From: Alphaproteobacteria bacterium
Lineage (GTDB): Bacteria > Pseudomonadota > Alphaproteobacteria > Puniceispirillales > Marisalimonadaceae
Assembly (NCBI GenBank): GCA_016777705.1
Contig: JADHQW010000001.1
Location: 1 to 43,276 of the forward strand
Direction of reading: 5' to 3'
Length of the DNA stretch: 43,276 nt
Shown here: positions 1 through 43,276 of the stretch, in pieces
How positions within the stretch are numbered: the first letter of the stretch is position 1
How the letters are laid out: each line of letters starts with the position of its first letter
Made by a program: the position numbers and the translations under genes
The notes under the pieces: model-generated
What the model was told of the DNA's origin: nothing
The model's input: only the letters and a program-made list of their open reading frames with translations
Databases searched by the model: none

Positions 1-145
1 CATTTATTTGATGATTTAATTCAAATATTTTCCAAACGGATCTATTACCAAAAAAAATATGAGACATAAAAAAACAAAAAATAATAAAACTAAAAAAAGT
101 CATTAAATTAAATATTATATTTTTTCGTATCCAATATTTCAACAT
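1..145 (-). CDS. ftsB: Septum formation initiator FtsB/DivIC family, partial (C-terminus off the left edge)
   Basis: The 48 visible residues start at ATG 145 on the minus strand. They hold a short basic N-terminus (MLKYWIRKN), one hydrophobic membrane segment (about residues 11-31) and then FFGNRSVWKIFELNHQI, which resembles the region just after the membrane segment in FtsB/DivIC proteins, before the coiled coil. FtsB joins FtsL and FtsQ in the divisome at mid-cell. The gene follows eno by 16 bases, the usual alphaproteobacterial order (eno then ftsB/divIC). A GAGG lies about 13 bases before the ATG. The coiled coil and stop are outside the window, so the call rests on topology, one motif and context. 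Confidence 0.72.
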   Translation of the reverse strand, partial: MLKYWIRKNIIFNLMTFFSFIIFCFFMSHIFFGNRSVWKIFELNHQIN

Positions 146-161
146 ATAAAAAAATTAACCC

Positions 162-1445
162 TCAATTAAAATTATTAAAAAAATCTAAACCAAAATAATG
201 ACCTTCTATACCTAAGTTTTCTTCAATTCGTAACAACTGATTGTATTTTGCTGTTCTATCGCTTCTTGATAATGAACCTGTTTTAATTTGACCTGCATTA
301 ACAGCAACAGCAAGATCAGATATAAAAACATCTTCGGTTTCACCAGATCTATGAGAAATAACAATCCCAAAATTAGACTTTTTTGCCATTTCAATTGTGT
401 CTAATGTTTCAGATAATGTTCCTATTTGATTTAATTTAATGAGAATAGAATTAGCTGATTTATTTTCAATACCTGTTAACAATCTATTCTTATTGGTTAC
501 AAACAGATCATCTCCAACAATTTGCACTTTATTACCAATAAGGTTAGTTAATTCCTTGAAACCAGACCAATCATTTTCATCAAATGGATCTTCAATGGAT
601 ATAACTGGAAATTTGTTACAAATATTTTCCCAAAATTTTATAAGTTGGTCACTATCTAACTTCTTATTTTCACCTTTTAATGTGTAGCAACTATTATTAT
701 ACAATTCACTTGCAGCTGCATCAATTGAAATAAATACTTCTTTTCCTAATTTGTAACCACTTTGATCAATTGCTTCGGAGATATATGAAAGAGCATCACT
801 GAGATTTTTAATGTCCGGAGCAAAACCACCCTCGTCACCAACCGCTACTGAAAAACCTTTTTTAGACAAAATACCTTTTAAATTATAAAAAATTTCTGTA
901 CCTGCTCTTAGAGCATCTGAAAACTTAAAAAACCCAACTGGCATAATCATACATTCTTGAAAATCAAGACCATTATTAGCATGAGCTCCCCCATTTATTA
1001 TATTCATCATTGGCACAGGTAAAGTATTAGCTCTCATTCCTCCAATATATTTCCAGAGGGGCAAATCTAAAGAAACAGAGGATGCACGCGAAACAGCCAT
1101 TGAAAATCCAAGCATAGCATTAGCACCCAATCTACTTTTATTTTCACTGTTGTCTAATTCAATCAAATCGTTATCAATAATTTTTTGATTATATGGATTA
1201 TATCCAGAAAATGTATCACATATTTCTGTATTAATATTATTAACAGCTTTATGAACACTTAAACCATTAAAGTTTTTATTATCACCATCTCTAAGTTCAA
1301 ATGCTTCATATTCACCCGTTGAAGCTCCCGAAGGAACAGCAGCGCGCCCAAGAGAACCATCTGATAATGTTACGTCAACTTCTAAAGTCGGGTTGCCTCT
1401 ACTATCTAGTATCTGTCTTGAAAAAATATCAGAAATTTGAACCAT
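162..1445 (-). CDS. eno: Enolase (phosphopyruvate hydratase)
   Basis: Converts 2-phosphoglycerate to phosphoenolpyruvate in glycolysis and gluconeogenesis; cytoplasmic. The 427 residues match the usual bacterial length. Visible elements are the mobile loop SGASTGEYEA (39-48), GDEGGFAP with catalytic Glu205, the Mg2+ ligands Asp242, Glu285 (SIEDPFDE) and Asp312 (VGDDLF), catalytic Lys337 in ILIKLNQIGT (the enolase signature), and SHRSGET. Start is ATG 1445, with AAGGG six bases upstream. It lies 17 bases after kdsA in a tpiA-secG-pyrG-kdsA-eno-ftsB operon. No key residue is missing. Confidence 0.98.
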   Translation of the reverse strand: MVQISDIFSRQILDSRGNPTLEVDVTLSDGSLGRAAVPSGASTGEYEAFELRDGDNKNFNGLSVHKAVNNINTEICDTFSGYNPYNQKIIDNDLIELDNSENKSRLGANAMLGFSMAVSRASSVSLDLPLWKYIGGMRANTLPVPMMNIINGGAHANNGLDFQECMIMPVGFFKFSDALRAGTEIFYNLKGILSKKGFSVAVGDEGGFAPDIKNLSDALSYISEAIDQSGYKLGKEVFISIDAAASELYNNSCYTLKGENKKLDSDQLIKFWENICNKFPVISIEDPFDENDWSGFKELTNLIGNKVQIVGDDLFVTNKNRLLTGIENKSANSILIKLNQIGTLSETLDTIEMAKKSNFGIVISHRSGETEDVFISDLAVAVNAGQIKTGSLSRSDRTAKYNQLLRIEENLGIEGHYFGLDFFNNFN

Positions 1446-1462
1446 TGTAACCCTTGTAAAAA

Positions 1463-2296
1463 CTATAATTTAATAATCTTATCTATCTTAACTAATTTTG
1501 AAAGCATTTGTTTTAGTTCAGATAATTTTAACATATTTGGTCCATCGCTTGGAGCATTTTCGGGATCTTCATGCACCTCAACAAATAACCCCGCGATACC
1601 AATGGAAACAGCAGCTCTAGATAAATAGGGAACAAATTCACGTTGTCCACCTGAAGTTAAGCCTAAGCCTCCTGGTTGTTGAACAGAGTGGGTCGCATCA
1701 AAGATAACTGGAAAACCATATTGAGACATTTGTGGTATAGATCTCATATCAGATACTAGTGTATTATAACCAAATGAAGTCCCTCTTTCAGTTAATAAAA
1801 TTTTATTATTTCCATTTTCTGAGACCTTTTTAATTACGTTTAACATATCCCATGGTGCTAAAAATTGACCTTTTTTAATATTCACAATTTTTTGTGTTTC
1901 AGCTGCGGCAATTAACAAATCTGTTTGGCGACATAAAAATGCAGGAATTTGAATAACATCAACAACAGATGCAACTTCTTTGCATTGATAGCTTTCGTGA
2001 ACATCAGTAATTAAAGGGAGATTAAAAGTTTCTTTAACTGAAGATAAAATTTCTAAACCTTTTTTAAGACCAACACCTCTTTTTGAAGATGAACTAGACC
2101 TATTAGCTTTATCAAATGAGGATTTGTAAACTAATTTAATCTTTAAGCTATCACAAATTTCTTTAATTTTCCCAGCATGATCAATGGCGTGATTTTTATC
2201 TTCTATTGAACAAGGACCTGCTATAAGAAAAAAAGGATGCTTATTAGAGACTTCAAAATCATAAATATTTACAGTATTTTGTTTCATATTTAACAT
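1463..2296 (-). CDS. kdsA: 3-deoxy-8-phosphooctulonate synthase (Kdo-8-phosphate synthase)
   Basis: Condenses phosphoenolpyruvate with arabinose-5-phosphate to Kdo-8-phosphate for lipopolysaccharide inner core, so the cell should have an LPS outer membrane. Visible motifs are FLIAGPCSIED near the N-terminus, SSFDKANRSS, PAFLCRQTDLL, KKGQFLAPWD, GTSFGYNTLVSDMRS and FDATHSVQQPGG. The Cys in AGPC and the QFLAPWD segment match the metal-dependent (Aquifex-type) class; E. coli-type enzymes have Asn at the Cys position and QFVSPGQ. Start is uncertain: in-frame TTG 2302, ATG 2296 and ATG 2287 are all possible and none has a clear ribosome binding site. I took ATG 2296. It sits between pyrG and eno. 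Confidence 0.96.
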   Translation of the reverse strand: MLNMKQNTVNIYDFEVSNKHPFFLIAGPCSIEDKNHAIDHAGKIKEICDSLKIKLVYKSSFDKANRSSSSSKRGVGLKKGLEILSSVKETFNLPLITDVHESYQCKEVASVVDVIQIPAFLCRQTDLLIAAAETQKIVNIKKGQFLAPWDMLNVIKKVSENGNNKILLTERGTSFGYNTLVSDMRSIPQMSQYGFPVIFDATHSVQQPGGLGLTSGGQREFVPYLSRAAVSIGIAGLFVEVHEDPENAPSDGPNMLKLSELKQMLSKLVKIDKIIKL

Positions 2297-2315
2297 TACC
2301 AAAACGTATAAAACA

Positions 2316-3977
<1,662 letters not shown>

Positions 3978-4292
3978 TTAATTACCAAGAGGAACACTTG
4001 GTTTTAAAGGTTCATTTTTTTCAATCGATTTTTCAACTTCTTTAACTATAGATGAAGAATTATTAGAAGTTGATAATAAGGCTAGTAATATCGATGTTAA
4101 GAAAAAACAAGCACCAAGAAAAGCTGTTAATTTTGTCATAAAATTAGCAGTTCCTCTAGCAGTCATAAAACCGCCACCAGAACCGCCAGAACCGCCTATA
4201 CCAAGTCCACCCCCTTCACTTTTTTGAAGCAAAACGGCACAAATTATACAACATGCTAAAATTATATGAATTGTTAATATAAGAGTAATCAT
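3978..4292 (-). CDS. secG: Preprotein translocase subunit SecG
   Basis: Small inner-membrane subunit that assists the SecYE channel in protein export. The 104 residues show a first hydrophobic helix (ILTIHIILACCIICAVLLQK), the typical Ser/Gly-rich link with GGGLGIGGSGGSGGG then FMTARGTANFMTK, a second helix (LTAFLGACFFLTSILLALL), and a polar tail. Start ATG 4292 has AAGGA six bases upstream. It lies eight bases after tpiA and directly before pyrG, the standard alphaproteobacterial arrangement. Confidence 0.96.
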   Translation of the reverse strand: MITLILTIHIILACCIICAVLLQKSEGGGLGIGGSGGSGGGFMTARGTANFMTKLTAFLGACFFLTSILLALLSTSNNSSSIVKEVEKSIEKNEPLKPSVPLGN

Positions 4293-4300
4293 GAAAATCC

Positions 4301-5050
4301 TTAATTATTTGAAAAAGATAAGTTTAAGTGTTTAACGGTTGAATGGTAAATTGCAAGAAAATCTTTTGGATTAAGACTAGCTCCACCTATTAAAACACCG
4401 TCAACTTCATTAACATTTAAAATATCAGATACATTGGAAGGATTAACTGACCCTCCATATATTACTTTTATACTATTATTAAACTTTGAAGATATTACTT
4501 GTTTAATATGTTTATGCATTTCTTTGATTTCCGATGAACTCGGTATTTTTCCAGTTCCAATTGACCAAATTGGCTCATATGCTATAAAAATATTTTCAAA
4601 ATAAGATGGTACAGATTCGATAAGTTGTTTCTCAATAAAGTCTAATGCTGTTCCTGATTCACGGTCTTTTAAAGTCTCACCGACACATATAATCGGAATA
4701 AGATCTGATTTTATTGCAGCTGATGTACATTTTTGAACATATAAATTACTTTCATTATTGTTAATTCTTCTTTCAGAGTGACCTACTAAAACATATTTGC
4801 ATCCTATGTCTTTAAGGGAAGTTGGAGAAACCTCACCAGTAAAAGCACCCTTAAATTCGTGATAACAATTTTGAGCACCAATTGATATTGGTAAATATTC
4901 AATTCGTGTATTTAGATAATTTATATAAACACTGGGTGGAAAAATACATACATCTAACTTGTCATGAAACTCGTTAGATTGTAAAATATTACTGAATTGA
5001 TCAATTTCAGACTTACCCAAATTCATTTTCCAATTAGCAGCAATTAGCAT
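4301..5050 (-). CDS. tpiA: Triosephosphate isomerase
   Basis: Interconverts dihydroxyacetone phosphate and glyceraldehyde-3-phosphate. The 249-residue TIM barrel has AANWKMN with Lys8, VLVGHSERR with electrophile His91, AYEPIWSIGTGK with catalytic Glu159 and the loop-6 hinge, YGGSVNPSN, and GVLIGGASL with the phosphate-binding glycines. It is the first gene of the leftward operon and is divergent from ppiD; the 97-base spacer should hold both promoters. Start ATG 5050 gives the canonical N-terminus. Confidence 0.98.
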   Translation of the reverse strand: MLIAANWKMNLGKSEIDQFSNILQSNEFHDKLDVCIFPPSVYINYLNTRIEYLPISIGAQNCYHEFKGAFTGEVSPTSLKDIGCKYVLVGHSERRINNNESNLYVQKCTSAAIKSDLIPIICVGETLKDRESGTALDFIEKQLIESVPSYFENIFIAYEPIWSIGTGKIPSSSEIKEMHKHIKQVISSKFNNSIKVIYGGSVNPSNVSDILNVNEVDGVLIGGASLNPKDFLAIYHSTVKHLNLSFSNN

Positions 5051-5147
5051 TAAAGTCTCTTTAAGTTTTAAAATAAAACATTTATCTTTTATATTTGATA
5101 GTATAGTAAATTATAACTTAAAATTATACAATGATAGGCAAAATAAT
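5051..5147. promoter_or_regulatory. Divergent promoter region between tpiA and ppiD
   Basis: This 97-base, very AT-rich spacer separates two genes transcribed away from each other, so it must carry both start regions. TATA-like strings occur (for example around 5100-5130), but base composition is too skewed to place -10 and -35 boxes with confidence. I see no open reading frame or stable hairpin. Confidence 0.45.
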
Positions 5148-7010
5148 ATGTTAAGATCACTTCGTAATCAAACTCAATCAATTTTTTTTAAAATTTTTTT
5201 AGGATTTTTAATTTGTGGCTTTGCTTTATGGGGTGTTGGTGATTTAACTGGGGGTGCTAATAACAAACCTGTTCTTTCAATTGAAAATAAAGAAATATCA
5301 ACGGAAGAAGTTATTTACGAGCTAAATAAATTAAGATACTCCCTACCCCAACGACCATCTTTACAAGATACTTTAAAAAATGGGATGCTTCAAAACGTAT
5401 TAAATAAATTCGAACAAGAAATACTTATTAATAAAGAAGCAGATTTTCTTAACTTACATGTTCCATTATCTGTTCAAACTAAAGCTGTTAGAAATGAGAG
5501 TGCTTTTAAAAATCCACTTGGAAAATTTTCAGAAAATAAATATTTTCAATCTCTTAATAACGCCGGTTTAACAGAAAAGAAATACCTTGAAATGATTCAA
5601 ACAGAAGGAAACTTTAAACAAATTTCAATGCCTTTTCAGTTAAATCACACTTATGACAACAAAATTGTTAAAGCTATAATTGATTACCAAAACGAAGTAA
5701 GAGATATTGAATTTGAATTCATGAAATACTTAAATAAAAAAGATATTCAACAGCCTGAGATAAAAACTTTAGAAGAGTTTTTTAGAACCAATAAATCCTC
5801 CTATGTTTTCCCAAAGACAAGAGATATTAAATATATTGAAATAAAACCATCTGATTTTCACGATCAAGTAAAAATTACAAAAAAACAAATTGATGATAAA
5901 TATGAAATCGATAAATCAAAATATATAACAGCAGAAAAAAGAGAAATTTATCAAATTACATCTCAAGAAAAAAATAAAGTTGATGAGCTTAGAAAATTAA
6001 TAAATGACGGTACACCATTCCAAACTGCGGCGTCAAAGATATTTAATCTTTCCAAAGATGATATAAGTTTAGGCTTACTTACTAAAAAAGAGTTACCTGA
6101 CATAAGTGCAGAACCTTTGTTTTCTGGTAAAAAAAATGATGTAATTGGACCTTTAAAAACTGAGTTTGGGTTCAATGTTTACAAGATTGTTAATATTATT
6201 CCTAAAACTGAAATAAAATATGAAGATATTATTAAAGACATTAAACTAAATCTGTTAAATGAATTATCTATTGAAATACTATATGAAAAACTTGATTTGA
6301 TTGAAGATTTAATAGCCGAAGGTAATAATCTAGAAGAAATTACTAGATCTGATATATTTAAAAATAAAATATTTGTAAAACAACTCAATAAGGTTTCTGA
6401 GGATAGTTTTTTGCATTCATATACTAAAAACAAAACTTTTTTTAATAAAGGTGAAGACTTTTTAAAAAATATTTGGATGACTAAATTAAATGAAACAAGT
6501 GATATAATTGACTTAAAAAACGATACTTATGCATTAATTCAAGTAATAAGAGAAAACAGTAAAGAAATGTTAGCTTTTGAACAAGTAAGAGAAAAAATCT
6601 TAGATCAATGGACCTCAATTGAAGTTGTAAATCAAACCAAAGCGAAATTAAAAAAATTAATCTTATCAAAAAATGAAAATCTTAAGTCAAACAGCACCAT
6701 TAAAAGAAATCAGAAAAGTTTAGACAACTTTTCTGACAACTCATTGATTTTTAATATTTTTGAAATAGACAATAAAGATATAAACTTTTTAAATACAGTT
6801 GATGGCGTTATAGCTGTTAAAGTTAAAAACCGAAAAGTTGATAATTATCAAAAAAATATTGAAATTAATAATAATCTAAACCTGTCTTTATCAAAGAGTT
6901 TTTTTAATGATTATTCTAATTACTTTATAAAAAACTTAGCAACCAAACATAAACTAGTAAGAAATTATAATGATTTAGAAAATTTCTTATTAAATACCGA
7001 AGTTCAGTGA
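5148..7010 (+). CDS. ppiD: PpiD-type membrane-anchored periplasmic chaperone with a parvulin-like domain
   Basis: Likely a periplasmic folding factor held in the inner membrane, working on exported proteins near the Sec exit. The N-terminus has a short basic stretch followed by one membrane segment (about residues 12-31, FFKIFLGFLICGFALWGVGD), the PpiD layout. A SurA_N-like region follows. A parvulin-like domain spans about residues 255-350 (TAEKREIYQI to FGFNVYKIV, with GPLKTEFGFNVYKI matching the family's GPVKTxFGxHxIKV end). Several usual parvulin active-site residues are not recognisable (HILV is replaced by YQIT), so isomerase activity is doubtful, as in E. coli PpiD. The 620-residue length is normal. 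It opposes tpiA, as in other alphaproteobacteria. Confidence 0.9.
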   Translation: MLRSLRNQTQSIFFKIFLGFLICGFALWGVGDLTGGANNKPVLSIENKEISTEEVIYELNKLRYSLPQRPSLQDTLKNGMLQNVLNKFEQEILINKEADFLNLHVPLSVQTKAVRNESAFKNPLGKFSENKYFQSLNNAGLTEKKYLEMIQTEGNFKQISMPFQLNHTYDNKIVKAIIDYQNEVRDIEFEFMKYLNKKDIQQPEIKTLEEFFRTNKSSYVFPKTRDIKYIEIKPSDFHDQVKITKKQIDDKYEIDKSKYITAEKREIYQITSQEKNKVDELRKLINDGTPFQTAASKIFNLSKDDISLGLLTKKELPDISAEPLFSGKKNDVIGPLKTEFGFNVYKIVNIIPKTEIKYEDIIKDIKLNLLNELSIEILYEKLDLIEDLIAEGNNLEEITRSDIFKNKIFVKQLNKVSEDSFLHSYTKNKTFFNKGEDFLKNIWMTKLNETSDIIDLKNDTYALIQVIRENSKEMLAFEQVREKILDQWTSIEVVNQTKAKLKKLILSKNENLKSNSTIKRNQKSLDNFSDNSLIFNIFEIDNKDINFLNTVDGVIAVKVKNRKVDNYQKNIEINNNLNLSLSKSFFNDYSNYFIKNLATKHKLVRNYNDLENFLLNTEVQ

Positions 7011-7015
7011 AAGAG

Positions 7016-7354
7016 CTATAAATTTTTATTAAGTAAATTAGTTCCTTGTTTTAACAAATTTAATGCCTTATCGATCTCATCAGAAACACATTTTTCTTCA
7101 TATGTTGTTTTGTTCTTATTTTGCTCAATAATATAGTTTACTGCACCTTTGATAGTAAACCCATCAACATACAGTAGTTTTTTAATAAACAATAAAAATT
7201 TGATGTCTGAAGAAGAATAAAACCTTCTACCACTAATATCTTTTTTAGGATTAAGTGAAAGAAATTTTTTTTCCCAGAATCTTAAAACATGGGAACGTAC
7301 TCCAATTAAATCAGCTGTCTTTGATATAGTAAAATATGAGTTATCGTCATACAT
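7016..7354 (-). CDS. MerR-family helix-turn-helix transcriptional regulator
   Basis: 112 residues. The N-terminal part is a MerR winged-helix DNA-binding domain: FTISKTADLIGVRSHVLRFW is the helix-turn-helix, followed by EKKF and the wing GRRFYSSSDIKFLLFIKKLL. After about residue 75 there is a short helical tail with no sensor domain and no Cys metal site, so the signal is unknown. This regulator regularly follows ihfA in alphaproteobacteria (plsX-fabH-ihfA-merR), which supports the call. Its end lies five bases from the convergent ppiD stop. Confidence 0.9.
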   Translation of the reverse strand: MYDDNSYFTISKTADLIGVRSHVLRFWEKKFLSLNPKKDISGRRFYSSSDIKFLLFIKKLLYVDGFTIKGAVNYIIEQNKNKTTYEEKCVSDEIDKALNLLKQGTNLLNKNL

Positions 7355-7369
7355 AAAAAAACATCAATA

Positions 7370-7654
7370 TTATTTAAATTTTGACCTTAAAACATTAGAA
7401 GAATAAAATGAAACCACATTTCTAGGCTTAATCGGAACATCAACACCTGTTTTAGGGTTTCTTCCCATCCTTAGGTTTTTATGCTTTACTTTGAAAGTAC
7501 CAAAAGAAGAAATTTTAACATCATGTCCACTTTCAAGTTCTGTTAATATAAAATCAAATATATTTTCAATCATTTCAGAAGAATGATTTAAAGATATACC
7601 CACTTTATCACTGATTACTTCAATTAATTCATTTCTGGTTAAAGTTTTTTTCAT
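7370..7654 (-). CDS. ihfA: Integration host factor subunit alpha
   Basis: A 94-residue DNA-bending protein that pairs with IHF-beta and acts in recombination, replication and promoter architecture. The HU/IHF fold is clear: LTRNELIEVISDKVGIS, then FGTFKVKHKNLRMGRNPKTG with the family signature (GRNPKTG) and the DNA-intercalating arm tip. The sequence after GRNPKTG (VDVPIKPRNVVSFYSS) and the place between fabH and merR favour IHF-alpha over HU. Its partner ihfB is not in the window. Confidence 0.93.
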   Translation of the reverse strand: MKKTLTRNELIEVISDKVGISLNHSSEMIENIFDFILTELESGHDVKISSFGTFKVKHKNLRMGRNPKTGVDVPIKPRNVVSFYSSNVLRSKFK

Positions 7655-7703
7655 TCTAACATATTAGTCTAAATTTTATAAGATAAAAGTATTTTTTTTA
7701 TTT

Positions 7704-8690
7704 TTATGGTTTACCATATCTAACAACTGAAGCACCCCAGCTTAAACCTCCACCAATAGCCTGAAACCCAATAAGATTACCGTTTCTAACTTTATTGTTA
7801 TTTATAGCATAATCTAGAGCCAATGGAATTGAAGCAGCTGAGGTGTTACCATGGTGCATTACTGTTGAAATTACTTTAACAGGATCAATTTTCAATCTAT
7901 CAGCAACAGCTAACAAAATTCTTTGATTTGCCTGATGAGGAATCAACCAATCTATTTGTTTTATATTTTTATATGATAACTTTAAAGCTTCTTGAAATGA
8001 CAGAGATAATTTTTCTACTGCGTGCTTGAATATTTCTTTCCCTGCCATTTCAATAAATCCAATTTTTTGATCTGTAGAAACTCCCCCATTAGTTTTTAAA
8101 AGATCGTAATAATCTCCGTCAGAGTGAATTACATTAGATAAAATTCCCCAATCATCAAGTTTATTATCAATATTTTCTTTGTTTTCTAAAATTACTGCGC
8201 CTGCTCCGTCACCAAATAATACAGCTGTAGATCTATCTTTCCAATCAAGAAGTTTAGACATTGAGTCTGCTCCAATAACAAGACAATTTTTATAGTTATT
8301 ATCTTTCATCAATGACTTAGCTACGGATAGAGCAAAAACAAAACCTGCACAAACTGCTTGAATATCAAACGCAGCACCCTTAATATCTAATTTTTTTTGA
8401 ACCATTGTTGCAGTTGAAGGAAATGTATTATCAGGTGTTGTTGTAGCCACAATTATTAGGTTTATATCATCTTTGTCTAAAGTAGAATTTTCGATAGCTT
8501 TTAAAGCAGCGTATAAGGCTAAATCAGAAGTGGTTTCATTCTTTGATACAAAATGTCTATTTTTAATACCAGATCTTTTAAATATCCATTCATCAGAAGT
8601 GTCAATAAATTCTGAAAGGGCATCATTTGAATACATATTATTGGGAAGGTAAGATCCTGAACTTGTTAAAAGTACCTTATTAGAAATCAT
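7704..8690 (-). CDS. fabH: Beta-ketoacyl-ACP synthase III (FabH)
   Basis: Starts fatty-acid synthesis by condensing acetyl-CoA with malonyl-ACP. The 328-residue thiolase-fold protein has the complete catalytic triad: Cys114 in QAVCAGFVFAL, His252 in IPHQANQRI and Asn282 in HHGNTSAAS. The C-terminal IGGGLSWGASVVRY is typical. Start ATG 8690 has AGGA seven bases upstream. It follows plsX by 20 bases. Confidence 0.97.
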   Translation of the reverse strand: MISNKVLLTSSGSYLPNNMYSNDALSEFIDTSDEWIFKRSGIKNRHFVSKNETTSDLALYAALKAIENSTLDKDDINLIIVATTTPDNTFPSTATMVQKKLDIKGAAFDIQAVCAGFVFALSVAKSLMKDNNYKNCLVIGADSMSKLLDWKDRSTAVLFGDGAGAVILENKENIDNKLDDWGILSNVIHSDGDYYDLLKTNGGVSTDQKIGFIEMAGKEIFKHAVEKLSLSFQEALKLSYKNIKQIDWLIPHQANQRILLAVADRLKIDPVKVISTVMHHGNTSAASIPLALDYAINNNKVRNGNLIGFQAIGGGLSWGASVVRYGKP

Positions 8691-8710
8691 TATTAATCCT
8701 AAAAAACAGT

Positions 8711-9730
8711 TTAAAAATTTAAATTTGATTTACTTATTTTATTTTTCAAATCTGAAATAAAATTATGTTGAACCATATCAACTGCCACCCCAATAGCATT
8801 AGCAAACCCAAAAGCGTCCGTTCCACCATGACTTTTGACGGCAACTCCATTTAATCCAAGAAATACTGCTCCATTATATTTTCTAGGGTCCATTTGCAAC
8901 TTAAAGTTATTAATTGCTTTTTTAGCAAATAGATATCCAATCTTAGAGCTTAAAGAACTAGAAAATGCACCTTTTAAGTAAGATGTAACAAGTTGTGCTG
9001 TACCTTCTGCAGTTTTTAAAGAAATGTTTCCGCTAAAACCATCTGCAACAATTACATCAGAAAAACCTTTTGCTATTTTATCGCCCTCTATAAATCCTTT
9101 ATAATTTATTTCATTGTTTAAAGAATATAAAACTCTGGATGCTTCTTTAATATAATCAAGACCTTTTTGTTCTTCCTCTCCTACATTGAGAAGAGATACA
9201 CTAGGGTCTTTTACTCCCATCACGATCCTAGCAAATGCTTGTCCCATGAACGCAAACTGAACTAAATTTTTGTAATCACATTCAATATTTGCTCCTAAAT
9301 CTAACATACAGCTTTCACCATTAATTGTTGGAAAACAAGCTGCAATAGCCGGCCTAATTATTCCATCAATTGGCCTTAAAATCAACTTAGACATAGCCAT
9401 TAAAGCGCCAGTATTACCCGCTGAAACTATTGCATCAGCTTTTCCAGATTTTACTAACTGTATTGACATACCCATTGACGAATTCTTACCTTTTCGTAAT
9501 GCAGTGCTTGGCTTATCAGATGAATTAATTACTTCATTAGTATGAATTACATTAGAAAAAGAAGACAGATTTAAAGCATGTGTAAGAGGATTTAATTTAG
9601 TTTGATCTCCAAAAAAAGAAAAAATCAAGTTAGGATAACGTAATTTAGCTTGTGCTGCACCGTTAATTATGATGTCTGGAGCATAATCACCACCCATAGC
9701 GTCCAAGGATATATGAATAGGCTTGGTCAA
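8711..9730 (-). CDS. plsX: Phosphate acyltransferase PlsX
   Basis: Makes acyl-phosphate from acyl-ACP for the PlsY route to lysophosphatidic acid; peripheral membrane protein. Motifs are SLDAMGGDYAP at the N-terminus, ALRKGKNSSM, VSAGNTGALMA, LDLGANIECD, VADGFSGNISLK and a C-terminal KSHGGTDAFGFANAI. An upstream in-frame ATG (9742) would add four residues, but a GGAG (9737-9740) inside that extension sits six bases before TTG 9730, giving the canonical N-terminus MTKPIHISLDAMGGD. I therefore chose TTG, at 339 residues. It leads plsX-fabH-ihfA-merR. The DUF177 (YceD) gene often found just upstream in this class is missing. Confidence 0.95.
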   Translation of the reverse strand: MTKPIHISLDAMGGDYAPDIIINGAAQAKLRYPNLIFSFFGDQTKLNPLTHALNLSSFSNVIHTNEVINSSDKPSTALRKGKNSSMGMSIQLVKSGKADAIVSAGNTGALMAMSKLILRPIDGIIRPAIAACFPTINGESCMLDLGANIECDYKNLVQFAFMGQAFARIVMGVKDPSVSLLNVGEEEQKGLDYIKEASRVLYSLNNEINYKGFIEGDKIAKGFSDVIVADGFSGNISLKTAEGTAQLVTSYLKGAFSSSLSSKIGYLFAKKAINNFKLQMDPRKYNGAVFLGLNGVAVKSHGGTDAFGFANAIGVAVDMVQHNFISDLKNKISKSNLNF

Positions 9731-9736
9731 AAAAAA

Positions 9737-9740
9737 CTCC
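9737..9740 (-). promoter_or_regulatory. Ribosome binding site deciding the plsX start
   Basis: GGAG on the minus strand, six bases before TTG at 9728-9730. It overlaps the competing ATG at 9740-9742, which itself has no Shine-Dalgarno match upstream. This favours the TTG start. Confidence 0.6.
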
Positions 9741-9742
9741 AT

Positions 9743-9842
9743 TAATTATTTTGAATTGTAAAAATGTTATAATTTATTAACAATTTCACTTAACTAATGC
9801 AAATTATTAACATTTAAAAATTAATAATACAAAATTTAACAA
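9743..9842. other. Spacer before plsX; no DUF177 or rpmF gene
   Basis: A 100-base, nearly pure A+T spacer between the ubiquinol-cytochrome c chaperone gene and plsX. Related genomes often keep a DUF177 (YceD) gene here, sometimes with rpmF; there is no room for either. It probably holds a promoter for plsX-fabH-ihfA-merR, but I cannot place boxes reliably. Confidence 0.4.
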
Positions 9843-10379
9843 TCAAATGTCAGGGAATTCTAGTTTATTTAAAGAAAAGTAATCTTCTTTTTTATTAGAA
9901 AATAAAAGATATACTTTTTTACAATAATTATTAAGAATATCTGGATAATTTAAATAATTATCAAGGTTTCGATATACGTTATTAGCTATGGATTTCTTCA
10001 AAGATTGAAAATCTTTGTTTTCCAAGCTCTCACAATAAACTTTTTGACGACCCATATATGATTGAACCATTTTTTTTATTTTGATATTAACACCTGCATC
10101 ACCTGCACCCACTTCCCTTAAACTGAGGTCAAGGTCTAGAAAAATTTTATCAAATAACATTTGTGATAATAATTTGCCATTAGCACCAGATTGATTAAGA
10201 AAAAATATTACAATGATTGAAAACAAAACCAAAAGATCAAATCTACCATCTATAGTATCTGGAACAGATAATTTTGTATAAAAAGACTTATTACGTGAAA
10301 TTAATACAACTTTTTCGTATATGCCATCAATTAAAGCTTGGTTTTCTGAGTTAGCATTGAGATAAGAGTTTAAAAACAT
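9843..10379 (-). CDS. Ubiquinol-cytochrome c chaperone family protein (Cbp3/UQCC1-like)
   Basis: 178 residues. The centre (FDLLVLFSIIVIFFLNQ, then LLSQMLFDKIFLDLDLSLRE and VGAGDAGVNIKIKKMVQSYMGR) carries the family's hallmark DLDxxLREhGxGDxxVxxxhKxM. Related proteins help assemble the cytochrome bc1 complex. It is divergent from bamE and upstream of plsX, its usual alphaproteobacterial neighbours. The sequence is more hydrophobic and AT-biased than typical members, but the core motif is intact. It implies a bc1 complex elsewhere in the genome, downstream of the quinone pool fed by NQR. Confidence 0.85.
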   Translation of the reverse strand: MFLNSYLNANSENQALIDGIYEKVVLISRNKSFYTKLSVPDTIDGRFDLLVLFSIIVIFFLNQSGANGKLLSQMLFDKIFLDLDLSLREVGAGDAGVNIKIKKMVQSYMGRQKVYCESLENKDFQSLKKSIANNVYRNLDNYLNYPDILNNYCKKVYLLFSNKKEDYFSLNKLEFPDI

Positions 10380-10442
10380 TTATATATATTTAATGACGTG
10401 ATATAAAAAACTATCTTCTATAACAAAATTAGGACCAAGTAC

Positions 10443-10877
10443 ATGTTTTATTTAAAATTTATTCTGATATTGGTAATATTTTTTAATGCATCATGTAGCC
10501 AAAAAATTCAAAAAACTGGATTATCAAGTGTTAAAATTAATGAAATTAAAATTGAAGAGGGAATAACTACAAAATCAAATTTAATAAAAAAATATGGACC
10601 TCCAGTTTTTGATAGTGTTTTCAATAAAAACACTGTTTACTATGTCTCTCACGTAACAGGTTATAAAAATTTAAGTGACCGAAAAACATTAAATTTAGTT
10701 GTTTTTGAAATTACATTTAATGATAAAAATATAGTAAACAAAATTAAAAAATATAACAAATTTGATTCCAAAAATGTTAAAATTTCTAAAAAGAACTCTC
10801 TAGAAAAAAATAATACTTCAATACAATTTTGGAAAGACATAATAAATAATTTAAGAAGAAGAAATGTCGAAGACTAA
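10443..10877 (+). CDS. bamE: BamE/SmpA/OmlA-like outer-membrane assembly lipoprotein
   Basis: 144-residue predicted lipoprotein with a signal peptide (residues 1-17) and the lipobox FNASC, lipidated Cys18. The mature part has the BamE-type helix-strand segment IEEGITTKSNLIKKYGPPVF, followed by VYYVSHVTGYKNL, LVVFEITFNDKN and VNKIKKYN, matching SmpA/OmlA proteins. BamE is an accessory lipoprotein of the BAM outer-membrane protein insertion machine. It is divergent from the ubiquinol-cytochrome c chaperone gene, as in other alphaproteobacteria. Its 3' end overlaps the convergent thiL end by four bases. The Lys- and Asn-rich tail after about residue 105 is variable. Confidence 0.85.
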   Translation: MFYLKFILILVIFFNASCSQKIQKTGLSSVKINEIKIEEGITTKSNLIKKYGPPVFDSVFNKNTVYYVSHVTGYKNLSDRKTLNLVVFEITFNDKNIVNKIKKYNKFDSKNVKISKKNSLEKNNTSIQFWKDIINNLRRRNVED

Positions 10878-11809
10878 AAGTGTGAGTAAGATATCTTTTT
10901 AGGCAATTCGTTAAATCCTTTAAAATTTAAATATATTTTTTGAAATTTTTTGAAAACACCTATTTTTGTTATCTTTACATCGCACTGTTTAGAAAGATCC
11001 TCTAAACGTGATTCATTTTCCTTACAAGAAAATAATAATTCATAATCATCACCGCCATATAAAGCAGCATTTAAAAGTTCTTTTTTTTGTATAGATTTTA
11101 AAGTAGGTAATGGTAATTGATTAATATTTAGTTCTAATGATAAGTTGGAATTTATAGCTAAGTGAGTTGCGTCTTGTACAAGACCATCTGAAACATCTAT
11201 CATAGATGTTGCAATGTCTCTTAATTCGATTCCTAGCTTAACACGAGGTTGAGGAAGTAAATATTTTTGTTTAGCTTGCCTAAGATCTTTAGAATTTGAT
11301 GAATAGTTATCAAGACCTACTTTCGACAAGCCTAAATAACCAGTTACATATAAGAAATCATTGATCTTGGCTCCATTTCTTGATACTGCTTGATTAGATG
11401 GTATTTCGCCAAAAATAGTTATAGTAATATTTATATGCTTTAAAGAGGCCGTTAAGTCTCCTCCAATTAATTTTATGTTATAAGCTTCTTGATCTTCTTT
11501 TAAGCCTTTAGCAAATGCTGGTATAAAAATATTTGCTTTGTTTTTGGGAACACTTATAGATAAATTATAAAAAACAGGTTTAGCACCCATTGCGGCCATA
11601 TCAGACAAATTTACTCTTAAACATTTTTTTGCTATATCTCTAGGATTTTCATTGCCAAAAAAATGAATACCTTCAGCTAAAGTATCTGTGCTTATTACAA
11701 TATCGGTATTAAGTTTTGGTTTATATAAAGCAGCATCATTTATAAGGTTTTGAGCTTCTTTAGAAGTAAGCGGCTTAAAATATTTATTAATAAATTCAAA
11801 TTCGTTCAT
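10874..11809 (-). CDS. thiL: Thiamine-monophosphate kinase
   Basis: Phosphorylates thiamine monophosphate to the active diphosphate cofactor. The 311 residues belong to the PurM/AIR-synthase ATP-binding fold: VISTDTLAEGIHFF, RVNLSDMAAMGAKP, LIGGDLTAS, SRNGAKINDFLYVTGYLG, MIDVSDGLVQDATHLA and ALYGGDDYELLFS are all typical of ThiL. It lies downstream of nusB in the glyA-to-thiL run. No de novo thiamine genes are visible here. Confidence 0.96.
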   Translation of the reverse strand: MNEFEFINKYFKPLTSKEAQNLINDAALYKPKLNTDIVISTDTLAEGIHFFGNENPRDIAKKCLRVNLSDMAAMGAKPVFYNLSISVPKNKANIFIPAFAKGLKEDQEAYNIKLIGGDLTASLKHINITITIFGEIPSNQAVSRNGAKINDFLYVTGYLGLSKVGLDNYSSNSKDLRQAKQKYLLPQPRVKLGIELRDIATSMIDVSDGLVQDATHLAINSNLSLELNINQLPLPTLKSIQKKELLNAALYGGDDYELLFSCKENESRLEDLSKQCDVKITKIGVFKKFQKIYLNFKGFNELPKKISYSHF

Positions 11810-11824
11810 TTTATATATTTTTCG

Positions 11825-12295
11825 TCAGCTTGACAAAGAAATTTTTTCTAATATTCCGTTAGCAAAATTTGTATTTCCACCAAAAGCTTCAATAATACTA
11901 ATGTACTCATTAATAATAGTTACTTTATTAAATCGTTTTAAAAGGCATAATTCAAAAGCAGCTGATCTTAAAATAGATATCTCAGTTTTGCTTAGCCTTT
12001 CGAATGACCAATCTTTAGACAAGTTATCTGATATAATTTGATCAAGTTTTGGTAAGTTTTTTTCTACTCCTTTAATAATCAAATTAAATAAATCTCTGTC
12101 AAAACTTTTAATATTTAAACTCGATAGTACATGTATTAAATGGTTTTTTAAGTAATATTCAATAATTATGTCAATTTCATTTATTAAAAAAGAAGCCTCA
12201 TATAGAACCTGTGTAGAACAAATCCTAGAAGCTGTTTTTTTTCTTATTGATAAATGTCTAATATTATTTAATGATTTTGTTTCAAGATTTGTCAT
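11825..12295 (-). CDS. nusB: Transcription antitermination factor NusB
   Basis: All-helical RNA-binding protein that, with NusE (S10), binds boxA in rRNA leaders. Recognisable parts are RKKTASRICSTQVLYEASF at the N-terminus, the LSKDWSFERLSKTEISILRSAAFEL core and TIINEYISIIEAFGG near the end. GTG 12304 would give 159 residues; ATG 12295 (MTNLETK) gives 156 and is preferred. Either way the start lies inside the 3' end of ribH, which suggests translational coupling. ribH-nusB-thiL is the common alphaproteobacterial order. Confidence 0.94.
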   Translation of the reverse strand: MTNLETKSLNNIRHLSIRKKTASRICSTQVLYEASFLINEIDIIIEYYLKNHLIHVLSSLNIKSFDRDLFNLIIKGVEKNLPKLDQIISDNLSKDWSFERLSKTEISILRSAAFELCLLKRFNKVTIINEYISIIEAFGGNTNFANGILEKISLSS

Positions 12296-12737
12296 AGATA
12301 TCACTGTTTTTTATATCCATTAATGATAAACACGCTTCAGCGGCTCCTGCACCTTTATTTAATTTTTTGGGGTCTGACCTTTCTAATGCTTGCTTTTCAT
12401 TTTCAACAGTTAAAATTCCATTACCTATAGGAATTGAAAATTTAATTGATAAATCACACAAAGCTCTTGCTGATTCATTTGAAACAATTTCAAAATGATA
12501 AGTTTCGCCTCTAATAACACATCCAAGAGCAATATAGCCATGAATAACAGGGTTATTTTTTGATTTTTCATATATTAATTTAATCGCTGGTGCAATTTCC
12601 AAAGCACCTGGAACATATAAGAGTTTATAATCAACAGATTTTGATTTTAGGACCTTTATTGCACCCTTTATTAAATTATCTGTAATCTGTTGATAATATG
12701 GAGAACATACTAAGAGTATATTTTTATTTACTGACAT
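12282..12737 (-). CDS. ribH: 6,7-dimethyl-8-ribityllumazine synthase
   Basis: Penultimate riboflavin enzyme, joining the ribityl-pyrimidine with 3,4-dihydroxy-2-butanone 4-phosphate. The 151 residues show VPGALEIAPAIKLI (substrate-binding segment), ALGCVIRGETYHFEIVSNES with the catalytic His, and IPIGNGILTVENEKQALERS, near identical to family consensus. Ends overlapping nusB; eight bases after ribBA. Confidence 0.97.
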   Translation of the reverse strand: MSVNKNILLVCSPYYQQITDNLIKGAIKVLKSKSVDYKLLYVPGALEIAPAIKLIYEKSKNNPVIHGYIALGCVIRGETYHFEIVSNESARALCDLSIKFSIPIGNGILTVENEKQALERSDPKKLNKGAGAAEACLSLMDIKNSDIYDKS

Positions 12738-12744
12738 TGACTAA

Positions 12745-13842
12745 TTAACCTAATTTTTTCCAGTTCTTAATAGTTAATCCAAAACCATCTAAACCTATTG
12801 CAGAAGTTGAGGAGTTGTATAATACTGTCATATTTTTTACACCAAGGTCTAATAAAATTTGAGCTCCTACTCCTATATCTCTTACATTCTGACTTTCTAG
12901 GGATGGTTTAGCAATTATTTGTGAAATTTTCTTAGAAAGAGATTCAGATGAAGAATCTCTTATTAATATAATTATACCATTTTTATTTTTAGCTATTGTA
13001 TTCATAGCAAGAGATAATTCTGAGCCATTTCTTTTGCTAGATTGATCACCAAGTACATCAGAAAGCAAATCCAATGCATGAACTCTAACTAAAATAGTTT
13101 CTTTAGTATCAATAACACCTTTAACTAGAGCCATATGCTCTGAGTTATCAATTATGTTTTTAAAAACTATTATTCTCCAATCACCTCCAAATTTACTTTC
13201 TAAAATTGATTCAGATACTCTTGTAATAAACGTTTCATTTTTTCGTCTATATGAAATTAAATCTGATATAGAACCAATTTTAATATTGTGTTTTTTTGAA
13301 AATTTTATCAAATCTGGCAACCTTGCCATTTCACCATTATCATTCATTATTTCACAAATAACTCCAGATGGGTTTGAATTAGCAAGTTTGGCAATATCAA
13401 CTACAGCCTCTGTGTGCCCTGCTCTTATTAGTGTACCTCCATCTTTTGCAATGAGTGGAAAAACATGCCCAGGAGTTGTTATATCGCCACTTAATGCATA
13501 TTTATTTATTGCTGTTTTTATTGTCTGTGACCGGTCCGATGCAGAAATACCTGTTGTTACACCTTCTCTAGATTCAATCGAAACAGTAAATGCTGTTTCA
13601 AACCTGCCTTCATTCCTTCTTTCCATTAATGAAAGACCTAACTTTTCTGATTGAGACCTTGTTAAAGATAGGCAGATAAGACCTCTTCCATATTTAGCCA
13701 TAAAGTTAATAGATTCTGGTGTGGCATATTCACCTAGTACACATAAATCACCTTCATTTTCTCTATTTTCATCATCAACTAAAATAAAAATTTTACCTTC
13801 AGAAGCGTCTTTTATGACTTCTTCGATGTTAGATAATGTCAT
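12745..13842 (-). CDS. ribBA: RibB (3,4-dihydroxy-2-butanone 4-phosphate synthase) fused to a degenerate GTP cyclohydrolase II domain
   Basis: 365 residues. The N-terminal RibB domain is intact: VDDENRENEGD (22-32, metal-binding acidic loop), GISASDRSQTI (98-108), TPGHVFPL and RAGHTEAVVD (140-149). It makes the four-carbon precursor of riboflavin from ribulose 5-phosphate. The C-terminal RibA-like domain (about 205-365) keeps the fold (LVRVHALDLLSDVLGD, IGVGAQILLDLGV) but lacks the three zinc cysteines (normally SECLTGDVFGSxxCDC) and the QEGRGIGL active-site stretch, which reads DSSSESLSKK. It therefore should not be a GTP cyclohydrolase II. Similar RibB-with-inactive-RibA fusions are common in proteobacteria. 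Neighbours are ribE (33 bases before) and ribH. Confidence 0.95.
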   Translation of the reverse strand: MTLSNIEEVIKDASEGKIFILVDDENRENEGDLCVLGEYATPESINFMAKYGRGLICLSLTRSQSEKLGLSLMERRNEGRFETAFTVSIESREGVTTGISASDRSQTIKTAINKYALSGDITTPGHVFPLIAKDGGTLIRAGHTEAVVDIAKLANSNPSGVICEIMNDNGEMARLPDLIKFSKKHNIKIGSISDLISYRRKNETFITRVSESILESKFGGDWRIIVFKNIIDNSEHMALVKGVIDTKETILVRVHALDLLSDVLGDQSSKRNGSELSLAMNTIAKNKNGIIILIRDSSSESLSKKISQIIAKPSLESQNVRDIGVGAQILLDLGVKNMTVLYNSSTSAIGLDGFGLTIKNWKKLG

Positions 13843-13875
13843 TAAAACTCCAAAATTTTACTAAATTATATATTT

Positions 13876-14487
13876 TCACTTAATTTCATTAAGTCTATTT
13901 AAATATCTAGCTAAAACATCTATTTCTATATTTACACTTGTATTAACAACATAGTTTTTAAAATTAGTGTTTGACCACGTAAAAGGAATAATATTTACAC
14001 TAAAAGTATTTAAATCAACTTCATTAACTGTCAATGAAACCCCATCAATAGTAACAGAACCTTTAGAAGCTATAAATTTCAAATGATCACTATCCATAAA
14101 AAAAGAAATTTTATAAGAGCCTTCAATTTGTTGTATTGATTGAATACTTGCCGTTGTGTCGACATGCCCATAAACAAAATGCCCACCTATCTCATCGCCC
14201 ACTTTAAGTGATTTTTCAATATTAAGAATTGATCCAATTTTCCAATCAAGAAAATTAGTTTTTGACGCCGTCTCATTACTAATGTCAAAAAATAAAATAT
14301 TATTAGATATTTTTTTTAATGTTAAGCATATTCCTGAACAACATATAGAAGCCCCAATTATTAACTTTTGCTCTTTGATAGAAAGATTTGAAGTATCATT
14401 ATTTTTTAATTCAATAGATATCTCCCAATCGGCGGGATGGTCTATACTCTTTATTTCCCCAATGTGACTGATAATTCCTGTAAACAT
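13876..14487 (-). CDS. ribE: Riboflavin synthase, alpha chain
   Basis: Last riboflavin step: dismutation of two lumazines. The 203-residue protein has the tandem lumazine-binding repeats. It starts MFTGIISHIGEI; the first repeat has ICCSGICLTL and the second SVTIDGVSLTVNEV, with GDEIGGHFVYGHVD between them. Start ATG 14487 directly follows the ribD stop. Some nomenclatures call it ribC. Confidence 0.96.
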   Translation of the reverse strand: MFTGIISHIGEIKSIDHPADWEISIELKNNDTSNLSIKEQKLIIGASICCSGICLTLKKISNNILFFDISNETASKTNFLDWKIGSILNIEKSLKVGDEIGGHFVYGHVDTTASIQSIQQIEGSYKISFFMDSDHLKFIASKGSVTIDGVSLTVNEVDLNTFSVNIIPFTWSNTNFKNYVVNTSVNIEIDVLARYLNRLNEIK

Positions 14488-15594
14488 TCAATGACTTTCA
14501 TTTGATAGTTTTCTGATTTCTAATACATCATTACCAAAAGTTCTTGTTGATAAAATTTTGTAATTATTGAGATTTTCCATTTCCAAAGAATTTAATTCAT
14601 TTACAAATGGAATGCCATCGTTACCAATAATATGACCTGATCTAAATATAAGTAATTGGTCTATTAAATTCAATGACAATAAAATTGTATTCAGTTTAGA
14701 ACCACATTCAATTAATAAATTGTTAATTCCTCTATTTGCTAAATCTTTGAAGATAATATTAAAATAATCTAAATTAGAAATGTTATCTTCTAATTTTATC
14801 TTTGATACAAATTCTTTTTCATCTAGATGTTTGTTCATGTTTGATACAGAAAAAAGAACTATATCTGAATAAGGTGATTCATTATATATTTTATGGTTTT
14901 TTGATACTTTTAAATATCTATCTAATATAACTCTTAATGGGCTCCTATATTCTAGTCCTTTTAATCTGCAATCCATTAAAGGATCGTCAGAAATAATTGT
15001 AGAACTAGAAGTCAAAATTGCATCATTTTGTGATCTAATAAAATGAACATATGCGCGACTTAGACCATTTGTTATCCATTTTGACCTATTATTTTTTAAA
15101 GCTATTTTTCCATCTAATGAACAAGCTACTTTAAGTGTAATATAAGGTTTTTTATATATTAACCTTGAAAAAAAACCATTATATAACGATATACTTTCAT
15201 CTTTCATAAAATTCTCTATTACTTTTATATTATTATTTTTGAGAATTTTTATACCTTTGTTAAAAGTTCTTGAGTCCATATCAATACAACTAATATAAGC
15301 CTCAGTAATACCTGTTGTACAGATCAGTTCTGCACATGACAATCCATTTTTATTTTTGTGAGCACACGGCTCAAGGGTTAAATATATGGTTGAACCAACT
15401 AATTTTTTTTTGTTTTTAACATTATTTATTGCGTTTTCTTCAGCATGTGGTCGACCTCCTGGTGATGTTCTTCCAGAAGAAATTATATTTTCATTTTTGA
15501 CTATTACGCAACCTACAGGTGGATTCATTCCCGTAGACCCTTTAGATCTTAATGCTTCAAGTATAGCATATTTCATCCATTTATTGTGATTCAC
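14488..15594 (-). CDS. ribD: Bifunctional riboflavin deaminase/reductase RibD
   Basis: Two steps of riboflavin synthesis. The N-terminal cytidine-deaminase-fold domain shows NPPVGCVIV, the zinc site GRPHAEENAI (His and catalytic Glu) and LEPCAHKNKNGLSC with the two Cys ligands. The C-terminal reductase domain begins near residue 150 with KPYITLKVACSLDGKIALKN and ends with IFRSGHIIGNDGIPFV. GTG 15594 is the best start because NHNKWMKYAILEA matches the family's first helix; ATG 15576 would cut into it. 368 residues is normal. It heads ribD-ribE-ribBA-ribH, just after nrdR. Confidence 0.96.
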   Translation of the reverse strand: MNHNKWMKYAILEALRSKGSTGMNPPVGCVIVKNENIISSGRTSPGGRPHAEENAINNVKNKKKLVGSTIYLTLEPCAHKNKNGLSCAELICTTGITEAYISCIDMDSRTFNKGIKILKNNNIKVIENFMKDESISLYNGFFSRLIYKKPYITLKVACSLDGKIALKNNRSKWITNGLSRAYVHFIRSQNDAILTSSSTIISDDPLMDCRLKGLEYRSPLRVILDRYLKVSKNHKIYNESPYSDIVLFSVSNMNKHLDEKEFVSKIKLEDNISNLDYFNIIFKDLANRGINNLLIECGSKLNTILLSLNLIDQLLIFRSGHIIGNDGIPFVNELNSLEMENLNNYKILSTRTFGNDVLEIRKLSNESH

Positions 15595-15618
15595 AGTGAC
15601 ATATCATTCTAAATCAAT

Positions 15619-16071
15619 TTAATCTTTAATTTCTTTTTCAACAAACTTACCAAAATCACTTGCTTCTCTAAAATTTCTGTAAACAGATGCATATCTAATA
15701 TAAGCAACATTATCAATTTGAGCTAAAGCATTCATGACTAATTCTCCAATTAACTTTGAGTGAATATCATTATCACCTCTAGACTCAAGTTGTCTTACAA
15801 TACCATTTATAGCCCTTTCAATTGCGTCATCATCAGTTTGACGTTTTCTTAGTGCCATTAATAAAGATTTGGATAACTTATCTCTATCAAATGGATTTTT
15901 TTTGCCATTTCTTTTAATTACAATCAAGTCTCTCAGTTGAATTCTTTCAAAGGTTGTAAACCTTGAACCACAGCTAGAACAGAGTCTTCTTCTTCTTATT
16001 GTAGCTCCATCTTCACTAGCTCTTGAATCCTTTACTTGAGTATCTTCTTCACCACAAAAAGGGCATCTCAT
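15619..16071 (-). CDS. nrdR: Transcriptional repressor NrdR
   Basis: 150 residues with an N-terminal zinc ribbon ([17 protein letters not shown] and [18 protein letters not shown], four Cys) followed by an ATP-cone ([16 protein letters not shown] to [12 protein letters not shown]). NrdR senses adenine nucleotides and represses ribonucleotide reductase genes. A strong AGGAG precedes ATG 16071. The glyA-nrdR-ribD order is common in alphaproteobacteria. Confidence 0.97.
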
Positions 16072-16085
16072 TCTAATCTCCTAAA

Positions 16086-17357
16086 TTAATAAATTGGAAA
16101 TTTATCACACAAAATTTTGACTTTATCTGATATTATTTTTTCCTGTTCTGAATTAGAAATATTGTTATCAAAATGATCTAAAACGTCAGCAATAAAATTT
16201 CCAACCATCTTAAATTCATTTGTTTTAAAACCCCTTGTAGTAGCAGCTGCTGAACCAAATCTAATGCCTGAAGTAATAGTTGGTGGAAGTGGATCAAAAG
16301 GAACACCATTTTTATTACAAGTTAAACCAGAGTTTTCTAAAGCCACTTCAGCAGATGCTCCTGTTATATTTTTATCTTGTAAACTTAAAAGAACTATATG
16401 ATTATCCGTCCCTCCAGAAACTATTTTATACCCTCTTTCAATTAAGGTGTTTGATAGACATTGAGCGTTAAGAACAATGTTTTTTGCATAAAGCTTAAAT
16501 TCATCTGAAAGAGCTTCACCAAAACCAGCAGCTTTTCCTGCAATAACATGCATAAGTGGGCCACCTTGAAGTCCAGGAAATACAGCTGAATTAATTTTTT
16601 TCATTAAATCAGAATTGTTTGTTAAAATCATACCACCTCTTCCAGATCTAAGAGTTTTATGAGTTGTTGTAGTAACTATATCTGCAAATTCAATCGGATT
16701 AGGATGAGCACCACCCGCAACCAAACCAGAAAAATGAGCCATATCAACAAGCAAATACGCATTTATTTTATTAGCAATTTCTCTGAATTTTTGGAAATCT
16801 ATTATTCTTGAATATGCGGATCCACCAGCAATTATTAATTTTGGTTTATATTCAATAGATAATCTTTCAATTTCATCAAAATCTATAAGAGAATCTTCTT
16901 TTCTTACACCATATTGAATGGAGTTAAACCATTTTCCAGATAAATTAGGTTTGGCACCATGAGTTAAATGGCCACCTGCTGCTAAACTCATACCAAGAAT
17001 TGTGTCGCCTGGTTTTAAAATACCCAGAAAAACAGCTTGATTTGCTTGAGCACCTGAGTGTGGTTGAACATTAACAAAATTTGCATTAAATAATTTTTTT
17101 GCTCTATCAATTGCAAGTTGTTCAACTTCATCGACAAATTCACACCCACCATAATACCTTTTTCCTGGATAGCCTTCTGCATATTTATTTGTAAGAACAG
17201 ATCCTTGAGCTTGTAATACAGACTTGGATACAATATTTTCAGATGCTATTAATTCAATTTGGTTTTGTTGTCTATAAAGTTCCTTATCTAACATTTCTGA
17301 TAAACTGGCATCATAATTATTTATATCCTTGTTAAAAAAGCCTTCTTTATAAAACAT
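16086..17357 (-). CDS. glyA: Serine hydroxymethyltransferase
   Basis: PLP enzyme interconverting serine and glycine and feeding one-carbon units into tetrahydrofolate. The 423 residues contain [54 protein letters not shown], and TTTTHKTLR with PLP-binding Lys234, then GLQGGPLMH and SGIRFGSAA. After the Lys the usual TLRGPRGG reads TLRSGRGG, so the Gly-Pro pair is Ser-Gly (residues 238-239). The remaining family residues are intact. Start ATG 17357 has AGGGA upstream. There is no room for a glycine riboswitch in the 27-base gap to rpiB. Confidence 0.98.
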
Positions 17358-17384
17358 TTTAAATTCCCTACTTGTATTTTCTGT

Positions 17385-17813
17385 TTAAATTTTTTTAACT
17401 CTTAATAAATGTCTTCCCTTTTCAAATTTAGTATTTAAAAATTCGAAAACAATCTCTTTTGATAATTCTTCTGTTAAAATTCTACCACCTAAAGCTAACA
17501 CATTTGCATCATTATGTTTTCTGCTCTTTGAAGCCATTTCAACAGAAGTGCATAAAGCTGCTCTAACATGAGAAAATCTATTCGCTGCCATAGAAATTCC
17601 TATTCCAGTTCCACAAAACAACAACCCAAATGAATTATTATTATTTTCTATTTTACTTGCTAACAATTTAGCGTAATCGGGATAATCTACAGCATCTAGA
17701 GAAGAACAACCTAAATCCTCAATTTTTATCTTATTATTAATCAAGTATTTTTTTATAGTTTCTTTTAGAGAAAATCCACCATGATCAGAAGCTAAAAATA
17801 TTATTTTATTCAT
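17385..17813 (-). CDS. rpiB: Ribose-5-phosphate isomerase B
   Basis: Interconverts ribose 5-phosphate and ribulose 5-phosphate. The 142 residues match the RpiB/LacAB family: FLASDHGGFSLKE (Asp10, His11), VDYPDYAKLLASKI, FGLLFCGTGIGISMAANR with catalytic Cys67, and VRAALC. It precedes glyA in the leftward run. Its product supplies ribulose 5-phosphate, the RibB substrate encoded a few genes downstream. Confidence 0.95.
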   Translation of the reverse strand: MNKIIFLASDHGGFSLKETIKKYLINNKIKIEDLGCSSLDAVDYPDYAKLLASKIENNNNSFGLLFCGTGIGISMAANRFSHVRAALCTSVEMASKSRKHNDANVLALGGRILTEELSKEIVFEFLNTKFEKGRHLLRVKKI

Positions 17814-17915
17814 ATTAATAAAACCATGCCTAGAAAAGATTATATAAATTAACTACCTCAGAAAGTTAGAAAATTCAATTTCAAAATTAAAAATAAAGTT
17901 TAAGAGTAGCCGCAA

Positions 17916-18158
17916 TTAAAAATTTTGAATGATAAGAAATAAATATTCAGTTTTAACTAACCAATATATTAAGTATGTTGGAAATAATGAAACTATAGTA
18001 CAAAGTAAGACTTTAAGTTTTAAATGTGTCTTGGTTGGAGCTGAATTTGCGTTACCTAATTCTAAATTTCTAGAAACATTTATTCCTATTGGTAAAGACA
18101 TGAAAAATACAATCATCCATACCATTAAGTATACTAAAAAAATTGATACTAAGCTCAT
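17916..18158 (-). CDS. DUF1467 family membrane protein
   Basis: 80 residues with two hydrophobic helices: LVSIFLVYLMVWMIVFFMSL at the N-terminus, then PIGINVSRN, a polar link with NSAPTKTHLKLKV, and a second helix TIVSLFPTYLIYWLV. This is the DUF1467 pattern (LPxGv, then GAPxxxxLxxK). An AGGAG precedes ATG 18158, only nine bases after the RNase J stop. The family commonly follows RNase J in alphaproteobacteria. Function unknown. A frame on the opposite strand over the same bases shows no family match and was rejected. Confidence 0.88.
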   Translation of the reverse strand: MSLVSIFLVYLMVWMIVFFMSLPIGINVSRNLELGNANSAPTKTHLKLKVLLCTIVSLFPTYLIYWLVKTEYLFLIIQNF

Positions 18159-18167
18159 TTAATCTCC

Positions 18168-19823
18168 TTAAACCCTAATTAAATGCACATTCATTGAAGG
18201 TCTTTTATGGAATAATGCCTTAAAATCTTTTCTAATATTTTTTTTGATATAATCACAAATTTCCTCATCAGAATCTTTGTTTTGAAAATTATCGTTATTA
18301 AAAATAGTTTCAATTTTTAAAGAACAGTCTAATAAAAAATCTTCTATATTATTTCTATCAGACACTCCTGTCTGTGTTATTTGTGGAGGTGAAATTATGT
18401 ATCCATCCATATCAATTACAATTGAGATATGAACAAAGCCATTCCATAGTGTATGTCTTCTGGACACAAACCTATCATTATCAATAGGAACTACATCACC
18501 ACCATCAAAAACATTTGTTATGAATTTTTTTGTATCTAAAACGGTCGGAGATAAACCATTTAATTTTATAATATCTCCATTTTTGGGTTTAATTACGTTA
18601 GGAACTTGACAATCATTAGCTAATTTAGCATGTGCTTCAATATGTTTTCTTGTGCCATGAACAGGTATTGAAATTTTAGGCTTTATAAAAGAATACATTT
18701 CTATTAGCTCATCTCGAGATGGATGACCAGATACATGGATATCTGCATCTTCATCTGTAATTAATTCTACGCCGTTATCAAGAAATCTATTCTGTACCTT
18801 TAATATAGCATTCTCGTTGCCAGGAATCTTTCTACTTGAAAAAATTATAGTATCCCCTTTTATTAAATTGACAAATTTGTCAGTATTTCTAGAGATTCTT
18901 GACAATGCTGAATTTGGTTCACCTTGAGAACCAGTAGCAATTACTAAAACGTTAGACCGAGAAATCACTTTAAAATCTTTTAAAGTCAAAAAATCTGGAA
19001 CATGTTTTAAGTAACCAACCTCTTTAGCAGCGTCTATAGCTCTAAGTAAAGATCTGCCTATGACTAAAATTGAACGATCTGTCTTTAAAGCTATATCTAA
19101 AATCGATTTAACTCTACTAATATTTGAAGAAAAGCATGTAATAAGGACAGCGCCTTGTTTATCTTTAACTACTTTGTACAAACCTTCATAAGCAAAATCT
19201 TCGGAAGGCGTTTTTCCTTTAACTAAAGAATTGGTTGAATCACAAATCATTGCTAAAACACCATTATTCCCTAATGAACGATAAGTATCAAAATCAAAAT
19301 TTTCATTTAAATTTTTTGCTTGTTCTAATTTCCAATCACCTGAATGAAAAATATTTCCTTCTTTAGTTGATATTAAAAATGATACTGGATCTGGAATTGA
19401 ATGAGATGTTTGAATAGTGTTAATTATAAAATCACCTAGTTTTAGCTTTTTACCTATAGAAAGGACATTCAGAACTAGTTTTGTATTATTATTACTTTCT
19501 CTTAATTTTCTCTTAAGTAAAGCAATTGTAAAAGCAGTCCCCCATATGGGGCAATTAATTTTATCAGCAAAATAAGGTATTGCTCCTATATGGTCTTCAT
19601 GACCATGAGTTAACAAAATACCTAAAAACTTATCACCTAAAGACTGAATAAAATCAAAATCAGGCAGTAACACATCAATACCTAAATCAGTTTCATCAGG
19701 AAATGATATTCCTAAATCAACTAAAATCCATTTATCTTGATAATGATACAAATTTGCATTCATTCCAATTTCCTCAGAGCCACCAACAGGTAGAAATAAC
19801 AAATCTGAATTAACCCAACTCAT
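18168..19823 (-). CDS. rnj: Ribonuclease J
   Basis: Metallo-beta-lactamase/beta-CASP RNase acting in mRNA turnover and RNA 5'-end processing. The 551 residues contain the zinc site LTHGHEDHIGAIPY (His73, His75, Asp77, His78), IFHSGDWKLE, MICDSTNSLVKG, the beta-CASP region with IATGSQGEPNSAL, HVSGHPSRDELIEM and IPVHGTRKH. These are typical of RNase J. It follows coaX by 16 bases and is translated just ahead of DUF1467. Confidence 0.96.
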   Translation of the reverse strand: MSWVNSDLLFLPVGGSEEIGMNANLYHYQDKWILVDLGISFPDETDLGIDVLLPDFDFIQSLGDKFLGILLTHGHEDHIGAIPYFADKINCPIWGTAFTIALLKRKLRESNNNTKLVLNVLSIGKKLKLGDFIINTIQTSHSIPDPVSFLISTKEGNIFHSGDWKLEQAKNLNENFDFDTYRSLGNNGVLAMICDSTNSLVKGKTPSEDFAYEGLYKVVKDKQGAVLITCFSSNISRVKSILDIALKTDRSILVIGRSLLRAIDAAKEVGYLKHVPDFLTLKDFKVISRSNVLVIATGSQGEPNSALSRISRNTDKFVNLIKGDTIIFSSRKIPGNENAILKVQNRFLDNGVELITDEDADIHVSGHPSRDELIEMYSFIKPKISIPVHGTRKHIEAHAKLANDCQVPNVIKPKNGDIIKLNGLSPTVLDTKKFITNVFDGGDVVPIDNDRFVSRRHTLWNGFVHISIVIDMDGYIISPPQITQTGVSDRNNIEDFLLDCSLKIETIFNNDNFQNKDSDEEICDYIKKNIRKDFKALFHKRPSMNVHLIRV

Positions 19824-19839
19824 TTAAAACCCTTTTATC

Positions 19840-20643
19840 TTATTTTTTTAAATTATTGAAATTATGTAAATATAAATTAACTAAGCCAATTAAGGTTAAA
19901 TCTTCTTCAATATGATCAATACAACACAATGATTTTTTAAATAAATCACTCAAACCACCAGTTGCTACAACTTTATAGTTTTTGTATTCATCTAAAATTT
20001 TAATTTTATTTATAAGACCTTCAATCATCGATACATAACCCCAATAAATACCTGATTCCATTGCATTGACAGTATTTTTTCCAATAATTGACTTTTTATT
20101 AGACAAAGGTTTTAAGGCAACTCTAGGTAACCTAGCAGCAGCCAAGTACAAAGCTTCTAGTGATAAATTAACACCGGGAGCTATAATGCCGCCATTATAA
20201 CTTCCATCAATTCCAACCAAATCAAAAGTTGTGGCAGTTCCAAAATCAATTACTATAGCTGGAGATAAATTAAGACATTTTATAGCAAATGAGTTAACCA
20301 AACGGTCAGCACCTGCTTCTTCAGGGTTATCAATGTTTACTTTTAAGCCTAACCCTAAAATATCATTATCAATTACCAATGGGTTAATTTTGAAATATTT
20401 TTTGATAAATATTTTAATGTTAAAAAGAGTTTCATTAACCACAGATGCAATACAAATTCCAGTAATATCATCAATTTTAACATCAGATAATGTTAACATT
20501 TGTGAAAGCCACGGATAATAACTGTCAGCTGTTCTCTTAGAGTTATTATGTATTCTCCAACAAGCTATTTTATTAATACTTTTATCATAAGAGTATAAAG
20601 CAAAAACAGTATTAGTATTACCACAATCAACAACTAAAATCAT
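19840..20643 (-). CDS. coaX: Type III pantothenate kinase
   Basis: First step of coenzyme A synthesis, ATP-dependent phosphorylation of pantothenate. The 267 residues show the type III (ASKHA-fold) signatures: VVDCGNTNTVFALY, NPEEAGADRLVNSFA, VIDFGTATTFDLV, GGIIAPGVNLSLEAL and VATGGLSDLF. It lies between birA and rnj, the normal alphaproteobacterial position downstream of the nuo operon. Confidence 0.96.
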   Translation of the reverse strand: MILVVDCGNTNTVFALYSYDKSINKIACWRIHNNSKRTADSYYPWLSQMLTLSDVKIDDITGICIASVVNETLFNIKIFIKKYFKINPLVIDNDILGLGLKVNIDNPEEAGADRLVNSFAIKCLNLSPAIVIDFGTATTFDLVGIDGSYNGGIIAPGVNLSLEALYLAAARLPRVALKPLSNKKSIIGKNTVNAMESGIYWGYVSMIEGLINKIKILDEYKNYKVVATGGLSDLFKKSLCCIDHIEEDLTLIGLVNLYLHNFNNLKK

Positions 20644-20655
20644 TACAAGACCAAT

Positions 20656-21381
20656 CTAAACAAAAGTGAAATTCTCAACAGATAAATATTCTGTAATTTT
20701 TGAATTAGTTTTTACTTTAATACCACCACTGTCTCCTATACCTAAAAAAACACCATTTAAAAGATTGGATTTTGAGTTAACGTTTATAATTATGTTTTTA
20801 TTTATGTTGAACATCTTTTTATTAATGTCTTCTTTAAAGAAGACAAAACCAAATTTTTCCCAAGAATAATAATTGTAAAATACTTTGTTCAATATTTTTA
20901 AGCCTATATTTTTAATATTAATGGAACCTTTTAAATGATCCTTTAACTTTGTAGTACCCCACTTTGTTTCAAGAATAGGAGTTTTTAAAATATTTAAACC
21001 TATACCAACTATTATAAAATTATCAGAAGACTCTAACAAAACACCAGAAATTTTCTTGTTGTCTACTAATACATCATTGGGCCACTTTAGATCAATTAAA
21101 TTACTATTTACTCCTAAGTCAACTAATACTTGAACTATTGAAAAACCAACTATCACTGATAATTGATGCCACAAAGATTTATCACTTTTTGGCTTAATAA
21201 TTGTTGATAAGAATAAATTTCCTTTTGAAGAAGTCCATTTGTTTTGATTTCTTCCTCTTCCTTCAGTTTGTGTATGAGCTAAATAAGAGGTTCCTTCAAC
21301 TTCACCACTTAAAGCGGCATTGAAAGCAATATCATTAGTGCTAGTACAAACATTTAATATATTTAAGTTAATATTTAACAA
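20656..21381 (-). CDS. birA: Biotin--[acetyl-CoA-carboxylase] ligase
   Basis: Attaches biotin to the carboxyl carrier protein of acetyl-CoA carboxylase. The 241 residues contain only the catalytic part: TQTEGRGRNQNKWTSSKGNL (biotinyl-AMP loop), DLKWPNDVLVDNKKISGVLLE, and IVGIGLNI. There is no N-terminal helix-turn-helix, so it is not a BirA-type repressor. The start is TTG 21381, supported by AGGA (21388-21391) six bases upstream. Its usual upstream neighbour is nuoN; here it is the orphan NuoL-like gene. Confidence 0.94.
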   Translation of the reverse strand: MLNINLNILNVCTSTNDIAFNAALSGEVEGTSYLAHTQTEGRGRNQNKWTSSKGNLFLSTIIKPKSDKSLWHQLSVIVGFSIVQVLVDLGVNSNLIDLKWPNDVLVDNKKISGVLLESSDNFIIVGIGLNILKTPILETKWGTTKLKDHLKGSINIKNIGLKILNKVFYNYYSWEKFGFVFFKEDINKKMFNINKNIIINVNSKSNLLNGVFLGIGDSGGIKVKTNSKITEYLSVENFTFV

Positions 21382-21417
21382 AATAAATCCTGTAATTTAA
21401 AAAAAGATTTAACACAT

Positions 21418-23106
21418 TTAAAAACGTAGAAAATATTTGTTATATAAAATAAATATTCTATAGTATTTTAGTTTATAATTATTCAATATAAATGGCATTA
21501 TTAAATAATTTACAACAGCCAAAAACATTCCTAAAAGACTAAAAAACGTTAAAAAATATTTAACTTTATCAGACAAATTTAAAATGGAATTAGTAGAAAG
21601 ATCAATATCATTATATATTAATGAATTCCATAAATGTTCTGCATTTATACCGTCAAACAAGTTTTTTGTTAACCAGCCAGCAAAAACTAAACATAAACCC
21701 AAACAAAAAAATATGAGTTTGTTTGTAGATGAGTTTTCATTGATTTTATTAAATTCATGAATATTACCCTTATTCTTTCCTAAAAATATCAATATTATAT
21801 TTTTTAATAAAACATAAGAAATCAAAAAAGAAGCACTCATACCCATTAACATAGAAGGAACTAAAATAGCTTGCTCCGAAGAATACAAAGTTGAAATAAT
21901 GACTTCATGAGAATAAAACCCTGAAAAAAAAGGAACCCCAGACGTCGAAAAAAATGCAATTAAGGTGAATAAAAACATAGAGGGCATTTTAAAGGCAAGA
22001 CCACCCATTGCTTTAACATTAGAAACATTGTTCATCTTTGTCATAACATAGCCTAAACACAAATAAAGCATTGTTGTAGATAAAGAAAAGGTAATATAAT
22101 AAAACATTGCAGCATGATATACTTTGATTGAAAAAATATAAAATATTATAGATGCTTGAGAAAAAGCTAAGTAAGAAATTACATATTTAATGTTTGATGT
22201 GTTAAATGATAAATAAATTAAAATGAAAATTAAACAAAGACTTAAAGGAATCATTGTATTTAAAAAATTAGGAGTAGAAAAAATTAAAGGAAAAAATCTA
22301 AATGTATAAAAGATAATTAATGGAAGTAATGCAGAACAAAAAATCAAGGTAAGTGTAGGTATATTTAAATTTTTAATGTCATATAGACAATTTGAGATAA
22401 AAAACTGTCTAAATCTTAATAAACATGAAAAAAATAAAAGGAACACAGCTAATTCAGCCTTATTTATAGTAATGCCCCAAAATAAAATATTATTGTTAAC
22501 AAAGTTATTATTTTCAAAAATAATTTCAAAATAAATAGAATTATTTAGTTTATAAAGTAGATAGACACTAAAAAAAAACGCTAAATCAGAAATACGATTG
22601 TGTAAAAAAATTTTACTACTGTTTATATAAGTTTCGTCCGCATTTTTACGATTAACAAGAAGAAAAAAAGAAAATAAAATTATTTGCCACGCAATGAAAA
22701 ATTGAATTAAGTTGTTTGAAGAAATTATAGTTAACATTCCAATTGTTAACAAAGAAACATTTCTTATTAACTTTAAATTTAAATACTGTTCTTTAAAAAA
22801 ATTAATTGAGTATATAGTCACTAATGAAGACACAAATGTTACTATGCATACAAATGTTGACACATATATATCTAATCTTAATGACCATGCTACAAAATCT
22901 TTATTAAATTCAATCAAGGGATAAAAATATAATGGAATATCGTTGTTTAATTGAAATAATTTAATAAAAAGATAAACACTTAAACAAAAAGAAAAAATCA
23001 TACAAAAACAATTTATAATAAATGCAATATTTAAGTGATTACTAGAAAATGGTAACAATGAAATAAACAAACTAAGTAAAGGAAATATAAAAATAAAAAT
23101 TTCCAT
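21418..23106 (-). CDS. Orphan NuoL-like membrane subunit without the usual proton-path residues
   Basis: 562 residues, about 14 hydrophobic segments. It aligns with the complex I antiporter-like subunit NuoL: TIYSINFFKE near 97-106, LIQFFIAW at 133-140, SSKIFLHNRISDLAFFFSVYLLY at 163-185, SNIKYVISYLAFSQASI at 304-320, and MGGLAFKMPSMFLF followed by SGVPFFSGFYSHE at 367-401. Positions matching E. coli NuoL residues of the proton path are changed: E144 to Gln141, K229 to Arg231, H254 to Phe256, the HxxxH..K region to Tyr/Phe/Thr, and K399 to His400. Proton pumping therefore looks unlikely. No other nuo gene is in the window. The place, directly before birA, is where nuoN normally sits. The frame is intact. 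A DabB- or Mrp-like role is an alternative, but no partner gene is adjacent. Confidence 0.75.
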   Translation of the reverse strand: MEIFIFIFPLLSLFISLLPFSSNHLNIAFIINCFCMIFSFCLSVYLFIKLFQLNNDIPLYFYPLIEFNKDFVAWSLRLDIYVSTFVCIVTFVSSLVTIYSINFFKEQYLNLKLIRNVSLLTIGMLTIISSNNLIQFFIAWQIILFSFFLLVNRKNADETYINSSKIFLHNRISDLAFFFSVYLLYKLNNSIYFEIIFENNNFVNNNILFWGITINKAELAVFLLFFSCLLRFRQFFISNCLYDIKNLNIPTLTLIFCSALLPLIIFYTFRFFPLIFSTPNFLNTMIPLSLCLIFILIYLSFNTSNIKYVISYLAFSQASIIFYIFSIKVYHAAMFYYITFSLSTTMLYLCLGYVMTKMNNVSNVKAMGGLAFKMPSMFLFTLIAFFSTSGVPFFSGFYSHEVIISTLYSSEQAILVPSMLMGMSASFLISYVLLKNIILIFLGKNKGNIHEFNKINENSSTNKLIFFCLGLCLVFAGWLTKNLFDGINAEHLWNSLIYNDIDLSTNSILNLSDKVKYFLTFFSLLGMFLAVVNYLIMPFILNNYKLKYYRIFILYNKYFLRF

Positions 23107-23247
23107 ATGAGTTTATCTACTTAAAACTTTTATAAATAATTTTTAAAAGTAACAAAAATAAAATCCAAAACAACTAATATTTTATATTAACCATTATGCA
23201 TATTGAAAGATAAAGTGAAACAAAAATAATTTATTAAAATTAATAAA

Positions 23248-24468
23248 CTATCCACCAAAATCATCTAGCATGATGTCATCTTTATCAACCCCAAGATCCA
23301 ATAACATATTAATAACAGATTGGTTCATCATAGGTGGACCACACATGTAATATTCACAATCCTCAGGAGCTGGGTGATCTTTTAAATATTGTTCAAAAAG
23401 TATATTATGGATAAATCCTTTGTGACCGGTCCATTTATCTTCAGGCATGGCGTCAGACAAACCAACATGCCAAGTAAAATTTTTATTTTCAGCTGCTAAC
23501 TTATCAAAGTCTTCAACGTAAAACATTTCTTTCTTAGACCTTGCTCCATACCAAAATGAAACTTTACGATCTGTTTTAATTCTATTAAACTGATCGAAAA
23601 GATGACTTCTCATAGGAGCCATGCCTGCTCCACCACCTATAAAAACCATTTCTTTATCTGTGTCCCTAGCATAAAATTCACCAAAAGGACCTGAAATAAC
23701 AACTTCATCACCTTTTTTTAAATTAAATATATAAGAGGACATTTTACCTGCTGGAATTCCTGTTGAACCTGGAGGAGGAGAAGCTATTCGAACATTCAAC
23801 ATAACTATACCTTTTTCAGCTGGACAATTAGCCATAGAATAAGCTCTTTCAACGGGTTCATCACTTTCAGCGTTAAAGTCCCAAATTTTAAACCTATCCC
23901 AATCTTCGTGATATTCTTTACCTACTTCGTAATCTTTATAAGATAAAGAATATTTAGGAGCTTCTATTTGTATATAACCACCTGCACGAAAATTCACATC
24001 TTCACCTTCAGGTAATTCAAGTATTAATTCTTTAATAAAAGTTGCAACGTTGTCATTACTTCGAACCTTACATCTCCATTTTTTAACGCCAAAAACTTCT
24101 TCAGGCACCTCAATTTCCATATCTTGTTTAACAGCAACCTGACAAGATAATCTGTCACCGCAAGATGCTTCCCTTTTATTAATATGACCTTGTTCGGTAG
24201 GAAGTATAGCCCCACCACCAGAATGAATTTTAACCCTACATTGAGCACATGTTCCACCACCACCACAAGCAGAAGGAACAAAAAGCTTTTCAGCAGCAAG
24301 TGTTTGTAAAAGTTTTCCTCCAGCTGGAACTGTTACGGTTTTTTCTCCATTTATAGTAATATTGACATCACCAGTTGAAACAAGCTTGCTTCTTGCAAAA
24401 ACTATTACTGTAACAAGTGATAATACAATCATTGTAAAAAGAGTTATACCTAAAACAAAAGTGTCCAT
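23248..24468 (-). CDS. nqrF: Na+-translocating NADH:quinone reductase subunit F
   Basis: Electron entry point of Na+-NQR: oxidises NADH through FAD and passes electrons to a 2Fe-2S centre. The 406 residues have an N-terminal membrane helix, a ferredoxin domain with Cys68, Cys74, Cys77 ([12 protein letters not shown]) and Cys109, a flavin site RAYSMANCP, an NADH region with [24 protein letters not shown], and the C-terminal LDDFGG typical of NqrF. Start ATG 24468 has AAGGA upstream. It is the last gene of nqrABCDEF. Confidence 0.98.
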
Positions 24469-24479
24469 ATTAAATATCC

Positions 24480-25088
24480 TTAAAGTTTAACGCCTGAAAA
24501 GCACATAAAAGCCATTGCCATAAGGCCAGCTGTAATAAATGTTATACCAAGCCCTTGAAGACCATCAGGTATATCGCTATATTTTAATTTTTCTCTTACA
24601 CCAGCCATGGTAGCTATAGCTAAAGCCCATCCAAAACCAGAAGCAATCCCATACGTTGTAGCTTCAGAAAAATTATAATCTCTTTCAACCATGAATAAAG
24701 ATCCTCCTAATATAGCACAATTAACTGTAATTAATGGTAAGAATATACCCAGTGCATTATATAATGGAGGAAAATACTTATCTAATACCATTTCCAAAAT
24801 TTGAACTAAAGCAGCAATAACTCCGATATAAGATATTAATCCTAAAAATGTTAGATCTACATCAGGAAATCCTGCCCAAGCTAGAGCACCAGGCTTAAGT
24901 AGATATGTAAGTATTATGTTATTAGCTGGAACAGTAATTGTCTGAACAATAATTACAGACACACCCAAGCCAATGGCTGTGGATATTTTTTTTGAAACCG
25001 CAATAAATGTGCACATCCCGAGAAAAAAGGAAAGAGCAAGGTTTTCTACAAATATAGCTTTAACAGCTAATGAAATCAAAGCTTCCAT
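24480..25088 (-). CDS. nqrE: Na+-translocating NADH:quinone reductase subunit E
   Basis: Membrane subunit that with NqrD forms a pair of inverted helical repeats around an intramembrane iron centre. The 202 residues have six helices; [20 protein letters not shown] and [14 protein letters not shown] at the start match NqrE closely, and MCTF carries a conserved Cys. A TTG at 25091 could add one residue; ATG 25088 is preferred because it overlaps the nqrD stop by one base (TGATG), which suggests coupled translation. Confidence 0.97.
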
Positions 25089-25741
25089 CAATGGACCTCT
25101 AAAGTCTGAATCTTATATTCACGAGCTTCAACTTGAGATTTTTTCCATGACCTAACACCCCAGATTAAAAATCCAATAATAAAAAATGCTGAAGGAGGTA
25201 ACAGTAATAGTCCATTTGGGACATACCATCCACCGTTACTTACAGGATCTAAAATTGTGACGCCAAATAAAGTACCAGAACCAAAAAGTTCTCTAACAAC
25301 GCCTACACACATCAATAACAAACCGTAACCCAGACCGTTACCAACACCATCTATAAAAGAGTCAACTGGGGTATTTTTCATGGCAAAAGCTTCAGCTCTT
25401 CCCATAACAATACAGTTAGTAATGATTAAGCCAACAAAAACTGAAAGTGTTTTTGATATTTCGTACGCATATGCTTTAATTATCTGGTCAACAAGTATAA
25501 CAAGAGATGCAATTATAACCATTTGAACAATTATTCTTATAGAATTTGGAATATAATTTCTTAACATTGATATAAAAAGAGAAGAAAATCCAGTAACGGC
25601 TATAACAGCCAAAGACATAACAAACGCAACATTTAAAGATGAAGTTACAGCTAATGCTGAACAAATACCTAACACTTGAAGTGTAATTGGATTATTGTCA
25701 ACTAGAGGATCAATTAACAGTTGTTTTCTTGTCTGCGACAT
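25088..25741 (-). CDS. nqrD: Na+-translocating NADH:quinone reductase subunit D
   Basis: 217-residue membrane subunit, sister of NqrE. Typical stretches are [29 protein letters not shown]-like [20 protein letters not shown] with the conserved Cys, and [21 protein letters not shown]. The ATG overlaps the nqrC stop by one base (TAATG). The Cys in the FVGLIITNC segment and the one in NqrE are the expected iron ligands that NqrM helps load. Confidence 0.97.
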
Positions 25742-26532
25742 TATGCCTCTCCATTTTTTAAATTTTTAAGAAATTTTTTAAATCCAGACTGACCCATCCA
25801 AAATTTAACTAAATTATTAACCCCATTAGAAGTAAGTGTGGCACCTGCTAAAGCGTCAATATGATACTCTTTTTCTTTTGAAGTTTTGGCAACTTGAATC
25901 ATTAAATCACCATTTTCGTTATTTAACTTCTTACCTTTCCATTGTGCTTTCCATTTTGGATTATCAACTTCTGCACCTAACCCAGGAGTTTCAGCATGCT
26001 GATAAAATTGCAAACCAAATATATCATTTAAGTTATTTTCTAAAGCTATAAAACCATAAAGGGTAGACCACAAACCATACCCATGAACTGGAAGTATGAC
26101 TTTATCTAAAGAACCATCATTGTTTTTTAAAAGATAAATAGTTACAAAATTTGCCCTTCTCCCAATTGAAGCAGGGTCTTCTTTTAAAGCAATACTTAAT
26201 AAAGGATCTTGAGAAGCTTTTTTATCATCAAAAACCAATGGATCGAACTTATTCGTAAATTTACCATTTTCTAAATCAACAATTAAAGGTTCAAATGATG
26301 AAAAAGTTTTTTTAATGTTGACCCCTTCATAATATTTGCCAGCAACTTGTAAAATATTTTTTTGTTTATCAAGAGCTTTATTCACTTCCTGTTTAGATTT
26401 TAAATTAACAGCTGCAAAAGAGACAACCATAGAACATATAAAACACAAAGTTGTAGCAACAATTATTGTTTTAGCCATACCATCAACTGGCATTTTTTTA
26501 AATTTTACAAATATATTATTTGAGTTAGACAT
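25741..26532 (-). CDS. nqrC: Na+-translocating NADH:quinone reductase subunit C
   Basis: Periplasm-facing subunit carrying covalent FMN. The 263 residues have one N-terminal membrane helix (about 20-42) and an FMN-binding domain. The flavinylation motif is DALAGAT with acceptor Thr232 (family consensus Dxx[ST]GA[ST]); ApbE, encoded nearby, would attach the [13 protein letters not shown] and [14 protein letters not shown] are family landmarks. It overlaps the end of nqrB by eight bases. Confidence 0.97.
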
Positions 26533-27733
26533 TAAAAATGGACCTTCTTTTAATATTAGCCATTACAACAAAATGGTCTATTAAAGGTGCAAATATATTT
26601 CCAAATAAAATCGCTAGCATCATGCCCTCAGGAAATGCTGGGTTTAAAACTCTTATCATTACTACCATAAAACCAATTAATGCACCGTAAATGTAACGTC
26701 CTAAGTTTGTATGACTTCCAGAAACTGGTTCAGTAACCATGAACACTAAACCAAAAGCATAACTTCCTATAACTAGATGCCAGTACCATGGCATGCTAAA
26801 CATTGGATTAGTATCTGAACCAATCCAATTCAAAAAAGATGAAAAAGCAACCATTCCAAACAAACATCCAACAACCATTCGATAATTAGCAATTTTAGTT
26901 AACAAAAGAAAACATAAGCCAATTGCACAGGCTAATGTAGATGTTTCTCCTAAAGATCCTTGAATAGTACCTAAAAAAGCATCTGTCCAAGTAATCCCAT
27001 AATTACTTAAACTTTCATATCCCTCAGAGGCAGATAATCCTAAAGAAGTTGCGCCGGAAAAACCATCAACCGGTGTCCAAATTGAATCACCTGACATGTA
27101 AGCTGGATAAGCAAAATATAAAAATGCACGACCAGTTAATGCAGGGTTTAAAAAGTTTTTACCAGTACCACCAAAAACTTCTTTGGCAACAACAACTCCA
27201 AAAGCAATACCTAAAGCAACTTGCCAAAGTGGTGTAGAGGCAGGTAAAGTTAGTGCAAACAACATTGATGAGACAAGGAAACCTTCGTTAACCTCATGGC
27301 CTCTGATGGTTGCAAAAACTACTTCACAAATACCACCTGCTAACAATGTAGTAATATAAATGGGTAAAAAATATAACAAACCATGAAAAACGTTTGACAC
27401 TATGCTCGTAGGATCTATTCCTAGTCCCGTTAATTGTAAGAGATATATCCTCCACCCTGCTATTTCATTAATATTTAATGTTGATAAAGCTGTATTTGTT
27501 TGAAAACCAGTATTGTACAAAGCCCACAAAACACACGGTATAGTAGAAATAACAACATAAGTCATTATTCTCTTCATATCGACAAAGCTACGAGCATGAG
27601 GAGCAACTTTAGTAACGGTGTTACTTGTGAAAAAAATTGTCTCTATCATTTCAAAAATTGGATAGTACTTTTGAAATTTACCACCTTTTTCAAAATGAGG
27701 CTCAATTGAGCTAAAATAACTTCGTAGTGACAT
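26525..27733 (-). CDS. nqrB: Na+-translocating NADH:quinone reductase subunit B
   Basis: Main Na+-conducting and quinone-reducing membrane subunit, carrying a covalent FMN. About ten helices. The flavinylation motif DGFSGAT is at residues 223-229, acceptor Thr229. GHEVNEGFLVSSMLFALTLP and GGTGKNFLNPALTGRAFLYF are characteristic. A TTG at 27736 would add one residue; ATG 27733 is chosen because AAGG lies seven bases upstream. It starts four bases after the nqrA stop codon begins. Confidence 0.97.
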   Translation of the reverse strand: MSLRSYFSSIEPHFEKGGKFQKYYPIFEMIETIFFTSNTVTKVAPHARSFVDMKRIMTYVVISTIPCVLWALYNTGFQTNTALSTLNINEIAGWRIYLLQLTGLGIDPTSIVSNVFHGLLYFLPIYITTLLAGGICEVVFATIRGHEVNEGFLVSSMLFALTLPASTPLWQVALGIAFGVVVAKEVFGGTGKNFLNPALTGRAFLYFAYPAYMSGDSIWTPVDGFSGATSLGLSASEGYESLSNYGITWTDAFLGTIQGSLGETSTLACAIGLCFLLLTKIANYRMVVGCLFGMVAFSSFLNWIGSDTNPMFSMPWYWHLVIGSYAFGLVFMVTEPVSGSHTNLGRYIYGALIGFMVVMIRVLNPAFPEGMMLAILFGNIFAPLIDHFVVMANIKRRSIFNV

Positions 27734-27736
27734 CAA

Positions 27737-29080
27737 TTAACCTTCTTTCTCTATTTTCTGCAGACTATCTCTCAAAGCAGAACCGTATTCATATTTTGCT
27801 GGGCAGGCAAATGTACACAAAGCTAAATCTTCTTCGTCTAATTCAAGAGCACCCAGTGATTGAGCCACATCTGTGTCCATTACTAAAAGAGCTCTTAACA
27901 TTTGTGTAGGTAAAAAATCTTGTGGCATTAAAGTTTCAAATACACCTGTTGGAACCATTGCCCTTCTGCCACCATTCAAATTTGAAGTTAAATTAAATAA
28001 TTTAAAAAAACCAAAAGCAGATAACAAAACAGGCATTACTGAAAATTTATTCGGCTGTGGCTTTATCCATCCAAAAAAATGTTTTTCTAAATCCTCTTTG
28101 ATTATAGTAATTTGACGAGAATATTTACCTAAGTAAGCAAGCTCATTAGTAGCATGAAATCCAGAAAGAACAGAACCTGAAATAACTCTACAACCTTCAG
28201 CTTTATTATATTCGCCTTCTAAAATATCGTCTAACGATGCACCCAAAACTGTTTTAACTAATCGAGGCTTAATAGCATGTGGCCCAGCTATGGATACAAC
28301 TCTATTAATATCAATAAAACCTGTTAAAAACAGTTTACCAATCGCAATAACATCCTGATAGCCAATTGACCAAACAGTTTTAGAAGCAGAGGGAGCGTCT
28401 AGAAAGTGCATATGTGTTCCTGCTAATCCAGCTGGATGAGGTCCTGCGAATTCATATGTATGATGATCGTTGACTTTGATCTGACTATCATTTTTTGTGC
28501 AAATAAATACATTACCTTTTGTTAACAAAGATATTTTTTTAACACCTTCATTAAAAGCTTTTAAATCTTGATCAATTATAAGTTCTGCATCTGGGCATAA
28601 AGGTTCAGTATCCATTGCAGTAATAAAAATAGATGAAGGCACACTATCGCCTGATGGGACCTTAGAGTAAGGCCTTGTTAAAAAAGAAGTCCATAAACCA
28701 CTATCAAATAAACATTTTTTTACGAATTGTTCCTGAGATTTTTCATTAGAATGAGATTTAGTTATATCAATGCCTTTATCAGTTATACTTTCAACATCAA
28801 TCACAACACTTAGAAGAACCCTTTTATCTCCCCTATTTATAACTTTTACAATACCTTTACATGGTGAAACATATGAAATTTCTGGGGAGTCTTTATGACA
28901 AAAAAGAGGAGTACCTCTTTTTACTTTATCACCCACACTAACAAGCATTTTAGGTTTTAAGCCTTTATAATCAGACCCTAGTACCGCGACAGTTTTTGGA
29001 TTTTTCTCACCATGAATAACTTGATCTGGAATTCCTAAAACAGGAATGTTTAAACCTTTCTTTAAATTAAAAATATTCAT
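27737..29080 (-). CDS. nqrA: Na+-translocating NADH:quinone reductase subunit A
   Basis: Cytoplasmic subunit of Na+-NQR, linked to quinone binding, and first gene of the operon. The 447 residues begin MNIFNLKKGLNIPVLGIPDQ, the normal NqrA start, and contain VGDKVKRGTPLF, PCKGIVKVINRGDKR, FAGPHPAGLAGTHMHFLDA, SGSVLSGF, and a C-terminal ALELDEEDLALCTFACPAKYEY, all typical. A 244-base divergent spacer separates it from apbE. Confidence 0.97.
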   Translation of the reverse strand: MNIFNLKKGLNIPVLGIPDQVIHGEKNPKTVAVLGSDYKGLKPKMLVSVGDKVKRGTPLFCHKDSPEISYVSPCKGIVKVINRGDKRVLLSVVIDVESITDKGIDITKSHSNEKSQEQFVKKCLFDSGLWTSFLTRPYSKVPSGDSVPSSIFITAMDTEPLCPDAELIIDQDLKAFNEGVKKISLLTKGNVFICTKNDSQIKVNDHHTYEFAGPHPAGLAGTHMHFLDAPSASKTVWSIGYQDVIAIGKLFLTGFIDINRVVSIAGPHAIKPRLVKTVLGASLDDILEGEYNKAEGCRVISGSVLSGFHATNELAYLGKYSRQITIIKEDLEKHFFGWIKPQPNKFSVMPVLLSAFGFFKLFNLTSNLNGGRRAMVPTGVFETLMPQDFLPTQMLRALLVMDTDVAQSLGALELDEEDLALCTFACPAKYEYGSALRDSLQKIEKEG

Positions 29081-29324
29081 TTAAAATAAAATTTATCCTT
29101 TGGAATTAAAAATTTTAATAGTTATTATGATTTAAATATATATTGGAGATATATATAATATATTTAAAAAAAAACAAGTGTATATATGCATTTTTTTATG
29201 TTTTTTCAAAAATATTCAAATGATGAATGTAAAGAATATTTTATATAAAAAATATAAGATTTTATTGTTATCATTAAAAAAATATATAAAAGTTTGATAA
29301 ATTAAATTTTATTGTGAAATTAAA
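29081..29324. promoter_or_regulatory. Divergent regulatory spacer between nqrA and apbE
   Basis: At 244 bases this is the longest non-coding stretch in the window, and it must carry promoters for nqrABCDEF leftward and apbE-nqrM rightward. It is almost wholly A+T with many TATA-like strings, so boxes cannot be assigned with confidence. It contains an AT-only inverted repeat at 29136-29156. No open frame of note is present on either strand. Confidence 0.5.
29136..29156. repeat. AT-only inverted repeat in the nqr/apbE spacer
   Basis: Two 8-base ATATATAT arms (29136-29143 and 29149-29156) flank TGGAG. The loop holds the only G cluster of the spacer. It could be an operator or just reflect composition; no T-run follows on either strand in a way that suggests a terminator. 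Confidence 0.35.
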
Positions 29325-30347
29325 ATGAAATACTTTAATTATTTTTACTTTTTAACAATTTCTATATTTTTGTTTTCTTGTTCAAATGAGCAAACTCAAA
29401 ACGTTGAACTTAAAGGAAATGCAATGGGAACATTTTATTTCATTAAGTTGATTGATGTGCCTAAAAAAATAAAAGAAGAGAAATTGACACTAGAAATAAA
29501 TAAAACTTTGCTTGAAATTAATAAGATTGTATCAAATTGGGATAACTTATCAGAAATAAGTGTTTTAAATAGTAATAAAACATTATTACCTATAAAAATT
29601 TCAAATAATTTATTAGACGTCTTTAAAACAGCAAACTTTATTCATATTAAGAGCAACGGATATTTTGATATTACACTTGATCCTATAATAGATCTATGGG
29701 GATTTGGTTACAAAAAAGATAAAATGAAAAAAAAACCTCCTCTTAAAGAAGATGTTTTAGAAACATTATTATTAGTTAACCAAAAAAAATATTTAGAAAT
29801 TAATCAATCTAACAATGAGTTAGTAAAAAAAAATAAAGATGTTTCATTTAATTTGTCTGCAATTGGTAAAGGGTACGGAATTGATTTAATTGGTAAAAAA
29901 TTAAGAAATTTAAAAATAAATAATTTTCTTATCAATATAGGCGGCGATATACTTACAAATGGTTACAATAGTAAGAAACAAGATTGGGTTATTGGAATAG
30001 AAAACCCTAATTTACAACAACAGTATATTAAAGAAATTGTAAATGTTACCAATAAGGGAGTGGCCACTTCTGGAGATTACAAAAATTTTTTTGATAATGA
30101 TGGTAAAAAGTATTCACATATAATAAATCCTAAATCAGGTATGCCAATCAATCATTCAACAAAATCTGTAACAGTTATAGAAGAAAGTGCAATGCTTGCA
30201 GATGGTTGGGCAACTGCATTTTTAGCCATGGGGAGTACTCAAGGTTTAAAAATTGCTGAAAAAGAAAAAATAGCTGTAATATTTATCGACAAATCTGAAA
30301 AAAAATTAATTAAAGTAACAAGCAATGAATTCAAAAAGTTAAAATAA
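29325..30347 (+). CDS. apbE: FAD:protein FMN transferase ApbE
   Basis: Transfers FMN from FAD onto Thr/Ser residues of exported or membrane flavoproteins, here expected to be NqrB and NqrC. The 340 residues start with a lipoprotein signal; the lipobox FLFSC gives lipidated Cys19. Family motifs are GNAMGTFYFI, FDITLDPIIDLWGFG, LSAIGKGYGIDLIG, INIGGDILTNG, ATSGDYKNFF with SHIINPKSGMP, and ADGWATAFLAMG, which includes the metal-binding Asp. It is divergent from nqrA rather than following nqrF, and is followed by nqrM. Confidence 0.96.
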   Translation: MKYFNYFYFLTISIFLFSCSNEQTQNVELKGNAMGTFYFIKLIDVPKKIKEEKLTLEINKTLLEINKIVSNWDNLSEISVLNSNKTLLPIKISNNLLDVFKTANFIHIKSNGYFDITLDPIIDLWGFGYKKDKMKKKPPLKEDVLETLLLVNQKKYLEINQSNNELVKKNKDVSFNLSAIGKGYGIDLIGKKLRNLKINNFLINIGGDILTNGYNSKKQDWVIGIENPNLQQQYIKEIVNVTNKGVATSGDYKNFFDNDGKKYSHIINPKSGMPINHSTKSVTVIEESAMLADGWATAFLAMGSTQGLKIAEKEKIAVIFIDKSEKKLIKVTSNEFKKLK

Positions 30348-30385
30348 AAATTGATAGTATATTAATTATAAAGTATCTATTTAAT

Positions 30386-30595
30386 ATGGAAACTTTCTTT
30401 GTAACATTCTTATTACTTCTCGTAATAATAGCAATCATGTCACTTGGTGTTATGCTAATGGGAAAAAATATTAAAGGAAGCTGTGGAGGATTGAACGCAA
30501 TTTCAGGTTCTGATAAGTGCTCTATTTGTAACAAAGATATTGACCCTAATAATCCTTTAGTTAATCAACTTAAGTGCAAAAATTTACAAACATAA
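30386..30595 (+). CDS. nqrM: Na+-NQR maturation protein NqrM (DUF539)
   Basis: 69 residues: one N-terminal membrane helix (TFFVTFLLLLVIIAIMSLGVML), then GKNIKGSCGGLN and CSICNKD, giving the conserved cysteines of NqrM. NqrM is required in gammaproteobacteria for assembly of active Na+-NQR, probably by delivering iron to the NqrD/NqrE cysteine site. The gene lies 38 bases after apbE on the same strand, consistent with an apbE-nqrM maturation pair. Confidence 0.93.
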   Translation: METFFVTFLLLLVIIAIMSLGVMLMGKNIKGSCGGLNAISGSDKCSICNKDIDPNNPLVNQLKCKNLQT

Positions 30596-30607
30596 CTTAA
30601 GATGAAA

Positions 30608-30808
30608 TTAATTTTTCATTGGCACTAAAACTATAATAAAAAAAGATATTGAAGATAACAAGCCAAAAACCCAAGACTTAAACAACCAAGAATTAGATAC
30701 AACAGTATTTTTCATTTTCCAGTTTTCTCTAAACGCTTTTCCAAAAAAAATCATTAAAACAAGAAAAAACACACCCTCAAGGGAAGTGTATGAAATGTTA
30801 GAAAGCAA
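30608..30808 (-). CDS. Small two-helix membrane protein, function unknown
   Basis: 66 residues with two hydrophobic segments (about 11-23, GVFFLVLMIFFGK, and 44-62, SWVFGLLSSISFFIIVLVP) joined by a basic polar link (AFRENWKMKN). The start is TTG 30808 with a good GAGG (30817-30820) eight bases upstream. It follows the DMT transporter gene by 30 bases on the same strand and may be co-transcribed with it. I do not recognise a family. The ribosome binding site and fitting topology argue for a real gene. Confidence 0.6.
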   Translation of the reverse strand: MLSNISYTSLEGVFFLVLMIFFGKAFRENWKMKNTVVSNSWLFKSWVFGLLSSISFFIIVLVPMKN

Positions 30809-30838
30809 CTTAAAAACCTCAAATTGTATATTTTATAG

Positions 30839-31723
30839 CTATTTTTGTTTATATTCAAACAAATATATTCCAACAAAAATTAAAGCAAGTGATATTAAAT
30901 GATAAATTTTAAATACCTCACCTAAAAATACAACTGCTAACAAAGAACTAAATACTGGAACAAGATTGGTATATAAACCTGATCTAGCAGGACCTATTTT
31001 TTCTACACCTTTCATAAAGAAAATTTGGGCTAAAAATGAAGGAAAAATTATAATTACAGCTAAAATTATAATTCCTTTGTTACTAGGAGGAATAATATTA
31101 CCAGATAAGGTTTCGTATAAAAGCCCTGGGATAGACCCTAAAAAAGCTACATAAGAAAAAAAAGTTAGTAATGTTAATGCCCCTATTTTTGGCTTTTTCC
31201 TCAACCCAACTGCGTACACTGCATATAATGTACATGCTAAAATCATAATAACATCACCCTTATTTAGCTTAAAACTTAGTAAGCTTTTAAAATCTCCTGC
31301 GCTTACAACTAATAAGACTGCAATAAAAGTGATTAAAACTCCGCAGAGATGTATTAATTTTATTTCTTCTTTCAGCCATATTCTTGCAATAATTATTATA
31401 AAGGCTGGCATTGTACCTTGAACAATACCTAAGTTAATGGCAATGGTGTCATGGGCAGCAATATAATACGATGAATTAAAACCAGTAAACCCAAATAAAC
31501 CCATTATTATTAACCATTTAAGTTTTTTTCTTAAAGTAATACATGAATTTATTAATTCTTTTCTGCAAATAACAGTCAAAATGAGAGAAACAAAAAACCA
31601 TCGAACACTTACAATTAACAAAGGTGAAACTTCACCAACAGCAGCTCTTCCTGCTATTGTATTAAAAGCCCAAAATAATGAAGTAAAGGTTAATAAAAAA
31701 TGCGCATTATAAAAAATTTTCAT
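30839..31723 (-). CDS. DMT-superfamily (EamA) transporter
   Basis: 294 residues, about ten hydrophobic helices in two EamA repeats. The first repeat begins LLTFTSLFWAFNTIAGRAAVGEVSPLLIVSVRWF, and contains LGIVQGTMPAFIIIIARIWLKEEI; the second includes LGLR-like VGLRKKPKIGALTLLTF, ARSGLYTNLVPVFSSLLAVVFLGE and a basic C-terminus. Such proteins export or import small metabolites (amino acids, nucleotides, polyamines); substrate cannot be read from sequence. It is divergent from the molybdenum hydroxylase operon. Confidence 0.92.
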   Translation of the reverse strand: MKIFYNAHFLLTFTSLFWAFNTIAGRAAVGEVSPLLIVSVRWFFVSLILTVICRKELINSCITLRKKLKWLIIMGLFGFTGFNSSYYIAAHDTIAINLGIVQGTMPAFIIIIARIWLKEEIKLIHLCGVLITFIAVLLVVSAGDFKSLLSFKLNKGDVIMILACTLYAVYAVGLRKKPKIGALTLLTFFSYVAFLGSIPGLLYETLSGNIIPPSNKGIIILAVIIIFPSFLAQIFFMKGVEKIGPARSGLYTNLVPVFSSLLAVVFLGEVFKIYHLISLALIFVGIYLFEYKQK

Positions 31724-31835
31724 TGAAAAGGTGTAGCCATAATGATTATTATAAATATTGTGTTGGATACATTAAACTGGTATCAAACTAAAGTAATCTT
31801 TTTTTAATATTAAATCCACCTACCTAGGAGTAAAA
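31724..31835. promoter_or_regulatory. Divergent spacer upstream of the molybdenum hydroxylase operon
   Basis: This 112-base spacer lies between two divergent genes. Near its right end is a strong AGGAG (31826-31830), five bases before the ATG of the FAD subunit, one of the best ribosome binding sites in the window. A small GATAC/GTATC inverted repeat around 31776-31797 could be an operator, but it is weak. Confidence 0.4.
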
Positions 31836-32705
31836 ATGTCAGAAACACAATACCTTGCTGCAAAAACAATTGATGAAGCTGTAACTGCACACTCAAAAGC
31901 TAATGGCTCTGCTAGATTTCTGGCTGGAGGAACAGATTTGTTAGTTCAGATAAAAAGCGGTATTAAAAAACCTAAATTGGTTATTGATATAAAAAAAATT
32001 GTTGAACTTAATACTATTAAAGAAGTGAGTGACAATGAATTTGTAGTTGGCGCTTCTGTATCAGGTGCTAATTTAAATCGAAATAATAAATTCACTAAAC
32101 TTTGGCCTGGCGTGATTGAGGCTTTTAGACTGATTGGCTCTGAACAAATTCAAGGAAGAGCTTCATTAGGCGGAAATCTCTGCAACGGATCACCTGCTGG
32201 TGACAGCGTTCCTGCTCTAATTGCTGCAGGTTGTATAGCCATAATAGCTGGACCAGATGGAAAAAAAGAAATACCTATTGAAAACTTCCATAAAGGGCCT
32301 GGTAAAACTGTATTAGAAAATGGTGAAATGCTTGTAAGCCTTAAATTTCCTAAACGTGAAATAAATTCCTCTGATGCTTACTTGAGGATGACGCCAAGAA
32401 CTGAAATGGACATAGCGGTTGTTGGTTGTGGAGTAAATATTACATTGGAAAATAATGTTTGCACAGCTGCGAGAGTTTCACTTGGAGCAGTTGCCCCAAC
32501 TCCACTTCTCATCAAAGACGCATCAGACATAATGATAGGAACAGATCTAAACTCAGATATACTTGATAAAGTTGCTAATCTTTGTATTAAAGCTTGCAAT
32601 CCTATTAACGACAAAAGAGGTACCATAGATTACCGCACTAAAGTTGCAGGTGTTTTACTAAAAAGATCAGTGTTAATTGCTATAGATAGAATTAAAGGAA
32701 ATTAA
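31836..32705 (+). CDS. Molybdenum hydroxylase FAD-binding subunit (CoxM/CutM-like)
   Basis: Medium subunit of a xanthine oxidase-family enzyme; accepts electrons from the 2Fe-2S subunit and passes them on through FAD. The 289 residues show the two FAD-binding signatures: FLAGGTDLLVQI (28-39) and GRASLGGNLCNGSPAGDSVP (108-127), plus TPRTEMDIAVVGCGV and the C-terminal YRTKVAGVLLKRSV. First of three genes in the medium-small-large order of CoxMSL operons; three bases separate it from the next. The strong AGGAG fixes the start. Confidence 0.94.
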   Translation: MSETQYLAAKTIDEAVTAHSKANGSARFLAGGTDLLVQIKSGIKKPKLVIDIKKIVELNTIKEVSDNEFVVGASVSGANLNRNNKFTKLWPGVIEAFRLIGSEQIQGRASLGGNLCNGSPAGDSVPALIAAGCIAIIAGPDGKKEIPIENFHKGPGKTVLENGEMLVSLKFPKREINSSDAYLRMTPRTEMDIAVVGCGVNITLENNVCTAARVSLGAVAPTPLLIKDASDIMIGTDLNSDILDKVANLCIKACNPINDKRGTIDYRTKVAGVLLKRSVLIAIDRIKGN

Positions 32706-32708
32706 AAA

Positions 32709-33188
32709 ATGTCTAAAATTCAAGTTTCAACAAATATAAATAATGAGTCAGTTGAGTATTTATGTGAACCACATGATACAATGTTAAATGTTCTACGAAA
32801 CCAATTAGATCTAACAGGTTCTAAAGAAAGTTGTGGCTCCGGTGACTGTGGGTCGTGCAGTATCATCTTGGATGGAGAGCTTGTATGCTCATGCTTAATG
32901 CTTGCCGCGGAAGCCGAAGGCAGTAAATTAGAAACAATTGAAGGAATGTCTGAAGGTGGAAAACTTCATGCTCTACAGCAAAAGTTTTTAGAAAAGGCTG
33001 CTCTTCAATGCGGAATATGTACTCCAGGTTTTTTAATGGCTTCTAAGGCATTACTTGACCACAATCCAACACCTACTGAGACAGAAGTTAGATTTTGGTT
33101 GGCCGGCAACTTATGTAGATGCACAGGTTATGATAAAATTGTAAAAGCTGTACTTGAAGTAGCCGATGATATGAAGGAGAGCGCATAA
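32709..33188 (+). CDS. Molybdenum hydroxylase 2Fe-2S subunit (CoxS/CutS-like)
   Basis: 159-residue small subunit with both iron-sulfur sites. The plant-type cluster uses Cys42, Cys47, Cys50 (SCGSGDCGSC) and Cys62; the second uses Cys101, Cys104 (CGICTPGF) and Cys136, Cys138 (NLCRCTGY). It carries electrons from the molybdenum centre to FAD. AAGGA precedes the start. Its stop overlaps the ATG of the large subunit by one base (TAATG). Confidence 0.97.
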   Translation: MSKIQVSTNINNESVEYLCEPHDTMLNVLRNQLDLTGSKESCGSGDCGSCSIILDGELVCSCLMLAAEAEGSKLETIEGMSEGGKLHALQQKFLEKAALQCGICTPGFLMASKALLDHNPTPTETEVRFWLAGNLCRCTGYDKIVKAVLEVADDMKESA

Positions 33189-35425
33189 TGAACGAAATTA
33201 GTAATAAGTGGATTGGTAAAAACACAGTAAGACCAGATGGTGCAGAAAAAGTCACAGGACGTGCTCAATATTCATCTGACACTACTATGCCTGGAATGAT
33301 ATGGGGACATGTATTAAGAAGCCCTCACCCTCATGCAAAAATAATATCTATTAATACAAAAAAGGCTGAAGCTCTAGCAGGAGTCAAGTCAGTTATTACT
33401 TCTAAAGATATAGTAGACTTTCCATTAGACACACCCGTAATCCTTGGTATCCAAGATATGCGCTGGATGTGTAGAAATGTCATGGCAAGAGACAAAGTAT
33501 TATTTCATGGTCACCCTCTAGCAGCTGTTGCAGCAACAACTGAAGCAATAGCTGAAAAAGCATGTGATTTAATTGAAGTCGAGTATGAAATTTTGCCTTG
33601 GGCCATAGATATTGAAGATGCCATCAAGGATGATGCTCCTATTCTTCATGATCACATCCAGTTTAATGGGAAACCATCAAATATCGCCGGAACTTTGGAA
33701 CATAAAAAAGGTGACATAGAAGAAGGGTTTGCAAAAGCAGACGTAATTATTGAAAAACATTTTAAAACAGAAGCTGTTCATCAAGGTTACCTTGAGACAC
33801 ATTCATGTCTTGTAAGCGTTGCAGCTGATGGAAGAGCTACTATTTGGAGTTCAAGCCAAGGACAATTTATGGTTAGAGCTATGACGTCATTCTTAACAGG
33901 TATTCCGCAAAGTAATATTAGAGCTATTCCTGCTGAAATTGGAGGAGGATTTGGTGGTAAAACAATAGTATATCTGGAACCACTTGCAACGGTACTATCT
34001 CAAAAAACCGGTCGCCCTGTAAAGATTGTAATGAACAGAGAAGATACTATGAGAGCATCTGGGCCTACTTCGGGGTCAAAAAGCACAATTAAAATCGGCG
34101 CTACAAATGATGGAAAAATAGTAGCTGCTCAGGGTATTTATTATTTACAAGCCGGTGCTTTTCCTGGCTCTCCTATAAGAGGCGCTGCTGGTTGCTCTTT
34201 AGCTCCATACGACATTCCAAATGCCCATACATTTGGCTATGATGTTGTTTCAAATAGAAGTAAAGTAGCGGCTTACAGGGCTCCTGGAGCCCCTATTGGC
34301 GCTTATGGTGTTGAGTGTGTGCTAGATGAGATAGCAGAAGCATTAAAAATGTGCCCTCTTGAATTAAGAAAAATTAACGCTGCAAAAGAAGGCACAAAAG
34401 CTGTTCATGGACCTGTATTTCCTAAAATGGGTTATATAGAGACATTGGATGCTGCTATCAATCATCCACACTATAAAGCACCCCTAGGAAAGCATCAGGG
34501 TAGAGGTGTTGCGAGTGGTTTTTGGTTTAATGCAGGCGGTGAGTCAAGTGCACAACTTAATATAACTGAAGATGGAAATGTTGTTGTTACTACTGGTCAT
34601 CCAGATATTGGTGGATCAAGAGCTTCAATTGCTAATATTACAGCAGAACTACTTGGCATACATCATGACAGAGTTTCAGTTCTTATTGGAGACACCGCTA
34701 CCATTGGATACAGCAATTTAACAGGAGGCAGTAGAGTTTTATTTGCTTCTGCTATGGTAGTTACCGAATCTGCTCAGATAGTAATTAATCAATTAAAGCA
34801 AAGAGCAGCTAAAATTTGGGGTATTGACGAAGATGCTATTGAATGGGAAAATGGTGAAGCTCGTCCTGCAGGTGATAACGCAGGTAAATTTGCTCCTCTA
34901 ACATTAGCAGAAATAGCTGACAAAGCAACTGCAACTGGAGGTCCCATAGGAGCTGGCTACCAAGTTAATACTGAGGGCGCTGAGGGTGGCTTTGCTACAC
35001 ATATTTGTGATGTAGAAGTGGATATGGATTTAGGTATAGTTAGAGTTAAAAGATACACATCAATTCAAGATGTAGGCAAAGCTATTCATCCTGACTATGT
35101 TGAAGGTCAACTTCAAGGTGGTTGCGCTCAAGGAATTGGTTGGGCTTTAAGTGAAGAGTATATTTATAATAAAGACGGACATTTAGATAATACAGGTTTT
35201 CTAGATTACAGAATGCCAGTGTGCTCTGATTTACCAATGTTAGATACCGTTATTATTGAAGTGCCTAACCCTAAACATCCACAAGGTGTTCGTGGAGTTG
35301 GTGAAGTGCCATTAGTACCTCCCTTAGCCGCTATATCTAATGCTGTTTATCAAGCTATAGGTAAAAGGTCTTATAGCTTACCTATGTCACCGCCAAAAGT
35401 ATTGAAAATTATTGAAGGAAATTAA
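33188..35425 (+). CDS. Molybdenum hydroxylase large, molybdopterin-binding subunit
   Basis: 745-residue catalytic subunit of a xanthine dehydrogenase/aldehyde oxidase-family enzyme. GGGFGGK (252-258) and the loop AYRAPGAP (363-370) are molybdopterin-region motifs; GVRGVGEVPLVPP holds the expected catalytic Glu706. The active-site loop is neither AYxCSFR of true (form I) CO dehydrogenase nor AYRGAGR of form II, so this should not be annotated as CO dehydrogenase. The substrate is unknown: an aldehyde or N-heterocycle is plausible. A strong AAGGAG precedes the ATG. No dedicated cofactor-insertion genes (xdhC, coxDEFG) lie next to it. By eye the DNA is richer in G+C than its surroundings. Confidence 0.93.
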   Translation: MNEISNKWIGKNTVRPDGAEKVTGRAQYSSDTTMPGMIWGHVLRSPHPHAKIISINTKKAEALAGVKSVITSKDIVDFPLDTPVILGIQDMRWMCRNVMARDKVLFHGHPLAAVAATTEAIAEKACDLIEVEYEILPWAIDIEDAIKDDAPILHDHIQFNGKPSNIAGTLEHKKGDIEEGFAKADVIIEKHFKTEAVHQGYLETHSCLVSVAADGRATIWSSSQGQFMVRAMTSFLTGIPQSNIRAIPAEIGGGFGGKTIVYLEPLATVLSQKTGRPVKIVMNREDTMRASGPTSGSKSTIKIGATNDGKIVAAQGIYYLQAGAFPGSPIRGAAGCSLAPYDIPNAHTFGYDVVSNRSKVAAYRAPGAPIGAYGVECVLDEIAEALKMCPLELRKINAAKEGTKAVHGPVFPKMGYIETLDAAINHPHYKAPLGKHQGRGVASGFWFNAGGESSAQLNITEDGNVVVTTGHPDIGGSRASIANITAELLGIHHDRVSVLIGDTATIGYSNLTGGSRVLFASAMVVTESAQIVINQLKQRAAKIWGIDEDAIEWENGEARPAGDNAGKFAPLTLAEIADKATATGGPIGAGYQVNTEGAEGGFATHICDVEVDMDLGIVRVKRYTSIQDVGKAIHPDYVEGQLQGGCAQGIGWALSEEYIYNKDGHLDNTGFLDYRMPVCSDLPMLDTVIIEVPNPKHPQGVRGVGEVPLVPPLAAISNAVYQAIGKRSYSLPMSPPKVLKIIEGN

Positions 35426-35431
35426 AGTGAT

Positions 35432-35479
35432 TTATAATTTTATTATCTAATTTAATGTTAAAAGATAATAAAATTATAA
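35432..35479 (+). repeat. Perfect 17-bp inverted repeat around the start codon of the next gene
   Basis: Arms at 35432-35448 and 35463-35479 are exact reverse complements. The 14-base loop (35449-35462) contains the ATG (35455-35457) of the downstream transporter, and within it TTTAA and TTAAA can also pair. The hairpin starts seven bases after the stop of the molybdenum hydroxylase operon and is followed by TTTTA. It could be an AT-only terminator for that operon, or a structure controlling translation of the transporter. Confidence 0.7.
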
Positions 35480-36402
35480 TTTTAGCTTATATATCAGCTC
35501 TCCTTGGAGTTTGTGGTCACGCTAGCTCTGAATTTTTTGTAAAATTATCTGGTATTTCTGGGGTTGAGGTATCTGTATGGAGATTTGGTTTAGGTGGACT
35601 TGCGCTTTTATTTTTATGTATATTTATACCTAATTCAAGGAACTTGATAGAACCTCTCAGAAAAAGTCCCTTCCCTATTATTTTACTTTCAATTTTTGGT
35701 ATGGCATTTGGCCAATTTTTATTCCATTGGGCATTAGACTTTGCAACTGTTGTTCAAGTAGCAACAATGGTTACAATAATGCCAATTGGCGTTGTTTTTG
35801 TGGCTAGAATTGTTGAAAAAACCAGAATAACAACTCCAAAAATTATAAGTGGTATTGGAGCTTTTTTAGGATGTGTTTTTTTATTAACCGATGGATATTT
35901 AGAGCAATTAAGCGGTAATAAAAACAACTTAATTGGAATATATTTATCAATAGGATGTGCACTAATTGGTTCAATCTATCTTGTATTAGTTAAACCTTAT
36001 GTCAATGAATATGGTCCTGTAAGAATGACAACATATACATTTGTTCTTGGCTTTTTTGCACTTTATCCTTCAATTGGATTGATTTGGGGTATTTGGGTTA
36101 ACCCACTAGATTTGTTTGACAGACCAAGCCTTGAATACTTGTCAATTATAACTCTTGGTGTTTGGAATACTTGTATAGCTTTCATATTATGGTTATGGGG
36201 ACTTTCTAAGATACCTGATGTAACTCGAGGTAATTATCTTTTTTTCTTAAAACCAGTAATTGCATTATGCTTAGCTTTTTTTATATTAGATGACAAGATA
36301 ACTATTAATCAGTTAATTGCTATCTTTGTAATTACTAGCTTTGTTATTGTAGAAATTTTTTACACTCCAATTTCTAGAATAATAAAAATACATGTCAAAT
36401 GA
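35455..36402 (+). CDS. DMT-superfamily (EamA) transporter
   Basis: 315 residues, ten predicted helices in two EamA domains. Key stretches are SSEFFVKLSGISGVEVSVWRFG at the start, FHWALDFATVVQVATMVTIM in the first repeat, and LWGLSKIPDVTRGNYLFFLKP followed by LAFFILDDKITINQ in the second. Substrate unknown. No Shine-Dalgarno match precedes ATG 35455, which lies in the loop of a 17-bp inverted repeat; no alternative ATG, GTG or TTG keeps the first helix. It is on the same strand as the molybdenum hydroxylase genes before it and the gluconate genes after it. Confidence 0.92.
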   Translation: MLKDNKIIILAYISALLGVCGHASSEFFVKLSGISGVEVSVWRFGLGGLALLFLCIFIPNSRNLIEPLRKSPFPIILLSIFGMAFGQFLFHWALDFATVVQVATMVTIMPIGVVFVARIVEKTRITTPKIISGIGAFLGCVFLLTDGYLEQLSGNKNNLIGIYLSIGCALIGSIYLVLVKPYVNEYGPVRMTTYTFVLGFFALYPSIGLIWGIWVNPLDLFDRPSLEYLSIITLGVWNTCIAFILWLWGLSKIPDVTRGNYLFFLKPVIALCLAFFILDDKITINQLIAIFVITSFVIVEIFYTPISRIIKIHVK

Positions 36403-36426
36403 ATTAAAAAATAAGGATTTAATGAA

Positions 36427-37806
36427 TTGATTAATATTGGGCTTATTGGACTTGGGTCAATGGGATATAATTTAGCAAAAAACATTACCTCAAAAGGTTT
36501 TAAAATTTATGCTTATGAAAAAAATTTAAACATAATTGAGAAAATCAAACATGATAGAATTCAAAATTTATCTTTAGTTAAATCTTTGAAGCAACTTACA
36601 TATGAAGTACCTAGTCCCAGAATAATTATGCTAAGTTTACCAGCTGATAAAATTGATGAATGCATAGATCAAATAATTGAATTCATGAAACCGGAAGATA
36701 TTTTAGCTGATCTAGGTAACTCACTATATTTAAAGTCTATTGAAAGACATAATAGATTACTTGATAAAAATATAAGTTTTTTAGGAATTGGTGTTTCAGG
36801 GGGGCCTAGAGGAGCCAGAAATGGGCCTGCTATTATGGCAGGAGGAACAGAAAATGCGTGGATAAAAACTAGTCATATTTTTAATGCAATTTCAGCCAAA
36901 AATGGTGAGGAAAATGCGTGCTGTTATTTTGGGTCTGCAGGTTCTGGTCATTTTGTTAAATTAATACATAATGGTATTGAGTATGCATTAATGGAAGTTC
37001 TATCTGAAATAAGCTTTATTCTAAATAAAGGTTTTAATATAAGTTATGATGAGCAGACAAAAAAACTTAACGAAGTTTTAAAAACATCAAGCTCATCCTT
37101 TCTTTTAGAAATAACCTCTAAAGTGCTAAATGCAAAGAACGAAGATAATAAATATTTTATAGATGATGTAGATAATCATATTGGACAAAATGGAACTGGT
37201 GTTTGGACAATTAATGCAGCTTTAGAACTAGGCGTAAGTGTTCCATCTATATACGCAGCCTTATCTGCAAGGTCCAGCTCTCAATTTTTTAATTATGCTA
37301 CAGAAAATAATTTATCAGATGAAGACCTTAAACATAGTTCAAAAGTAAATGATGTTAAATTAGATGAAATTATTTTCTTTAATTTTGCTTGCTCACTATT
37401 CCAAGGATTAGAAATTATAAAAGCATCTAATAAATTTGATTTTTTTAATTTTGATTTACAAGATGTATTTAAGGCTTGGGGTGCAGGTTGCATTTTACAA
37501 GGCGAATACCTTAAACTTATCTCACATCAATTTAATATTAATAAAAATTTAGATTATAAATTTTTATATAAATTAATTAATCAAAAATGCCCCAACATAG
37601 ATCACATTAGAGATTTTTGTTCTTTAGCAATTAAAAAAGGAATCCCGTCGCCTGTATTATCCTCTAACTTAGCATATTATGACTTAGTTTTTTCTAATCA
37701 CAAAATCGGCGAAACAATTCAATTACAAAGAAGTTATTTTGGTCTACATCCTTTAAAGCGCAAGAATAGTAGTGAAATTGTTAAACCATATTGGACTGAA
37801 TTATGA
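36427..37806 (+). CDS. gnd: 6-phosphogluconate dehydrogenase (decarboxylating), divergent
   Basis: Oxidative decarboxylation of 6-phosphogluconate to ribulose 5-phosphate. The 459 residues show the Rossmann motif GLIGLGSMGYNLA (5-17), GVSGGPRGARNGPAIMAGG, the catalytic core HFVKLIHNGIEY (Lys178, His181, Asn182, Glu185), GTGVWTINAALELG and LQRSYFGLHPLKR with the C-terminal Arg and His. Differences from E. coli Gnd: the Lys before GTGKWT that contacts substrate phosphate is Asn (GQNGTG), SGGEEGA reads SGGPRGA, and an acidic Glu31 ends beta-2 where NADP-type enzymes have NR, suggesting NAD+ preference. Start is TTG 36427; the nearby ATG 36422 stops after two codons. The final four bases overlap gntK. 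Confidence 0.88.
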   Translation: MINIGLIGLGSMGYNLAKNITSKGFKIYAYEKNLNIIEKIKHDRIQNLSLVKSLKQLTYEVPSPRIIMLSLPADKIDECIDQIIEFMKPEDILADLGNSLYLKSIERHNRLLDKNISFLGIGVSGGPRGARNGPAIMAGGTENAWIKTSHIFNAISAKNGEENACCYFGSAGSGHFVKLIHNGIEYALMEVLSEISFILNKGFNISYDEQTKKLNEVLKTSSSSFLLEITSKVLNAKNEDNKYFIDDVDNHIGQNGTGVWTINAALELGVSVPSIYAALSARSSSQFFNYATENNLSDEDLKHSSKVNDVKLDEIIFFNFACSLFQGLEIIKASNKFDFFNFDLQDVFKAWGAGCILQGEYLKLISHQFNINKNLDYKFLYKLINQKCPNIDHIRDFCSLAIKKGIPSPVLSSNLAYYDLVFSNHKIGETIQLQRSYFGLHPLKRKNSSEIVKPYWTEL

Positions 37807-38300
37807 AAAGAAAATATTTTACTTTTTTGATAATGGGTGTTGCTGGTTCAGGAAAGACTACAGTTGCAGAAAAATTATCAAAAAAATTAGATGCTTATTT
37901 TATTGAGGCTGACAATTTTCATAGTAAAGAAAATATCGCTAAAATGAGCACTGGCAAACCCTTAAACGACGCAGACCGGCATGACTGGCTTAAAAAAATT
38001 AAAGAAGAAATTTCTAAAAGAAAAAATTTACAGAATCTTGTTGTAGCATGTTCAGCTTTAAAAGAAAAATACAGGCTGATGCTGGGTGTCAAAAATTATC
38101 ATTTAATTTATTTAAAAATTGATAAAGATACAGCTAAATTTAGAATTAATAATAGAAAAGATCATTTTATGCCAGACAGCCTTATTGATAGTCAGTTTTC
38201 AATTTTAGAAGAACCAGAAAACTGTATTATTTTTAAAAAGAATTTAAACCCAGATCAAATAGTAAATCAAATAATTAAAAAACAAGAATTTTTTTATTGA
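37803..38300 (+). CDS. gntK: Gluconokinase
   Basis: Phosphorylates gluconate to 6-phosphogluconate, the substrate of the enzyme encoded just before it. The 165 residues show a P-loop GVAGSGKTT (12-20) and the gluconokinase-specific EADNFHSKENIAKMSTGKPL and DADRHDWL, then VACSALKEKYR and DHFMPDSLIDSQF. The ATG overlaps the gnd stop region by four bases (ATGA), indicating tight coupling. No classic gluconate permease (GntP) is adjacent; one of the flanking transporters might supply substrate, but this is a guess. Confidence 0.94.
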   Translation: MKRKYFTFLIMGVAGSGKTTVAEKLSKKLDAYFIEADNFHSKENIAKMSTGKPLNDADRHDWLKKIKEEISKRKNLQNLVVACSALKEKYRLMLGVKNYHLIYLKIDKDTAKFRINNRKDHFMPDSLIDSQFSILEEPENCIIFKKNLNPDQIVNQIIKKQEFFY

Positions 38301-38308
38301 ATTTAAAT

Positions 38309-39595
38309 ATGATAAATAAAAATTATATTAATTACAGTGATTTACCTGAAAATATTGAGTTCAAGGATGAATTCAAAGATATTTTTCATAAAATGGAATA
38401 CTCTAAAGAAAATATGTTTATTACTGGTAAAGCTGGTTCTGGTAAAACTACTCTTTTGGAATATTTTCGAATTAACTCTTCAAAAAATTTTGTAATTTTA
38501 GCTTCAACTGGTATTTCTGCAATTAAAGCTAAAGGTAAAACCATCCATTCATTCTTCTTATTTCCACCAAGAATATTGATAAATGAAAAGATACAAAAAT
38601 TAAGAGGAAAAGTAATTAATAATGTTGAAACAATACTTATAGATGAATGCTCAATGATCAGGTCTGATGTTCTTGACGGCATAGATCAATCCTTAAGATT
38701 TAATAGAAATAATGAACAGCCATTTGGTGGAGTTCAAATCATTCTATTGGGAGATATTCATCAACTGCCTCCAGTAGTAAGAGAAAATGAGCAAGAAATT
38801 TTTGATAATTTTTACCCTTTTGGCCATTACTTTTTTCATTCTAATTGTTACCAAATCAGTAATATTAAAAAATATGAGTTAAAAAAGGTTTTTAGACAAA
38901 AAGATATACAGTTTTTAGATGTTTTAAATAAGATACGAATAGGTAATGTAAATGAACATGATCTTTCAATACTTAATAATAGAGTAATTAACAATAATTC
39001 TAATATTCCTTTAGAAACAATTATTTTATCTCCAACTAATAGAAAAGTTGATGGAATTAACAGACATAATCTTGAAAATATTAATCAAGAAACTTTTTCT
39101 TACTCGTCATCTGAAACAGGAGACTTCAAAGAGAAACCCGCAGACGTGACGCTCCAATTAAAAGTTGGCGCTCAAGTCATGTTAATTAAAAATGATACTA
39201 AATCACCTAAAAGATGGGTGAATGGTTCCATTGGAGTGGTAACTGAATTAAGCAAAGATAGTATCCACTTAAAAATTAAAAATAAAACACATAAAATAAT
39301 TCAAGATACCTGGGAAAAATTTAATTATCTTATTAAAGACGATAAGGTTGTTCACGAGGTAACAGCCACTTTTACACAGTATCCTATTAAGTTAGCTTGG
39401 GCTGTAACTATACATAAAAGTCAAGGGCAAACATTTGAAAACGTAATTCTAGATTTAGATACTGGTTCATTTGCTCATGGCCAGACTTATGTAGCACTTA
39501 GCAGAGTAGTTTCTTTAGAAGGGTTATTTTTAACTAGAGAAATAAGAATGTCTGATATAATTTTTAACAAAAATGTACAAGATTATCTTGCTTAA
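38309..39595 (+). CDS. Pif1/RecD2-like superfamily 1B helicase
   Basis: About 428 residues with SF1B helicase motifs: Walker A GKAGSGKTT (40-48), the Pif1-type STGISAIKAKGKTIHSFF, Walker B LIDECSMI, motif III LLGDIHQLPPVV, the VFRQKD arginine motif, an SH3-like insert region (KRWVNGSIGVVTEL), and VTIHKSQGQTFENV with TYVALSRV at the C-terminus. Such enzymes unwind DNA 5' to 3', including G-quadruplexes and R-loops. It is nearly a bare helicase core. Start is ambiguous: TTG 38297 overlaps the gntK stop, ATG 38309 starts nine bases after it. It shares strand with gnd-gntK but has no functional link to them. It ends overlapping the convergent transporter gene by four bases. Confidence 0.87.
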   Translation: MINKNYINYSDLPENIEFKDEFKDIFHKMEYSKENMFITGKAGSGKTTLLEYFRINSSKNFVILASTGISAIKAKGKTIHSFFLFPPRILINEKIQKLRGKVINNVETILIDECSMIRSDVLDGIDQSLRFNRNNEQPFGGVQIILLGDIHQLPPVVRENEQEIFDNFYPFGHYFFHSNCYQISNIKKYELKKVFRQKDIQFLDVLNKIRIGNVNEHDLSILNNRVINNNSNIPLETIILSPTNRKVDGINRHNLENINQETFSYSSSETGDFKEKPADVTLQLKVGAQVMLIKNDTKSPKRWVNGSIGVVTELSKDSIHLKIKNKTHKIIQDTWEKFNYLIKDDKVVHEVTATFTQYPIKLAWAVTIHKSQGQTFENVILDLDTGSFAHGQTYVALSRVVSLEGLFLTREIRMSDIIFNKNVQDYLA

Positions 39596-40542
39596 TTATT
39601 AAAGTTTTTAATACGTTCTCTCCAAGCAATTAACATACCTGATACAGCTATAAAACTTATGCCAATTATATTTAGGTATGTTGGCCAAATATCAAATAAT
39701 AATTTACCCCAAATTGCAGCAAATATTAAATATGAGTAATCAATTGGTGCTAACCAGCTGCTTTCTGCTGTTTGATATGCTTTTGCTAATAAAATATTGC
39801 CTATTACATTTAAAAAAGAGCAGGAAATAGAAAAAAATAAAATAATTAAAGTTAATTTTGGCCAACCAATAAAAACAAAAGGCGCCTGCACTCTTAAGAA
39901 TTCGCTATGATATAAAAACTCAAAAATAATTATTCCCAAACATGCTGATATAAAAAACATAACACCAACAGCTAAAGTAAGTGATATAACTGTCTCTTTT
40001 CTACAATACTTTCTAATTAAAACAATATTACAAGCGAAAAAAAAGCCCGCCATAATTGGGAGCAATTGTAAAATTATAAAATGTTCAGACCACGGTTCTA
40101 AGATTAAAAATGCTCCCAAACACCCTAAAATTAAAGCAGAAATTCTCCAGAATTTAATTGTTTCCTTTAAAACTATTACAGCTAAAATAGATACAAATAT
40201 AGGGTAAGTATAAAGTCCTGCAGCCATTTGCGGCAAACTTAAGCTAGGCGATGCAGAAAAAAAACAGAACATACAAGAAGTCATCATAAATGCTCTAAAA
40301 TAAACAGGTTTCCAATTTATAGGAAATAATGAGTGCAACCCAATTGTAAGTTTTGCAATCAATAAGAGTAAAACAATGTTACTAATGGATCTTATAAATT
40401 GAAACTGCCAAAAACTTGTATCAGTAGCCATATATTTAATTAGACCATCTTGAAGAGACAATATTATAACCCCAAAAACAATCATGCAAAGAGCTGCAAT
40501 TGGATTGTCATCTACCTGGGATGTTAAAAAATCAAATTTCAA
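39592..40542 (-). CDS. DMT-superfamily (EamA) transporter
   Basis: 316 residues, ten predicted helices. First repeat: ALCMIVFGVIILSLQDGLIKY, TSFWQFQFIRS, LPQMAAGLYTYPIFVSILAV and LKETIKFWRISALILG; second repeat: CNIVLIRKYCRKE, and AYQTAESSWLAPIDYSYLIF. This resembles the RhaT/EamA group with GLYTYP-type signatures often seen in marine alphaproteobacteria. Start appears to be TTG 40542. It lies 12 bases after the acyl-CoA synthetase gene on the same strand; substrate unknown. Confidence 0.92.
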   Translation of the reverse strand: MKFDFLTSQVDDNPIAALCMIVFGVIILSLQDGLIKYMATDTSFWQFQFIRSISNIVLLLLIAKLTIGLHSLFPINWKPVYFRAFMMTSCMFCFFSASPSLSLPQMAAGLYTYPIFVSILAVIVLKETIKFWRISALILGCLGAFLILEPWSEHFIILQLLPIMAGFFFACNIVLIRKYCRKETVISLTLAVGVMFFISACLGIIIFEFLYHSEFLRVQAPFVFIGWPKLTLIILFFSISCSFLNVIGNILLAKAYQTAESSWLAPIDYSYLIFAAIWGKLLFDIWPTYLNIIGISFIAVSGMLIAWRERIKNFNN

Positions 40543-40554
40543 TTTATTTAACCA

Positions 40555-42309
40555 TTAAAAAAAAGATTTTTTATATAATTTGTCCAATTGCTCTGCATAG
40601 TTAGCAGAAACTATACGTCTTTTAATTTTTAATGTTGGGGTCAATTGATTATTCTCAATGTTAAAACTTTTATCAGTTAATAAAAATTTTCTTATTTTTT
40701 TACTTTGAGATAATTGTTTATTTACCTTATTAACTATAGCTTGAAATATTGAATAATCTTTAACTATGTTTTTAGAAACGTCATTAATTAAATTCTCATT
40801 TGGAAATATAATAGCTGTCAAAAATGGTCTATTATGTCCATAAACCATAACTTGCTCAATTTCATCGTAGGCTAACAATAAGTTTTCAATAGGAACTGGT
40901 GCTATATTATCTCCTCCTGAACTCACAATCATTTCATTAATTCTGCCAGTGATTTTAATATAATTATCTTTATCTAATTCTCCTAAATCACCAGTGTGTA
41001 GCCAACCATTAACAATTACTTTATTAGTACTCTTTTGGTCTTTCCAATAACCTTTCATCACTGAATTACCTTTCACAAGTATTTCTTTTTGCTCTGAAAT
41101 TTTAACTTCAAGACCTTTAATAACAGGCCCAACAGTATCTATTTTTATTGAATTCATAGGGTTACATGAAATTAAAGGAGAACATTCAGTTTGACCATAA
41201 CCTTGAAGAATATTAATCCCTAAGGATTGAAAAAACAAACCTACTTGATTGTTAAGAGCAGCTCCTCCTGAAATGAAAGCCTGTAATTGACCTCCAAATT
41301 TTTTCTTGATTTTTTTTCTAATTATTAAATCTAATAAATTATTAGTTATTTTTTCAAAAAAAGTAAGTTTAGAGCATTGAAAGTCTTTAGTGCCTAATTC
41401 TATAGTTTTAAAAAATAGCTTTTGGGCTAATTTATTTTGGGTTAACAATTGATTGTTAATCTTTTTAAAAAGAACCTCATACAACCTTGGAACAGCTATC
41501 ATTAATGTTGGCCTTACAGACTGCAAATCATTAACAATTTTATCTCTGTTATCATTAAAGTAAATTTCTGCACCTATATAAACAGGTAATAAAAAACCGG
41601 CCGTATGCTCATAAGCATGCGATAGAGGAATAATTGACAAAAAACGATGTTCTTTAATATCAATATCTTTCACCAATTCATACGCACCTAATAAATTTGA
41701 AATAGTTGATTTATTAGTCAACATTACAGCTTTTGGGTTACTGCTTGTACCAGAGGTATATATTAAAGAAACTACATCATCTTGATTAATCTTATTCACA
41801 AAAGTTTCTAAGAATTTATCATGTAAATTGCTTTTATTACCCATTTCAAGTAATTGATTGTAATTGTAAAGTTGAGGATTTTGTTTCAAATCATCTTTTG
41901 AGTTATCATCTATATTAATAACATACTTAATTTTTTTCAATTTTGGTAAAATTTTTAAAATAACTGGAAGCAACGTTGAATTAACAAATACAAATGATGA
42001 ATCTGAATGTGATAAAAGATAAAATATTTCTTCTTCATTACTTGTTATGTAACCAGGAACAGTTATTGCACCTAAAGACATAATAGATAAATCAACAATG
42101 CACCATTTATAACTATTTTCAGCTATTAATGTAATTTTATCACTTTTCTTAACCCCAATTTCATGAAGTCCCAAAGCTATATTTTGAACGAACTCACTAC
42201 TTTTGTTCCAAGATATTGACTTCCAACTCATACCATCTTTGAAACCGAAGAGTGTTTTATTTTGATAAATTGAAGTATTTTTAAAAAACAAAGACGGTAA
42301 TGTATTCAT
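40555..42309 (-). CDS. AMP-dependent acyl-CoA synthetase (long-chain fatty acid--CoA ligase type)
   Basis: 584 residues of the ANL superfamily. The P-loop-like motif is LIYTSGTSSNPKAVMLTN, followed by SIIPLSHAYEHTAGF, AFISGGAAL, GYGQTECSPLIS (A5), LHTGDLGELDKDNYIKITGR (A7/A8) and a C-terminal LTPTLKIKRR with the catalytic Lys region. The overall organisation, with the large linker DNRDKIVNDLQSVRPT, is that of the FadD15/Faa-like long-chain group. It activates a fatty acid to acyl-CoA for lipid synthesis or oxidation; chain length cannot be read. It is divergent from the alpha/beta hydrolase gene, and a transporter gene follows it. Confidence 0.93.
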   Translation of the reverse strand: MNTLPSLFFKNTSIYQNKTLFGFKDGMSWKSISWNKSSEFVQNIALGLHEIGVKKSDKITLIAENSYKWCIVDLSIMSLGAITVPGYITSNEEEIFYLLSHSDSSFVFVNSTLLPVILKILPKLKKIKYVINIDDNSKDDLKQNPQLYNYNQLLEMGNKSNLHDKFLETFVNKINQDDVVSLIYTSGTSSNPKAVMLTNKSTISNLLGAYELVKDIDIKEHRFLSIIPLSHAYEHTAGFLLPVYIGAEIYFNDNRDKIVNDLQSVRPTLMIAVPRLYEVLFKKINNQLLTQNKLAQKLFFKTIELGTKDFQCSKLTFFEKITNNLLDLIIRKKIKKKFGGQLQAFISGGAALNNQVGLFFQSLGINILQGYGQTECSPLISCNPMNSIKIDTVGPVIKGLEVKISEQKEILVKGNSVMKGYWKDQKSTNKVIVNGWLHTGDLGELDKDNYIKITGRINEMIVSSGGDNIAPVPIENLLLAYDEIEQVMVYGHNRPFLTAIIFPNENLINDVSKNIVKDYSIFQAIVNKVNKQLSQSKKIRKFLLTDKSFNIENNQLTPTLKIKRRIVSANYAEQLDKLYKKSFF

Positions 42310-42494
42310 AGGACAACCATAATAATTGTAATGTTTTATTAATCATATTTAATATAGAAAAAGCAATATTTATGTATTAAAACATTTAATTTTATGAATA
42401 ATATCAGAATTTAATTGATAAGCATAATTAGAAAGGTGATTGAATTATTTTTAGAATAGTTTTTTTTTTAATAATTTCTTTTTTCATTATTACA
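42310..42494. promoter_or_regulatory. Divergent spacer between acyl-CoA synthetase and hydrolase genes
   Basis: 185 bases, very AT-rich, between divergent genes. It must contain the leftward promoter and probably the rightward one. The right part (42444-42494) may encode a hydrophobic N-terminal anchor of the hydrolase if a non-ATG start is used; an AAAGG lies at 42431-42435. I see no other structure. Confidence 0.4.
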
Positions 42495-43276
42495 ATGTCA
42501 TTAAATTTAATATTTAAAGAGAAAATAAGCATGAAAAGCAATTTTAACAAAGATTCTTTAGGCATTGATCTTGATAAATATCTAAAAAATAATGAAAAAA
42601 ATATTCCTAACATAAAACAAGGCGTTGAAAAAAGAATAATTTGGTCTGGAAAAAAAAATAAAAAAACACCAATTTCTATTATTTATATTCATGGTTTCTC
42701 AGCCAGCTCAGAAGAAGCCAGACCTTTACCAGATATGTTGGCTAATGAACTGAAATCAAACATCTTTTACACAAGGTTAACTGGTCATGGAAGGGATAAG
42801 GATGCGATGGGCAAGTCTTCTATTAAAGAATGGGTAAAAGATTTGCATGAAGCAATCGAGATTGGAACCAGAATTGGTAATCAAATTATCATCATGTCTA
42901 CATCAACTGGTGGCACACTAAGTTCTATTGCAGCCATTGAATCTACATTATCAAAAAACATATTAGGCTTTATTTTTGTTTCACCTAACTTTGGAATAAA
43001 TCATAAATTAGCAAGTTTAATTACATGGCCGTTATCTGAATATTGGTTAAGCTTAATAATTGGTAAAACTACTGAATCAAAAGCAAGAAATGATTTAAAC
43101 GCAAAGTATTGGACATTAGCCTACCCTACTGATGCTTTAATCCCTATGGCAAAGTTAGTAAAAAAAATAAAAAAACAAGATTTTACTAAAGTAAAAATTC
43201 CAGCTTTATTTTATTTTTCATTAGATGATAAAGTAGTTAAAGCGGATGAAACACAAAAATTTATTCAAAAATGGGG
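42495..43276 (+). CDS. Alpha/beta hydrolase, partial (C-terminus off the right edge)
   Basis: 260 complete codons are visible. The hydrolase core shows IIYIHGFSASSEEARPL (oxyanion region HGF), FYTRLTGHGRD, the nucleophile region IIMSTSTGGTL (S-T-S-T-G-G in place of GxSxG) and GFIFVSPNFG; the fragment ends in ALFYFSLDDKVV, with an expected catalytic Asp. This matches a family of anchored alphaproteobacterial alpha/beta hydrolases annotated as lysophospholipase-like; the substrate is unknown. The frame is open upstream to 42444 and encodes a hydrophobic segment (FFLIISFFIITM), so the true start may be an unusual codon near 42444. The conservative starts are ATG 42495 and ATG 42531. Confidence 0.8.
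   Translation, partial: MSLNLIFKEKISMKSNFNKDSLGIDLDKYLKNNEKNIPNIKQGVEKRIIWSGKKNKKTPISIIYIHGFSASSEEARPLPDMLANELKSNIFYTRLTGHGRDKDAMGKSSIKEWVKDLHEAIEIGTRIGNQIIIMSTSTGGTLSSIAAIESTLSKNILGFIFVSPNFGINHKLASLITWPLSEYWLSLIIGKTTESKARNDLNAKYWTLAYPTDALIPMAKLVKKIKKQDFTKVKIPALFYFSLDDKVVKADETQKFIQKW

Follow-up and report, generated by a model that had tools for sequence, protein, structure and literature searches.

An intact gene derived from nuoL lies directly behind the Na+-NQR operon in 16 species of one alphaproteobacterial genus (g1), and the protein it encodes has lost most of the titratable axis of NuoL. This gene, here called the orphan, is a real, conserved and partly known oddity. We describe it in a window of 43,276 nucleotides, the whole stretch of DNA analysed, from a metagenome-assembled genome (MAG; G000, contig JADHQW010000001.1 of GCA_016777705.1). 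Synteny shows that nqr replaced nuo in place, with the nuoL-derived gene staying between nqrF and birA.

Results

Locus order and history

On the minus strand, the window reads nqrA-B-C-D-E-F, orphan, birA, coaX, rnj, DUF1467, rpiB, glyA, nrdR, ribD and ribE (Table 1). The complex I relatives in the order have nuoA-N at this site. In g11, g13 and a second family of the order, the arrangement is nuoJ-K-L-M-N-birA-coaX-rnj-DUF1467-rpiB-glyA. The equivalent arrangement in g1 is nqrA-F-orphan-birA-coaX-rnj-DUF1467-rpiB-glyA, and in the sister genus g12 nqrA-F is followed by birA. It is this shared site that identifies the exchange as one made in situ. Either g12 lost the orphan or the g1 ancestor alone kept it.

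Table 1. Features of the orphan locus in the window
Feature	Position	Strand	Basis
DUF1467 gene, in the order seen after nuoN in relatives	17916..18158	-	
coaX and rnj (RNase J), next in the conserved gene order	18168..20643	-	
birA, immediately downstream of the orphan; after nuoN in complex I relatives	20656..21381	-	
NuoL-derived membrane protein (the orphan; 562 aa) without the proton-axis residues	21418..23106	-	sequence, profiles, alignment, structure comparison
H400 codon (K399 in E. coli NuoL)	21907..21909	-	counted from ATG at 23106
Y336-T344 segment (H334, H338, K342 in E. coli NuoL)	22075..22101	-	counted from ATG at 23106
R231 codon (K229 replaced), Arg in 16/16 and presumably paired with D174	22414..22416	-	counted from ATG at 23106
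D174 codon (D178 in E. coli NuoL), invariant in 16/16	22585..22587	-	counted from ATG at 23106
Q141 codon (E144 in E. coli NuoL)	22684..22686	-	counted from ATG at 23106
nqrF-E-D-C-B-A (Na+-NQR), where relatives hold nuoA-N	23248..29080	-	
apbE-like gene, oriented divergently from nqrA; accompanies nqr in relatives	29325..30347	+	

Outside G000, the g1 genomes contain neither a canonical NuoL, NuoM or NuoN nor a NuoF of ~446 aa. In G000 itself, canonical nuoL/M/N are found on contig C68 and nuoF on C96. C68 (L071, positions 1-15036) carries a second nuoJKLMN-birA-coaX-rnj-DUF1467 locus whose flanking genes are 30-39% identical to those of the window. Its rnj is 39% identical to the window rnj, while rnj genes from other genera and families in the order reach 46-51%. 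Based on this low flank identity, the lack of a counterpart in other g1 genomes and the 4.56% contamination score of the MAG, C68 is probably foreign, a contaminant from outside the order, and we rejected it as evidence for complex I elsewhere in G000. By the same logic, C96 is probably foreign.

The orphan is a NuoL homologue with a shortened C-terminus

The first-pass annotation of this DNA had described an intact 562-residue NuoL homologue and had named dN/dS across close relatives and a structure-based comparison with NuoL as checks. The description is borne out. The frame starts with ATG and runs for 562 codons without interruption on the minus strand; the plus strand of the same interval is stop-rich. 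The best profile families are NuoL models, every one clearly below its cut-off: NCBIfam NDH_I_L (TIGR01974) matches with E=4.6e-55 and 187.7 bits (cut-off 407.5), and PRK06590 with 188.1 bits (cut-off 556). In Pfam, the matches are Proton_antipo_M (5.7e-29) and Proton_antipo_N (1.7e-5), with no other domain. Homology to NuoL/ND5 is certain despite the sub-cut-off scores. NuoL is the nearest family by both profile and structure, and the profile scores point to NuoL rather than NuoM or NuoN as the origin.

Identity to canonical NuoL copies is about 22%. In the phylogeny, the orphans group together in one clade, which sits next to alphaproteobacterial NuoL and has a stem of 2.0 substitutions per site. 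The gene has the lowest GC content at the locus (21-22%; neighbours 25-36%), and a promoter and terminator scan around it gave counts no different from shuffled expectation.

An AF2 model was built from the 16 orthologues, with a mean pLDDT of 67 and a pTM of 0.71, at which fine detail is unsafe. The model aligns with NuoL/ND5 over the whole orphan length (Z about 31-34), and 452-477 residues align with E. coli NuoL (Z about 32-33). The closest solved structures are NuoL/ND5 chains, with Paracoccus at the top. The product is predicted still to fold as an antiporter-type helix bundle. It ends near E. coli NuoL residue 529-542, 71-79 residues short of the canonical copies, and stops at or before the lateral helix, with the TM16 end missing. 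The lost end is the part that ties NuoL into complex I.

Distribution in g1 and its relatives

The 16 intact orphans are 559-573 aa long and always lie directly behind nqrF, with birA next wherever the contig continues. The other 15 are 35-40% identical to the window copy. An order-wide search found canonical NuoL of 640-660 aa in the majority of the other genera; the short form was confined to g1. Five genomes that seemed to lack the orphan (G003, G009, G014, G020 and G061) hold terminal fragments of it at contig ends, and their absence calls were rejected. A contig scan gave a single match, a contig-end fragment (L038) evidently from the same genome as G061. The g1 assemblies repeatedly break at or in the orphan (L127-L133, the contig ends in these five genomes), which may reflect low coverage or strain variation.

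The orphan is missing from two congeners (G028 and G030) and from both genomes of the sister genus g12 (G067 and G068), in all of which nqrF and birA are contiguous with 80-99 bases between them. When the nqr tree is rooted on g12, G028 and G030 are nested among the bearers and branch with the G015 group (support 100); their placement in the housekeeping tree is less firm. The nested position indicates that the gene was lost in these two genomes. The orphan is dispensable, and its loss in G028 and G030 together with its absence from g12 shows that NQR does not need it.

The orphan gene tree matches the nqr tree in its main splits, with G025 unusually divergent. The G025 copy (L082:5891-7597) is just 46-51% identical to those of close relatives, although the genes on either side of it look ordinary; it may have undergone allele exchange or a burst in rate. 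Separately, G030 contains an extra Proton_antipo_M homologue with two in-frame TGA stops (L041, C57:821-1651), and an intact set is present on its contig C29.

Proton-path residues

We aligned the 16 orphans with E. coli NuoL, the C68 NuoL and 15 NuoLs from the same order. Relative to E. coli NuoL, the window copy carries E144>Q141, K229>R231, H254>F256, H334>Y336, H338>F340, K342>T344, K399>H400 and D400>E401, reproducing all of the substitutions listed at E144, K229, H254, H334/H338/K342 and K399 in the first-pass annotation. Among the 16 orphans, E144 is replaced by Gln, Tyr or His and H254 by Phe, Tyr, Leu or Ile. H338 is Ser in 14 and K342 is Leu in 13, while the K399 position is Asn in 10, Lys in five and His in the window copy. 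The axis is lost family-wide at E144, H254, H338, K342 and D400 and mostly at K399, and its positions are mostly hydrophobic in relatives. His persists at H334 in nine of the 16. The earlier statement that the whole proton path is mutated is too strong, since D178 and R175 (D174 and R171 in the window) are kept in 16/16 and K305 in 12/16, and the replacement of K229, which is Arg in 16/16, keeps the charge.

The NuoL ion pair is formed by K229 and D178, and the proton exit to the outside by K399 and D400 (PMC9271201). The pair persists across the 16 orphans as an invariant Arg-Asp. With R231 and D174 invariant and the axis residues lost, the ion pair was kept and the transfer path was not. Because Arg gives up a proton poorly, R231-D174 probably acts as a lasting salt bridge with a structural role, not as a gate. 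The family-wide loss of the titratable axis supports the non-pumping character proposed earlier, and the orphan should not carry out redox-driven proton pumping.

The loss is not confined to these residues, contrary to the earlier view that just these were selectively lost. In the window copy, 89 of the 134 other canonical-invariant columns are changed and 45 kept, compared with none of the eight path columns kept (Fisher one-sided P=0.04; family-wide P=0.12). Only 32/134 are retained family-wide. Among themselves, the orphans share 78 invariant columns, including R231, D174, R171, R270, K435, H450, K454 and E490.

Selection

The dN/dS of the orphan is 0.20-0.37 in ten pairs at 69-89% identity, and 0.198/0.81 = 0.24 between the window copy and its nearest relative, G061 (93 shared codons). 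Values for the neighbours are 0.01-0.03 for nqrF, 0.05-0.09 for coaX and 0.07-0.27 for birA. On these codon comparisons, the orphan is under moderate purifying selection, weaker than that on nqr. Base-composition arithmetic at 22% GC predicts a stop about every 11 codons, compared with 559-573 open codons in 16 species. A pseudogene was rejected on length, conservation and dN/dS, which is not near 1, and the 16 intact orthologues agree with the first-pass judgment that this is not recent decay.

Discussion

The best explanation as a whole, to which we give an even chance, is that a nuoL outlived its operon and then took on a non-pumping accessory role. Its evolutionary part is very probable. 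In an ancestor of g1, as the synteny shows, the nuo operon directly before birA-coaX-rnj-DUF1467 was exchanged for nqrA-F at the same place, and the nuoL-derived gene remained between nqrF and birA. The orphan then evolved very fast, losing the axis and the C-terminal end, with the remaining ion pair fixed as Arg-Asp. Moderate purifying selection may keep it for an accessory, dispensable membrane role in sodium-based energetics; its weak constraint relative to the neighbours fits a marginal function.

The nature of that role is more tentative. An NQR partner, a scaffold or a transporter part had been suggested, and on gene order the NQR partner is plausible. The position beside nqr is the sole link to NQR, and inheritance at the old nuo locus explains it equally well. 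Only two NQR columns separate orphan bearers from non-bearers, without clear meaning. An accessory role in Na+ energetics would most likely be exercised beside or bound to NQR; this is the least certain step and, by itself, rather unlikely. The more specific proposal, a non-pumping, lineage-specific accessory subunit of this Na+-pumping NADH dehydrogenase recruited after complex I loss, is doubtful; if true, it would be a hand-over between two unrelated respiratory enzymes at one locus.

The strongest rival, which we consider unlikely, is a stand-alone carrier or channel that moves Na+, K+ or H+ off the classical axis and balances the Na+ circuit of NQR. NuoL expressed alone lets a B. subtilis mrpA deletion strain grow in salt, an assay in which E144Q, K229A and H254A matter little (PMC4938563). 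The window copy naturally carries the first of these, and the invariant residues listed above remain in the orphans. The same assay probed T257, M258 and V259 of helix VIII, with M258I and V259L the worst; all three are replaced in the orphans, T260 is an invariant Pro, and the mostly hydrophobic axis positions likewise argue against a carrier. It is rather more unlikely that the orphan is a slowly decaying nuo relic that does little or nothing and whose frame weak selection keeps open. Such a relic would be consistent with the disappearance of two thirds of the NuoL invariants, the fast evolution, the outright loss in G028 and G030 and the absence from g12, but 16 intact copies of near-equal length in DNA of 21-22% GC, the 78 invariant columns, the dN/dS values and the fixation of R171, D174 and R231 point the other way.

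It is improbable that the orphan joined another antiporter complex, for example the Mrp-type system of the genus. Of the complex I subunits, NuoL resembles MrpA most (PMC4938563), and g1 has throughout an Mrp-like cluster in which three D-type subunits are accompanied by split A/B parts (G000 C15, L073:3681-11003), but the same Mrp-type subunits occur in the orphan-less G028 and G030, and weakly in G067. DabB is a NuoL-like protein acting outside complex I. The corresponding reading of the orphan, as a DabB-like partner of an inorganic-carbon pump, is highly improbable: DabA (PF10070) was found in 0/40 g1 genomes by a search that detects the B. subtilis and Haloferax controls.

Operon replacement normally removes the whole old complex. 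In g1, a core membrane subunit has persisted genus-deep despite the loss of its pumping residues, a natural experiment on what the NuoL fold can do in the absence of the proton path. Its fixed Arg-Asp in place of Lys-Asp separates the structural from the proton-transfer roles of K229 and D178, a current question on the mechanism of complex I.

Comparison with known systems

With NuoL/ND5, the orphan shares the sequence family, the antiporter fold, W143, R175, D178, several landmarks and the site before birA-coaX-rnj. It differs in standing without a surrounding complex I, in the lost axis, in the Arg at K229 and in the absent TM16 end. Nowhere in g1, outside the likely contaminant contigs of G000, is it encoded with other nuo subunits, and nqrA-F occurs without it in G028, G030, G067 and G068, unlike a subunit always found with NqrA-F. 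DabB and MrpA are likewise NuoL-type proteins functioning without complex I. The orphan differs from them in the lost titratable axis, in the lack of DabA in g1 and in the absence of the C-terminal MrpA/MrpB-type domains of MrpA, as it ends at residue 562.

The nearest precedent is in SAR116, where nqr took the place of nuo in groups LGC2-C and LGC2-D, with nuoL immediately beside nqr; HTCC2181, which has the most closely related nqr, lacks this nuoL (PMC8547437, 2021). The genus g1 is probably SAR116 low-GC subclade 2, matching the description of LGC2-C/D. That nuoL takes up one sentence of the paper, and the main text does not cover channel loss, the missing C-terminus, selection, the losses in congeners or the order of the nuo locus. 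Our literature search turned up no description of the orphan's residue loss or of its function. The presence of nuoL beside nqr in SAR116 is known (PMC8547437), and the channel loss, the constraint and the locus history appear to be new.
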